Part shown: positions 1 to 64,000 of the stretch, one piece after another
Numbering within the stretch: position 1 is the stretch's first letter
Layout: every line of letters starts with the position of its first letter
Origin: Antedon mediterranea
Taxonomy: Eukaryota > Echinodermata > Crinoidea > Comatulida > Antedonidae
DNA length: 64,000 nucleotides
Direction: 5' to 3'
Assembly: GCF_964355755.1 (NCBI RefSeq)
Contig: NC_092672.1
Span: 24,548,501-24,612,500 of the forward strand
Position numbers and translations under genes: made by a program
The notes under the pieces: generated by a model
The model's input: only the letters and a program-made list of their open reading frames with translations
Databases searched by the model: none
What the model was told of the DNA's origin: nothing

Positions 1-1015
1 TTATTTCAGGTGCTTTATAGTTGTTGCTTTGTCTTTTTTTCCAATTTATATTTGTGTATGTTTTTTTACAATCAATCATTGTGAGTTTATTTTAAATACT
101 TGCATATTATTGTAAGTGTTAAAGCTTTGTACATTATATTATATACGTTATGAAATAAAATGTGAACAAGATGATTTATTGTTAAAGCTTTGTACATTAT
201 ATTATATACGTTATGAAATAAAATGCGAATAAGATGATTTATTGTTAAAGCTTTGTACATTATATTATATACGTTATGAAATAAAATGTGAATAAGATGA
301 TATATTTTTGTATATAGACAATTGTAAAAATGAACACATTTAATATTGTGTGTTTATATGATGTGGGATTTTTAGGTGGATGTGTGTTAACAGATAACAA
401 TAGTGATAGTAACAATAATAATGCACAGTTACAATACTGATAACAATGTAGTCACTCATATAAACAAATAAAATATATAAATATTATTATATAATTTACT
501 TATATAATGAGGACATGTTCACCTAAAGAGTGTGAGTGCTGGCTGTGTACAGGCTGATAGTCATTAAATTGTTTACACAACTTTTACCTGCTGCCACAAT
601 ATTAGGTTAATTACATTTGGTATTTTAAGATGGAAATTATCTGCAATTTTGAGGCAATTTTTATATGAAGTTTAAAAATCCAATAAATTGAAAGAAGAAT
701 ACCAATCTAATATAATAGTTTTTGTATGTTTTTTTTTTCTGTAGGTAGGTTATGCAAACATTATGAATTATTCATCATGTGTAGTGCATCAGCTATGTTT
801 GTTATAATGAATTGCTATGTTTAAAAAAAATCATCAGAAAATCACTATTAATTTATTTTGTGCATTATGAGAAATGCAGTTTATGGCTCAGCAAATGATG
901 CAAACTAAGGGATTTAATGTATTACCAGTCTGTGGTACAAGGGTTGTTGTTATTGTAATTATTAGGCCCATTATTGACAGTCCATTGGGGGAAACAACAA
1001 AAGCTGACCCGAAAA
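1..1015. other. AT-rich non-coding stretch
   Basis: No open frame with coding character was seen on either strand. Apart from the tandem repeat at 118-306 the stretch holds only short A/T runs and several AATAAA-type hexamers. It could be the 3' flank of a gene lying to the left of the window, but nothing here proves that. Confidence 0.5.
118..306. repeat. 63-bp tandem repeat, three copies
   Basis: A unit beginning GTTAAAGCTTTGTACATT starts at 118, 181 and 244, an exact 63-bp period with only a few substitutions between copies. Each copy contains GAAATAAAATG, so each carries an AATAAA hexamer. This is a minisatellite-like local duplication. Confidence 0.9.
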
Positions 1016-1021
1016 TGGTTC

Positions 1022-1620
1022 TTACCAAAGAATATATGTCACAAGAATGAGTAATCCGCGATTTTCCCTGTAACAGTAATATTGTCCATGTGGTAGGGCG
1101 CCGCCATAAGTAAAGGATGTATACAACTTTTTGTGACGGTTACACTAATCTAAGCCTGCACCACCGATAGTATTTTCATGATAAAAAATGTTATCAACTA
1201 CATGCCAACATCATGTTAAATGCTGTTTGGATATTTAATTGTTCGTTTCATGCAATTTATGTAGTAAAAACTGCCGAAAAAACAGTTCGCTTCATCAACC
1301 GGGCGTGAATTGATGTTTACGCGTTTTCACGAAGGATAGTTTAATAATATTTCTATATTTAACTTGTTTCTGGTATAACAAATAAATGTTAATGAAATTT
1401 AACATTGTATCCTATTAATAACATGTATTTTATACTAATTTATATCTTAAAAACAATACTTAATTTACCGGGCGTAGATTAGTACGCGGCAATGGTAAAG
1501 AATAGGCCGTGCTGAGTAACGCTTCGTTGATTTTTGGAGTTGCTGTTAGGCTTTTTTGTGAACTAATTTAGTATGGTAGTAAATAGTTTTCTGTAGAAGT
1601 GAATGTACACTACTTTGGTA
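1022..1620 (+). repeat. Dispersed repeat, copy 1 left part
   Basis: The segment starting TTACCAAAGAATATAT aligns almost base for base with 3692 onward (second copy), including the phrases GTAATCCGCGATTTTCCC and GGTAGGGCGCCGCCATAAGT. The alignment breaks at 1620, where the hAT-type element begins, and resumes at 3225. No coding capacity is evident; the family identity is unknown. Confidence 0.85.
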
Positions 1621-1928
1621 CAGGGGTGGCGCCAGGATCTTCCGGACGCGGGGGCTACATTCCCCGACGAGGGGGCTATGCGAGCGAAGCGAGCATCACT
1701 AGGCTGGGGGCCAGGGGGCCGCCAAGGGCCCCCGGTGGGGGTCCAGGGGCCGAAGCCCCCGGAAGCAACGCGTTCTAGCGTCATTTGAGGTCATTTTAAT
1801 CAGATTTAGGGTAGCCATTTTTTCCATTTTTTATAATGCATAAATAAAATACTGCGTGCAAAAAAACGATGCGCGGTGACTGTTTCAATCCATATTTTTC
1901 AATTTAAAAAATAAAAGTTCAAAGAAAA

Positions 1929-2180
1929 ATAGAGTTGGAGGTCCCGGAAATTAGACTTATTATACTTCAAAACATGAAACAAAATATATAAGTCCCTATC
2001 ATGGTTGTGACTGAGCTAAGAAATGTTTGAAAAATAGAGATGTTAGGTCCCGGAAAATGCACTTCTTGTACTTCGAAATATGACCAGCTTTATTGTTGGG
2101 GCTGAGCTAAGAAAATGTTTAAAACTAGAGCTGCAGGTCTTCAAAAAATTGCATTTTATACTTTGGAAACATCAAGCCTA
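1929..2180. repeat. Three degenerate ~95-bp units inside the hAT element
   Basis: The phrase AGAG-(N)6-GGTCCCGGAAA followed by a T-rich block and then GACTGAGCTAAGAAA recurs at about 1930, 2035 and 2125, the third copy being the most diverged. These are internal, imperfect tandem copies within the transposon. Confidence 0.6.
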
Positions 2181-2505
2181 GAGGCTTAAAAAACGCAAGT
2201 AGACCTTTTTCAGTCGGGGAAATAAGTTTATTCCTCCCAAGTGTATGCGTGCGTACCATCTGGACTTCCGAGTGGTGAGAAATTCATGACATACAGGACA
2301 TTGAAAATGTAATAACTTAGCTATAATAAGATGTTGGCTAAGCGAAAATGGCACGTTTTTTTTTTGTTTAGTAATTGATGAAAAATTCATTTAGGTGCCC
2401 CACGGTACAGAAGGTTACTTGTAAATTTAAAAATTGGTGAACATACGAACAATTAACTTAATTCGTTTTTGCTGTAGTGTAGCGTACGTCGACACAGTAC
2501 ACGAC

Positions 2506-3160
2506 GTAACCGTCGGTAAACTTCGCCTGGAAAATAACTACAGTACACATTTTGGTCCCCTGATGGAACATGATATCACGCGTCTCGACCCAACGTTGAA
2601 CGATTCGTACAAAGGGATACCGCCAGACAAGTGCGTACCTAACTATTGTTTAGTAGTAAGTTAGATCGCTGGCAATAATGAATGCATATAAAGTGCATAA
2701 TATCACTCTGACGTACTCTCACGGTCAATGAAACGTCGCGGTTTTCTAGGCGCTGAAGCTAGCTACGAAGTGAACGCGAACGCTTTTTACTGTATATTAT
2801 ATTCCCCGACAAAAAGTACCCGTGTTCCCTTCGGTAACCGTCAGTAAACTTCGCCTGGAAAATAACTACATTACACATTTTGGTCCCTGGATGGAACTTG
2901 ATATCACGCGTCTCGACCCAACGTTGAACGATTCGTACAAAGGGATACCGCCAGACAAGTGCGTACCTAGCTAATGTTTAGTAGTAAGTTAGATCGCTGG
3001 CAATAATGAATGCATAAAAGTGCATAATAGCCCTCTGACGTACTCTCACGTTCAATGGAACGTCGTGGTTTTCTAGGCGCTGAAGCTGTATGAAGTGAAC
3101 GCGAACGTTTTTTACTGTATATTATATTCCCCGACAAAAAGTACCCGTGTTCCCCGACGG
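2506..3160. repeat. 328-bp tandem duplication inside the hAT element
   Basis: The unit starting GTAACCGTC(A/G)GTAAACTTCG occurs at 2506 and again at 2834. Both copies run through ATCACGCGTCTCGACCCAAC and end near GACAAAAAGTACCCGTGTTCC. Differences are scattered single substitutions and small indels. A 76-codon open frame in copy 1 is interrupted in copy 2, so it is not treated as a gene. Confidence 0.85.
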
Positions 3161-3224
3161 GGGGGCTAGGCTCCCCGACGAGGGGGCTAGAGCCCCCGTA
3201 GCCCCCCCGCTGGCGCCACCACTG

Positions 3225-3336
3225 CTTTGGTATTATATATGCATTATAAAATGTTTTACAATCGCAAAATATATTATCATAATTCTATTTAATCATAATG
3301 TGACATGTATAATATCTATTAAATCAAGTCTTATTT
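3225..3336 (+). repeat. Dispersed repeat, copy 1 right part
   Basis: This is the continuation of the 1022-1620 segment after the hAT insertion. TATTATAAAAT / GCATTATAAAATG and TTTACAATNGCAAAATATATT match positions 4321-4422 of the second copy. Confidence 0.8.
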
Positions 3337-3400
3337 AGTCTGTATACATTCGCATCCCATCTGAGGGCGGGCATCACTCTCTGTTACAAATTTATTATGC

Positions 3401-3442
3401 AAAAATCGCGGAATACTCATTCTTGTGATATATAATCTTTGT
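3401..3442 (-). repeat. Inverted 42-bp fragment of the dispersed repeat end
   Basis: The reverse complement of this segment reads ACAAAGATTATATATCACAA followed by GAATGAGTATTCCGCGATTTT. It is nearly identical to the start of the duplicated segment at 3692-3733. The two lie head to head about 250 bp apart. Confidence 0.75.
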
Positions 3443-3691
3443 TCTTACTAAAATCTCAATAATCTCAAATCAACTGATGGTCGCCGACGTTGACATTCCG
3501 AACAGAATACCTCCGACTCGTTTCGTAGATATTTTGACAGAACAGACAATAAACTATTGGACAAAGCTACCTCGATTACACAAAACAGTACTGGTCAACA
3601 GTCAGTATTTTTACAGATTTAAAAAACAAAGCTTGTGGATAAAGCAAAAGAACGATTCACGTGACGAGTAAAGGATCCTTTTCTTTACGAA

Positions 3692-4422
3692 TTACCAAAG
3701 AATATATATCACAAGAATGAGTAATCCGCGATTTTCCCTGTAACAGTAATATTGTCCATGTGGTAGGGCGCCGCCATAAGTGTGGATGTATCTGTGATGT
3801 ATACAACTTTTTGTGACGGTTTCAATAATCAAAGGCTAGACCACCGGTAGTATTTTCATGATAAAAAATGTTATCAACTACATGACAACATCATGTTAAA
3901 TACTATTTGGATATTTAATTGTTCGTTTTATGCAATTTATTTAGTAAAAACTGCCGTATAAACAGTTTGCTTTATCAACCGGGCGCTACGATAGCGTGAC
4001 CGGGCGTGTTGGTGTTTACGCGTTTTCACGAAGGATAGTTTAATAATATTCCTATATTTAACTTGTTTCTGGTAAAACAAATAAATGTTAATGAAATTAA
4101 ACATTTTATCCTGTTAATAACATGTATTTTATACTAATTTATATCATAAAAGCAATACCTAATTTACCGGGCGTAGAGTAGTACGCGGCAATGGTAAAGA
4201 ATAGGCCGTGTTGAGTAACGATTCGTTGATTTTTGGTGTTGCTGTGTTAGGCCTTTTTTGTGAACTAATTTAGCATGTTAGTAAATAATTGTCTGTAAAA
4301 GTGAATGTACACTAGTTTGTTAATAAATATGTATTATAAAATAGTTTACAATTGCAAAATATATTATCATAATTCTATTTAATGTGACATGTATATATAT
4401 CTATTAAATCAAGTCCTTATTT
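3692..4422 (+). repeat. Dispersed repeat, copy 2 (uninterrupted)
   Basis: The segment matches 1022-1620 plus 3225-3336 and contains no insertion at the position where copy 1 carries the hAT element. The aligned empty site is GTTTGTTA at 4315-4322. Copy 2 has a small insertion near 3980 (GCTACGATAGCGTGACCGGGC) that copy 1 lacks. No coding capacity was seen. Confidence 0.85.
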
Positions 4423-4552
4423 CGCCATATATCATAGAAGCGTCTATACAAAGTGGATTTTCAAAAACATTTTCATCACGTCTGCATGTCTCGTGTAGTT
4501 TATGATGCGACAAGATATTGGTTTTCTTGGTTATTAGAACCGATTGTGACGC

Positions 4553-4696
4553 ATGGAAACAACAAAACTGTTGAAACAACTCTTTCACTACTGTACCTTT
4601 GCGAAATGTGAATCGGAATTGGATCCGTGTACGTTGACGGTGTATGGCCGTTTTCTATCATATCACGACGCATGCATCAGAGAAAACGAAAAATAG
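4553..4696 (+). other. Short coding-like island, unrecognised
   Basis: A 47-codon ATG-to-stop frame reads METTKLLKQLFHYCTFAKC and, near its end, YGRFLSYHDACIRENEK. The balanced composition and the C-x4-C / H-x2-C spacing look more like decayed coding sequence than chance AT-rich translation. No family is recognised and no splice partners were found. Confidence 0.25.
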
Positions 4697-6213
4697 GTGT
4701 GCATTAAATCATTAAAGACGGTACTACTCATATTGTGACGTGTTGTGATGAATGCGATCGATGGGACGGTATGATTTATTTTTGCAAAGGTTAGATCAAC
4801 GTGTTGGTATAATGTGGTTCGGTTAAATCGTGGTACAGTACATGCTTTATAGATCGTAGCACCAAAGTACTTAATAACAATTGCTTGGTGCTCACGCCCG
4901 TGCCCGCGAAGTTGATCTTAAACGATTACAGCGATTGCAGAAACAAGGCTGTGTTTGCGTGTGGACGGTATCAGCCTTCGGATGGTTTATATTGAAATAT
5001 CTCGATTGGCTTCATATAAAAACAAGAATTGTGTACAAAATTATTGTTTTTGTTCATAAATGTATTTACTCTGTTTCCTTTATACCTTTTTTTATTTAAC
5101 CGTGATCCACTTTCATTTAATTTCGACTTCTCTCCTCTAATTGATCCCACCCGACTTTTCGTTGCACGATCTAATCGGAAAGCTGGGGACAATACTTTTC
5201 TATCACCTCTCCGCGGATCTGGAACGTAACGCGCTTCCTGTCGATTTAAGAGGAGCGAATTCGGCAACTCTATTTAAACATCAAAAACTTTTCTTTAATT
5301 AATAATAGGCGTACTAGTGTTGTTAGGCGCTCTGTTCATTGTAGAGGGCGCCTATACGAACTTATAGAATAGAATATAAATAAATATTCTTTTGAAACGT
5401 GTAACTTAAACACATCTGATATCAATGATCAGTGGCCTCTTGTACCTGACAATGATGGATGCAGCCTGTTTGGTTCTCATTGCTTTTTCTCAGTGGGTGA
5501 AAACGTATAGGAAGGTGCGTTCCTACTCTGTTTGGTTATCCAGAAACAATTCCCGTATCGGATGAGTGCTTTCAACGATGTAATGTAGACGCGGCAGTAT
5601 GTGAGCCATAAGTCGGTAGAAATCTTGTCGTATGCGACATGATTTGATTATCGTATACAGATGTGTGGCTGTTATCGTATGTTTGTGATACATCGTATTC
5701 TTATTTTGTTTTCTAAATAAAACTTTCTAGCCAAAAAAGAAAAAAAAATTGTCGTATGCAGATGTGTGTCTCTTATCGTATGTTTACAATGTTTTAATAT
5801 TTCTGTAATAACAAACTAAAAATCGTATTTTAATTTTTTAAATTATTTGTTATCTTTTTTTGATTTCTTACAAAGATGGGGATGATGTTAAATTGAAATT
5901 CATGAAAGCGCCTTGATTGATGCAAGCATGCAAATGTATTAGACACGGTCATAATAATATTATTGACAATGGTGCGTGCCATACTGTTCTTGATAATGAA
6001 ACAAACATTAAATTAACATAGCTAAACTATGAACACATCTATGGTCTTTCTCGTTATGCCTGGGGAAGCGATATGGAAACGGTAGTAAAACAGTGTTAGA
6101 ACATTGATCCCAAACAGGAATAATGTTGCTAAGATACGAAAAGGAAAAGCAGAAAACTCAAAGCATAGAATACTTTGAAGAGATTTGCAAAAGAGTTGTG
6201 TTGACCAGAGGCT
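4697..6213. other. Non-coding stretch with one more coding-like island
   Basis: No supported gene. A short frame near 5518-5610 reads CVPTLFGYPETIPVSDEC and then stops shortly after a few more cysteines. It may be another remnant of the same kind as 4553-4696. Around 5324-5355 a 7-bp inverted pair TAGGCGC/GCGCCTA forms a small hairpin. The rest is AT-rich. Confidence 0.35.
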
Positions 6214-6810
6214 ATGAATTGCATAGAGCCAGGCACTCATCGTTTTACGAATATTTATCGTACATCTGTATACGATAATCAAATCAATGGCATGTTGTTC
6301 CCAGAGCAGATTTACGGATTTCGAAAAGTATTGAGTTTCATGCATCAAACTATAGCACAACCAGAAGATTTGTTGAGAAAACCGATATTGAAACTGAAAA
6401 GGAGCACTTGGCAGTGCATCAAGAGCGTAGACCTTAAGGTTGATTTTGGCGAATTTATAGAAAATGCAAACATCGACGTCTTAACCATGTATCATAACGT
6501 ACTGGGTGGTATTAAACGTGAAATGAATAGAAAAGACAGTTTCCTACCAAACACTCTGTTCGATGTCATAGAGAACATTAATGTGCCACAGGGACTCTTG
6601 TGTCTTCCAAGGTCTTTTATAGCAGCCACACAGATGGCTATGCAAAAGGAATATAAATCTACCATGAAGAAATTACATCCCCACGTGACACCGGAGCTCA
6701 TACAAGAATATGCTACATTCACTCCATCGGACATTCTGAACGACACACGCATTTCTGAAAGGTTCTGTCTAAAGACAGCCATTCTTTTCTTGTTATTCGG
6801 CCGACTTTGA
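6214..6810 (+). CDS. Unrecognised 198-residue reading frame, copy A
   Basis: The frame is open for 198 codons and has non-repetitive, protein-like composition, with motifs such as LPRSFIAATQMAMQKEYKS and ELIQEYATFTPSDILNDTR. I do not recognise the family and can assign no function; no signal peptide or obvious membrane segment is present. The part from about 6260 on is duplicated at 11350-11900. Beyond the TGA at 6808-6810 the same frame continues for some 30 charged, protein-like codons (ERENPFICWDEEHNRLEEE), so the stop may be a decay mutation shared by both copies or a read-through site. The start ATG at 6214 lies outside the duplicated part and may not be real. It may be a fragment of a larger gene, a captured transposon or viral-type gene, or a pseudogene. 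Confidence 0.4.
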   Translation: MNCIEPGTHRFTNIYRTSVYDNQINGMLFPEQIYGFRKVLSFMHQTIAQPEDLLRKPILKLKRSTWQCIKSVDLKVDFGEFIENANIDVLTMYHNVLGGIKREMNRKDSFLPNTLFDVIENINVPQGLLCLPRSFIAATQMAMQKEYKSTMKKLHPHVTPELIQEYATFTPSDILNDTRISERFCLKTAILFLLFGRL

Positions 6811-6990
6811 CATTCGATAGAACGTGAAAATCCCTTTATATGCTGGGATGAGGAGCATAACCGACTTGAGGAGGAGCCAGCGTTTTCCGGGTTTTTTAAA
6901 ATTTGTACTTCAGCATTGTTGAAACATATAGCTTGCGTGCTTTCCTCACATATATAATAAACATATATCTAATAATAGTTTTTTATAATT
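6260..6990 (+). repeat. Segmental duplication, copy A
   Basis: Homology with 11350-12080 starts at GTACATCTGTATACGATAAT and ends at TAATAATAGTTTTTTATAAT, a constant offset of 5090 bp for most of its length. It is roughly 98% identical by eye. Copy B then continues into the LTR-like sequence at 12081, whereas copy A continues into AT-rich sequence. Confidence 0.9.
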
Positions 6991-7364
6991 TTTGTTTCAT
7001 TAATGGCTTTCAAAATCATCATAATGACAGAAGATGAATGTCGATAGTATTCGACAGAACAGAGTCTTTTTCAATGTACTATAAGCAATGTGGAATGGTA
7101 AAGAGTTGGAACAGATTTCAAGAGTTTCGTCCCGACAATTAAGATCGTGTAATGAGTATCCAAGTACCAGTTTCGATTCATGAAGCCTAACGGATTTTCA
7201 TGTTTGCCGAGATTGATGGTAGACTGGTATTTGCCTTCAATTCAAGGACGTCACCATGTACGTTGTTACTTTACAGACGAATTTGAAGAGCACTTTACAA
7301 ACAGGTGAAATGATGGATACGCCAAGAAATTTGAAGTTAAGTCAACGCTTTTGCTAAACACCTG
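6991..7364. other. Non-coding, with a possible decayed coding island
   Basis: A frame near 7045-7142 reads TESFSMYYKQCGMVKSWNRF and runs into a stop. It has the same protein-like texture as the frame at 6214-6810 and could be a remnant of the same original gene region. Nothing else is supported up to the LINE tail at 7365. Confidence 0.3.
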
Positions 7365-7573
7365 TTATTTTATTTTATTTTATTTTATTCAATTTCCAGG
7401 TAACATACAAAAATCATAAACAAGGTACGGCATCATTCAACAAAACAGAACAAAAGTACTATCAGCACCTGCGGGTAACCAAAAGTGGATCAGTTCAAAA
7501 GAACTGCACTGTCGAGTGGCTTTCCCAACTAATAGTACGAAAAACGCAATAGACATAAAAACACAGTGATAGT

Positions 7574-8001
7574 CTAGATGAATTCGATATCAGTAATACA
7601 TTTTTTCAAATCCCTTCTAAACCCCCCAAAGATAAACAGGACTTTGTTACGAACTTCATGCGGGATACATTCCCATATTCGAGGGAAATTAACAAACAGG
7701 GAGTATTTAAATGCATTAGTTCTAGCATACATGTGTTTAAAGGTGAGGGACTCTGGATACCGAGAATTAATTGTAAGGTATTCAAATATATCAAAATCAA
7801 TTAAATTATGCAAACACTTAACTACAAAAATTATACTATGAAATTTCATTCTTTGAACCATATCTGGTAAATTTAGAATCTTAAGCCTGTCAGTGAAATT
7901 GCCTTCAACATACAATTTAGTAACCCGTCTTAATGACTTGTTAATAGCTATATTATGTTGTTTTTGATGTGGATCCCACACAGGAGCACCATATTCAAAT
8001 A
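7574..8001 (-). pseudogene. LINE ORF2 C-terminal part, frame-shifted from the RT
   Basis: The frame continues the RT protein after an extra T at about 8001: the upstream frame ends LFNALCRPVI-stop, while this frame carries EYGAPVWDPHQKQHN and then RRVTKLYVEGNFTDRLKILN. The pattern RPVIEYGxPVWDPH is the usual post-RT motif of CR1/L2/Jockey elements. The piece also carries the conserved IPHEVRN motif before the stop at 7574. The single extra base (GTTATTTGAA where GTTATTGAA would be in frame) is the only visible lesion here. Confidence 0.85.
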
Positions 8002-9508
8002 ACAGGTCGACATAGTGCATTAAAAAGTCGTAGTAAAATTTCGGTGTCATTGAAACCTACAAACCGTTTGATAAACCCAAGCATTCTCATAGATTTCATC
8101 GATACATCATTAACGTGAGCAGACCATGTTAAATCACGTGAGAAGTTAATACCAAGATATTTATGTGAATTAACAGCTTCAAGGGGATTGGATTCGATTG
8201 TATAAATAAAATGAGGGATACAATTACGTTTCCTAGTTATGTGCATGACTTTACACTTCTTTGCATTTAATTTCATTTTATTATCCTCACACCATTTGGA
8301 AATTTTACAAAGATCCTGTTGTAAAGTAAGTGCATCATGACGACTGAATACAGGTTTATAAATTACTGTATCGTCTGCATACTGCTTCATAACAGAAGAG
8401 GTATTTAGAGGTAGGTCATAAACAAAGAGATTAAATAGAAGCGGGCCTAACACGGATCCCTGAGGAACACCCGAGCCCACTCTATCCCAATCCGAATGCT
8501 CCTTATTAAGAACAACACGTTGGAATCTGTCACTGAGAAAGGAGTGAAGACACTTTAGGAGAGATCCACATACTCCCATGTTGTGCAGTTTCTTGATTAC
8601 TAAATCATGGGGAACACGGTCAAAGGCCTTCTCCCAATCAAGGAATATTGCATCAATTACAGGAGGTTGTCTAACATCCATTGTTTGTGACCAATCATGA
8701 TATAACGCTGAGGCCTGTGTAATACACGATCTACCTGGATAAAACCCGTGTTGCGTGGGACTTATAAATCCAAAAAATTGAAGATGAAAAAGAATGTTAT
8801 CTGCTATAATACGTTCAAAAACCTTACCTATAATAGAACATAGCGATATGGGTCGATAATTATTAACATCGTTCCGATTACCTGACTTAAAAATAGGAGT
8901 GACATTCGCGAGTTTCCAATCTTTTGGTACAAAGCCATCCGTTACGAACTTGTTAAACATTTTGCACAACAATGGGGCAATAATTGGAGCTGACATGGAT
9001 AACATTTTAGGTGTAATCCCGTCTGGTCCAGGGGATTTGTTGGGTTTCAATGACAATAGAGCCTCGAAAATAGTTTTTTCAGTAATATTAATGTTATTAA
9101 GGGAAACAATATCTGGGTGAACACAATTACAGATCTCATGGTTAACATTGAAATTACGATTAGGTTCGTTAAAGTTTGACGCAAAGAATGTGGAAAATGC
9201 ATTTACCGCATCAATATCGGAAACCAAGGGTATACCGTTAAAAACAAAGTTCTTGACTTGTCCAGTCTTACGCCTAGTCTTAACATAATAATAATAATAA
9301 TAATAATAATATCTATCTACAGGTTTAACTTTACTGCATCTAGCGTTAATATTAAAATAAACCCCAAGGTGGTCACTTGTAGTGAGACCGGGATGACTTC
9401 TGAAATTACATACAATGTCAGGGTTATTGCACAAGACCAGATCAATAATGCTACTTTTGGTGTTAGATACACGAGTAAAAAAATCAACAAATTGTATAGT
9501 ATCAAGTG
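8002..9508 (-). pseudogene. LINE reverse transcriptase segment of ORF2
   Basis: RT motifs occur in the right order: LKPNKSPGPDGI, NNYRPISLCSIIGKVFERI, GFYPGRSC, FLDWEKAFDRVPHDL, GSGVPQGSVLGPLLF, QYADDTVIY (catalytic YADD near 8368-8385) and the thumb motif HKYLGINF. The N-terminal part (IDLVLCNNPDIV, TSDHLGVYFNI) is the tail of the endonuclease domain, read in a frame one base off from the preceding part; the shift lies near 9510. The linker between endonuclease and RT is much shorter than usual and contains nine tyrosine codons from a TAA microsatellite (9285-9312). It would copy element RNA into DNA at a nicked target if intact. Confidence 0.9.
9285..9312. repeat. (TAA)n microsatellite inside the LINE linker
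   Basis: About nine ATA/TAA units lie in frame within the LINE coding strand, giving a run of nine Tyr codons. The surrounding protein linker between endonuclease and RT is shortened, so the microsatellite sits at or near a deletion junction. Confidence 0.85.
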
Positions 9509-10525
9509 AGCAATAATTTCTTTAAATTTCTTATAAACTAAGGGAATATCAACACCGTAATCATAATTAAAATCACCAGTTAAAATTATACCACAGTACT
9601 TATGTAAAATAGACAGGATAAAATCAACGACGTGGAATTGATTGAGCCAATCGTCATTTGAACTCGGTGGCCTATAAACAGCACATATTAAAACGTTAAA
9701 ATTGTTATTTACAGTTATTTCAATAATTTTGACCTCAATGTTAGTAGGAAAGTCAACAATAGAGGATTTAAATGCGTTCTTCAAAGCTAACAGAACACCA
9801 CCACCGTGTCTTGAACGGTCTTTTCTGTACACAACGAAAGAGTCTGGAAACAGTTCCGTACTATCAATAGAGGAGTCCAGCCACGTTTCTGTGACAATCA
9901 AGATATCCAATTCATCAATTGCGATACGCGCATGGAATTCTTCGATCTTATTCACCACACTTCTGGCGTTAAATAAAGCAACTTGAATAAGGTTAGTTTC
10001 AAAGATGGAAGAATCAGTTGATGTATTGCTGGATGCAAGTGACAATATACTGTTGTTGATCAATGAGTTGTAAAAAAATGAGTCCGATAGTTGTGGTAGG
10101 GAGCAGATGTTACACGCCCATGGATTATCTTGATAAAACACATAACTATCGCTGCTCATAGGTATGCACTTGATATGAAATATGTGATGACATTCACAGC
10201 AAATCAGACATTTTTGATTGCGTCTCATCGTTTTAGCGCAAGATTCACATGTATTCTTCGTACTATTACCGTTTCCAATATGCTGGCTCTTGTTCCTATG
10301 CATCAGCTCTGGGCCTGGGTGAGGATGAATGTCGCCACTAACCAACAAACATAGGTTAAAAGTCGAATAATGATTGGCGTAATATCTCACAGGCCTACTT
10401 ATATATCGTTTTCTTGTGGTGTTATTAATGCTGGCACATGTTATCGTGCCAGGGAGTGATTTACGGCAGCGAAATCTGTCAGCCGATGTTGTGTGGACAG
10501 TAGGCCTATGTAGCCGAACGTTCAT
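9508..10525 (-). pseudogene. LINE ORF2 N-terminus: 2A-like motif, PHD finger, APE endonuclease
   Basis: From the ATG at 10525, residues 60-72 read LLVSGDIHPHPGP, resembling the 2A ribosome-skipping motif GD(V/I)ExNPGP but with H in place of the essential N. Residues 93-141 form a C4HC3 PHD-type zinc finger (Cys 93, 96, 109, 112, His 117, Cys 120, 138, 141). An APE-like endonuclease follows, with FNARSVVNK, ETWLDSS, RHGGGVLLAL, YRPPSSN and LTGDFN motifs. Correct coding ends near 9510, where a single-base shift moves the reading to the frame with FVDFFTRVSNTKSSIIDLV. Whether the ATG is the native start is unknown. Confidence 0.85.
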
Positions 10526-11093
10526 CTATAAAATTGACCATGAAACGGCAAAAGATAATTGCTCACGTAAACGGCAAGCAAATATTTCCTTGGAGAATGC
10601 TACCAAACGGAGACGTTGAAGGCTGTCAGGATGCATGTGTTCTCCCGGATCACTTCATTATTTACACAGTTCATTGTTGCTATATTATTATTCATAGAGA
10701 ATTGATGTCTGTACTTGAATTTAAACAGAATGCATGTGTTCTCTTGGTAAAACGCAATCTGCAAAATGTATCATTATGCTTCACAAAGAAGATAGCGTTA
10801 TTCCATCCATAATCCGTACACGTTACCTACATCTTTAATAAGTCGTTTGTTATACACAGTTCATTGTTGCTATATTATTATTCATGGAGAGCACTCCCGG
10901 ATCACTTCATTGTTTCTTATAGTATATTTTGAAACAATTTTAAATAATACAATGTTTAACCAGGTTTGATATTTTTTCTATATATTTGGTATTAATGAAA
11001 ATAATGTATTTGTTATGTATATTGGAAAAAATATATAAAAAGAAATATGATTTACAATATTATTTAAATTATTTGTACTGTTTATAATTTGAC

Positions 11094-11185
11094 ACACGCA
11101 CATACAAAGACGCAGACAACTGATGGGTAAACTTTTACTTTGATTAGAAGAATTAAATATTGGATTTGATATATAATAATTCTAA
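11094..11185 (+). repeat. Dispersed repeat, copy shared with 13793-13885
   Basis: CGCACATACAAAGACGCAGA, AACTTTTACTTTGATTAGAA and TTTGATATATAATAATTCTA recur in the same order and orientation at 13793-13885 with small indels. Identity of the family is unknown. Confidence 0.7.
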
Positions 11186-11349
11186 TTTTTGTTAATTATA
11201 ATCACAGACAAAATGAGATTTTAGGCTATAGTAATCATTCATCATACCGTAAGCACATTTGTCATAAATGTAGGCCATACAACATTGGAATGTCGGTCCT
11301 TGACTCGCTACAGATTACCGTAGGTTAGAGCCTGTTTACACGTATGGGC
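11186..11349. other. Short unique spacer
   Basis: No feature seen other than AT-rich sequence and a stretch TTGGAATGTCGGTCC before the duplicated segment begins. Confidence 0.3.
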
Positions 11350-11900
11350 GTACATCTGTATACGATAATCAAATCAATGGCACGTTGTTCCCAGAGCAGA
11401 TTAACGGATTTCGAAAAGTATTGAGTTTCATGCATCAAACTATAGCACAGCCAGAAGATTTGTTGAGAAAACCGATATTGAAACTGAAAAGGAGCACTTG
11501 GCAGTGCATCAAGAGCGTAGACTTTAAGGTTGATTTTGGCGAATTTATAGAAAACGCAAACATCGACGTCGTAACCATGTATCATAACGTACTGGGTGGT
11601 ATTAAACGTGAAATGAATAGAAAAGACAGTTTCCTACCAAACACTCTATTCGATGTCATAGAGAACATTAATGTGCCACAGGGACTCTTGTGTCTTCCAA
11701 GGTCTTTTATAGCAGCCACACAGATGGCTATGCAAAAGGAATATAAATCTACCATGAAGAAATTACATTCCCACGTGACACCGGAGCTCATACAAGAATA
11801 TGCTACATTCACTCCATCGGACATTCTGAACGACACACGCATTTCTGAAAGGTTCTGTCTAAAGACAGCCATTCTTTTCTTGTTTTTCGGCCGACTTTGA
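11350..11900 (+). CDS. Unrecognised reading frame, copy B
   Basis: This frame duplicates the one at 6260-6810, with the TGA stop in the same place. I count about nine base differences over the shared frame, of which six change the residue (M/T, Y/N, L/F, L/V, P/S, L/F). That high share of replacements argues against strong purifying selection since the duplication. The frame is open upstream to about 11350 but has no convincing start codon; it can only be a fragment. No family is recognised. As in copy A, the frame after the stop continues as charged, protein-like sequence, until a homopolymer expansion (T12 near 11980) disturbs it. Confidence 0.35.
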
Positions 11901-12080
11901 CATTCGATAGAACGTGAAAATCCCTTTATATGCTGGGATGAGGAACATAACCGACTTGAGGAGGAGCCAGCGTTTTCCGTTTTTTTTTTTTAATTTGTAC
12001 TTCAGCATTGTTGAAACATAGCTTGCGTGCTTTCCTCACATATATAATAAACATATACCTAATAATAGTTTTTTTATAAT
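11350..12080 (+). repeat. Segmental duplication, copy B
   Basis: Direct copy of 6260-6990, about 5.1 kb away, with the LINE lying between the two. The match ends exactly before TGTAACTGCTC at 12081. Confidence 0.9.
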
Positions 12081-13009
12081 TGTAACTGCTCTTGGGCTCG
12101 GAGCAAGTTTGGAATGTAGAGGGCGTCGTTTAGTCAAGTCACACAAACGCGAACAAGGCAACACTATGACCATCAGTTAAACAATCTTCAATTTATTATG
12201 TTCCAACCGTGTCTGTCTGACTACCTTTATTAGTTCGTTCGGTGACTAAAATACAAAGTATAAATACAAGTTACCATAAAATAAAACTGAAGTAAAAGGA
12301 ATCATACAAATCGTCACAAAGCACATGTTATAATCGTCTAACATAAATTCCTTCATTATCGTCATCATTCAATGCTTACGCTCAATTATTATATTAAATT
12401 CCGTATTACTTAACTTCTTCAGTTACCATACTAATCATAGTAATACATTAAAATGGCAAACAATGTGAACAGTATCATCATCTGAATTACAGCACATACA
12501 AACAATTAATTAACATGTCAATCGATAATATGCATAGAACAAGTCCTTACGTGAATATGACCGCTCTAAGCCTCAAATCTTATGTCAATATTCTCCTTTC
12601 AAACATTATCTCAATTCTGTAACAATAATCAACATAAATATATTGATAGAAAATTGTCTAAAATATAACACAACACATGATAAATGCATAGGAAATGTCA
12701 ATTAAACTGATCATGAAACCATGATAAAACATGACTAAATCCTTCTCTAATTAGCACGCACATAGTTTAGTTTACTTAAACGACACAAAGAATGCCTTTA
12801 TTCATCCACAAGAAATATCTTGAATAATTAAGATAAGCAGAGATCCAGTAATTTAGTTAACCAATCATTAACCAATGGCCGAATGCATCACAATACAATA
12901 GAACTTCCCTGCATAGCTAATGAATATTCATGAGCTGAGAAATCAGTCAGCGTACCATGCTACAGCGGTAAGATCAAATATGATATTCAATACATGGAAT
13001 AGCTTAACA
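12081..13009. mobile_element. Possible solo LTR or LTR fragment (weak)
   Basis: The segment starts TGTAACTGCTC exactly where the duplicated segment ends and finishes ...AGCTTAACA, so it has the TGT...ACA ends typical of LTRs. On the minus strand an AATAAA-like hexamer lies about 110 bp before the end, a plausible polyadenylation signal for an R-U5 layout. I found no matching target duplication on the two sides and no primer binding site or internal genes. The start boundary is better supported than the far end. Confidence 0.25.
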
Positions 13010-13190
13010 ATTCGGCGCTAGTTCCGTTTCGCACCTGTTTTTATTCGGACTTCCTTTTGACTCCAAATTGTTAAGCAACTTATTGTGAATACCACACCTT
13101 AAAATTGGGCCTCATAAGTACTTTTATGAAGAAGAATCACATAAAAAGTAACAAATAAATCCTTAAATTGCTGATTTTACAGACATGTTT

Positions 13191-13748
13191 CTCGCATACC
13201 GTTCGCCGCGAATTTAGCATACTCGAAGTTCAATATTTTCGTTTCTATGGAGCGCCAAAAGAGCAACAACAATAGATGGTTAAAACCTCAGTGGAATGCG
13301 TCTTCTTTTAATGCATTTATTATTGAAATACACGTTTAATTTTAATATATTTTGTCAATAAAAATGCTGTAACATTTTACTGCTAATAATTTGCTGTTTT
13401 CAAATAGCAACCAACCCTAGGCCTAAGAGTAAGACTAAGACTAAGAGGCATATTATTTAGAGGTTTTTAAGGTATACCCCTACAGTACATGTAATATGAT
13501 GATGAATTTGTCGATTTTCATTCCTAAAAGCTCCTGCAAAAACCATGTACAGTATCAAAAGTAATATTTTTGTTGCATTGACATTGACAAAATATGATAA
13601 AATTGAACGTAATTTTCACCAATAAATGCATTAAATATACACAATTTACTGAGTTTTTAGCCCTCTATTATGATTGCTCTTTTGGCGCTCCATAGAAACA
13701 ACAACATTGAACATGGAGTATGCGAAATTCACGAACCGATGTGCGATA
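13191..13748. mobile_element. Foldback MITE with ~75-bp terminal inverted repeats
   Basis: The left end (TCGCATACCGTTCGCCGCGA ... GGAGCGCCAAAAGAGCAA) is the approximate reverse complement of the right end (TTGCTCTTTTGGCGCTCC ... GAAATTCACGAACC). The arms are about 75 bp and roughly 80% identical, and about 400 bp of non-coding sequence lies between. No target duplication could be fixed. The superfamily is unknown. Confidence 0.7.
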
Positions 13749-13792
13749 AAAAATAAAATATATTTGAAATATTATTATTTGATATAATTTAA

Positions 13793-13885
13793 CGTACGCA
13801 CATAAAGAGACGCAGACAACTAAACTTTTACTTTGATTAGAAGTAATAATTGTTTATTTGATTTGATATAATAATTCTAATATTT
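13793..13885 (+). repeat. Dispersed repeat, second copy of 11094-11185
   Basis: Same order of blocks as at 11094-11185 (GACGCAGACAACT, AACTTTTACTTTGATTAGAA, TTTGATATAATAATTCTAAT), with small insertions and deletions. Confidence 0.7.
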
Positions 13886-13910
13886 GCTACGTCTACTCTA
13901 AGACCCGTAA

Positions 13911-14015
13911 GGTCCGTATTAATGACTGGACTATCTCTGGATTTAGTCTGGACAATCTTTAGTCCTGGACTAAACCAGTATTAAAATCGGCAAAAGATAG
14001 TCATGAATACGGGCC
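13911..14015. mobile_element. Short hairpin MITE, 105 bp
   Basis: The left end GGTCCGTATTAATGACT and the reverse complement of the right end GGCCCGTATTCATGACT are near-perfect inverted repeats. Inner blocks (TAGTCTGGAC / GTCCTGGACTA) also pair. No target duplication is clear. Confidence 0.6.
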
Positions 14016-15224
14016 AATGTGATTGTGGCCTACACTATGCAGTCATTCACAGTAAGCATTAACCTCAACAACAGTCACTGATCGTTTTATATTTTAGTAC
14101 ATATTATAGATATCACATACCAGTTCATAAATCACATTTAGTCCAAAAATATCATAACCAGCAACTACAATTGAAAAACATTTATGTCAACAAGAAAAGC
14201 AATTTACAAATATATTAATAAACAACTTCACTTAACAGGTCTGCCTCATTATTTAAGCCCTTAATTTCAAAACTGAACTTGTCATGGCACACAACAAAGC
14301 GGCAAGTACGCCACCAATATTTTGGAACGTAAGTGATAACAGTTATCAGACATTCAAACACTCTTTATTTATTTAAGTGTTGATATACTATTTGTTAGCA
14401 AAGTGTATTTAGAAGTGGATAGTGAGTTTACAGTAGGCCTGTAAAGATGGCCTATAATTGTGTAAATTCTATTTTAGGAAACAAATGCAAACTTTATGTC
14501 TGTTCTCTTATACTAGTAGACCTACTTTAACTAAAATCATTGGTAATGTTTGTCTTGCTAAAAGATGTTGCTAGTAGTTGTACTCAAACATGTATTGTTG
14601 TCCCACAAAAACATGAAAAATGGAGATTAATTAAATCAGACTTTGAATAGGTTATTTTGTAGTTTTAATAAAGTTAATCAATTCCGTAGAAAAAAAAATA
14701 AATGGTTAAATTCAACCAAAAATTCATTGGCTGGCAGCCAATTTGACCATTTTTGCTTAAATACATTTTTTTTGATCCAATATTATCCAAAAGTGGATAA
14801 CTATCATGTGACATTAAATGGCATATTGAAAAAGTTAAAATTATTTTTCAGGGGGGACAATACATCTTTAAACGAAATTTTTTAGGTTTAATCAATTTAG
14901 TAGGCCTAGTAACTATGGTCGCAAAAAAGTGTATTTTGATTGTATGAGCCATAAGCGATTGATTATTCAAACTTTCGCTTGTCATTTAATATAATTTAAT
15001 TGTCATTTAATATTTAATTTTAATTGGTTAAAACAACGAAAGGAATGTGCTCACCCCCACAACTAACGTATGCACTATTTTCTATAAATCGATAACAGGC
15101 CTATCAGAAGTAAAATAGGCATACAACTTATTTTTCTAAGCATGCAATTTGGGTAAAAATACACACAATTTTTCAATAAAAATAGGTAGTCTGGGTAAAA
15201 AATAATATAAAAATATATTAGTTT
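14016..15224. other. Non-coding stretch
   Basis: AT-rich sequence without supported genes. It contains one copy of a dispersed repeat (14650-14760, listed separately) and scattered AGGCCTA motifs. Confidence 0.45.
14650..14760 (+). repeat. Dispersed repeat family R1, copy 1
   Basis: The order TTTTGTAGTTTTAATAAAGT, CCGTAGAAAAAAA, AAATGGTTAAATTCAA and ATTGGCTGGCAGCCAATTTG is shared with 55791-55925 (same strand) and, in inverted orientation, with 26538-26660. The motif ATTGGCTGGCAGCCAAT is itself palindromic. Confidence 0.75.
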
Positions 15225-15446
15225 AGATGACAAATTTCGTTTTTGTAAAAGCACAAGTTAACGGAGTACTTACTTGAACGTTTCGATCTCTATCAGAGAT
15301 CCTTCTCAACTGACTGCGGAGTGTTAATGCAGCTTGGTCAGCAGCAACACTCCGCAGTCAATTGAGAAGGATCTCTGATAAAGATCGAAACGTTCGAGTA
15401 AGTACTCCGTTAACTTGTGCTTTTACAAAAACGAAATTTGTCATCT
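15225..15446. repeat. Near-perfect hairpin, 101-bp arms and 20-bp loop
   Basis: Bases 15225-15325 and 15346-15446 are reverse complements at 98 of 101 positions. The 20-base spacer is AATGCAGCTTGGTCAGCAGC. Each arm contains a smaller hairpin GATCTCTGATAGAGATC followed by GAAACGTT, a pattern resembling degenerate hammerhead-type or Penelope-associated motifs. The few mismatches imply recent origin or ongoing conversion between arms. Confidence 0.92.
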
Positions 15447-15472
15447 CATAGAGATATTATAATATCTCTATG
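15447..15472. repeat. Perfect 26-base palindrome
   Basis: CATAGAGATATTA is followed immediately by its exact reverse complement TAATATCTCTATG, right at the edge of the larger hairpin. Confidence 0.9.
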
Positions 15473-15566
15473 GTCATCTATACAAAATCGAAGCTAAATG
15501 AAATTCTTTCAAAATATATTAGGCCTAGTTGTTTAAGGTTTTTTTTTAAATTGTTGTAATATTGTT

Positions 15567-16404
15567 TATGGGGCTGTCACGATAAATATGGTCCGGGGCC
15601 AAAATCGGTCCGGGCTTTTCTTCTGTCGATTTTAATTGAATTACTAGGCCTATGATGCTGTTTTAAATTGTTTATGGCTATAAAAATATCCCATGATATA
15701 TATTAGTAAGTTATCTTGTCGGATAAATACTATAAATAAATGTATTTTATCTAAAAACATGACTTAGGTGTTCACTCATATTTCGGCCTGCCACACACTC
15801 ACATGAACGGGTATGAGACGCTGATATTGCCAGCTAGATTTTATTTATGATTGAGGCCTTTTTCCTTTTCCTCAGCCTAATCAATATTGGATAATTTGTT
15901 TCTAATAATTGTATTGAATTGATATATTGATTGATTAACCATAAATAATTAATAAATTAAATTGTTTTTAACATCATGGGGAAACGAAGATGTTAAAAAA
16001 GAACAAAATGGATTAAAAACAGGCAGAGATACATATTGTATACAAAAAGCCTAACAATTAGTACTTATTATTGATGAGTTACTACTAATAATGATAATAA
16101 AAAAACAGGCTTAATTTATAATATTAAAATAACAAATAAAACCCCATAGTTTTCAATATAATGACTAATCATGGCCTTTTTTTTAATGATATATACATTA
16201 TGACTCATATTGCGCACCATATATTTGTAAGACCGGACCATATTTGGCGGCCAAAAACAGTCCTACTGCCCGGACGCGATTTTTTTTTCGTACATAAGTT
16301 GGGGACCCCCTCATGAAACGTCACAAAATAAACATGAATAATTCATCAGTTAAATTTTCTTGTTCCGTGTGCACCCAAGCGTATAGCAACAAGAAGTGAT
16401 TACA
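15567..16404 (+). repeat. Left terminal inverted repeat (split)
   Basis: Outer part 15567-15620 and inner part about 16215-16404 match the reverse complement of 24558-24824. About 560 bp (15630-16190) are present only on this side, probably a later insertion. GGTCCGG/CCGGACC subterminal motifs recur several times. Confidence 0.8.
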
Positions 16405-17660
16405 CAATTCTAGGCCTAATCTCCGCTGAGGGTACAGCTCAATCTTCTCACTCGAAACGGTAAAGAACGCAAAAATAAATGGACAAGAAATGGACAGAGC
16501 CATGTGGGGTCATTAAAACTGAATTGGACTGGGTCATTAGATAATGAGGAAACTAGACAATTGGCCAATGGGACCCAAGAATCTAGGAGGTTGTTTTGAA
16601 TACCGGCATACTAAAAACTGTCAATTTTAGGGGTTTATCACATGATCGATGTATTAAATGAATAAAAATATTAAATTATAGAATAATAAGACTTAAATTT
16701 TTTGTTAAAAGTTGAGAAAGTCGACATTTTTTATCCAATTTTCGAAAAATCCTTGTACTACAGTACATGAATTTTGTTTTTTAAAACACGGTAAATTCGA
16801 CTACAATATGTATGTTGTATTAATTGTTAGTTCTTTTAATATGACGAGACGTTTTTTGTTGTGTTTTTAGGGTGTGAACAATTGTCAATCAAAATTGTAT
16901 ATATATGTTAAATACTATGTAACTATTTAAAAAACCCACCCTGACTTCTGATTGGCCAACCATATTCCAAGTAGTTTGATAAGTTAGCCTTTTTCAAAAA
17001 TTTAGACAAAATTACCGTTAACTTTGTCTGGGGCTTTTTTTCTAGGCCACATGGTATCATAGGATATGTGTAACTGTAAGAGGAGTAACTGAAGGTTACT
17101 GGATAATAACCTCTATAGTATGAGTTATTATCAAAATATATTATTAGAATTGGTGGAATGAATTATTTGATTCACATCAAAATGAATTGTAGTGGAATTG
17201 CTCTTGAAATAAATATAAAATAGTTGAGAATTTACACTACTAAGGAAATAGTCTTGACAAGAATATAGAATTCACCATTTAATGTACACTCAACTGCAAA
17301 AGTTTCCCCTCTGCTTTTTTTGTAAGGGCTTGGGACCTTCAAATACAAAGTGCAATGAATGATATAATGTAAATTATAATGTAATAATTAAAACTGAATG
17401 TAATTTATAAAAATTACAAAATAATTTACAACATTAATCATTGCTCTTTGGATTTGGCAGCATTAAAAACTTTTTTTTTTTATTATTATTATTAACTTTA
17501 CTGCACATTCAGAATACCATTAGATATGGTGGCCCAATGGCCAAATTGCATAAAATACAAATATTTTGTAAAAAGTGAATATAAAATCACAGAACAAATA
17601 AAAATTGAAGATATACGAAACAGTATAAAAACTATCCATGGCTACAACAATCATTTGGAA
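16405..17660. other. 3' flank of the DUF6729 gene, non-coding
   Basis: No coding sequence supported. A run TTTTTTTTTTTATTATTATT at about 17467-17490 gives AATAAA-type hexamers on the minus strand about 170 bp after the stop codon, a plausible polyadenylation region for the minus-strand gene. Confidence 0.45.
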
Positions 17661-20600
17661 TCATTCTTTTTGCTGCTTTTTTTTCCTCTCTTGACGAAGG
17701 CGACGGATGGCAACCATAGCCGATTTCCATTCTTTAAAAGTCACATCAGATGTTGCAGCACAATACCAATTTCCATAGTACTGAGTGTGGTTCTTATTTA
17801 ATCTTGGTTGCTTACACTTTGAGCACACAATCGCAGACGTTCTTGGTTTGTATATTTTGATCGGTTTCCCTTCCGATATGTCTTTAGCCACTCGTTTTCT
17901 GTACAAGAGGGTAGTTCTAGGAATACGAGTACTGCTAGCCTCAGGGACTGACGGTGGTGGTTTTGCTATCTCGCCAGGAACTGGGATCGACGGTCTGTTT
18001 CCTAGAGTCGCTAGGCCGGAAGTGTTTTTTGGTAGGACAAATGTGAAAGATGGAGCGCTTGTATGAACGTTTAGCACCGCTGGCTTGGTTAAAGGTTCAA
18101 GTAGGGTTTTATCAGAGACAAGTTTGGGTATTGTTGCCGAGATGCCAGATTCCAACACTTGCCGCTCTTGCTTCTTTGACGTTCTGTTGTACCTGTTGAA
18201 AATAAATCAAACACAGTATTTAAAAACTTTAATGTATTTACTGTAGCGTAAAATAACAATCAATAACAAGTAAAAACTCACCACTGGATGAGTGTCGTAC
18301 GATTTATCTCCATCAACTGAAGCTTAGCAAACAACATCAGGTGTCCATTCGACAGCACTTTCCGACGAATGTTCTTGTAGCCTTTGGTAATGAGCGGCCA
18401 GCGCTGGAAACGTTTACCTTCGATAGATACGGTAGATGGATACGCTTCACATAGTTTTGTAATAATGCACTCCATATATCGATTGCAGTCCGGCCACTGA
18501 GCTGGCCCGGTGTTCTGACCTAAGAAGCATCTTTTTTAAAAAAAACCGAAGAAACAAGTTAGATTTAAGACACATCATGCAACAAAGTAAAAAACGCTGG
18601 AAACTGCCTTACCGTCGAGTGCTTTCGACACCAGGTATTACGGAAGTAGTTTTACTTTTCTTGAACCTGCCTTTCGTCAGGTAATCTTGATGCCGTGCTT
18701 TGCGCTTAATGGTTTTGTCATAAGCATCCAGGTTGTTCCACAACTTTGCGACATGTTCAGCATGACTTTGACTTATCACTCCACTGTCTTCCTTAAACTG
18801 CATAAGGTAGTCTGCCAGGGCTTCAACTTTGGCGTAGCCTGGAATGTTGTCCGGTCCAGTGGAATCCTCAAGTTCCTAAATTGTAAAATATGAAAACAAA
18901 ATATATAATCAGACTCGTGCATTGTATTTCAAAACAGAAACAAAATTTGTGAGGTAGAACCTAATGATACAAATTTAACTCACTGTGTCAAAAAGGGCTG
19001 CTTTTCCTTGACCATCATCATCATTATCGTCACATGAAGGCAAGGGCTCCAGCTGGGGTGGTGAGGGTTCTTTAGCATTTCGAGGTTCAAAACAACGCTT
19101 AGGTGGTTTGTAGTCTGGTTGAGTCTTGTCATCATACCCTTCATCAACATCAAAAGTGTAAATTTCTTCATCAAAGTCTTCATCATAAATGGTATCTGTT
19201 TTGACAGGAAATTGAGTTTCGAGCACTTTGTTCGACTGGTTGTACAGGTACTCCACTCCGATGAGTTCTCCAGTGTACTTGTTTGGAATGATAAAACTTT
19301 TGTACACTTTTTTGCCAATCACTTGCTCTGCCAGTATGTTGAGAGCATGCTGATGCAGTCCACTATATGTACTGGAGATGGGTCCTCCAGACTGGGTAGC
19401 GGCTAGTGCACGGTTTGCATTCCATCGAACAAGTCCATCCATCAGGTAAGCTTGGAAATGTAAGTCGCTAGCACGCTCACCTGAGAAAAAAATAAAACAT
19501 CCATAATAATGAAATAATACAAAAATCTGTAGATCGGTTTGAAGATTTGGTAGATACCAAATAAAAAGTAATACTGTACCTGGAATAAACCTGTTAAGGT
19601 GAAGATGAAACGATTCCAAAGAAGTGGAGCCTCTTGCGCAACGATATACTGGCAAGGTAACTCCACCCTTAAGCATCTCACTGGTTTTTGTGTAGAGCGG
19701 GATGCCTTCTGGATCCTGGATGCAGGCGATGTGTCGCTCTTGTGAGCTCCAGATATCCCAGGTCTGTTCAGAGTCTAAGAGTGGGACGCCCATTGTGTCA
19801 CGGCCTTCTTCACCATCGAGGGAAGTCAGCAGCTCTCGGATTAGGTTGGCAGTCTCGCGAGTCATTCGTGTTGTCCTGCGACAATGTAAAGCATACTCCT
19901 TCTTGCTGATGTTTTTCAATATGATGTCGTCTGTTGGGTTGGAATGCTTCTTGCTTGCAATGAGCTGTTCACGCTTGGCGAGCTTCAGAAGTTCAACATC
20001 GTCAGCGCTCCACTCAAAAATGCAAGCGGAAAGACGTTTGAGAAATATCGGATACAACTGATGTGATTCTGTTGAACAAGCTGCAGCAATTCTCCTCATG
20101 AAGTGCCAGATGTCCAGACGAATTTTCATGTCAGGCCAGGCGCTGAACATCTTCCTTATGCTTGAATGACCGCAGCAGTCACGGTCGACGTAGAGAATCT
20201 CGGGAGGAGGTACGCCTGCCAAAGCATATCGGTTAATGATGCCGTTTGTCATGTTGTTTAAGCCACATCCTTCTGCAGCAGTCAGGACTGTAATGAGCAC
20301 CTGGCCGTACTCATTTCCGACGTTTGTTGCCCACGCTCCTGTTCCACATGCACGACCGGCTAGCTTCCTTACAATCTGCAAAAAAACCCAAACAAATTTA
20401 TTAGGAAGAAAGCTTCCCCACAATCTGCAAAAAAAAAAAAATTCAAATAATTAAAAGTAAATTGCAGAAATAGTATTGTTTATAAATTATTTACACTTTT
20501 GGTCGAGTCAATCTTCAACACTCTTCCGAACGTCGATGTGATAGAAGCCTTGAGTTCGTCGATTCTTCCCATTACTTCGTTGCAGTAGATGGTAAGGAAC

Positions 20601-22259
20601 CATTGGACAGAGGGAACAGGAATCATTTTAGACACCTCATCAAATTTAGAAGCAGCAATGACATAATCATCACGAGAACCACAGAACTTCTTGCAATTTT
20701 CTAAGTAGAGAGCCACTCTCTCATTCCACCGCCTTGTGTGTTGTTCTAAGACTTGTTGGCGAAGCTGTGATGGACTGTTACCGAGACCGCGGTACTTTAG
20801 AAGCTGCAGGACCCGGTTGTCGCAGGCCAAGTGATACGAAAGTACAACAGGAAACTGAAGGCGATGTGCTAAATCAAGTTGCTTTAAAATGTTTTCACTC
20901 CAGCCAATTTGTCTTTGTTTGCAATTAGAGCACCTCAGTTGCTCTGTTGCAAGAAAGTAGTGGCAGTCTAAATCCAGGACCGGACGAACGATTCCATGGA
21001 GGCCGCCTGATGTTAGTGGATAGCTCTTGCATTCTGGCCGAGGGCAGACCAGCTTGACCTGCCAAGTCTTGCGGGGCAACCAAAGAAGAAGACGATGACC
21101 GAAGTAACTGTTGGCCATGGGTATGTTTTTGTTGAGCGGATCCGGTTGAGGTGGATAATACCAAAGTTGTTTGAGTTTAGTTGAATCCAACTCTGCGGTC
21201 CCCTTCTTCGATTTCTTGAATAAGGTTTTTGAAATCCACTGCTGATCGATCTCGGGCAAGTTCTTCTTCCATTTATCTGGTATGAGACAATCTGCAAGAA
21301 AAACCAAAACAAAATTGTATAATTAATGAAACTACATTATGTAATTTTCATTTTCTAGTTTTAAAAATCAAACAAAATAATTAAAATTACACTGAAATAA
21401 ACTACCTTCACTCTGTTTGATAGTTATTGTAGTGTATGGCATAGTACTAACAGGTTCATAAGATGTATTTGGTTGAGCTGTAAGACGGAAAATTAAAGAA
21501 TATTTAGCAGTAAACTACTTTCATTCGCTATCTACAGTATGCTATAAAGCAATGTATTTAAACAACACGATTTTATGATTGAGTATAAATGAATGCATAA
21601 AAAAAAACGTAAACCCAGCAAGCCTACAACATACACAGGCACTAAAAATGCAAAACCTAAAATTATTAATTTAGAAAATGCACAAAAAACACAAATATGG
21701 AATAAGTCTCACCTGGTGCATATGAGGTTGATGGTTGCAAAGAAGCATCAAAGACATCAGTACCAGAAAGTGTTTCATCTGTGACATCCTCAACCTTTTG
21801 TAGCTTAATACCAACAGGTATGTACGATGTCTGTCTAGTTGGGCATTTCCTGCAGCGTTTTATTTCTTTCATTGCTATGGCTTCTTTGCCTTCTGGGAAA
21901 GACTCCAAGTACCTCTTAAAGTTGAATTTGTTAATACTAAGTGAACTTGTACTTGGAATTTCATTAGCCATTTTAATAACAAAACATACTGCATATTCCA
22001 GTACATTTTCGACCATCCACTTGAATGTTTGTCCACTGTATTTACTATGCTGAAACTTGTAGCAGCCCAACACATCACATTCATCTTTGGTGTTTCCACC
22101 CAGCCTGCACACCTCCTTCAAGGCATCTTGCCGTACATCATCAGGAGTTAGACACTTGCCAGTTGGTCGTTTTCTCAAGCTGTTAAATACTACAGCAGCA
22201 GATGTATCTTCAAGAATTAAGGCACCCTCTTCACTGCGCCGAAAAGTTGGTCTGAACAT
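17661..22259 (-). CDS. DUF6729 / D-D-E transposase-like protein, 8 coding exons
   Basis: Coding exons (minus strand, in order): 22259-21713, 21477-21406, 21291-20495, 20375-19580, 19480-18984, 18875-18613, 18530-18282, 18192-17661. All introns are GT..AG, phases agree at every junction, and the total of 3753 bp gives 1250 residues plus stop with no frameshift. Exon 1 has FKWMVENVLEYAVCFVI and a CRKC pair. Residues about 207-450 match DUF6729 (LWYYPPQP, LWLPRKTWQVKLVCP, YFLATEQLRCSNC, YHLACDNRVLQLLKYRGLGN). A transposase-like core follows: D468 (KIDSTK), D536 (YVDRDCC), D-x2-H at 560-563 (DIWH) and E726 (TSLESFHLHL). The C-terminus has an acidic stretch and a CxxC...H...C motif (CSKCKQP...GNWYC) before a Lys-rich tail. 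The start is the ATG at 22259, the first in frame. D(2)H-type cores are found in several cut-and-paste superfamilies; I cannot name which. It could be a domesticated gene, but the flanking inverted repeats favour a live transposon. Confidence 0.85.
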
Positions 22260-22352
22260 ACTGTACTGTCTATTGAACACCTGCAAAACTAAAAAAACTG
22301 ATCAAAGGCAAAAACATATGTAAGTAAAGTATGTGAAAAAAGAAAATTTTAC

Positions 22353-22393
22353 CCGTATAATGCCACTGTGCACCGTGCAGTTGTAGTAAATGG
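22353..22393 (-). other. Probable 5' non-coding exon of the DUF6729 gene
   Basis: A 41-bp segment is bounded by TTTATTTACAG (acceptor) and GG|GTAAAA (donor) on the minus strand and precedes exon 1, whose own acceptor is TTTTGCAG at 22281-22288. It is in frame with exon 1 (reads YYNCTVHSGIIR) but contains no ATG, so it is probably untranslated or part of an unseen longer start. Confidence 0.45.
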
Positions 22394-23623
22394 CTGTAAA
22401 TAAAAGAAAATCAAATCTAAATAAAATAAAATATCTGTGGGTTAAAATTTCTCAAGTAATAATTAATAGTAGACCAAGACTTTAAATGTAAAATATTAAT
22501 AAAATGAATTACATATAGCATTAAAACATATCTACTAAGAACAAACTATTTTATCTAAATTAAATTAAGAAAATATTACATATGAATGAATTTTTCAATT
22601 AAAAAAACTATATAAAGAATTACAACATAAAGAGTAAATTGAATAATCTTTGTTTATTAAACAGTGTATGTATCAACTCTTTGATCCCTGAGCACTTCCT
22701 TTAATGCAATCAAATTATTTGAGAATCTTATCTAAATCCACAAATACAGTTGATTGCCTAATTAAACGAATGCTTTAGATCAAAGAGTTGAAGCCTACAC
22801 TTAATTAAACAATCATTATAATAAAAGTTAAATTGTTTATCTATCAATTAAAAGGGTTGACATGTGAACAAGGCTTTATAGTCTGTTTCCCATGGATGCT
22901 ATTCTGATACACAGCACACATTTAGTTTTTTATAGTTTAAAATTATGTTTAGGCCTAAAATCTATTACAGGGTACATAGGCTAGTCTAACTAGTAGTAGG
23001 ATTGTTAAAATATTAAATAAATTAAACTTTAAAGAATAGCTTAATTACTTTAAACTAAATTTATTTACTATGGGATGGTTCTACGATAAATACTAATCTA
23101 AGCCTAGGCCTAGTCTAAACTACTGTAGTAGATAAGTTTTGAAGAAAATAAATAACAGGGAGCCCTAAGTAGGTAGCATCTTACTAGGGCCTAGCCCTTA
23201 CAGGCCCATGGTTTGACTTACAATTCATGGCAACCAAAAAAGATCTAGGCCTACCTAGAGGTCTTTCTATCTAGCCTACTAGCTAGGCCCTAGGCTATAT
23301 AGTAAATACATTAATTAAAGTAAGTGTCGAGTGACACTATCTAACCCTAACTAACCTATAAAGGCATGCGTTATTGTTAATACTTTATGAAATATATGTA
23401 GGCCTACTGGTAATTAGGGGGATAAGTAATAATAGCAAATGCATTTTACCACACACAGAGCAGACTACCGCCAACAAGAATTAGCGTCGGCACCCATACA
23501 AACACATTTGCTAGGCCATGGCATAGTTTCTATTGACTATGTATGGCTAGGTTAGGCCTAGGCCAAACAAGTTATCAACACTTTAAATGCCGATTTCAAG
23601 CATGAAATCAATTTCGCTCTTAC
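22394..23623. other. Probable first intron region, AGGCCTA-rich
   Basis: No coding sequence was found. The second half is crowded with the palindromic motif AGGCCTA (for example 22950-23300 and 23545-23565). It lies between the 41-bp exon and the candidate first exon at 23624-23680. Confidence 0.4.
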
Positions 23624-23680
23624 CTTTAATGCAAGTACACGTTCGAGTTGAATACAGCTACTACCAGAATTCGCCTTGAA
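23624..23680 (-). other. Candidate first exon (5' UTR) with GTAAGA donor
   Basis: On the minus strand ...TTGCATTAAAG is followed by GTAAGAGCG, a strong donor match, just downstream of the promoter-like region. The upstream limit is arbitrary, and no ATG in a useful frame was found. Proposed from position and splice signal only. Confidence 0.35.
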
Positions 23681-23789
23681 ATTAATAATAATAAGTCTAG
23701 AGGATTTGTAAAAACATGTTGTCGCATGTTAGTCTCTGGACAAAATCTCATCATTGTTTGTGTTGTGAAAAACTTGTTTAAGTCACATA

Positions 23790-23950
23790 TTAATTACGTC
23801 ACTTTTCAGTGTTCTGATTGGTCAAAATGACAAATTTGGAACAATTTTTCTAATGCTCTGATTACGTCACTTTTCAGTGCTCTGATTGTTCAACTTTTGG
23901 AACGCTTTCCGCTGCTCTGATTGGTCAATCAGTTGTTCAATTCATTGTCC
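23790..23950 (-). promoter_or_regulatory. Promoter-like region with duplicated CRE and CCAAT boxes
   Basis: ATTACGTCACTTTTCAGTG occurs twice, at about 23794 and 23859. Read on the minus strand each gives TGACGTAAT, a CRE/ATF-type site. Three to four GATTGGT-type elements (inverted CCAAT) lie in the same 150 bp. CRE plus CCAAT without a clear TATA box is a common promoter layout. It lies just upstream of the candidate first exon of the minus-strand DUF6729 gene. Confidence 0.45.
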
Positions 23951-24145
23951 AATTCAATGCCGCGTGGGATTTCATAAAAGAATAGCGGCGTTTTGTGTGA
24001 ATTGTCGAAATAATCAGCCTTTAGTTTAAGGTGTTTTTAATATAATTTATTACTAAAGAATTACGTATTAAAATTATAGTTTCTATTAATACTATTAGGC
24101 CTAATTATTAGTCTCTAAACCCATGTCTATTATTCTAGTAGTAGC

Positions 24146-24171
24146 TGTGTGGGTGTGTGTGTGTGTGTGTT
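24146..24171. repeat. (GT)n microsatellite
   Basis: GTGTGGGTGTGTGTGTGTGT-type run with one G interruption. Confidence 0.9.
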
Positions 24172-24557
24172 AGGTATAAGTCAGCAAAATTAAACAATAA
24201 CATTACACAAAAATACATTTTTTATTCTCGTGGGTCTAATCTTCCCATCTCATGTGTTCACATACGCGCATTTTTAAAGTTCCTTTGAGTACATGCATAT
24301 TGTTTGATAATAAAATAGCAGAATTAAAAAATTACAGTACACAAATTATACACATTTTTTATTCTTGTGGGTCTAAGCTTTCTTTGGGCTATGTCCAATT
24401 AATTTAATATCTTGCCTAGCTGTCGATTAGCCTCGACACATTTTGCATAGTGGTGTGTGTGTGAAGATTAAGAAGAGTGCGCGAAGGCAATCACGTGAAT
24501 TGACCTAGAATCCTAGGCCTACTCTAGAAAGAATCGTATCGCAGTTTAGTTGTGCGT

Positions 24558-24824
24558 GTAATCACTTCTTGTTGCTATACGCTTGGGTGCACACGGAACA
24601 ACAAATTTAACTGATGAATTATTCATGTTTATTTTGTGACGTTTCATGAGGGGGTCCCCAACTTATGTACGAAAAAAAAAATCGCTGCCCGGACCGATTT
24701 TATCCAGGCCGGACCAGTTTTGGCGGCCAAAATTGGTCCGGCCGGACAGGTTTTGGCAGTCATAAATGGTCCGATCCCCCGGACTGATTTTGGCCCGGAC
24801 TGATTTTGGCGTGACAGGGCCCTA
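24558..24824 (-). repeat. Right terminal inverted repeat of the DUF6729 element
   Basis: Reverse complement starts TAGGGCCCTGTCACGCC and repeats CCAAAATCAGTCCGG-type blocks several times before the shared inner block that matches 16215-16404. The block GTTCCGTGTGCACCCAAGCG is identical in both ends. Confidence 0.85.
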
Positions 24825-25313
24825 AAAACGACAACAAAACATAATAATGGCATAAAAATGGCAAGAGGCATTAATAAAAAGATTAAAATGTAGGGCTACA
24901 ATAAAACAATGTTAAAAATTGGATTAATTAATATAAGTCATTGCAGTCATTTCCCAGGTACGTACTTCTCAAGATCCAGGTCATAGAATGTAGAGTCGCC
25001 CACCCTTCCTTCTTCAGCAGCAACACACGTGTGTCATGGCATGATGACTCATCAAAAAAAGTTCTCAAAATGAAACATGTAGGCCTATGTATGTATGTGG
25101 GGTGAACATGTTGTTACGTTTGTTGCCTGTAATATTTTATGGTAATTAGTAATTTATAGAACAGTGAATGTTAGGAAAAAAATGGCGAAATAAATGTAAG
25201 GGTACACTCAGCTACTAAACTATAATTAGGCCTAGCTAGCCCTAGGCTAAATACTACGTACTAGCTAGGCCTAGCTAGGCCTAAGAAAGTGTCTGTAGGC
25301 CTAGGCCTACTTA
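24825..25313. other. Non-coding spacer between two transposons
   Basis: No genes seen. The right part has repeated CTAGGCCTAG palindromes. It ends with TTA (25311-25313), the left target duplication of the Harbinger-type element. Confidence 0.5.
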
Positions 25314-25592
25314 AGGCCGGTGCACACCAAACGCGAAGCCGCGAATTTCGCGTTAAAAAGTGACGCACGCGGCAGGCGACGGACGCTTCCAGTGTGAACA
25401 TACAAGCGAACAGTGTACGATAGTCGAATTTCAACTTCAACGCGTTGAAAACGACAGCAGCGAAGGCTTCGCACGCGAATTTTCAAAAGTTGAACCTTGG
25501 TCAACTTTTTGAGGCGTCGCGAGCGCGGTTTGCGTTCGTCAACCAATCAGAAGTCAGGAATATCTCTCATCGACGACACCGACGGCAAAAAA

Positions 25593-26425
25593 ATGGTGGC
25601 TGACGAGCGAGGTCTTTATGGAAATACTTACCCTTCTTGTCTTTACGATAAGGGAAGTAAGTCATACACAGACAGAAACATAAGGATTAATGCATGAAGA
25701 CAATAATTTCAGACAAACATCTGTGTAGAAAAATGCCAGAAAAACTAGGCCTAAAACGCGTCAGAGATCAATTTGTAAAGTGAGTTGGCAAGCCTATTTC
25801 TAGCCTAGGCCTAGGCCTACCTAGGTTTAGGCAATACTAGGGCCTAGCTAGGCCTACCTAGCCTAGGCTACATATACCCTAGTAGGCTAGGCCATGCCAA
25901 GTAGTACTTATAGGCCTACATAATACTTACTAATCCCCACTAGTCTACTATGAGCTAGGCCTAGCCTACTTATTATTATTAATTAATATTTATAGGCCTA
26001 ATATTTAGTTGATTTAGTGTTGTAAGGCTAGGATAGGCCTAGGCCTAGTAGTAGTAATATTAATACATAAATACTGTTGTTTTTGTTTCTTTTATGTCAA
26101 TTAGATGAACATTGATAAATGGGATCCTTCAGGCTATTACCAGCGTTACAAACTCCACCAATGACCAAGCTAGTAGTTTAAGCGGCCAGTATATTATTGC
26201 CATGGAATTAAGAGCAATTGCTCCTCAAAAACGTGGACTGGCAATTATGAGGCTGATACAGGTTTGTATAGACTTTTTTCAAATGGGTATGTCAGTTGGT
26301 GACATACATAGGCCAGAAAAAATGATTTGAGCAATATGCCTTACTATAGCAATTTATTAATACTTGTTTCATTTTTTTTTTTATAGAAAATGGAAGAGAT
26401 TAAGGAGAAGTTGGACTGTAACTAG
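25593..26425 (+). pseudogene. MADF/BESS-like accessory protein of the Harbinger element
   Basis: Exon 1 (25593-25779) encodes LYGNTYPSCLYDKGSKSYTD followed by RNIRINA, matching the LYD...Y.DR...AW pattern of MADF domains. The expected Trp codon is hit by a 1-bp deletion (GCATGAAG where GCATGGAAG would fit), after which the next frame continues KTIISDKHLCRKMPEKLGLK and RVRDQFVK. Exon 2 (26105-26261) and exon 3 (26387-26425) join in frame through GT..AG signals and encode QYIIAMELRAIAPQKRGLAI followed by MRLIQKMEEIKEKLDCN, resembling a C-terminal BESS motif used for protein contacts. A middle exon is probably missing. The family normally binds the transposon ends and helps the transposase. Assignment to MADF is by eye. 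Confidence 0.55.
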
Positions 26426-26537
26426 TATTTATTAAGTGGTTATAGAAGGAAAGCTGAACTGAATGTCTTTTTTTAGCAATAGAGAACACATGGAAATATA
26501 ATATGTATGTTTTGTTATACTCCAATACTAAAAAAAT

Positions 26538-26660
26538 AGTCAAATTGGCTGCCAGCTAATGGAATTTTTTTCATTTTATAAGTGAAAACATAAGTTTTTT
26601 GGGTTTTTTTTTCTATGTAAGTGATTAACTTTGTTAAAACTACAAAATGGCCTATTCAAA
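26538..26660 (-). repeat. Dispersed repeat family R1, copy 2 (inverted)
   Basis: Contains, on the minus strand, TTTTGTAGTTTTAACAAAGT and GCTGGCAGCCAATTTGAC, in the same order as at 14650-14760 and 55791-55925. It sits inside the Harbinger element. Confidence 0.7.
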
Positions 26661-26944
26661 TTTGATTTTAATCATCTTCATTTTTCATGATTCTATGGGA
26701 CAATACATTTTTAAGTTTAGTGACATTTTTTGGACAAGATATATTGTCTTCCTGAAAATATAATTTAAAACATTTTCGTTGTGTGTAATACAGTATAACA
26801 CTTTAGGGTTAGTTATTCACTTTTAACAATAATAATATTTCTTCAATTTTCATTTTTTTTGGGATGATACATTTTAAATTTATTATTTTGATATTATTTT
26901 GCGAAAGTATTCAGGAGTAGTAAAAAAGAAAATCTGGTTGATAT

Positions 26945-27222
26945 TTAATTATACCTTTAAAAACAATGATTCACTATTTCAATAAGTGTATTTATGTGAA
27001 AAAGTCATAAGATAATATACAGTGTAATGATTAATTATTTAATGATACCTTTAAAAACAATGATTCACTATTTACATAAGTGTATTTATGTGAAAAAGTC
27101 ATAAGATAATATACAGTGTAATGATTAATTATTTAATGATACCTTTAAAAACAATGATTCACTATTTACATAAGTGTATTTATGTGAAAAAAAAGTAATA
27201 AGATAATATACAGTGTAATTAT
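26945..27222. repeat. ~94-bp tandem repeat, three copies
   Basis: ATACCTTTAAAAACAATGAT begins at 26951, 27044 and about 27138. Each unit runs through GTGTATTTATGTGAAAAAGT and GATAATATACAGTGTAA. Copies are nearly identical. Confidence 0.9.
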
Positions 27223-28072
27223 GAGTTTGGGATATTTATTACATTTAATCAAATGAGAAAAAAACTGTATGTTTTGTCATGAATAATATAATATTTAATA
27301 ATAATTAGAAAATGAATGTGAAAACTTTACATTAATATATAGGCCTATAGTTTATATTTGAAAGTGACAAACCCATGAAGATTCCCAGTTCGTGTTTATA
27401 TGAAATGTTTTATATGGTTATAATAACCTCTGTTGAAAGATATTTGTAACACCTCTAATAAATACAGTCAGCAGATCACATGTACGTGTAATCAACATGC
27501 AATAAATGCTTTAATTCTTGTAACTGTATTGATATTGGATACATCTTCTTCTGTCCTTGTGATATATACATACAATCATGCACATTTCAAGCTTTGGAAA
27601 AGGATAACATTTTCCCACCAAAACCAAACACTGTGATTGGTGTAACCAGGGAAGAGTTAAATTACATTTTAATTTAACTCTTCTCTGGTTAAACTTACGT
27701 AGGAAATACTTCAGAGTCATCTTCTCTGATTATTTTAAATGTAGCATTGTATTGGCCAACCCACTATCTCCTAGGCCTAGCAATCGCGACGAATCAGCAG
27801 ATCGTGACGCGTTTAGTGGGAACCGACAAGAAAAACTAATAGACGCATGACAATTCAACTTTCAAAGCGATCCGTCGAATGACGCGTGACGCATGACGCT
27901 TCGCGGCTTCGCGTTCGGTGTGCACAGGCCTTTATGTAGGGTGATGTAGGCCTAAGGCTATACTAGTACTAACTACTTTCTCTAGGCCTAGTCCTAAATA
28001 CTAAATACTACTAACTAGGCCGAGTGTCTGTCTATAGGCCTACTTATGTAAGTTGATGTAGGCCTAAGCTAA

Positions 28073-31000
28073 TAGGCCATCGGGTGAAGAAAAAAAAGCC
28101 ACTAGAAAACACTTTTCGCTCCAACCTCTTTAGTATACAAAAAATTGTCATAGATCAATCTATTAACATGTTTTAAGTAATAATTTGAACTTTTTCACCA
28201 AAATACCGTATCACATAAGCACAATTATCTTGATAAAAGACCATCGCTAGCCCGAAAGATTAAAAACATCCCGCTGAAGTAACAGGCAAAAAGCGTGGAC
28301 GAGTACCGTGGTAATTGTACGTTGTTACGTCCCGACTCGTTAGATCGCGTCAATTAAAATCTAATTGCGTCACTGTCAAGGTAAAACGCGTCAGGCTAAG
28401 TCAAGTCGCGTCATAAGTTAAATTACTGTAGTTTATTTAATTTACAATTATAAACGAGTGTCTGCCATCAAATACACGTTATATATATAATTCTAAAAGC
28501 ATTTGAATTATTTCTTTATTTCTATCAATACTTTTGAAAATTAAACCATTTAATTAAGACCACAACACATTTCAACTAAATTTTAATGTTTAGATTTACA
28601 AGATACAAGATAACTTTATTGTCAATAAGTTCATCAACGAAAGATTTGAAATTGGTTTTTCTCATGGCAACTTAATATAAAAATAGAATAAAATCATTTC
28701 ATCATGTTGTGCCTTGGCCACTTGTGGTTTCTTCATTAAAATCAATGTTGTCCCAAACCATAGTAACAAGTTCCCCACGCCTGAAACCATCCGGAACAGC
28801 ATTAGCAGTGGACAATCGAAACATCGCAAGACTTGTTTCGTATGAAACAATAGTGTCTGGAGAGCTACAATGTCCAAATTTACTTAATATATCTAAGAGG
28901 TGCGTGGAACCAGTCATATGCCTAACAGTAAGACCAAGTGCTAAGGATTTTGGTGTTTGTCGCCTGCCTCTTGAAGCTAAGTACACAATGTCTTGACAGA
29001 TTGCCTCAAGTTTATTTCGGATTTCTTCTGGAACACTTGCCATCGATGGATCAATGTGTTCCTGTACTGTGTTGGTACATATTGCCAAGATATTAAAAAG
29101 GTGGAATGGAATGATGTCACTCATAACTACATTGTTAATATCACTTGCTCGTGGAGGCCACTTATAGTCCATTGACTCTGATGTCTTGATTGCATTCTTT
29201 AAAATCAGGCCTGTAAAGACAAATAAAGTTACCATTAAATAGGCTATTATTTTAATGAATTCATATGTTGTCTAAAACAATTATACAATATGGTTTACCT
29301 GCTAAGTGAATTGTTCGTGATTCATCTTGCAAATGATATCTTTCCTCTTTATTTGTAGTGGTAGATATATCAGGATTAACAGATGCATCTGATGACAGGT
29401 CAGTACTCTCTTCTGATTCCAAAAATTGCTCAGCAAAAGAGCCTGTGGATATGTCAGCAAAATAAACCATGGTTGCCTCATTCCTAAAAAATGCCAAAAA
29501 AAGTATAATTACTTTATTATAATATAGTATACATACATTCAAATTGTTAAAAAAAAAAGCATTCCAATTTTTTATGGGTTACCATCTATATATCTACAAT
29601 TTGTAATTACTAACCTTCTACTTGGTAAATGGAATACAAGCTCTGGAAAATCTTTTTCGAGTTTTGCTTTTAGTAAATCTGACCTGTTATAAAACAAAAT
29701 ATTGCATTAGAAGCTATAACTTATTGTGAAGGTAAATTAAATTAACAATATCATTATTACGCATATGTTCCATTGTAAGGTAAGAAAATTAATCAAACTG
29801 CATACAGTACCTTACATATCCCAAATTAATATGTTCCTCTTCTTCTTCTTGAATACTTCTGAAGTTTACTTAATCTGATGATTTCTTGACCGGTTTTCAT
29901 TCTTTCTTTAATAATTGTTTCACAAAACACATTGTAGCCTTTTTTATGTTCATCAAAAAATGACTTTGTTGAAGACCTGAACAAATAATGACAAATCTCT
30001 TGGTTGGTATATGATATATATCAAATTAATATATACAGTAATAATAATATGTATAATAATAAGGCTTACATACAATAACTTAACATAAATAAAATTAAAC
30101 ATACTTTGCATGAATATGTTTCTTTCGGTGCACAATTTTTATATATTCCCTGTAGCATGAGTCATGGTACCTCACTTCAATGCAAGCACAGCTCTTTCCG
30201 TGTATGTCCTTTAACATTTCTTGGTCATTTTTCATTTCAGCAGCTGCTCTTAGGAATCCTTTAAATATACAGCATAAAAAAATGGTTAATAAGTTATATA
30301 TGTACATAATCTATACCACGTACAAAAAATTGTATTAATTGTTTTAAAAGGCTCTTACCTGCATCATCTGTGAGAGCCTTTCTCAATTTCTGGTTGCAGG
30401 TTTTGTAATTTTTTCTAATCTGCTTCTGTGCCTTCTTACAAATGATACATAGGCTAGTGAATGTGTTAAACTTACCAATTCTATCGTTCTTGTGTTGATG
30501 TATTTACGATAACAATGGTGATGAAATCCAAAATATGGATGCTTTGTTATTATGTCTTCATATGACGCATTAAGAATATCTAGGCCTAGCTCGGATACTA
30601 GTTTATTAGCAATATCTTTACAGGTACCATCTAAGTTTACCCATAACTTGGTACAAGCAACAACCTTATAAAATCGAACTTCCGTAATTGGAAATGCCGT
30701 TTTATCAGTAATGTTTTCATGGTGAAAACAACATTTTATTTGAAGATCACAAACGTGGCTTTCATCAATCGAAGCCATGCTGTTGTGTGCACAGTTCATG
30801 TCACGCGTCCATATTCACCAAATCGTTAACAATTGTTGTACTAAAATTACGATAATACTGTTTTATTATCAAGTTTTCTGTTATAATTAATATACTAAAT
30901 ATCACTGAGCTTCTTCAATGTAGTTTTTGTGAATAAATATTTTATTTAATGAATAAAACCTCAATGAAAAAAAAACATTTTTTGGCTAAAAGAGTTTCGT

Positions 31001-31207
31001 GTGGAAAAGGTCATGGGTCAACACAATGTAAAAAAATTTTCAAATACTGACGTTGAAATGTGATTTCCTTGTTATATGATACGTTTTTTAGGTGAAACTT
31101 TGTGTTATTACTTTTAAAATATTATTAACATAATTATCATGTAGAGTTTTTTTAGGCTAATGAGACTGGAACGGGATTGAACGATAGGATTTTCACCCGA
31201 TGGCCTA
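28073..31207. mobile_element. Putative DNA transposon, ~3.1 kb, gene-bearing
   Basis: TAGGCCATCGGGTGAA at 28073-28088 is repeated exactly in inverted orientation at 31192-31207. TAGGCC-type motifs are abundant here, so the informative part is CCATCGGGTGAA. The interval contains exactly one multi-exon minus-strand gene of a widespread repetitive protein family. CTA lies at or near both outer edges, but a target duplication is not certain. Boundaries are therefore provisional. Confidence 0.5.
28702..30799 (-). pseudogene. Broken 7-exon gene of a widespread repetitive protein family
   Basis: Exons on the minus strand: 30799-30476, 30434-30359, 30258-30105, 29976-29811, 29683-29615, 29483-29299, 29220-28702. 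GT..AG borders and phases fit. Motifs include HPYFGFHHHCYRKYINTRTI, VRYHDSCYREY (His/Cys, possibly zinc-binding), TPKSLALGLTVRHMTGS, ILSKFGHCSS and MVWDNIDFNEETTSGQGTT. I recognise these from many unannotated, multi-copy animal proteins, but I know no accepted family name or function; a transposon gene is likely. Exon 4 has a frame break near 29860: one frame ends in RRRRGTY-stop while the frame shifted by one base reads IQEEEEEHINLGY and continues properly into exon 5. The last exon stops just after SGQGTT, where family members continue with another long segment, so the C-terminal part is missing. Start could be the ATG at 30799 or the one at 30778. Confidence 0.65.
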
Positions 31208-32184
31208 CTAGAAGCTCATATTTGTGTAGCATATAATTATTGCAAGTCAAAAAAGTACAGTATTTTAGCCTGCCTCCTCTCCTTCCTCATCATCAGTAGT
31301 CTAGCCTACAACCGGTCCCCGGGAACCGGCCCCGCTCCCGTGCGTCGTAGGCCTCCTCCCTCCGCCTATTTGATACTAGGCCTTTGATACTAAGCTTTAA
31401 TAGGTCTATATATTACAGTATTGTTATTTTGGTCTCTCCAGACACAATGGGAAAACTATTTTGTGCATATTAATAAATGTTTATCGTAGGCCTACACCAC
31501 CATACTTAATATAATATTATGAATATTGCTTTGTGTAAAATTAAAAAGGACTTGAACTTGGAGTAAACAGGCAGATGAGAAGTACTAATAGGCCTAGTAG
31601 TAGTAGGCCTATTCCTATCCATATCTATAGCCTAGGCTAGGCCTAATTCGGAAAAATTGAGGATCCGATGAATGATGATGAAGAAGGAACAGGCAAGTTA
31701 GGTTAGCCTACTACTAGACCTATAAATGAATGGGTAAACTAGGCCTATAAATAACACGATCAGAATATTTATGATTGTAAAGGGGCAAAATATTTTCTAA
31801 GGTAAGTTATACTTAGGCCTATAGGCTATCTATTTAGAATTTGAAGGATTATTGTTTTTAAAAGAAATGTAATTACTAACTGTAAACGTATAAACGGTAA
31901 ACAAAAAAACACATACGTATCTGATTAGGCCTATATATAATATATTGCGCTTTTCGTTATATTTGTAGGAGTCATTGCAAAAACAACATTAGATGAAAAA
32001 CACTTTTTGAAATTGAAATGGGTTTATCCCAGGACAACCATATCATCACCTTCATTTAATTTGTTTAGAAAATGTTCGAAAATTACTTTTTAAAAAGTGT
32101 TGTTTTACATTAATTACTGAGAATTTATTAATTGGAAATATTATCGATGATGTTATGGCTGTTTCGATCCTTACAGTTAGGGAG
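31208..32184. other. Non-coding stretch rich in AGGCCTA motifs
   Basis: No gene supported. It contains a GC-rich patch near 31310-31370 (GGTCCCCGGGAACCGGCCCC) and many AGGCCTA palindromes. Confidence 0.4.
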
Positions 32185-32204
32185 GTGGCTATTGATTGGA
32201 TCGG

Positions 32205-32440
32205 TTCTAGGACACCTACCCCCTAGACAGTTACCCCCCGGATGTTTACCACCCGGACAACTACCCCCTTAGGACAACTACCCCCCCGGACAACTACCCC
32301 CCGGGCAACTACCCCCTTAGGACAACTACCCCCTTAGGATAACAACCCCCCGGACAACCACCCCCTTAGGACAACTACCCCCTTAGGATAACTACCCCCC
32401 GGTCAACTACCCTCCGATCAACTACCCCCCCCCCCCCCAA
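32205..32440 (+). repeat. Minisatellite GGACAACTACCCCCTTA, left block
   Basis: About 14 imperfect units of 15-17 bp built from (A)GGACAACTACCCCC(TTA/CC). The same repeat recurs in reverse orientation at 33500-33838. Ends in a C-run near 32427-32438. Confidence 0.85.
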
Positions 32441-32501
32441 TCCAAAAGTAGACAAATATATAGGACCGGTTTCTGTAAAAATGAAATCATCTGTTTTTAA
32501 C

Positions 32502-32907
32502 GGGTGTTTCGAAACTAGAGACCCGAGACCAGAGACCTGACACGAGACCCAATACGAAAAGGGAGACCTATATTTCGTATATTAGGGTCTCCCTTTTCGT
32601 ATAGTGTGGTCTCTCTTTTCGTATAGTGGGGTCTCCCTTTTCTTATAGTGGGTCTCCCTTTTCGTATATTTAGGTCTCCCATTTCGTATATTTGGGTCTC
32701 CCTTTTCGTATATTTGGTCTCCCTTTTCGTATATTTAGGTCTCTCTTTTCGTATATTAGGGTCTCCCTTTTCGTATAGTGGGGTCTCCCTTTTCGTATAG
32801 TGGGGTCTCCCTTTTCGTACGTGGGTCTCCCTTTTCGTATATTTAGGTCTCCCTTTTCGTATTGGGTCTCGGGTCTCTGGTCTCGGGTCTCTAGTTTCGA
32901 AACACCC
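32502..32907. mobile_element. 406-bp MITE with internal minisatellite and 9-bp target duplication
   Basis: The left end GGGTGTTTCGAAACTAGAGA and the reverse complement of the right end are identical, and about 40 bp of inverted repeat (continuing CCCGAGACCAGAGACC) can be followed. The 9-mer GTTTTTAAC flanks both sides (32493-32501, 32908-32916). The centre (about 32560-32870) is a tandem array of ~20-bp units GGGTCTCCCTTTTCGTATAT with variants. Nine-base duplications fit MULE-type elements; 8-bp hAT-like duplication is the alternative. No coding capacity. Confidence 0.85.
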
Positions 32908-32916
32908 GTTTTTAAC

Positions 32917-33480
32917 CGATTATTCTGTTTAACAGCACGCTAGACCCTAGATGTGCTAGATTTAAAGTACCGTATTTATTGAAAAAACGGCCTGGGCTGT
33001 TTATTGTTTAGGTGGTTTTTAGGTGGACATTTATTGGAAGAAAGTTGTTTATTCAATGGGAGGGGGTATAATCTAATGGAAATAGACGCCGATTATTCCA
33101 TATGATGTTTCATGGGAGTGACATGTTCACCGTTTATTTGAGGGGAATTTATTTAAAGATCGACGTTTATTCGGTGAGTGAACATTGAGGTCAAATATCA
33201 AAAGTGATATTATTCTTCAAGTGTACAAAAATACATATATGACAAATTTGAGACAAAAATTAATTCTTTTAAGACCAGTGGTTATCGAAGCATTGTCCTG
33301 ACGCAAAAATCCTATCCTATGATCATGTGTGACAATCTTCAGTTTATACCACCAGGCTATATTTATGTTCAATCTTTTACTTTTGTTTACAATAATGAAT
33401 AGTAATTCGTCAAAGTAACGAATTAAAATATAGTTATTAATTAATAGTTGCAGAGTCAGGTTGTTGAATGGTCTGGGTGG
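32917..33480. other. Non-coding spacer
   Basis: No gene seen. It lies between the nested MITE and the right minisatellite block; the phrase TTTATT recurs often (for example 32975-33170). Confidence 0.4.
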
Positions 33481-33499
33481 TTAGGGTGTTCTAAAGGGA

Positions 33500-33838
33500 T
33501 AGTTTTCTGGGTGGTAATTGTCCGGGTGGTAATTGTCCGGGGGTAATTGTCCGGGGGGTAATTGTCCGGGGGGTAATTGTTCCTAGGGGGTAATTGTCCG
33601 GGGGGTAGTTGTCCAGGGGGTAGTTGTCCTAAGGGGGTTGTTGTCCTAAGGGGGTTGTTGTCCTAAGGGGGTAGTTGTCCAGGGGGTAGTTGTCCGGGGG
33701 GGGGGGTATTTGTCCGGGGGTAGTTGTCCTAAAGGGGTAGTTGTTCTAAGGGGGTAGTGGTCCAGGTGGTGGTTGTCCGGGGGGTAGTTGTCCGGGGGGT
33801 AAATGTCCAGGGGGTGAATATCCGGATACGGATTGGAT
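33500..33838 (-). repeat. Minisatellite GGACAACTACCCCC, right block (inverted)
   Basis: On the plus strand the units read GGGGGTAGTTGTCC(TAAG). This is the reverse complement of the block at 32205-32440. The outer edges also resemble each other in inverted sense (GATTGGATCGG on the left; GATCCAATCCG read outward on the right), so the two blocks may be the inverted termini of one element of about 1.65 kb. Confidence 0.8.
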
Positions 33839-34939
33839 CTCCTGCATAAAACGAAACATGCATTGTCTATGCAGGAGTGCATATTGCACTCATCAGCTGG
33901 TAAACCAATAGCGTAATACCCTCAAAATATTAAAGCAACTCAACTTGGTCATAAACATGTTAATCGAAAGGTATGGTGTAAAACGTAAACATAGTAAGGT
34001 AAGTGTGATGATAATAATACGATAAGAAATCAACTCGTTGTTAGTATTACTAAAGATGAGGTGTTAAATAATGATATAATAATGTAATTAACTATATAAC
34101 GATCAAAGTAGCCGTGGCGGCCCAGCAAAAGGTGTGGTACATAAAGTAAACTGTCTTTAGAATTAATACTGCTGGTACATGTATTTAAAACAAAAATAAC
34201 TCAATTCAAAGCAAAACCAACATTAACCCTAATCAAATAATAACTTACCGTCTGTTACAAATTACTGTCTTTCCTATAGCCTAATACCCTCAACAAGTTA
34301 ACAAAACTCAACTTGGTCATCCAATATCGTAAAAACAATGAAAACCTATTCAATAATATAAAAAAACTCCAAAGTGTTGTTTTAACTCGTTATTAAATCA
34401 TAAACAACAAATCGTAAAAGATGGAACACTGATAATAATGCCGGATGAGTATTGCAGAGGGTTTTGAAAATCTCATATTTTTTGGCTATATTGTATTACT
34501 ATGACATATTATCCTACATCGGCAGATCGGTGTTCAATCATTTACGATATTAATACAAATAATTATTTAGAATAAATAATGGACATTGTTAGTAAAACAA
34601 AAAACTTATCACATATTTTATTCTGAAATAAAAGAAAAAAATATCAGACAACCAAAATGTTGCCAATTACTACCGATAACAATGAATCAGTTTAATCATC
34701 ATTTTAGTGTAAGATTTAAGCAAAATATTACCGTAATGAAATTTGTATATTTACTTTTATAACAGATTTCTTTTAATTTCTAGATGTCTTTCCTTCATGG
34801 CGTAAAGAGTTCGGTAGAATCACAGTATTTCAGAACGGGAGTACCGACCAGGATTTTCTATTTATAAGTCTAAATTTTGGCGGGATTAAATGTATTCGGC
34901 ATAGTCGTCTTAAATTTACATCTCGATTTTTTGGCGAAA
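33839..34939. other. Non-coding stretch
   Basis: No coding sequence or strong repeat recognised. Phrases such as CTCAACTTGGTCAT (about 33940 and 34307) and AATACCCTCAA occur twice, indicating an old local duplication. Confidence 0.4.
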
Positions 34940-35535
34940 TTTTAATCGGGATAATGCACAAAAACGAATTTTAACCGGGGTATCGATCGGGGTTCTTGGC
35001 GGGATCCCGATCGATATCCCGGTTAAAAATCCCGTTCGTTTTTGCGCATTATCCCGATTACAATTTCACCGATGATCGACCGAAATTCCCGACCAAAAAT
35101 CCCGATTTTTCGTGAATCCCGATAAAAATCACGATGAAAATCCCGATACGGAATGAGTAATCGGGATTCCCAAAAGATCGGGACGTCGTCCGGGATCCCG
35201 ATATTTTCGACCGAAATTCCCGACCAAAAATCCCGATTTTTCGTGAATCCCGATGAAAATCCCGATACGGGATGGGTAATCGGGAAATCCCAAAAATCGG
35301 GACGTCGTTCGAGATCCCGGTATTTTCGACCGAAATTCCCGACCAAAAATCCCGATTTTTCGTGAATCCCGATAAAAATCCCGATATGGATGGGTAATCG
35401 GGATTCCCAAAAGATCGGGACGTCAATCGGGATCCCGATATTTTCGACCGAAATTCCCGACCAAAAATTTCGGTCGAAAATATCGGGATCACGGCGAGAT
35501 CCCGGCGGGATCCCGACCGTGATATCGGTGGGATC
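34940..35535. repeat. ATCGGGA-rich array: hairpin plus 126-bp tandem repeat
   Basis: At 34947-35058 ATCGGGATAATGC...ATCGATCGGG pairs with CCCGATCGAT...GCATTATCCCGAT to form a long stem. From about 35080 to 35465 a unit of about 126 bp (CGACCGAAATTCCCGACCAA ... GGGATCCCGATATTTT) is repeated three times, then comes an inverted remnant. Because 126 is a multiple of three, several overlapping frames stay open through the array; they are artefacts. This is probably a MITE or satellite-like element. Confidence 0.8.
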
Positions 35536-37980
35536 CCGGATGTTTTTTCTATAGGAATTAATAATTATAAAAAATATAAACGTCGTAGTAGTGTATCGTT
35601 ACATGTACTTTACTATTTCGGTCGACTATAACACGGAAAATTTTAAAAAAGCATTATAAATCGTAAATATTTTACTGTGTTTAGTGGTATATTATTAATA
35701 GGCCTATAAAACATTTAAAACAATATTTCGTTACTGAGTGGATAGAGAATATATTTAAAAATTGTTCTTCCCATCTTCTTCCCCATCCCTCAACTCTAAT
35801 GTTATATACAAAACACAAATTGGGTTTGTTTAAATGAGTTCAGATAAAAAAATTGAACTCATTTTTAAGAGGAGGCCTAATTCCCAGGGTGATAATTTTA
35901 CATATATCATCATGTCTATTATTCGTTTCTGTAAATGACAATGTACTATAGTCCTGCGGTACGTACATTTTTTACGCTGAAATGACTGTGTATTCGAGAA
36001 CCATCTGTGGGCACGACCTAGATGGTACGCGAGCGAAGCGAAATTTCATATTTTTGGTGGTATATTGTTCTGTATAATTTTGAAGATCCTAAGTTGTTTA
36101 AATTTAACCAATGGCAGCATATCATTAAAATTATTTGAGTTGCTCCTACAGCCTTGTGTTAAATGTTAGTTGGAACCATTGTTATAATTTTAAATCTTTT
36201 GGTTTAGGAATTAAATTCAAGCCTACAGTATTAAATTCTATTGGCTTGTTACTCATATATCTTGGTTAAATTTAGCTATTTTAGGGCTTTCAACAATCTA
36301 CAAATACAACATTTAAATTTTTATGGACTAATATACAATATTATTTGGCTTTTCAAAATCTACAGTATTCTAGCTAATTTTGGGGTTTTTTTTGTGTTAA
36401 ACAGTTTATGAGAAAAAATTGCTTTAATCGATTGAAGCTTATTACACTAACATTATTGTGATTATAATCAAGAATTTGCAAATGACAAGGCAATTAAATT
36501 AGTTTAACAATACATTGATAAAGGTACACACTAGTGTAGCCAACAATTCTTGTGTACTGTAAGCCACATTTAAATTTCTACATAATGCATTGCTCTATAG
36601 TTCTAAATTACGACGGTGAACCTCGCTCTTCAATATTATTTTGAATTATACTAAATTGTTTAATCTATAAATGAAAGGAAAACAATTTCTTATATAGTAG
36701 TTTTCATTCATTCATTTTTTGTTAATCCCATGAATTATTAAACAAATAATTACATACATCTATTATGTATTTTTGTTTATGTGCAAAAAGTAGGCTAGAT
36801 AATAAGCAGCACTTAGCACAATCAATTGATTGTCTACAAGATTCCAATTGTACAACTCTGTCTATAACCAATGCTAATTACATATAATTCAAGCATTCAA
36901 TTTGTTATCAAACAATAGATAACAAATTTGATACATAGCAAAGCAGAATTGTTTCTATGAATTAAAATGCCCACATAAAATATCCAACACAAGAAACAGA
37001 TTTAATGTCTAAGGTATAATCTCTTTAAAGCCTTACCGAAGATGGTGATTTTTTTAGTCATATTCTCTGACAACATAGATGAAAAGGTATAGCATGTATA
37101 GTATAATGAACACAATGATGATGAAAACAATTATGAAGTATCATATAAAGAAGATATATACTGTCACACTTTGTAATAAACAATGCACTTTATTACAAGT
37201 TTGTATCACTTCGGAATAACCTGTCACTTTGTAACTAATAATTTGTGTGAGAAGTGTGATAATTACAGGATATTACAACAATAGTGAAACAGTAAAACAG
37301 GATTATATACAAACAATGAGGACATTTTTAATTTAAATAAATGTTCAGTACGATTTATAAAGTTTTATTGTGAGACAAATTTCATTATTATCATATAGCA
37401 TTCCATTATTCTGTACATTTTCATCAATATTATCTCCAATAAAGTTATGTTTTTACTTTATAGTATAAGGTATGTTATGTATGATATGTATGCCTATTTT
37501 TAATAATAGGATTAGGAGGACCAAATCATAATTAAAAAGAATGTCAAATATTTTTTCTGCTATTTTTTTCCCAAAATAGTTTTGCTTTATTTATTTTCTT
37601 TGGCCTTATATTTATTTTGACCAATATTCTATCTATGCATATAGAACAAACAAAATGCCATAAGTAAGAAGCAATTATTTTATTAACCGATAGAAGCATA
37701 ATGTATATTTTCAAATGTAAAACAAATTGGAATAGCTCACACAAAACAATAAATTGTACATGCTTTATAAAACAATATTTAAAAAAATATTGTTTCGAAA
37801 ATTAACTGAAGACATTGTTGTGGGAAAATAGGACAAGTAGATCAGAATGCAAGATAAACATTTATTATTCAATAAGGATGTTGTATAAAACTATAAGATA
37901 TTTAATCATTTTATTTTATTACGTATTACATGTTGTACTGTATGTTTTGTAATATGGTTAATGTTTAATATATTCAATAG
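35536..37980. other. Long non-coding stretch
   Basis: AT-rich sequence with no supported coding exons, possibly intergenic or intronic to an ankyrin-type gene. The only recognisable item is a dispersed repeat at 36045-36245. Confidence 0.4.
36045..36245 (+). repeat. Dispersed repeat family R2, copy 1
   Basis: AATTTCATATTTTTGGTGGT, ATTTGAGTTGCTCC, GTTGGAACCATTGTTATAAT and TCAAGCCT recur in the same order at 40930-41150 with roughly three-quarters identity. Confidence 0.6.
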
Positions 37981-38072
37981 AATGGTCATACAGCATTACA
38001 TGTTGCTGCTCAAGTGGGCAGTACTGAAAACTGCAATCAGATATGCCTGCATGGCGCAAAATGTTCAAAATA
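37981..38072 (+). pseudogene. Decayed ankyrin-repeat exon
   Basis: Directly after an acceptor-like TATATTCAATAG, the frame reads NGHTALHVAAQVGSTENC and continues NQICLHGAKCSK before a TAA. The G-x-TALH-x-AAQ core is the ankyrin-repeat consensus. A normal repeat exon would run 33 residues to a GT donor; here a stop comes after 30 codons and no donor fits. It is probably a dead duplicate of an ankyrin exon such as the one at 50632-50730. Confidence 0.55.
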
Positions 38073-38504
38073 AGTCATACATTCATTATTATTCATTATA
38101 TGTTAATCTGAAATTTCACTCTTCATTTTACTTATACAGTAATTGAATAGTAATACATTCTAAAAATGTTTTAAAAAAAACCAGAATTGATCATTAAATG
38201 TGTAATAATATGCCAAAATAGTATGAATAATTTTATTCTGAAATAATTATGAACAACACTTGTTATTTGTATAAAATAAAATTCTCAAAATCATCATATT
38301 AAAACTTGTAATCAACTGTTTGTATTAGCAAATGTACTTCACGTTTGTGCAGGCATGATCTTATACACATAAAACACAATATTTTTGATGTGAGTAAAAG
38401 ATTTCATCATTCAATGCTAAAATGAGAACTTGAATTGTACAACACAGTTTTTAAATGTTTGTTATTTTATTTCATTTCATTTATTCATTCGACCAATAAA
38501 CAGA

Positions 38505-39651
38505 TACAGAACAGCTCAATTCTTGGCCCTTTGTTGTTTATTTTATACATAAATGACTTACATGATAGTGTTGATGGGATTTGTAAAACAGTCCTCTATG
38601 CAGACGACACTGCGCTTTTTTATGCATGTAAATCAAATGAAGAGCTTACAACAGTTTTAACTGAACAGTTGGAAAATGTAAAACAATGGTTAGATAAACA
38701 TAAATTAACTCTAAACATTGATAAAACCAAATACATGCTTTTTGGTACTCATGCACGTGTTAATAAAACAACAGATGAAACAGTAATTTTTGATAACATT
38801 CCGATTGAGAAAGTTGAAACGTTTATATATTTGGGACTTACATTTGATGAACAACTCTCATGGAAAGTACATATTGATTCTATATGTGCAAAACTATCAA
38901 AAATTCTACATCTATTTTATAGATTGAAAAGTTTTACATCTCTTAAAATTATTAAAAGATTATACAATGCTCTATTTTTATCACATATTGACTATTGTTC
39001 AACAGTCTGGGGTACTGGTTCAAACGCCCATATTTTAAAATTGCAAAGGGTACAAAATAGAGCTGCACGATTAATACTAGGTGCTGATATTCGAACTCCT
39101 GTTAGACAAATGCATTATGATTTAGGTTGGCTAACAATTAAGACAAGAATTGAATATCATACAATTTGTACAATATTTAGATGTTTACAAGAATCTGTAC
39201 CTTCATACTTATGTGATGTTTTGCAATATATTAGTAGTGTACACAATATTCAAACCAGAAACTATGAAAAATAATCTGTTGTATTTGCCCAGATGTAACC
39301 TCGAAATATACAAACGTAGTTTTGTTTATTATGGAAGTTCACTCTGGAATGGCCTACCTTATGAATTAAGAAAACAAAACAATTATAACCGTTTTAAATC
39401 ACTTGTTAAGATTCATTTATTGTTGCCGGTGGTCTAGGATGGTTCCAGTGAAATATATTTAAATATGGTATAAAAGTATAATAATAATGAGAACATGCAT
39501 TGAAGTTTAGTTTTAGTTTAAGTTTTAGTTTAAGTTTAGTTTAAGTTGTTTTCAAATTTTGTTTAAATGTGCCGTAGGGCCCCTCGGAAGAGCAGTTTTA
39601 TTTTATTACTGAGAGGGCTACCATACTAAAAGAAAACGAAATAAATAAATA
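38505..39651 (+). mobile_element. 5'-truncated non-LTR retrotransposon with target duplication
   Basis: The insertion starts inside the RT domain and ends in a 3' UTR with a stem-forming motif (GGGCCCCTCGG ... TGAGAGGGCT) and an (AATA)n tail. AATAAACAGA is found both at 38495-38504 and 39652-39661, a 10-bp target duplication. Truncation at the 5' end is the usual result of aborted reverse transcription. Confidence 0.85.
38513..39437 (+). pseudogene. LINE reverse transcriptase fragment (YADD to C-terminus)
   Basis: The frame begins SSILGPLLFILYINDL, covers the catalytic LYADDTALFY, the thumb motif FIYLGLTFDEQLSWKVHI, and YNALFLSHIDYCSTVWG, then the C-terminal QRVQNRAARLILGADIRTPV. A single-base shift near 39265 moves the last part (LLYLPRCNLEIYKRSFVYYG, then LWNGLPYELR) to another frame. 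The fingers domain and endonuclease are absent owing to truncation. It belongs to the Jockey/CR1/L2/Rex1-type range; the clade is not resolved. Confidence 0.85.
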
Positions 39652-40929
39652 AATAAACAGAAAAAAGCACATGGTCAGGCAAAACAATTACTATAACCGC
39701 CCTGGCTTTTAAGTTTTAAACACGATGTAGCTCTCGTTCTGCGAAGCCTAGCAACTAACGAAAAACAGTGACGTAAAGCTTGAAAATCCCCTTTTAGAAT
39801 TTGACATCAACTTTTGTGCCTTCTATTTGCATAAGCGATGTTTAGTTAGTAATACGCAGGGTGGTTCTGGGCGCTTTAGGTGCTAAAGGGGTAAAGAGCA
39901 ATAGACATACTGTAAATTAAAACAACAAAATACAAAAAAATATTGCACCAAGTAAAACATTTGTACAAGCTTATTAAAAAGTCTCTTGATGTTCAAAATT
40001 AGTATAAGGGACCTATACATAAATATACAAAATTAAATATTTAAAAGATTAATAATCGGTTATTGAAAATTTAACTACTGTAATATAATAGAAGTCGCCT
40101 TAACATAGTAGCACAAATTAAATTGTAAATTTTGATTAAAATCTTTATTAACTCAAGATCCTGTATATAATTTAAAGGATAACGGAACAATAGACATAAA
40201 TTGGCATTTCTCAACATTGGGACAATTAAGAATTGAGAATAGAGTTGTAGCTTGATGATTAAGACGGTCGGATAGCAATCTAAGGGTCCTGTGTTACATG
40301 TTTTTAAGAATAAAAACTTATTTCATTGTATCCTATAACTTTTTTAAACATTGATGCTTTCAAGTAAATTTAAAACAATTAATGGATATTATAATTGAAG
40401 ACTATCTAAGTTGTAATCCAGCAGATGCGGACATTCAGGCAACCCTTGTGAATCACAAACGTTAAAGAGTGAAAAAGTTCATTAAATTATGAAGCCTTGT
40501 CATAAAACAGTAGAATTGAAGCAATTTTATGATACATTACAGAAGGATAATCACTAGATTTATTTTTACATTTCATCTGACTCCAAAATCTTATTTGTAC
40601 AGTAGCCTTGTATGTTTAGCTAAAGAATATATTTACACTGACAGTACAGTATCTCAAGCTAACTTTAAATTATTTTTGTCATTTCTTAAAATATAAAACA
40701 AAAAACAGAAGAGCACAAAACAGGCCAATGTCAAAATTATTATTATATTAAGTTAATTTATACTAGAGTGTCCACGAGCAAAGCACGCCTACCTTATAAA
40801 ATGAATAATGAATAATATATTAAGATTTAATGACAATTTTTGGCAAAATGGGTTTTATAACCTAAAATTAGAGCAAATATACCAAAACATGAGCCCATAT
40901 TATTAACATGATAATATTATGAACAATTT

Positions 40930-41150
40930 CATATTTTTTGGTGGTTGTTGTGCTTTGTATAGCAAATTTTGAAAATTTCTAATTAACCAATGACAAGCAA
41001 ATCATAGGTAAAATTACTTGAGTTGCATCTAAAGCATGTAGTACCTGTGTTGAATCTTAGTTAGAACCATTGTTATAATCTTAAGTCTTTGCTTTTTGAA
41101 TCGATCATATTCAAGCCTTTTAGATAAAACTATTTAATTCTACGAGTCGT
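40930..41150 (+). repeat. Dispersed repeat family R2, copy 2
   Basis: Matches 36045-36245 in order and orientation (TTTGGTGGTTGTTG, ACTTGAGTTGCATC, GTTAGAACCATTGTTATAAT). Confidence 0.6.
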
Positions 41151-41232
41151 ACTGGCCGTCCAATGGACGGTAACCATCTAGTAAGTGATTTTGAGGTTCA
41201 GGAATCAAACATACTGTAGTACAGTAGAATAG

Positions 41233-41428
41233 TGCAACACAATATCTAGAAATTGATGTACAGATGACATGTCAGAACAAATACTCAGAGATACATTATA
41301 GCATTTATGTTATAAGAGTTTAGTTAATAGTACAACACAATATCTAGAAATTGATGTACAGATGACATGTCAGAACAAATACTCAGAGGTACATTATAGC
41401 ATTTATGTTATAAGAGTTTAGTTAATAG
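41233..41428. repeat. 98-bp tandem duplication
   Basis: CAACACAATATCTAGAAATT starts at 41235 and 41333. The two units differ at only one or two bases, so the duplication is recent. Confidence 0.92.
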
Positions 41429-42504
41429 TCCCATTTTGATATTTGAGTGTCTTTTTTGTTTTCATTAATTCTAAAAGCAAGTAATATAATTTAAAATACA
41501 AATTGCCGGTGAAATATTATTATATTGCACACAGTAAAATGAATGTAGTCAGAAATGAAAAAATAAGAATCTTGTTGATATATTAAATTTTAATATATCT
41601 TCTTTCTTGTTTATCTGTGTATAAATAGACCTTTATTATGTTTTTATATGTTCATTGTCACTCAGTCACATATTTTCCATCCTCATGTTTGGTGTAGGAC
41701 ATTAAAACTGCATTTCATTGTTATGTTTTCTTAGTTTTCAAAGCTTGTTCTTTAATATCAGTTCAAACTGGTGGAGAACAACAACCTGGTTGAATATTCT
41801 ATCAGTCTCCTATTATTCAATGTTTGTAATGTCTTGATTTGTGGTGAAAAGAATATTTGATGGTTGATGTAATGTATGTTTCTTGGTGGTGTCATTAGAA
41901 AGAAGTAATTTTTGCAACTTCATTCTACTTGTACACCCTTGAAAAGAAATTACATAAAATGAACAATTAAAAATCAAAGTTAATAAAATTAAACATAATG
42001 TTAAAATTAGAAGCCATGCATATAGGCATAAAAGGCCCAAAAGTGGAAAGATTCGTTCTGTCACACCTTGGTCAAATCATCTTGAATAAATATAGGTACT
42101 ACAGTAAGTAAGTAATGAATATAATGCTAACCTAACCTAGTGTTATTACATGTATTTGGTTTTTGGAAAAAATGGTAAAATAGTGCTCAAGCTTTTGTTT
42201 GTCAGAGCGGCATGCATGAGAGAATCATGAACAAAAATACCATACCTACCGCCCGTTTGAGATTTAAAGTTTGAAATGGTTCATGTGCTGCTAGCGACCT
42301 TTTAAGTGATCTGCATTTTGATGCAAGAAATTGGCCAAGAATTACCAATTGCAGCATTCGGCAGCTTGTAAAAAAATTGATCAAAAACACATTTTTCATA
42401 CAAATTTGCTGTTCTAACATAGCTTAATAGATAAAGGGGAATCAACCGATGCCCTTAGCTCAAAAGGCGCTAGTTATCAGTCTTCTGGTTTAGGAAGAGT
42501 CAGA

Positions 42505-42690
42505 GTAACAAATTTTAAGAGCCATTGTCTGTAAAAATCAAAGATTTGGTGGCAGATGTAAAAAAATGGATTTCTCTCAAATTTTTACCATGAATAGACA
42601 TTTCACTAAAAAGCATATCTACATCATTCATTTGAATTTTTAGCCTCTGTTGCCATGACAACGGTCAATTCACAAGGCCATTCAGAGAAT
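42505..42690 (+). repeat. Dispersed repeat family R3, copy 1 (split by a LINE)
   Basis: AAGAGCCATTGTCTGTAA, AAAAAATGGATTTCT and GTTGCCATG(A/G)CAACGG appear in the same order as on the minus strand at 49560-49765. After the LINE, the sequence from 45093 (CCAAATTTTGATGTTTTTGC) continues the same repeat, so the LINE inserted into it. Confidence 0.65.
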
Positions 42691-42694
42691 CTTG

Positions 42695-45092
42695 TATTCG
42701 ATCGATGGGCCAATGGATAACTCAGGAATCATGGGAGGAGGTGTATTTGGCAGAATCAGGAGATAAAATGGCAGAAATCCTTGAAAATATACTAAAACAA
42801 AAATACGAAGAACATTTTCCGCAAAAAGTAATTCGACGACGAAATAATGAAAAGCCGTGGATGAACTATCGCATACATAAATTGATTGATGAGCGACAAA
42901 AGGCATATAGATCTAATAATATAAATTTATGGCGAAGCCTAAGAAACAAAGTAAAGTATGAAATTAACAAAGCTAAAGAGAAACATTATAAGGATAATAT
43001 AGAAGGACTAAAAAATGCACAACCCGGTAAATGGAATAAAACAATTAAAAACATTACAGGATATAACAATAAGTCAGACAATGTTAAATTAAATAATTAT
43101 GGTGAATCTGTTGAAGAACAGGCTGAACAAATTAATGAACATTTCTCAAGAGTATGTTGCCAGCTTCCACCACTCAGATTGGAAACACTTCCCTCGTACT
43201 TGCCTACAAAACCACCCCCCAAAATATACCATGGAGAAATTTGGAAGAGTTTAAACAAATTAAACTCCAATAAATCTGGCCACCCAGATGATATTCCGGT
43301 GAAACTCATTAAGCTGTTTTCTTTTGAAATAGCACAACCCCTGTTTTTAATCTTTAATACCTGTCTAAACGAAGGGGTGTTTCCAACTGTGTGGAAGACC
43401 GCATCAATTGTACCAGTACCTAAAGTTAAAAAACCGACAATGGTTGGCCAATTACGACCTATTTCACTAACTAAAATATTGGGTAGAGTATTTGAATCAT
43501 TCCTAGCGGGATGGTTAAAAACGGATTTCGAACCAGTATTGGATTGTAAACATATGGTAACGTGAGAGGAACTAGTACAACACACTACTTAGTAGATATG
43601 TTGAATACGGTTATATTCAATATTGATGTGCCAGGGACCTACGCCACATTATGTACAGTTGATTTCACAACTGCGTTTGATAGGATAAACCATAATGTTG
43701 CTATTTCAAAGATGATAGAATCTGGTGTTAGACCGTCGATAATTCCAACGATTAGCAGTTTTCTGATGAATCGCACCCAGTGTGTGAAATTTAAGGGACA
43801 TTGTTCTGGACTAAGAACTATAACGTGTGGGGTCCCCCAGGGTACCAAACTGGGACCCAGCATATTTACTGTTATGGTGAATGATGCGGGTAACACCACT
43901 GATAATCGTTGGAAATTTGTGGATGATCTAACACTGGGAGAAATAATTAATATAAAAAATAATAGTACATCATCAGAACTTCAATCCCATTTAGATTCCT
44001 TGAGTTGTTGGTGTAAACAAAATGACATGCTACCCAAGCCTTCGAAGTGCCTTGTTATTAATATAAATTTTATGAAATCCCAAATAAACTACCCCCAATT
44101 TACTATAAGTGGTGAAAAAATTGATACTGTACATAGTATGAAATTATTAGGTCTTGAGCTACAAGACAATTTAGGTTGGGATATCCAAATCAAAAGTATT
44201 ATCTCTAGAGCAAGTAGAAGAATGTTTCTTCTTTATGCATTGAGAGGATATAGTGCACCTATTGGTGACATGTTAAGTATTTATCAACTCTATATTCTAT
44301 TATACTTGGCCAGGACTATGAGAGCTATGATACGGCCCTTACTCAACTTAAAATTACCAGCCTTGCTGAACGTAGAGAAAAATTAACATTAAAATTTGGA
44401 GAAGGTATCCTTAAGTCAGAGAGACATCGTAATATGCTGCCTGCTGAAAGACCTAATATATCTAGATTACGTAACCCCAATAGATTTACATTACCTAAAA
44501 TAAAAACTAACCGATATAAAAATTCAACGATTCCCTATATTATAAACAAATTAAATTCCTCCTGTGAAAAATTAAATTTAAAAAATATATAATAAATGAT
44601 TGTGCAATATTACCGCCTAAAATAATCAAATGAAGAGCACTGCAGACAACGTTTAATATTAATATATACTGTAAACTTTTATTTTCCGAAATTTAATATA
44701 TTTTTGTAGATTTTTAATGTTGTGAATATTTTAGTGAATAATTGTGCAATGTTGCCACCTATACTAAAAGATAATAATAATAATAATCAAATAAAGAACA
44801 GTGCAGATAGGTTTTATTTTGGATATTTTAATGTAAATTTTTCGTTTTTTTTTAAATAAAAGTGCAATTGTATTTTCCAAAATTGTGTATATATTTTAAG
44901 ATTCTTAATATTTTAAATTTTAGTGAATAATTGTGAAATTTTGTAATTGTATATTCCGAATTTATTATTGTAGTTTTTATAGATTTCATTTCAATATTTT
45001 TTATTGTAATACAAACGTTATTAGCTATGTGCTATTGTTTTTGTAATTTTATATATACCGTAATAAATATAAAAAAAATAAATAAATAAAAA
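42695..45092 (+). mobile_element. Non-LTR retrotransposon, 5'-truncated, FVDD-type RT
   Basis: The insert carries the linker and RT parts of a LINE ORF, a 3' UTR of about 500 bp with repeated GTGCAATATTACCGCC-like phrases, and an A/T-rich tail of AATAAATA repeats at 45062-45092. It lies inside repeat family R3. The endonuclease region is absent. The left edge is estimated from loss of the R3 match and could be off by tens of bases. Confidence 0.8.
42705..44592 (+). pseudogene. LINE reverse transcriptase with FVDD active site, frame-broken
   Basis: Three frames are needed. Frame 1 (42705-43560): linker KYEEHFPQKVIRRRNNEKPW, then KLNSNKSGHPDDIPVKLI and GQLRPISLTKILGRVFESF. Frame 2 (from about 43560): YGNVRGTSTTHYLVDM, VDFTTAFDRINH, TCGVPQGTKLGPSIF and FVDDLTLGE, with the catalytic FVDD near 43916-43927 in place of the usual YADD. 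Frame 3 (from about 44305): ALTQLKITSLAERREKLTLK, ending LNLKNI-stop at 44592. Between frames 2 and 3 the usual RPILEYxxPVWHP segment is deleted. FVDD/YVDD variants define some LINE groups in marine invertebrates; the clade is not determined. Confidence 0.85.
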
Positions 45093-46423
45093 AAATTATC
45101 CAAATTTTGATGTTTTTGCCATTTTTCACAGATTTTCTATAGTGAAAAAGTACAAACTTGTATACTTATTTTAACCAAAAATACTTACAGTATACAGTTT
45201 TTGTTTGTAGCAGTGTAAACAACATGTATTGAGTTCTATTTAATGTAGAAAAAAAAATACAAAATGGAGTTTGGTTGATACCATTATTTTAAAAAGGGGT
45301 GTTTTTAAAAAATATTTTTTTTATAAAAGTATACCTCATAAACGTACCTATAACTTCCAAAGTGGTGTTTTTAAATCAATGAGGTTTTTTAATTTGATAG
45401 TCAATAGGTTTGTTAACAATACGGTAATCACAAAAAAAACACTGGGGTAAATTTTGTACATAGGTTTTGTTGCCAGGAAAATACGAAAAATACAAAAAAT
45501 ATAATAAAATATCAACAAACAAAACACATGAAACACAATTTAAATATGGCTAATCCAATAAAAAAATGTATATGTGGCTTGTCATAATGCTACTAGAGTC
45601 ATACGAATATTTTAGATAAAATAGGAGAATGTGTTGCCAGGTTTATTTCAATTAATTGCCAGAAAAACAGTATTTTGCATTGAAATATTTAGTAGGAAAA
45701 TGTTATGCCATTGGAATGTTAAACTTGGAAATAATTGCGTCAATGGTTTTTATAAATTTTTAAATCTATTTTGTGTAAAGAGATACAGAAAGACCTCCCA
45801 AAAAATCTGACCTTGTAAATAAGTCATTTAAGGTCAAAAGGGGTCAGAATGGAAAACAGGACAGGTCCCCACTTTACTACAACTATTAATGTTTGATCAA
45901 AATTTACAAGATAGTTCATAACAATTCTCAACAATTTTCATATTTTACCTATAGTGTTACCTTAGCAACCATTTCTATGTGTAGCTAAGGAAAGTAATTT
46001 TTAAAAAAACGTAAAAAATGGCGTTTTTATAAATACAAAGAATTGATTGCATTTGTAATTTTTCTCAATTTTACTTCAACTGCATTCCATTAATGACAAA
46101 CTTGACCTTGTAAATTCATTCATTTTGAGGTCAACATTTTACCATAGTAACTGTTTCTATGCGAAAATTTCAAACAAAATAAGGGGTTTTTCATAAATAC
46201 AAAACATTTTTTCTACATAGTTTTACATTTCTACTTTTTGCCAAATTTACTTTAAATACTGAATCATAATAATCTCAGAAAGAAAGTCTTGACGAATCTG
46301 AATAAAGGTAAAAAAAAATTAAAATATGGAGTTTTCATGAAAAAAAAAAAATTACATATTGAGGTCAAATGACATCAACATTTTACCTATAGTGTATTGT
46401 AGCAACTGTTTCTATACTAACTA
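45093..46423. other. Non-coding stretch, R3 continuation and degenerate repeats
   Basis: No gene supported. From about 45800 the sequence shows repeated phrases of the type TGACCTTGTAAA...GGTCA followed by ACCATAGTAACTGTTTCTATG (see 45800-48310). Confidence 0.4.
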
Positions 46424-47089
46424 CCGTACTGACGCGGGTATAAGCCCATACTCGGGTATAAGCCCACCCCCAACTTTTGACTAATTTTTATGAAAAATGT
46501 GGCACTCGGGTATAAGCCCACCCATTAATTCGAAGATCTACAGTGTGTGTCGTAATACATTATTTTGTATTTGGCGACGTCCATACACCGAATACACCTA
46601 CCTTTGATCATAACCAAGCTAGGCTAATATACGCTAGGCCATATGAGGCCTATCGGTCCTGTTTTGTTTACACTCCATCGCGGTCGAAGATCGCTTCACA
46701 CACGACGCTACAAGTCGCCAAAACGGAAAACCACTATTTGGTATCGGCTGCCATAAACAAGCTTATTAAATTTCTTTGGTACATTTCTATTTAACGAACA
46801 TTGTATACTTGCTTTTCTGCTTGATAAATTCTTGTTAAATTGATGTTTAAAATAAGATATTTTACGATAAATTACACGAACTATAAACTTAATTTTCCGA
46901 CACTCTACACCTCGTGTATTTAGAGGCAACGTTGTACACGTGAGGGCGCTCGCTCGCATGGTGGAATACACAGTGTACATGTAATGTTTTTGACGATCTG
47001 CATTTTTGGATCCTCGGGTATAAGCCCACCCCCAAACTTGACGTGATTTCATGTTCGAGGGGGGTGGGCTTATACCCGCGTCAGTACGG
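46424..47089. mobile_element. 666-bp MITE, TA-flanked, Tc1/mariner-like
   Basis: Both ends read inward CCGTACTGACGCGGGTATAA followed by GCCCA, an inverted repeat of at least 25 bp. TA flanks both sides (46422-46423, 47090-47091). Extra copies of CGGGTATAAGCCCACCCC lie subterminally on both sides. No transposase is encoded; TA duplication fits the Tc1/mariner superfamily. Confidence 0.85.
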
Positions 47090-47091
47090 TA

Positions 47092-47677
47092 AGTACAATA
47101 TTTTTAATATGGGGTTTCATGACTACAAACAATTGATTACATAGCTTTACTACCTTTTCCCAAATTTACTTATCTACTGAATCCCAGAAAATGTCTGACC
47201 TTGTGAAAGGGTCATTTGTTGGGTCAAGTTATGTCAAAATGTATATGTATATTTATGTTATCTTAGAACCTGTTTCTATGCATAACTAAGGATAATTGCT
47301 GCTCTAGCCCGCTACGTCACACGAGATGACTCATTCTTTATATGAAATCAAGCAGCAGTATAGTACTACACTTTGACATTTTTGTTAAAATGGAAACTCG
47401 ACTATAATTTATAGGTACCATCTGTTGAATCCAAAAAACGGCTGGGAAAGAGTCTAATGACAAATCCCAAAGCATTTCTGGTATTTATGAGTCCCATGAT
47501 ATTACTATAATTCACTGTCAAATAATCATTGAATTATTATCAAAACAGTCCATTGAAGTTTTTGTTTGTAATAGGATACTTGAAGTATCTAGGCTTGATG
47601 AAGTGACCCCCAGACTTGACCTTAGCAATATCAATAAGCAAGCAGCGTTTTTTGTAAGAAATATTCTTGTTTAAATA
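47092..47677. other. Non-coding spacer
   Basis: No coding sequence. Contains a unit of the degenerate repeat array (47190-47290). Confidence 0.4.
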
Positions 47678-48101
47678 CAGTTGAACCTCCCGTAAGTGGC
47701 CACCCTCGAGACCTGGAAAAGTGGCCGCTTATAATTGTAGGCCTGTTATTTATAATCAGGTGATTTAGTATTTTTTAGCATTTTCAGACCAATTTTAAAA
47801 ACTTTTATCATATGAAAAATGGTTGGTCAAAATCAGTGTAGTTTTCTCATCTCTTCACAGTAATGTTTTTAAAACCTCTTCAAAATAAAGCTAATATATA
47901 AAGAAATACAATAAACATGCACCTCTAATTCATAGGTTCATGCAATAAGTATCACATTTTTCGATTGGCCGCTTACAAAAAATCTCATTTTTTGTATAAA
48001 AAGGTGCCCGCAGCTGCTTACGGTAAGCACCAAATGCACTAATTAGATAGGAAGAACAAACAGGCTTTTCAAAGTGCGTCCGTTAAGGGAGGTGGCCGCT
48101 G
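47678..48101. mobile_element. 424-bp mariner-like MITE
   Basis: The left end CAGTTGAACCTCCCGTAAGT and the reverse complement of the right end CAGCGGCCACCTCCCTTAAC are imperfect inverted repeats, and TA flanks both sides (47676-47677, 48102-48103). GTGGCC and CCGCTTA motifs recur inside. CAGT.GAACCTC ends with TA duplication are typical of mariner-type elements. Confidence 0.7.
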
Positions 48102-48639
48102 TAAATAAAATATGGGGTTTTTATGAATAAAAATAATCACAGAAGAAAGTGTTTACAAATATGACCTTGTGAAACGGTAATTTGAAAATGCAAATAAGGC
48201 ATTGCCTGCTAATAATCTACAAATTAAAATTAAATTTGTATAAGATAAATAGGCAAAATCTAAAGAATATCTCAATTTTAGTTACCATAGTAACTGTTGC
48301 TATGCATAACTAAGGGAAATTCAATAATTATCAGATAATTATTAATTAATAATTAATACTGAATCCAACCATCATAGTAAAAAAAATATAGAAATTAAAA
48401 CCAATATTTAATAATAAAGTGTGATATTTTACATGCTGACCTTAAATGAAATGAAATTTCAAATCAGGGCTTCAATATTTGTTATGTAGCATTAACATAC
48501 CTGAGTATATCATTGACTTTTGATTGGTTCTATTTTGGGGAGGAAAAAGTGGTTGATCTAGGACTTTTAAATAGTTAGGAGGTTGAAGGCGAGGGTCTAA
48601 AAACTTAACTTTATGTCCTATCTTTTGCATTGCAATTTT

Positions 48640-48860
48640 TAACTTGGGGTGGGTGGGGGCTTGGAGAAAGGGGGAGGGGGTGGGATGTAGGAGTTTGAAT
48701 CTGTCTATTCATTGGGGCGATAGTAGCGGCAGTGTGGGTGGTGTTTGAATGCATGCATTTGACACTCTATAGTGGATGATCGACCGAAGTGTTGCAGTTT
48801 ATCTTGTTGTGGTTATAGTCAGGGTGGGTGGGGGGGGGGAGGGATGGTAGTCGAAAGTGG
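48640..48860 (+). repeat. G-rich low-complexity patch
   Basis: Several runs of three to ten G on the plus strand, e.g. GGGGTGGGTGGGGGCTTGG, GGGGGAGGGGGTGGG and a G10 run near 48830. The spacing would allow G-quadruplex formation. Confidence 0.7.
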
Positions 48861-49559
48861 TGGTGGATGGGCATGTGGGATCTGCTTAGGTTAGCAAATA
48901 AAAGAAGTAAACAAATGAAAGAGGAGCTTCAAAATAAGAGAGGAGTAATCTGTTGCAAAGATTAAAATTCACAACGATCTGATAATTTATTCAAATTTCC
49001 AGAGGATATAACCTATAGAATGACATTAAAACTGAGAATTACAGAATCTATAATTAAAAATTTATTTTTTTTTCTCACAACACAACTAGAACTATATAAA
49101 ATATTAAGAATTTTTCTGACCAATGAGTTTCAAATCAAATAATCAAAGAAAATAAAATGTTTTTATTAATATACCATGTTTTTTTTTTATAAAAATGCCT
49201 ATGTTTCTCGCAACACTGCTTGCAGATTTTAAATTTACCCCAGTATTTTATTTTAGAAATCAATTATTAAACATTGGAACTACCTATTTGTAATAAATCA
49301 GCTAAAAAAATACACCACTTTGTTCGTTATGGTGAAGTAAAGTTTAGTTGCATTGAACAATTTAAAAAAAGTGAAAAACACCCCTTTTTATATAAATGGT
49401 ATCTCCCAAAGTATGAAATAAAAAAAAATAAAAAAATTTGAAACAGGTGCACAATGCATTGTTATTATGCATACACTAATTATTTTTTATAAATAAATGA
49501 ACAAAACAAAAATATCGTTCATCAAGGTAGTACCAATATCCATTTTAAAAAACCTTAAA

Positions 49560-49765
49560 AAAGGACAAAATTTGTCAAAAACACAAATTTGGCCGTTGCC
49601 ATGGGAATATACATGTGAAATAAAAAATACTTCATATTTGATTTTTCTCAACACATATATAGCCATGTGCAAAATTTGAAAGAAATCCATTTTTTTGAGT
49701 CTGCCACTCTTTTTGATATTTCTTTGATTCTTACAGACAATGGCTCTTAAGTTGTATAATAATAT
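49560..49765 (-). repeat. Dispersed repeat family R3, copy 2 (inverted)
   Basis: Minus-strand reading gives AAGAGCCATTGTCTGTAAGA, AAAAAAATGGATTTCTTTCA and CCCATGGCAACGGCCAAATT, parallel to 42505-42690 and 45093 onward. Confidence 0.65.
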
Positions 49766-50631
49766 AGATTGGCTTGCTACTCATAATAGTCATTGTTGGT
49801 TAATATTTGCCTATTTTTGTCTTATAAAAAATCTGAAGTATTCTACCTATTTTTGAGTTATTTAAAATTGGTTATTGATTTTGTCTTTTAAATTGTTAAA
49901 CTGTGCGTAGTGTTACCAATTTGAAAGGTATTAAAATCAATTCCAAGACTGGAATTCTGTTTGGATATTATAGATGAAATACCCTTGTAGCATCGCAAAG
50001 ATATCGTTTTTGATAGATGAATTTGACAATTGGAAAAAAAAAATATTATTAGAAGTCCATGGGCCAGACATTGTTTGGTATCAAATTGGTGGCAAATGCT
50101 ACCATACATTTTTGGAAAGCTTAGTATGTCTACTTTTTAGAAATCCATGATAGCAATGCCAATTGTACAGCTTAATAATCATTTTTATGATTATATAACA
50201 CGCCTACAGCAAATATGCAACACAAAATTTTGGGTAGGTGGTAAGTGTAATTTTGCAAATCCAACAATTATTGACAACATTAGAGGTCAGAAGGTCATCG
50301 AACTTTAATAAAAAATGAATATTTGTCTAATAATAACTTTTGACAAAACAAATACAATATAGATCTTATGCAAATAGATGTTTTTCCAAAACAAGAATGT
50401 TCCAATGAACAAGAAAATTGAATTAAAAAAAGAAGAATATACAAATTGTTGTACTTAATATTATTATGAATTTAAAAGAGAAATAAATATATACCTTTGA
50501 ATTTGTTTTTTTTAAATTACAGTATAACAAAGTTTACTAAAAATACTCTGGGATTAAAAACTTGATTTCCGATATGATAATTATCTATATTATGTGAAAT
50601 ATAATAATCTCTATGTGCTTAATATTTTCAG

Positions 50632-50730
50632 TATAAAAGAACACCTTTGTCTTATGCTGCCCAAGCTGGTGACAGCAGCACATGTATGTGCCTGATCAAT
50701 GCAGGATCAGACGTGAATATTGCAGACAAG
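50632..50730 (+). CDS. Ankyrin-repeat exon (partial gene)
   Basis: Exactly 99 bp lie between the acceptor AATATTTTCAG and the donor GTAAGT, encoding one complete 33-residue ankyrin repeat: YKRTPLSYAAQAGDSSTCM followed by CLINAGSDVNIADK. The TPLxYAAQxGx core and the xAGxDVNxxDK tail are the family signature. A phase-0, 33-codon exon is the typical building block of large ankyrin proteins, in which each exon adds one repeat of two helices and a loop for protein binding. No neighbouring good exon was found in the window, so either the gene has very long introns, or this is an isolated remnant. Strand and reading frame are certain; function of the whole protein cannot be told. Confidence 0.8.
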
Positions 50731-53700
50731 GTAAGTTCTGCATACTTGTATTTAAGTGTCTCAAGTAATTGTATAATTTTAACAAAATATTTAAACTTTT
50801 TTTTGCAATTTAAAAAGTCTAGATTAATTTTTCATAAAATCTATAATTTTGACTGATTTAATGTTGTAATTATAGAAAAAAGAAATCTTCACTCATCTTA
50901 AACCTTTTTCATTATTTTAATGATTTACATTAATACATACAACAAATACAATACATTAGTTTATATTTTTTATTGACATGTTTGCCAAATATAATTGTGG
51001 CACATTTCAACAAATTACAGCATATAATTACTGTAGATAAAACCTGTTTAAATTACATTTGCTCATAAGAGCATTATCGTTCTACAGAATGTGCCTTGAA
51101 AGCTTTGGTCTTTGCTCTATCGTCCTACTGTACCCCATTGCTTGTAGTATAATATCCCACTACCCGGTCTGTGTTAACTATAAAGGCATCCATGTACAGT
51201 ATACTAATTTATATTGTATTTACCTGTTTCAAATGAAAAAATGGATAGCAAAATTGTTTTAAATTTAAAGAAATGCAGAGAATAATTTGCAAGCATCATA
51301 ATTATATTTGAACATAATGAACAACTATCTAAAAGGTAGTCTTCTTTATTGTACCTTTTTAATATCCTAGATGTGGGTAAAGTACTTTACAAGAATTAAT
51401 CCGCTCTCACTTCTCATCTGTTGTGCTGGCATACATATTTTATTTGTTTTATTCTTTGACTTCATTTATATATTATCTTTCATTTATATGTAATTGTGAA
51501 ACATTCTAAGCATGCCATTATTTGAAAATATTTTCTTATCTTATTTTATGCAATGTTATTATATTCTTCAATTTTCAACAACAGCTAGCTATTTAAAAAG
51601 AAAGAAAGTTGATTGAATATAATTGTATGTAAATTTTTCAGAAAATTCAGTCGATGATCACTGTTAAAAAAAAATATACAATAAGAAATATTTAATGCAG
51701 TATTTAAAATGAATTAATGAAAACAATTATGCATTTCTTCAATGGCCGCAAATGGTAACTGGCTGCAGGCCTTTTAATTTATTTTAAAGTCAGGTTTTTC
51801 AAAATTTACCCAACTTTGTCAATAAAATGATGCAATATTGGGAAATAAGTAAATAATATTCTAATTTTAGCTATTAATTATGTGAAAATTATTATATTTG
51901 AGACCTCTAATCAGTCTCATACTTAGTAACTTTATTAAAACTAAAGACAAGGTTGACATAATGATTTGTTTGTTGCTAGAGGATAACGGTGTATTACTAT
52001 CAGCAAGTTTAAAAAAAAAATAATGTTCCTCAAATTTTCTAGACTATAAAACATGTCCTACTATAACAATTTGTCATGATCCATTTTAAATTTGAGTGCT
52101 AAATAAAACTTGTCTGCTAAATCTAAAACTTAGTTTTCTTCATCTTTCTGATTTGACAGTAAAACAAATGTAATGTCATTGCAAACCCTTGTTTATATCA
52201 CCATGGTTAAGGAAAGTTTTAAAGAAAACTGAATAGGCCAAATTTGTTTTGTTACGTTCCATGTCCAGGATTTGAAATTTTTATTTTTTATTTGAGAAAT
52301 TACAGTTCAGTTGTGTTTACATACCTTAGAGTGCGTAATAAATGCTTTATTTTTTTTTATTACCATTAAAATACACAATGTCTAATAGATTAAAAAGCCA
52401 TCCATCTCGAAATTTGATTATAAAGGAAATGTGAAACTAATTATTACATTTTGTTTTTATTTATTTTATCTTTCATATGTTATTATTATTCTATGATTTA
52501 TATATACTACAGCTTGTGTATCTGACAGTGTTCTTTCTTCTTTTTTTAATTAAAAAATGCCCTTTTGCAGCAATGTCAAATGATCAAAGCTAAACATAAT
52601 TGTCAAAAATAATAATTATTCTTAATTACAAACTGTCTTATTTACAAATGGGGGTCATCACTAAGTTTGTTTACACTTGATATACTTACTTTCTGCAATG
52701 TAAATTATAATATTTAAAGTACTATGTTATTTCAAAATTACATGGAACAATAAAGTTATTGATTAATCATTAATACTCCTCACACTTTTTTAAAATTTTA
52801 TTAATCAAATACTGTAATTTAATAATATTGATAATGTGCCAAATTGTTAAGTTAAATTGAGATTTGCTATTCTCTTAAAAACAAAAAACCAATATATTCT
52901 TAGGCTAAATCTTACATAATTTATTTTAAATTGTATTTTTAAGTGTATATGGTCATTATTACAGTTATGATCGTACTTCAGTTGAAAATAATTTCCATTA
53001 AACAATTCTACAAGAGAAGGAGCACAATACATGCAATGGCTTTCTTTAACTTACCAGTATTTTCAATTAATTCATTGCAATTATATCCTGCATTAATATC
53101 ATTGCAATTATTATACTACTATATAATTTGTATTCAAGCAAATTATGTAGTTAGACAAGGGTAATAATGTCAGCTGCATTACATCAAATCAAGAAATTTT
53201 AATACAATTACACTGCTAGAAACAATGGTCAATCCAATTGTGGTCCCAATATGTCCTTCATAAAGAATGGGAAAATAATAATAATAATGGATAAATAAAT
53301 GACAAATATTGTTTATTATTATTATAACTTTAAAATCATAGCACATGGGCAGTACTCACCAATTTTCATATTTGTTGCTCATACCAAAATGTAAAACCAC
53401 TAATGCTAGAGAATTTATTTGTTACAGACTTATGGCAAAATCAGCATTTTATTAAACTATCGCATGGAAGTTTTCAAATAATATATACTATGGCCCTGTT
53501 TCTTCTGCCAAGAATATACACACTGTATATTATTTTATATGGTATTTTTTGTGGCAGCAGAAATGGGTCTCATAAAAAATATACTGTATAAATATACCGT
53601 ATAATCTTGATCATTATCGATATCGTTATCTCTGATATTTTATCATACTGTATATTTCTTGCACCTTTCTGCTGCGTCATGAATATACCATCTATATTGT

Positions 53701-54145
53701 TCACCCATAACACAAGGTTTGTTGAGCATACCCTACTTAGAACAATTACTAAAATGTCACAGTGGACTGAAAATCTTAAGATATTTGCTCTATTTAAATG
53801 TGATAGAACCGAGGTTTCAGGGTAATAGGAGATGTGGGGTTTGGTTGTCGTCAAAACAAGTGAACAGTAAGCAGTACAAAACAGCAATGGACAATGACTG
53901 AAAGTTAGGTAGACACGGGGTTATCCGGTCCCATATGGGATTTTACGGGGTCGAACCATAGCTATCTATTCCTCAATCCATATAATCCCACAAAGTAGTT
54001 TTCAAAGGAAACGGGTCACCGAATTATAATTCTAATATATTATTACGTTATGTTTATGCCGTACATATTGTAGCAGAAACAGGGCCTATCTTACATTAAT
54101 GGCTCATTGGGATGACTAAAGGTTGGTATTAATAGTAATACCTAA
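50731..54145. other. Long non-coding stretch right of the ankyrin exon
   Basis: No supported exons or strong repeats; simple A/T-rich sequence, probably intronic or intergenic. Confidence 0.4.
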
Positions 54146-54321
54146 GGGTAGACTCACAGCGTTAGGTTTGTTATCCAACACAAGGTAATCCTCTCTTGCT
54201 AGGGTTCCTATTAACGCAAATGGCGAGGCGTAACAGCTTCCTAACGGTAATCTGCAGCTTAGTTCACATACAAAAGTATGTACAATGCTTACATAACGCC
54301 ACCGTGAGTCTGAACATACCC
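54146..54321. mobile_element. 176-bp Harbinger-type MITE
   Basis: Left end GGGTAGACTCACAGCGTTA and the reverse complement of the right end GGGTATGTTCAGACTCACGG are inverted repeats with a small gap. TAA flanks both sides (54143-54145, 54322-54324). Three-base TAA/TTA duplications fit PIF/Harbinger. Confidence 0.75.
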
Positions 54322-54324
54322 TAA

Positions 54325-55790
54325 GACACTGAACAGTACTATGTTTAAAAATAAAGGTGATTAATCAAAGGCTGATAACTCCTCCACATAAAACTCCTAG
54401 AAAGTAGGAAGCCTTTTGTCCTCTTCCCTGACTGACTGAGCATATGATCTCTCTATTAATAATTTATATTGTAAACCTTATTATGTAAACAGAAATATCA
54501 ATGAAAATTCTTCTTCACTAAAAAGTTTTTAAAGATATGCTACATTATTAGCAATTTACACCTAAATCCAGCCCTCAGTCTTAACCCTTTTCCAACATGC
54601 AATTTGTTTTTTGAGGATATTCACTACATTATTAGCAAATTACCCCCTAAATCCACCCTTTTCCAACATGGCTGTTGAAAAAGTGTGTCATCCATTGGAA
54701 TAGTTTTATTGCCAGTATTGTATGTCTGTGGATTTTCCATCTGAATTGACATAGCAGCAATCAATCATTGTGCCACTTATGAATTTCATGTGTGAGAGCA
54801 TTTCCGGCCATCTAGAGGTGTCATTTAACAAAATTTGCTTTAAATCCCGCTCCCTTTTCAGATCCTGGCTAAGGCCCTGGACATTTGGGCAATCCCCTTA
54901 CGATAGTCCTGCTACCGCCCCTGTAAATAATTCTAAGCATGTGAAACAAAATACTGATTATTGATTATTTGAAAGTGGATAATTTAAAAACATAAAATAT
55001 GTTGGTATCACATGGATGACACACACACAGAGTGATATATCACTTTGTTAGTTTTTCTGTCTTGTGCTGCTATCTGTATCGTGGTATTCAAGCTTTAAAG
55101 TTTAAAAAAATTAAGATAAAATGAGTTGAATATTTATTATTGAAATGAGTAATTATTATTCAATTACATAATAAAAAATTAGTTTTGATAGCTGAATTCA
55201 ATTAGCTTGGTGTTTATGAACATTACTATTACTACATTAATACATAACTTGCTTGCTCATCTTGATTGTGCTAAATACTTATGCTAGGGTTTTATTTCTA
55301 GATTTTTCGTCCTCTTTTAATTCTATACAATCAAGTATTTTAATGAAATCAGTAAAACAGCTTAAAGAATAATAGGAACTAAAGAGAACACTAAAGATAT
55401 TGTTAAAAGTGCAATAAGTAAAAAGTAATTATGTCGGATGAGTATCACCCTTCCTCACCATTATCTTGTCTTTAGTAAGTCAGGGCGTTTAATATTGTTG
55501 GTGTTCCACTTTAGTGCTTGTTGACAATTAGGCTTAAATATAGTTGTTACTGTGTGCAAAACAATATCAGTTTTTTGTGGCAACAGTGTACAGTTATATG
55601 CTCTAATTTAAAATATAATCTTTAATGTGTATTATTATCAATACATAATGCTATACATTATGTTTTTTCACGCTATGGTCATAAATTTCCATTTGAAACA
55701 CTTTATAAAACATTGAAAACAATAGTGCCTTCACCATTTTATTAAATTAATATTTTTTTAAACAGTATTTAATCAATAGTATGTTATTTT
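54325..55790. other. Non-coding stretch with a small local duplication
   Basis: TACATTATTAGCAA(A/T)TTAC and CTAAATCCA followed by CCCTTTTCCAACATG appear twice (about 54540-54600 and 54625-54670). No genes. Confidence 0.4.
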
Positions 55791-55925
55791 GTAGGGTTTT
55801 AATAAAGTTACTGTAAGTACTTCCGTAGAAAAAAAATGGTGTTTTCACTTATAAAATGACAAATAAATGGTTAAATTCAACAAAAACCCATTGGCTGGCA
55901 GCCAATTTGAACATTTTTTCTTTAA
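55791..55925 (+). repeat. Dispersed repeat family R1, copy 3
   Basis: Most complete copy: GGGTTTTAATAAAGTTA, CCGTAGAAAAAAAATGG, GTTTTCACTTATAAAATGA, AAATGGTTAAATTCAA and CATTGGCTGGCAGCCAATTT. Confidence 0.75.
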
Positions 55926-56685
55926 ATTATTTATTTAGAATTTTTTTTTTCAGGGGCCATTGCATTTTTAACAAAAAAACTTCAAAAACAAAAAAAATTT
56001 CACAAAGCTTCAATTGTTCTTACATGATTTTGTATTTTAAAAGCGCAATTTTTTAAACAAGTCACTTAAATGCCCTATGATCCCTGTGTATTATAATGAT
56101 CAAAGATGCTAGTTGTACTGAATATTTTAGTATGATTTATTCATCATTTTTAGTAATGCATTTTGCCATACTCTCTTTTATTGTCAACACACTACCAACT
56201 CCGTCCACCACCTCCTCCTCATTAAATAATGAAGAGCAATGATATTAAAGGATGTAATATAGACCCATATTAGACCCAGTTTTAGTTTGTAATTATTTTT
56301 TCCATAATACATTACAACGGCCTATACATTTTATATTACACAGTGCCCTCGCTCATCATTTATTTTACTTAAATTCTGTTTATATTGTTAGCACTTTCAG
56401 TACCAGTGTACTGTTCAATAAAAACCCAAAAATATGTACAAAATTTTATTTAATTTAATTTTTTTAGACCTTTTTTACAAAACAACTTTATTGAAATAGC
56501 ATTTAAATAAAAAAAAACTATTACCAGCATTAAACTAGATGATGATTTCATTTCATTATTCGGTCTATTTCAGTATATCCAAAAAAAATAAAATTGGGGA
56601 GACCAGGGTCAACCTAAGTGAACTTAATCACTGAGACTCTAAGCTCACTATGTCAGTCGGTAGGTCGGTCGGTAAACACTAACTC
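55926..56685. other. Non-coding stretch
   Basis: No genes. A short GGTC-rich patch (GTCGGTAGGTCGGTCGGTAA) lies just before the SINE region. Confidence 0.4.
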
Positions 56686-57428
56686 AAATTTGCACACGTG
56701 ACTAAAGCCATGTATACGGCCTTGTTAATCATCTATTTAAATAATAATAAATACAACATAGTATAAAACTGACTCCAAATAACAATGATTCAACGTTTCA
56801 AACTTTATTTGATCATCATCAGGAATGATGATAATATGTATTATTACTGGTCCTCAAGTTTAACTGGAAACTGAGGAAATTCGGATTAGGCCCTCCACGG
56901 ACCCACGGCAGCCAGCAGTGCAGCGCCTACCAGATCAGCACACCGGGAGACGATCCCCTACTCTTTTCGAATAGTGTACCAAGTTCTTTAGCGTGCACTG
57001 TTAAGTACACGGGACCAACGGCTTTACGTCCCATTCGAAGGACGAGGCAATGAGAGTAAAGCATCTTGCCTAAGGATGCAATTAGTATGGTACAGATAAC
57101 CTCGAACCCATGCCTATCACATGCTAGTTCGATATTACCTTTCCACCATCACTCTCTGGTGTATATACAGCACCCGCCGCTATTTCTAGACGGTCTCCCA
57201 TCCAGAACGCAACCGGGCCCAACGTTGCTTAACTTCGGTGATCTGACGAGAACCGGTGTTTCAACGCTGGATGGCCGTATAATTTGCACACCTGACTAAA
57301 GTCATGTATACGGCCTTGTTAATCATCTATTTAAATAATATTTACAACATAGTATAAAACTGACTCCAAATAACAATGATTCAACGTTTCAAACTTTATT
57401 TGATCATCATCAGGAATAATGATAAAAT
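56686..57428 (-). mobile_element. 5S-rRNA-derived SINE with partial dimer structure
   Basis: On the minus strand the unit runs from a 5S-like head (57281-57165) through a body with the block TAGGCAAGATGCTTTACTCT...GCCTC to a tail ending near 56686. The tail (TCCTGATGATGATCAAATAA, GTTTGAAACGTTGAATCATT, ACAAGGCCGTATACATG) is also present in front of the head at 57428-57281, so the locus is a partial tail joined to a complete unit. 5S-headed SINEs (SINE3 type) are transcribed by RNA polymerase III and moved by a partner LINE. The tail contains a CTGATGA...GAAACGTT motif, discussed under findings. Confidence 0.8.
57165..57281 (-). other. 5S-rRNA-like promoter head of the SINE
   Basis: Minus-strand sequence follows 5S rRNA from TACGGCCATCC through GATCACCGAAGTTAAGCAAC, GTTGGGCCCGGTTGCG and TGGATGGGAGACCGTCT to GGCGGGTGCTGTAT. 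These blocks cover the internal A box / C box promoter of 5S genes. Divergence and the attached SINE body show it is not a functional 5S gene. Confidence 0.85.
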
Positions 57429-58076
57429 GTAAGCATTATTGTTATTATTATGGAATGCTTTATTAAATAGGTAACAGCAGTGAGCACCAGTGCTTTGCAC
57501 AGTCTGTAGTATAATTAAAATGATTCCATCTTCTATCATTGTTATATTTATTCATCTTCTTCATCATTATAGACAATAACAAACAAACTCGTTTAAATAT
57601 AAATCTACCCACTGTAATGTTGGTGTTGCTACAGTTGTTCATATTTTAGAACAATGACAGATTATCAATGCTTACTTTATAGCATTCATTCAAGTATAAG
57701 CAATAATGTCAACAGTATACTATTTGAAAATCACAAGATAAAAAGATCAACTTTAATGATTTTGTAAAGCTTAATATTTGTTAACAGAATGTTCATTCTT
57801 TTAAATTCAAACTTTTATTTATCCACAAAATATCAAAGATTAAAAATAAACTTTAAAAATGTTAAAACAGTGATCGTGCCTTAAGTTACAAAGTTCAAAA
57901 GGATGAACTAAATCACCTAATAAAAACCTTAAAAGAGGCTACGAGGATGCTTGTTTTTATTGTCATTATTGAATAAATGTTATTGAATTGAAATTAAATT
58001 GAATTGAATTCACAGCCTACACATATAATAATATACAAATAATGAATGTTTATGAGTGTAATGGTACAAATAATGG
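57429..58076. other. Non-coding stretch with a GAATT-rich patch
   Basis: No genes. Around 57975-58010 a GAATTGAAATTAAATTGAATTGAATT simple sequence lies left of the tRNA-type SINE. Confidence 0.4.
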
Positions 58077-58084
58077 CACGAGGT

Positions 58085-58293
58085 CAATGATGAAAGGTTA
58101 TATATCAGCGAGGCGACAGCGCAAAGTTGTGTCTTGATCTAACCGGGTACCCATTTTATACACCTGGGTGGAGAGAGGCAAACGTAAGTAAAGTACCTTG
58201 CCTATTAGATACAAGCAATGCGGCGAGAGTTGGTTTCGAACCTCGATCTCATGATCAGTAGTCGAATGTCCAACACACTGCGCCACACGCCCT
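58085..58293 (-). mobile_element. tRNA-derived SINE with 8-bp target duplication
   Basis: On the minus strand the head has a polymerase III A box (GTGTGGCGCAGTGTGTTGG) and B box (GAGGTTCGAAACC) at tRNA-like spacing, ending in a body that contains TAGGCAAGGTACTTTACTTA...TTTGCCTC. CACGAGGT flanks both sides on the plus strand (58077-58084, 58294-58301). The body block is shared with the 5S-headed SINE at 56686-57281. No tRNA fold is expected to be functional. Confidence 0.8.
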
Positions 58294-58301
58294 CACGAGG
58301 T

Positions 58302-59000
58302 ATTATATAATATACAATAATAACAAAATATGATATTTTAATTAAGTTAAAAATGAAAAACTACAATGTGTATTCCCTTTGCGTACTGTAAACCCATTTT
58401 TTATTGTTGCAAAGTTTCAAAATGACGCAATGAACTTTACTGCGTCCATTGGATTGAATGTTAAATCGACCAAATATAAGTCCTGATAATGAACAGAACA
58501 GAGTATGCTCAGTATATTGAATAGAACAGAGTCTGCTCAGTATAATGAACAGAACAGAGTATGCTCAGTATATGTGCATAAGCATGCGCAGATTAATATT
58601 TTGTGTAGATTACCATATCCTTTCATCTACCGTCCACCTTCGTCTACCGTCCTGTCATAAAGTCGCTAGTAGTAGGTTTTATTGTAAATTCAGTGATTTC
58701 AAATTTTAACAGCACACCACATGCAACAGCTATACTAAATAGTAGTACTAATTATTGTCAGTATTTTCATTTCTATTGTAAATAAATAGTCAACAGATAC
58801 CTCTTAGAATCAGGCTTCTGAGTCATGTCAGGCATACATTCTACTCATTCACTCTTTATCAAAATTTGGGATTTTTAAAATGCCTTTCTTAATTTCCATC
58901 ATATATATTCATTTATGACTGACAATTTCATTCTTATAGGTTCATTCTACTGTAAAACAATAATACTCTCTTTTTCATTACATTCAGCCTCTTACATTAA
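58302..59000. other. Non-coding stretch left of the Kolobok element
   Basis: No gene. Holds a 28-bp x3 repeat (58487-58573). Ends with TTAA (58997-59000), the target site of the next element. Confidence 0.45.
58487..58573. repeat. 28-bp tandem repeat, three copies
   Basis: AGAACAGAGTATGCTCAGTA begins at 58495, 58523 and 58551 with one substitution in the middle copy. Confidence 0.9.
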
Positions 59001-59356
59001 AGTGGAGGTGTACTCAGGGCTTTTCCTTCTGTTATTTACTCCAGTATATTAATATTAGTAGGTACAAACATAAAAAATCATATCAAAATAAACAGTTTCT
59101 GAGAAATCAGAAAAATAAAAAAATGTTTAAAAATATCGAAAAATCGCTGTGTATTTTTTTCAGCAGTTAGGTAATGACCTTAGTTGTAAAGGTCACGTTA
59201 CCGTGTTATGTTACGTCACGTCTCCTCTCTCTCTCCTCGATATCGCTCGAGCTGTCAAGTCGCGCTACTACACGTGTATCATTTTCCGATCGAACGAACA
59301 TTTTATTATTGTCTTGCATTTTGTTATTACTTTTTGCGTCTACTCTTAGCTTCAAA

Positions 59357-59912
59357 ATGAAGCACTGTATGGTATATAAGTGCCATAACAAGTCACATAG
59401 AGATAAGGACGTCAGTTATCATCGCATGCCGCTGAAAAACAAGCAATTGATGAAGAAGTGGCTTGAAGCCTTGAAACTTAAAAATCCGCCACAGAAAGGG
59501 ATTCGCAGTGCCCACTTCGCGGAGGATGATGTACAGAGACAAGGGTAGAAAGACGATTCGCCCTGATGCTGTTCCAACACTGCATCTTGGTTATAAGATT
59601 CAATCGAGGCCGGAATCTTTTCGAACATCTAGCGTCAGCAGGCTTATGCCTAGTACATCATTATTTGAAGAAAATATTGAGGTATTTACTTTTATGTTTT
59701 GTTTATTAATTATAAATTTATAATATAATAAATAATAATTTCACGCTGATGGTAGGTATCTAATCTACTAGCCTATTTAGTATTATAATGGATAGCTAGG
59801 GCCTAGGCCTAGCCAGTATAGAATAGTTAATATAGGACTAGCCTATATTAATATTATACTATAATACTATACTACTCACTTGTCGGCCAGCTAGGCCTAA
59901 TAATATAATACT

Positions 59913-59947
<35 letters not shown>

Positions 59948-61883
59948 GATAATAGAATACTATTCTAGCATTCATAAATATAAATGCTACTGCTGGCTAG
60001 ACTAGAGAGGGGTAGGTTCCATGGTAGGCCTCTCTTTGATATCAAACACCATGAGAGATGCTGATCTCTTTTTCTTATGGTTATTATACTATACTCTATG
60101 GTTGACCTTGTTAATTACACTAATTAATTGATTAGTCTAATCTCTCTGTTTGAGACAATGGAAGGGCTGGAAGTGGGATGTGTTAATTATTATCACAGGC
60201 AGTATAGCCTATTCTGTGAAACTGTTTACTCTATGCCTTATACTTTACTAAACTGAATTTATTGATATTAAGTTGATAATATTGTCATTTCTGTATAATA
60301 AAATAGTATTACTGTAATGTAATGGTAATCAAACAAAAAGCAATGCAAAGCCATCCAGAAAACAAATACACTGGACATTATTTAAATGTTGTTTACATAC
60401 TTTTGTTCCCCAGGATATGACAACCTACAGGGAAAGCTGATTGTAGCTGGAGACTGTAGGCATGATTCGCCGGGCAATAATGCGACATTTGGGACCTACT
60501 CTCTAATGGATACAGATACCGATCTGATATTGGCCTCTAAGACGGTATCAGTAAATGAGGAGGGGATACCAAATTCTCATCATCTTGAAAATGTTGGTTT
60601 AAAAAGATGTCTTGAAGAATTAAAGGTTTGAAATCTTGTGTTTTTCTGTGCTACAGTAGATGTCATGTTTTCAGTAATTTTTGTTTTGTATAATGTAGAA
60701 AATACATACATGTTTATTGTTTTACAGGAACACAAACTGAATGTTGATATTATATCCACTGATCGCCACCCAATGATAGGAAAGACTTTACGTGAAAACT
60801 ACCCAGAGATAAAACATGAGTATGATATATGGCACCTTGCTAAATCTGTGAGAAAGAGAGTTGCAGCTGTAGGAAAGAAGCACAAAGAGTTGCAAGTGTG
60901 GGAAAAAGGCATCATTAACCATCTGTGGTGGTCAGCCGAAACCTGCCAAGGAAGTGTCACACAGCTCATTGTAGGGATTTATTAATGTAGAATGTTTAAT
61001 AATTAATCTCAAGCGACAGCAGTTTGTTTTAATCACTAATAATGCATTCTGAAATATATTTAACAACAGGAACGTTGGACCTCTATTGTGCGTCACATAG
61101 TTGATGAACATGATTGGATTTGTGGCTTCGAGTACATGAAGTGTAGTCATCCTCCACTTGAAGCAAACATGACAAAACCCTGGCTAACACCAGAAAGTGA
61201 TGCCCATAAAGCACTACAAGATATTGTTACAAATAATTTACTTCTGCGTGACTTGAAGAAGGTGAGTTATGCATTATGTATAAATAAATAGCTTTTCAGT
61301 ATTGTGTGCATTCACTGGAGGTATTATCATTAAGATAAATTGAATACAATTTTTAATTTACTGTATTTCTATTCAGGCAACAGAATTTTGTCACACTGGA
61401 AATTTAGAAGGATTCCATAACATGATGCTGAAGTACATGCCCAAACGTAGCAAGTTTGAGGACGAGGGAGCAATAGCTCGTACATATCTGGCTGTCATAG
61501 ACAACAACATGACATCGAACAGATCATATGCAACATTGGCCGATGGTGAAAGTCAATACCGTTTGGAGTGGTCCAAAAAATCCAGAATGTATGTGGTTAG
61601 GCGTGTGAAGGAAGCAAAGAAATATACCTTCAGGAAAGACTTGATGAAAGGTGTTTTTGACCGCGTCATCCACGGTTAGTTAATTGCTTTTAATCTGAAC
61701 TCTTCATCATGCAATGAAAGAATTTACAGTACTGTATATACACCTTTTTATGTATTTTACTTAACAACAGGCAAGAAGACTAAGTCTACCCTCGTGAAAG
61801 GAAAAATGAAGAGTTATATAAGGAAGGAGACAAAACCAAGTAAAGCTGAAGCTGTGGCAAGCCACAAGTCAAGATTGAAATAA
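59357..61883 (+). pseudogene. THAP-domain D-D-E transposase of the Kolobok element
   Basis: Exon 1 (59357-59681) encodes a THAP zinc finger: MKHCMVYKCHNK (C-x4-C), KKWLEAL, and SAHF where the third Cys ligand is replaced by Arg (TGC to CGC would explain it). A lost base near 59531 shifts frame into YRDKGRKTIRPDAVPTLHLG. Exons 60414-60625, 60728-60970, 61070-61261, 61377-61674 and 61771-61883 join in phase and encode the transposase core: D in [12 protein letters not shown] in ISTDRHPM, D-x2-H in YDIWHLAKSVRKR, NHLWW, and E in NLEGFHNMMLKY. The last exon is Lys-rich (KGKMKSYIRKETK). Exon 1 ends in phase 0 while exon 2 needs phase 1, and the region normally between THAP and the first D is absent, so an internal exon has been lost. 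It would have bound the TIRs and cut at TTAA. Confidence 0.85.
59915..59948. repeat. (TAA)n/(TTA)n palindromic microsatellite
   Basis: AATAATAATAATATTATTATTATTATTATT-type sequence in the intron of the Kolobok gene; the switch from AAT to ATT units makes it self-complementary. Confidence 0.85.
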
Positions 61884-62582
61884 GTGTTTACTACTGTTAT
61901 TACTGTACTGAAAATGGTTAATTTAATGCCTACAGTATATTGAATCGATTATAGATCTTCAAGATCAATGGCGAGTCCCATTTTAAGTTCATGTAAAATT
62001 TATACTGCTTTGATGTTATGATTTCATTAGATGGCATCTGAATTTCAAAAATTGGATGTTTCGTCACAGTTCATCACATTAATTAGAGCGTGTATCTTGT
62101 TATGAATTTTCTCCAAAATTGCATTCTGAAACAATTGCCTTTCACATCAAATTGTTTTCATAATAGTTGCACATAATCCTGTTTACAATGCTAATACTGT
62201 ACTGTCAACTGTTGAATGGTAGAAATTGCCTTCAGCTAGAGTAGAGCTAAATATTTTGCACAATAGTTTAACTTGTATCCATAATTGTTGATAGTTTTAA
62301 TTTAGTGTACTGTAACAAGTTAATTATTGTTAGTCAATATTTTTGAAAGCACTAATAACTGCAGTTTTTATTACAAAATAAAGATATTTTATTTCTCATA
62401 CTATTCACCATTATTTATTTCATTTTCTTATACATACATTAGTTACACAGTTATAACTACTACCGGTACAATATCAAACTGTAGTGGTATCATATTACAA
62501 GCAAATAATTTTGTAAAAAATACAGTACTGTACAGGTTATAAAGTACTAGAGGCAAGTGTTAAATGCATACAAACATTTATA
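61884..62582. other. Intergenic region between two convergent transposon genes
   Basis: Non-coding, AT-rich. AATAAAG at about 62377-62383 could serve as plus-strand polyadenylation signal for the transposase gene. Confidence 0.45.
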
Positions 62583-63417
62583 TCAACCATCGTCGGAATT
62601 AAAAGGAAGTCCATCCACATCTATAAATCCTGTATAGATCCCACTATCCTCCGGATATTTGTCTCTAATTGCCCATACGCAGCATGATGGAATAGGCCTT
62701 CTGTCGTTTTTTCTTAGTCGCGAATACACCCACCAAATGTAGCATCTGTATGCGATAAATCGATAAGTTCTGAAAATAAATAAATTTACAGTCAGCAGTT
62801 GGTCAAAATACAACTGGACAGGAACACACAATATGCAGTACACAGCCACAGTGGAAGGAGAGTATTAACATTGAATTAAATTGCATTAAATGTATTTTTA
62901 TGACCCTTGCAAATCGTTAAATTTTGCACTGCAAATAAAGACCGATATTTTGCTCGGAAATTTTAGATTTTTAAGCCCTATCGAGCGGCCGTACTAGGCC
63001 TACATACAATTATTACTAGCTAGGCCGGCGTACCTACCTGTTCTTAATTTCATCTTGTGTCACGCTCTCGCCAAGAATGTCCTTTTTTTGAGACATAAAC
63101 CAGCTCTAATACATCCTTGTCCATGCAAAGTTTTTTAAATTTCTCATTTATCAAACAGGTATTTTCTCCAATTTTGTCTTCTAATTCTACCCTCTCTCTA
63201 CAACAAACGCTCCCCTTTACATTCTTCTTACGGCAATTTCCACAATGACACCAATCAAGCGAGGTTAATCTCCATTCGTCTCTCTGTTGCTGGGGCCTAG
63301 GCTAGGCCTAGGCTGATTTACATCTTCGCCGTCGGCAGTTTGAGATGTTTGTATGGGCCTAGGTTCTGGTTCAAATGCATAACCATGTCTTTCAGGTCTA
63401 GGCCTACGATTAAACAT
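62583..63417 (-). pseudogene. P2X7-type Cys-rich C-terminal domain protein in the Kolobok element
   Basis: Exon 1 (63417-63038) starts MFNRRPRPERHGYAFEPEP and, after one frame change near 63300, reads EWRLTSLDWCHCGNC, GSVCCRERVEL, CLINEKFKKLCMDKDVLEL. A second change, at or near a T7 run (63083-63089), leads to KKDILGESVTQDEIKNR. The GTAGGT donor joins exon 2 (62769-62583): TYRFIAYRCYIWWVYSRL, RRPIPSCCVWAIRDKYPEDS, GIYTGF, stop. LDWCxCGNC...CC and the IPSCCVWxIRxxxP...YxGF ending are the hallmark of the zinc-binding cytosolic 'ballast' domain at the C-terminus of the P2X7 receptor. Free-standing versions without the channel are known from many animals. No membrane channel part is present here. 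Its role in the transposon is unknown; nucleotide or nucleic-acid binding is only a guess. Confidence 0.85.
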
Positions 63418-63998
63418 TGCCGTTTGATCCGTCTATCCACGCAATACAATCTTAATCTTAGACTTATTATTCGTATCCTAGTTTATCGAGTCGAGAAGAG
63501 ATCGATCGAGTCGAGCGCGAGGAGGATCGGCGGAGGCGGCGAGGAGAGGCGAGGCGAGTAAAGAAAGCCAACAGCTCGCGCATGCGCAAATTGATTGACT
63601 CCCTAGAAAGTAAAAATTACCCACTTGGCTCAAGTGGGTAGTTTTTTTAATTACGTTAATTACACAAAAATAAATTGGTCAACCCCTAAAAAACACATCG
63701 GGAAGGAAAAATTTGGCTTCCGAAGAATCTGAAAACATATATGTATAATATTTTTGGAACTTACATATATTTTTTACGATTTTTTTAAAACGCATCGTTT
63801 TTTTTCAATTTACATGCAAATGAATAGGGAAAAAGGTTTGTAATTTGAACTATCCCCCCAGATGGCATTTTTTGATGTTTTTCAGAATAACCATGCAGCA
63901 TACAACAAATTTAAAAAATACCTTAATTTAGATGAAAGTAATGTTTATTATGAACTGAATAAAATAAAAATGTGAAATTTTTTGAGAGCACCTCCACT
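63418..63998. other. Right subterminal part of the Kolobok element
   Basis: Purine-rich patch GAGTCGAGCGCGAGGAGGAT and GGCGAGGAGAGGCGAGGCGA lies at 63490-63560, upstream of the P2X7-like gene (a possible promoter region). Then come an AT-rich stretch and a hairpin at 63619-63639. No coding sequence supported. Confidence 0.5.
63619..63639. repeat. 8-bp-stem hairpin followed by a T run
   Basis: ACCCACTT-GGCTC-AAGTGGGT is a perfect 8-bp stem with a 5-base loop, followed by AGTTTTTTT. It sits between the P2X7-like gene and the right end of the element. Confidence 0.75.
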
Positions 63999-64000
63999 TT

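Follow-up and report, generated by a model that had tools for sequence, protein, structure and literature searches.

A transposase gene within three nested insertions

The window (the whole stretch of 64,000 nucleotides from Antedon mediterranea that was analysed, GCF_964355755.1 NC_092672.1:24548501-24612500) contains an intact gene for a putative D-D-E transposase. The gene lies in a DNA transposon of the Dada type, which itself sits inside two other elements (Table 1).

Table 1. Nested elements and transposase gene, in window coordinates
Feature	Position	Strand	Basis
Host element 2: CCGGACC-repeat element with inverted CTGTCACG ends, holds the MITE	15574..24817		empty copy L068
Host element 1: MULE-like MITE, holds the Dada copy	16276..24685		related matches and empty copy L073
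Left flanking 6-mer CCGCTG, preceded by CT	16423..16428		Dada target-duplication position; end alignment
Dada-type DNA transposon, 7.5 kb	16429..23955	- (gene strand)	blastn, alignment of the ends with seven other full-length copies, end searches
Transposase gene	17661..22259	-	splice model, continuous phase; identical structure intact in seven further copies
Exons 1-4 of the transposase gene	22259-21713, 21477-21406, 21291-20495, 20375-19580	-	splice model
Exons 5-8 of the transposase gene	19480-18984, 18875-18613, 18530-18282, 18192-17661	-	splice model
DUF6729 (PF20499), residues 214-447	20569..21270	-	Pfam, E=1.1e-79
Catalytic region D468 - D536 - D560xxH563 - E726	19616..20508	-	paralogue alignment
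C-terminal CCHC zinc finger C1197 C1200 H1209 C1218	17756..17821 (approximate)	-	residue positions

An earlier note on this DNA had read 15567-24824 as a single element of about 9.3 kb, in which the gene and long terminal inverted repeats (TIRs) move together. The inverted CTGTCACG ends and the CCGGACC-type subterminal repeats it described are real, but the long inverted repeats belong to two other high-copy elements. The unit that blastn finds common to the window and four other loci spans only about 16421-23955. End alignment places its left end at 16429/16430 (AGGGTACA), where the window copy is complete (AGGGTACAGCTCAATCTTCTC). The full right end (..TTATTTGTA), as seen in other copies, lies 25-26 bp past window position 23955, and the window copy lacks the final ~26 bp (TACAGCACATATTGGGTTATTTGTA) that those copies carry. 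Because the right end is truncated, the left-hand CCGCTG has no right-hand counterpart. No inverted repeat is seen on inspection between the two ends of the element (AGGGTACAGC.. and ..TTATTTGTA).

The middle element is a MITE with TIRs of 130 bp (GCGATTTTTTTTTCGTACATAAG..) at 16276-16405 and 24556-24685, and 9 bp, TGCCCGGAC, are exactly duplicated on either side of it, at 16267-16275 and 24686-24694. It has at least 41 matches and 1227 candidate places in the genome. Judged by its sequence it is MULE-like, sharing TIRs of about 130 bp and a 9-bp duplication with Mutator-like (MULE) MITEs; being non-coding and devoid of a transposase, it is the insertion site of the gene and not its source. 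In an empty copy of ~0.9 kb (L073) window 16276-16428 is joined to 23958-24685, and CTCCGCTGTTGTTGCGG is read at the point where the window carries the Dada insertion. The outer CCGGACC element (at least 77 matches, 160 candidate places) also occurs empty: in L068, window 15571-16283 is aligned with 24685-24826 and the 9-mer TGCCCGGAC is present once. The inner inverted repeat of the window comprises 78 nt at 100% and 53 nt at 96%.

Since both empty copies exist, three insertions lie one within the other in the window, and the inverted repeats belong to elements other than the one with the gene. The CCGGACC element is unrelated to the transposase gene. Hence, although the gene does stand between these inverted repeats, a 9.3-kb transposon with the gene as its transposase has practically no probability left: a genome search finds TIR pairs without the gene, the outcome that the earlier note had itself named as refuting, the 9-bp duplication shows that the middle element inserted separately, and seven other intact full copies, bounded at 16430/23955 (+26 bp), stand in quite different flanks.

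The transposase

Other claims of the earlier note hold. A splice model with seven GT-AG introns joins the eight coding exons in agreeing phase into one protein of 1250 residues, and DUF6729 (by Pfam), D468, D536, the D-x2-H motif, E726 and the CxxC..H..C tail are all present. In a paralogue alignment of four sequences (paralogues at 85, 40 and 36% identity) D468, D536, D560, H563 and E726 are invariant. The codons of D468 and D536 are separated by an intron (20494-20376). From sequence it is well supported that the protein is the D-D-E transposase of a multi-copy DNA transposon, and it would be expected to be catalytically active. The gene was thus rightly called a transposase, albeit of a 7.5-kb unit and not a 9.3-kb one. 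Its proposed DNA-binding part, DUF6729, plausibly belongs to the DNA-binding half, because a CCCC zinc finger (C289 C294 C327 C330) falls within it.

DUF6729 is the sole Pfam match of the 1250-residue protein. A KDZ/Zisupton identity was dismissed, as this search gave no KDZ match. Comparing the catalytic domain with Pfam, NCBIfam and PDB sequences returned nothing beyond DUF6729, and the PDB sequences gave no link to any solved RNase H transposase. A single-sequence AlphaFold2 model of exon 4 alone reached a pLDDT of 37.6, too low to support the presumed RNase H-like fold. No relative was found in the viral contigs searched, and a literature search for DUF6729 returned no paper. In the genome, a profile search yields 28 PF20499 matches, of which about 13-15 score almost the same as the window gene.

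Copies, arrays and recent activity

All eight full-length copies examined (the window copy, two on C4, one on C5 and four on C8) are intact, with an open CDS and the same splice sites. Six of them stand in head-to-tail arrays, whose units are 100% (C4) or 99.97-100% (C8) identical; between loci the difference is 0.15-0.7%. Copy counts in the genome are lower bounds throughout. The C5 and C8 copies differ by 12 synonymous and five non-synonymous changes (dN/dS 0.12). Between the window and C8 copies there are four synonymous and nine non-synonymous changes, so no selection is demonstrable on the window copy (dN/dS 0.64-0.71 against C8 and C4, from few changes). Recent activity of the family is well supported.

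Arrays may arise through re-insertion beside a resident copy or through unequal exchange. They do not require rolling-circle or tyrosine-recombinase movement, since Pfam finds no such domain in the protein and a single 6-mer between Dada-U1 units has already been reported (PMC3706591). Another head-to-tail array, at C5:17.12-17.14 Mb, consists of a 5.2-kb derivative that lacks about residues 66-686, and with them DUF6729 and the greater part of the catalytic region, which suggests movement in trans or passive amplification.

A long and intact CDS would also be expected of a host gene domesticated from Dada, like dDada of cyprinoid fish. However, dDada has lost its D and DxxH residues to mutation (PMC8869645), whereas the catalytic residues are intact here, and many near-identical copies occur at different loci, with insertion-site duplications and in arrays. 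Domestication is accordingly a negligible alternative.

Insertion into a palindromic satellite

The family inserts mainly into a satellite. Of 18 distinct left ends, 14 adjoin a palindromic tandem repeat of ~196 bp with the core CCCTGTACTATAGTACAGGG (array-internal ends are left out of this count, and L039 is assigned from its flank). The 24-bp core has 537 exact matches in the genome (260 + 277, a few palindromic places being counted on both strands), and satellite-related sequence occupies 1664 candidate places. Neither the satellite nor the flanks of the satellite copies match an RNA family in Rfam. Twelve insertions hit the core, CCCT/GTACTA/TAGTACAGGG, either between CCCT and GTACTA or in the place of GTACTA. 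The four non-satellite left ends are those of L023, L035, L040 and the window, where the site reads ..CT/CCGCTG within the MITE. The window copy, its right end truncated, has landed off-target, inside a MITE that itself lies within another element.

The 6-mer beside the element is often not that of the target. At the 12 core insertions the left 6-mer is GCGCAA ten times, GCGCTA once and GTACTA once. The GCGCTA case (L034) is a mosaic, GCGC of one 6-mer and TA of the other. In contrast, all 537 uninserted exact cores read GTACTA, and a genome search for uninserted cores with GCGCAA (CCCTGCGCAATAGTACAGGG) gave 0. The satellite insertion at C1:11.13 Mb preserves a clean 6-bp duplication, CCCT[GTACTA]element[GTACTA]TAGTACAGGG. 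On the right side GCGCAA, GCGCAT and GTACTA all occur.

With GCGCAA on the left at most core insertions, the element could simply be 6 bp longer, GCGCAA being the family's own left terminus, inserted without a duplication. We consider this unlikely. GCGCAA also adjoins the right end (in C5, C11, L053 and L063), the C1:11.13 Mb copy has GTACTA on both sides, internal left junctions of arrays read GCGCAT or GTACTA, and L034 has its mosaic. Rather, ten GCGCAA flanks among 12 insertions, against none among the uninserted cores, suggest that the element takes its flanking 6-mer along when it moves, a proposal that Kojima made for Dada-tA.

Far less probable still is that the palindromic repeats beside the C4, C5 and C8 copies are long TIRs of the element and not its target. 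The flanks of these copies are indeed mutually inverted, but this is so because the satellite core is palindromic. Arrays of the ~196-bp satellite occur without the element (L066), as do the exact cores counted above; the four non-satellite copies stand in unrelated DNA, and array units are linked by one 6-mer with no palindrome.

A sister family in a U6 gene

The same genome contains a sister family whose protein is 77-85% identical to that of the window family. One sister copy, at C10:15.95 Mb, lies inside a U6 gene, CCCCT[GCAAGG]element[GCAAGG]ATGACACG, where Rfam matches U6 positions 1-71 in one flank and the 3' part of U6 in the other. The published subterminal motif of Dada-U6, TCTTCTCTG, is present in the sister left end; equally far from its own left end, the window family reads TCTTCTCAC. 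Full matches to the sister-family end sequences are found at three places for the left end and at two for the right end. At C1:9.38-9.40 Mb units of the two families are joined by GCGCAA, and the sister unit ends in the [GCGCAA]TAGTACAGGG of the satellite.

It is very likely that the ancestral target was the U6 snRNA gene (CCCCT/GCGCAA). U6 and the satellite (CCCT/GTACTA) have the motif immediately 5' of the duplicated 6 bp in common. The satellite is a far more abundant target, since its 537 exact cores compare with about eight U6 genes with a full-length match. An element that seeks palindromes or hairpins as such is a superfluous reading, because what U6, the satellite and the other sites have in common is a T ahead of the 6-mer, within CCCT at the main ones.

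A model of target change and 6-mer replacement

We propose that the transposase recognises CCCT (or a weaker ..T) and then the 6 bp that become duplicated. The window family, with its probable U6 ancestry, mainly uses the satellite core. Excision would carry the flanking GCGCAA along, perhaps as overhangs or as a circle joint. At the new site the carried 6-mer may replace the target 6-mer or form a heteroduplex with it, and the resulting flanks would be GCGCAA, a mosaic (GCGCTA, GCGCAT) or the GTACTA of the target.

We are confident of the explanation as a whole: a recently active copy of the Dada superfamily, from a satellite-targeting family of very likely U6 descent that would carry its 6-mer over, has in the window landed off-target in a nested MITE. 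The data show its anatomy and boundaries, the copy number, the preferred target, the 6-bp duplication and the replacement of the 6-mer directly, whereas catalysis, the way in which the 6-mer is carried over and the direction of the target change are inferred. A bolder reading, to which we give even chances, is that Dada does not move by ordinary cut-and-paste but installs six donor nucleotides through heteroduplex and repair, that GCGCAA is a relic of U6, and that no Dada lineage before this one, and few DNA transposons of any kind, are known to be specialised on a satellite.

Few DNA transposons are target-specific, and such elements attract interest for site-directed insertion. Here nature has performed the experiment with sister Dada families, one in U6 and one that would have moved to a satellite sharing CCCT/G. 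In this genome uninserted targets number in the hundreds, empty sites are clean, some junctions are mosaic, and the intact copies are nearly identical. Hence target change and 6-mer replacement in Dada become testable. Furthermore, Pfam DUF6729 is now tied to Dada, which makes candidate Dada relatives of the proteins annotated with this domain.

Comparison with known Dada elements

Dada elements are site-specific DNA transposons that usually insert into multicopy small-RNA genes. They are 4.7-11 kb long, have an intron-containing gene and no TIRs, and duplicate 6-7 bp of the target (Kojima & Jurka 2013, PMC3706591). The window family, at 7.5 kb and with eight exons, has the Dada length and gene type, and it shares the catalytic residues, the zinc fingers, the 6-bp duplication and the lack of TIRs. 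Insertion into a small-RNA gene is found in the sister family (U6) and not in the window family. Targeting of such genes is a usual habit of Dada families with defined ends and not a defining property of the protein family.

Published residue positions allow a comparison with Dada-U6_DR (D567/D635/E811; C389 C394 C429 C432; C1359 C1362 H1372 C1381; PMC3706591). The D-D spacing is 68 in both proteins, and the D-to-E spacing is 190 in the window protein versus 176. The CCCC finger is spaced 5/33/3 versus 5/35/3 and the CCHC finger 3/9/9 versus 3/10/9. DUF6729 is the N-terminal zinc-finger region of Dada. Further likenesses to Dada-U6 are DxxH, the introns, the absence of TIRs, CT followed by a 6-bp duplication, the GCGCAA 6-mer, and TCTTCTC at the same left subterminal place. 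In contrast, no right-hand CAGAGAAGA subterminal repeat of the Dada-U6 kind was seen in the right-end sequence read, and Dada-U6 inserts into U6, whereas the window family is mainly found in the palindromic satellite.

The earlier note had seen a candidate undescribed kind of transposon. The element instead agrees with Dada on nearly every testable defining feature (PMC3706591), and since catalytic spacing, fingers, introns, lack of TIRs, duplication and the U6 sister all match, it does not represent an undescribed superfamily. Within the known superfamily Dada it forms a new family with a variant target, although Repbase may already hold these families. The satellite appears to be a new Dada target, as our literature search found no report of Dada with satellites.

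Tandem copies with a single 6-mer between them are shared with Dada-U1, and a Dada-tV copy within a hAT element was recorded by Kojima 2022 (PMC8869645). The closest parallel to the 6-mer replacement is Dada-tA, where GCGCAA (TTGCGC on the other strand) replaces the target 6-mer on one or both sides; Dada-tA was proposed to descend from Dada-U6, the flank travelling along (Kojima 2022, PMC8869645). GCGCAA replaces the target 6-mer in the window family too, but the target is a non-RNA satellite and not tRNA-Ala. Going beyond Dada-tA, uninserted targets can here be counted (537 versus 0) and mosaic 6-mers are seen.

Elements around the Dada copy

The CCGGACC element hosts the nested MULE-like MITE. 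It has many copies in the genome and measures ~940 bp in its empty state. Close to both of its CTGTCACG ends lie repeated, partly palindromic CCGGACCGATTTTGG / CCAAAATCGGTCCGG blocks, in the window as well as in L068, a copy without MITE or Dada gene. The MITE itself has 130-bp TIRs, an empty length of ~0.9 kb and 1227 candidate places in the genome. An exact 9-bp duplication, TGCCCGGAC, brackets it.

Farther along the window, two minisatellite blocks stand in opposite orientation, ~1.1 kb apart. The pair is possibly another element with repeated subterminal blocks. On the other side of the Dada copy, two near-identical open frames of ~200 aa enclose a non-LTR retrotransposon, which has an RT frame and an endonuclease frame; a Pfam search of the first ~200-aa frame gave no match.

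Locations of the features
Feature	Location	Loci
Subterminal blocks	window 15574-15640, 24685-24817	L068
9-bp duplication	window 16267-16275, 24686-24694	
Minisatellite GGACAACTACCCCC	window 32207-32412	
Minisatellite GGGGGTAGTTGTCC	window 33496-33815	
~200-aa frames	window 6205-6810 (+), 11304-11900 (+)	
Reverse transcriptase (RT) frame	window 7995-9521	
Endonuclease frame	window 9317-10525	
Tandem array	C5:17121813-17137428	L074, L028-L030, L060-L062
Dada cluster	C1:9377979-9405000	L015, L016, L023, L033
Distant Dada-like genes	C8:15.02 Mb, C3:36.53 Mb	L076, L077

Dada copies elsewhere in the genome

On C5, internally deleted 5206-bp units of the window family form a tandem array. The deletion takes out DUF6729 together with the larger part of the catalytic region, and GCGCAA joins one unit to the next. 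On C1, several units from two Dada families are clustered head to tail with satellite adjoining, and the gene of one unit carries further insertions. The same genome also holds two more distant Dada-like genes, 36-40% identical in the catalytic region.

Follow-up and report, generated by a model that had tools for sequence, protein, structure and literature searches.

A probable Kol0-type Kolobok transposon with a P2X7 ballast-family gene in the feather star Antedon mediterranea

The window, that is, the whole stretch of 64,000 nucleotides of Antedon mediterranea DNA analysed here, holds a Kolobok DNA transposon at its right-hand edge. It is very probably a Kol0-type crinoid element with two convergent genes, one encoding a transposase with a THAP domain and an RNase-H-fold DDE core, the other encoding KolX, a small protein rich in cysteine that belongs to the P2X7 ballast family and would help transposition as an accessory. 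We describe the ends and TTAA sites of the element, its gene content and decay, and the pairing of transposase and KolX across copies and families in this genome.

Ends and target site

The element and its boundaries were located as follows.

59001..63998, no strand assigned, 4998 bp: Kolobok (Kol0-type) DNA transposon, recognized by its ends, TTAA and genes
58997..59000, no strand assigned: left TTAA target site, read from the sequence
63999-64000 and the two bases that follow in the assembly: right TTAA, read from assembly sequence past the window
59001..59016, + strand: left terminal inverted repeat, 14/16 against the right end, first 10 identical
63983..63998, - strand: right terminal inverted repeat, 14/16 against the left end

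The element starts with AGTGGAGGTGTACTCA at 59001, and its last base is 63998. The window itself stops at TT after the right end; the preliminary description had predicted that the two bases beyond it would complete a TTAA, and they were found to do so in the assembly, where the end sites lie at 24607497-24607510 (+) and 24612489-24612502 (-), the window being G000:C3:24548501-24612500. TTAA flanks the copy on both sides, as the TTAA duplication of the Kolobok superfamily requires, and the termini AG...CT have the 5'-RR and YY-3' form given for Kolobok by Kojima & Bao 2022 (PMC9587614).

The chance level of such ends was estimated from 74,559 TTAA/TTAA pairs spaced 0.3-9 kb apart within the window; the right end of the element itself, whose TTAA is cut by the window edge, had been added to the TTAA list by hand. 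Inverted ends matching at 14 or more of 16 positions occurred in three pairs: this element, a second likely element and a short palindromic one. Each of 40 runs of a first-order Markov simulation gave 0 or 1 pair at this level, with a mean of 0.125. When the element was compared with its own locus, only one short inverted internal match was seen besides the self-match, and no long terminal direct repeats.

The transposase and KolX genes

The exons of the two genes are listed in order of position.

59357..59681, + strand: transposase exon with the THAP domain (PF05485, 5.2e-11); donor GT; one internal frame break; one THAP Cys changed to Arg
60414..60625, + strand: transposase exon with the first Asp motif, from alignment with P0001, splice signals and conserved columns
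60728..60970, + strand: transposase exon with the second Asp (TDRH) and D-x-x-H (DIWH), from domain scan, alignment, conserved columns and splice signals
61070..61261, + strand: transposase exon with a conserved Cys/His stretch (KCSH), from alignment, conserved columns and splice signals
61377..61674, + strand: transposase exon with the last catalytic Glu (TGNLEGFH), from alignment, conserved columns and splice signals
61771..61883, + strand: last transposase exon, with stop, from alignment with the P0002 C terminus; acceptor AG
62583..62769, - strand: KolX exon 2, the C-terminal part of the ballast domain (IPSCCVWAIRDKYP), with stop; PF20478 1e-12; P2X7 PDB chains 8.1e-8; acceptor AG
63038..63417, - strand: KolX exon 1, LDWCHCGNC region; PF20478 1.6e-4; PDB P2X7 3.1e-4; donor GT; frame broken twice

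A THAP/D-D-E gene, a convergent two-exon P2X7 ballast gene between the ends, the left TTAA, the 14/16 inverted ends and the Kolobok identity had all been proposed in the preliminary description, and each of them was borne out. Apart from THAP, a Pfam scan of the transposase pieces gave MULE at 3.2e-4, which is below Pfam's cut-off. The transposase core is 99% identical, across 80% of the query, to the A. mediterranea protein P0001, which stands for a cluster of five members. The TDRH and D-x-W-H columns are invariant in ten transposase relatives, and the window copy has DIWH and LE, so that the core is a DDE transposase with C/D-x-x-H between the second D and the E, as in Kolobok. In the stretch between C/DxxH and E, where Kolobok transposases have a zinc finger, C267 and H269 are invariant in the transposase alignment (A1). 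The best Foldseek matches of the predicted P0001 fold (mean pLDDT 74.6) were ISCth4 (1.5e-5) and P element transposase (8.2e-4), an enzyme that uses GTP.

Both KolX exons match the P2RX7_C family (PF20478), exon 2 above the cut-off and exon 1 at 22.1 bits against a cut-off of 23.5, and both match solved P2X7 chains. KolX is the ballast-fold second gene that marks Kol0, as assigned by sequence comparison alone. Its pieces in the window carry CxCxxC, CC, C, and the C of IPSCC. In the P2X7 ballast, seven cysteines serve as zinc ligands; when KolX is aligned with the P2X7 cysteines, CxCxxC, the following C in GENTC and the last C correspond, but in the exon 1 alignment the CC pair does not line up with that of P2X7. 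Guanine nucleotide is bound in the P2X7 ballast by R546, H547, R574, R578 and K583, according to Rump et al. 2020 (PMC7016195). The equivalents of R546 and R578 are kept in all seven aligned exon-2 families; those of H547, R574 and K583 differ in the window copy. Protein-database searches with the KolX read-through yielded no accepted relatives (37 candidates and one further candidate, none passing). Scans of viral contigs and of genome contigs confirmed no relatives.

The window copy is decayed in ways that the preliminary description does not mention, and it probably cannot make either protein intact. KolX exon 1, which is open in a single frame in copies L011 and L020, has its two frame breaks here; the reading frame of the THAP exon is broken once; the THAP cysteine replaced by Arg is present at the same place in L010, L011 and L033; and the transposase segment preceding the first Asp motif is missing.

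Family copies and ballast loci in the genome

Twelve copies were read with both ends, at different sites, three of the twelve sharing flanks. The 11 besides the window copy all have TTAA, but the pattern by which two-ended copies were sought included it. These counts cover the copies read, and further family copies exist. The preliminary description had asked whether other copies consistently lack the P2X7-like gene. They do not: transposase core and convergent KolX occur together in all three two-ended copies read that bear the core (L009, L010 and L011). The gene also lies between the ends in L020, a two-ended copy with KolX and no transposase; the remaining eight are short derivatives that lack both the transposase core and the KolX domain, and fragments of KolX exon 1 remain in five of them.

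Colinear identity is 98% for L010 and 93-98% for L011. The window copy and L010 have one internal deletion in common, and their TTAA sites and flanks differ, for which the simplest explanation is that enzymes encoded at other loci mobilized the deleted form. A fourth transposase-bearing copy (C6; L033 and L070) is interrupted near its left end and truncated within the transposase gene; neither KolX nor a right end was found in the 6.4 kb beyond the truncation.

Other candidates for relatives were rejected, as they have no DNA or protein match to the element: the elements of this genome that have AGTGGGGGTG ends (L022-L026, together with L027, L035 and L036, which were read in part) and L021, which has one AGTGGAGGTG end. 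The six compared, L021-L026, have a longer flank around TTAA in common, L022 differing by one base.

Genome-wide, 74 ballast matches fall in about 68 loci. Pairing was sampled in the best 30 of the 74 matches, merged to 26 loci. A Kolobok transposase lies within about 1.5 kb in 19 of these 26, each including a convergent pair; with the window family's four loci set aside, the figure is 16 of 22 among the same best matches. No transposase was found in the 1.5 kb flanks of the other seven sampled loci, or within 9 kb of L069, which represents a lower-ranked multi-copy ballast group.

The place of KolX in the element

It is extremely unlikely that the two genes are chance neighbours, or that a transposon inserted next to a P2X7-like gene of the host. 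Adjacency in one place, with nothing further found, would speak for this; the idea is contradicted by three loci, each on a different chromosome-scale contig, where a single TTAA-bounded unit contains both genes. In the one background control, positions 1-58990 of the window, none of the 21 transposases and none of the KolX pieces had a match.

KolX might also be cargo, a ballast gene captured once or repeatedly by the element's ancestor and without a role in transposition, which we consider improbable. The gene can be lost, its domain being absent from the eight short copies, and it occurs without a transposase in L020 and at L069. Distances point the same way: KolX and transposase divergence across seven families are correlated (r 0.58, p 0.033), but this co-divergence does not stand because it depends on one close pair, without which r is -0.14 and the distances disagree. 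Against cargo, several families of this genome that have diverged from one another show the two genes in convergent pairs (the KolX exon 2 pieces of the seven are 41-75% identical, and the transposases 18-69% over shared columns), exon 1 pieces persist in five short derivatives, and Kol0 families elsewhere also carry KolX, as stated in PMC9587614. The notion in the preliminary description that ballast genes spread as transposon cargo is partly supported: such genes do recur next to Kolobok transposases here. Its emphasis is wrong, KolX being Kol0's defining second gene and not an occasional passenger.

We favour KolX as an accessory. Judging from the family, the transposase would bind the element ends through its THAP domain, excise the element and join it to a new TTAA, and KolX would be retained with the transposase for its help in transposition. 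The accessory role would perhaps be one of guanine-nucleotide binding. A more specific version, in which KolX acts as a transposition cofactor by sensing guanine nucleotide or bringing it to the Kolobok transposase, itself a P element relative by fold, seems to us unlikely.

Kojima & Bao 2022 (PMC9587614) describe the Kol0 lineage (type Kolobok-1_XT) by transposase plus KolX, equate KolX with the ballast domain and propose P2X7 as a fusion with KolX. The transposon source that the preliminary description proposed for the P2X7 C-terminal domain was thus already published; new here are the feather-star example, the copy survey and the pairing counts at ballast loci. Like Kol0 as described there, the element has a TTAA target, 5'-RR...YY-3' ends, a D-x-x-H DDE transposase and KolX as second gene; it differs in its crinoid host and decayed copy, the comparison being with the published description of Kol0. 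The crinoid family may already be catalogued in Repbase. KolobokP, KolobokE, KolobokD and KolobokH share the superfamily and the presence of an accessory gene. Unlike them, this element has no long terminal direct repeats, and its scanned exon pieces show neither a nuclease nor a helicase domain. The KolobokP label, which calls for long terminal direct repeats (about 450 or 660 bp), was rejected for want of them, and the exon pieces scanned have no His-Me finger nuclease, a KolobokP feature; the KolobokE, D and H labels were rejected since their accessory domains are absent from the same pieces. piggyBac, which also targets TTAA, was rejected too, as these pieces contain no piggyBac domain and have THAP and a Kolobok-like core instead.

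KolX resembles the P2X7 ballast in its family matches, in its CxCxxC, CC, C and PSC motifs and in the two arginines kept; unlike the P2X7 receptor, it has no channel or membrane part, and three nucleotide-binding positions differ in the window copy. It also resembles the free-standing ZCD/nanor genes (Rump et al. 2020, PMC7016195), short ballast-only animal proteins, although that paper gives fewer than 10 genes per species, against the loci counted here, many of them beside Kolobok transposases. The main text of the paper contains no word starting with 'transpos'.

Were KolX a nucleotide-sensing cofactor, the Zn/GDP-binding P2X7 ballast would be a nucleotide sensor of transposon origin that an immune ion channel has put to new use, and transposon neighbours would partly account for the 'ancestral synteny' that was reported in 2020 for free-standing ballast genes. 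The crinoid genome supports the published view that the P2X7 C-terminal domain derives from a transposon gene. Free-standing ballast genes can occur in large numbers and adjoin transposases, rather than forming a small host family, and where they do, their synteny and trees need a different reading. KolX proteins allow tests of the role of the ballast domain both in the transposon and in P2X7.

Limits, genes and state of the element

The preliminary description proposed a Kolobok element enclosing a P2X7-like gene, and its limits were borne out by the assembly:

58997-59000: left-hand TTAA
59001-63998: element, from end to end

Only the first two bases of the right-hand TTAA fall inside the window, and the assembly sequence gives the other two. 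The inverted ends match at 14 of 16 positions, and the first ten are identical. Among 74,559 TTAA pairs tested in the window, with the element's own right end entered by hand, three pairs reached 14/16, and 40 Markov simulations gave a mean of 0.125 such pairs expected by chance.

The THAP exon lies on the + strand of the element (PF05485, 5.2e-11). The DDE-core exons, on the same strand with introns bounded by GT/AG, match the database proteins P0001 and P0002. Over 80% of the query, the transposase core shares 99% identity with P0001, an Antedon mediterranea protein from a cluster of five member sequences, and the next nearest named relatives come from the crinoid Anneissia japonica. The predicted structure of P0001 (mean pLDDT 74.6) was closest to the ISCth4 and P element transposases.

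Convergent with the transposase, KolX consists of two P2RX7_C exons on the - strand; exon 2 matches the domain at 1e-12 and exon 1 at 1.6e-4 (22.1 bits; cut-off 23.5), and solved P2X7 chains match both exons. The window KolX has the cysteines of the CxCxxC, CC, C and IPSCC motifs, although the CC pair does not line up with that of P2X7 when exon 1 is aligned. All 7 exon-2 families in the alignment conserve the arginines at the positions of R546 and R578.

The window copy is decayed. Its KolX exon 1 is spread over three frame segments and thus broken twice, its THAP exon contains one frame break, and its transposase lacks the part corresponding to P0001 1-91. The copy L010 is colinear with it across the whole element at 98% identity and therefore has the same deletion; at that point the copy L011 has about 730 bp extra relative to the window, including the segment equivalent to P0001 1-91. 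Copies with both KolX exons open do occur. Because the L011 transposase carries an in-frame stop, no fully intact element was found among the copies read.

Other features of the window were noted as follows:

42519-49746: second pair of ends bounded by TTAA, inverted and matching at 16/16 positions (GAGCCATTGTCTGTAA), with 7.2 kb between them; probably another TTAA transposon, with a retroelement nested in it
42636-44386: reverse-transcriptase-like frames inside that pair (judged by eye)
17661-22301, - strand: run of frames that includes a DUF6729 protein (PF20499, 6.9e-81) and, next to it, a Cys-rich frame and a 491-residue frame lacking any Pfam match; perhaps a further large transposon
6259-6990 and 11349-12081: duplicated 0.73 kb stretch, 97% identity, within 6 kb

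Copies of the element in the genome

We searched 354,431,138 bases in 18 contigs, and TTAA followed by AGTGGAGGTG occurred exactly 31 times. With one mismatch there were 193 sites versus 177 for a reversed control pattern, and one-mismatch copies were drawn from 100 of the 193, the matches listed; thus, more copies with an altered end likely exist, and most one-mismatch sites are background. A minisatellite at G000:C1:451462-452208 repeats AGTGGAGGTG mostly every 26 bases, so the 10-base end by itself is a poor probe.

Twelve two-ended copies were fetched: the window, L010-L019, and L020, which has one mismatch in one end. All twelve are flanked by TTAA on both sides, TTAA being part of the search pattern. 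The DDE core was present in three, and each of these three carried KolX. L020 has KolX but retains just the beginning of the THAP exon. Eight copies are derivatives of 545-2356 bp without the DDE core and without the KolX domain, and five of these eight retain fragments of KolX exon 1. The short derivatives L016, L017 and L019 (the last reversed), located on C7 and C9, have identical flanking bases, TTTTGCCA / TATCATCC, and therefore probably occupy the same position in different copies of another repeat.

Seven further exact sites (L028-L034), fetched as single ends, are all partly similar to the element, and no DDE core or KolX exon 2 was found in the stretches first read. L029, L030 and L034 look like more short derivatives, with both sides present. 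L033, on C6, holds the left end and the THAP part, with about 3.8 kb splitting it close to that end; the remaining transposase lies in the adjoining L070 and breaks off at element position 2581, which is also where P0001 stops. The 6.4 kb past this truncation contained no KolX and no right half of the element. Taken together, four transposase-bearing copies were read, of which all three two-ended ones carry KolX and the fourth, on C6, is truncated; transposase-bearing pieces outside these four exist, e.g. behind the Antedon protein P0012.

The exact AGTGGAGGTG site L021 was rejected as a copy, since it belongs to an unrelated element. L021-L026 are TTAA-containing elements ending in AGTGGGGGTG with a longer flank in common, L021 having one AGTGGAGGTG end, and they showed no sequence kinship to the window Kolobok and none of its genes.

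Ballast-domain loci elsewhere in the genome

With an E-value limit of 0.01, KolX exon 2 gave at least 74 matches; joining those that lie within 3 kb of each other leaves at least about 68 loci, four of them from the window family. We read about 1.5 kb on each side of the best 30 of the 74 matches (26 loci), a sample nearest to the window KolX and biased towards its kind. Transposase similarity was found at 20 of the 30 matches, or 19 of the 26 loci, and at 16/22 loci with the window family left out. The two genes are convergent at 19 of the 20 matches, the exception, L042, adjoining the convergent L043; at L041-L043 the transposase similarity covers just 32 residues. No transposase was found in the flanks of about 1.5 kb at ten matches, or 7 of the 26 loci:

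L039 (= L020)
L047/L048
L049/L063/L064
L058
L060
L061
L062

L061 has a THAP match convergent with its ballast gene. In larger stretches, L067 revealed a convergent pair enclosed in a TTAA-bounded unit of 5.3 kb whose ends match at 15/16 positions, and L068 a gene pair within long inverted repeats, where several TTAA pairs are candidate ends only. L069 carries a 147-residue ballast frame (4980-5423, - strand), one of eight genome matches with identical score, and repeated candidate inverted ends; no Kolobok transposase was found within 9 kb. L069 is perhaps a KolX-only element.

Proposed role of KolX and its link to P2X7

Because KolX is repeatedly found in the company of the transposase, we infer that it may aid transposition. 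KolX/transposase co-divergence across seven families (r 0.58, p 0.033; r -0.14 without the close pair L051/L059) was rejected as support for such a role, since the correlation hangs on that single pair. P element transposase uses GTP, and the idea of a guanine-nucleotide role for KolX rests on this use together with the two conserved arginines.

According to Kojima & Bao 2022 (PMC9587614), KolX is encoded by Kol0 Kolobok families and matches human P2X7 476-595, and P2X7 originated by fusion with it. Thus, the window element is a member of an already described kind, and the evolutionary idea of the preliminary description, a mobile source for the P2X7 fusion, is theirs. Rump et al. 2020 (PMC7016195) reported that each species has fewer than 10 free-standing ballast genes and that these were ancestrally linked to two markers; the ballast count here and the transposon setting suggest that this linkage merits re-reading. 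What is new here is the crinoid family, the within-genome numbers and the repeated convergent pairing of KolX with the transposase.
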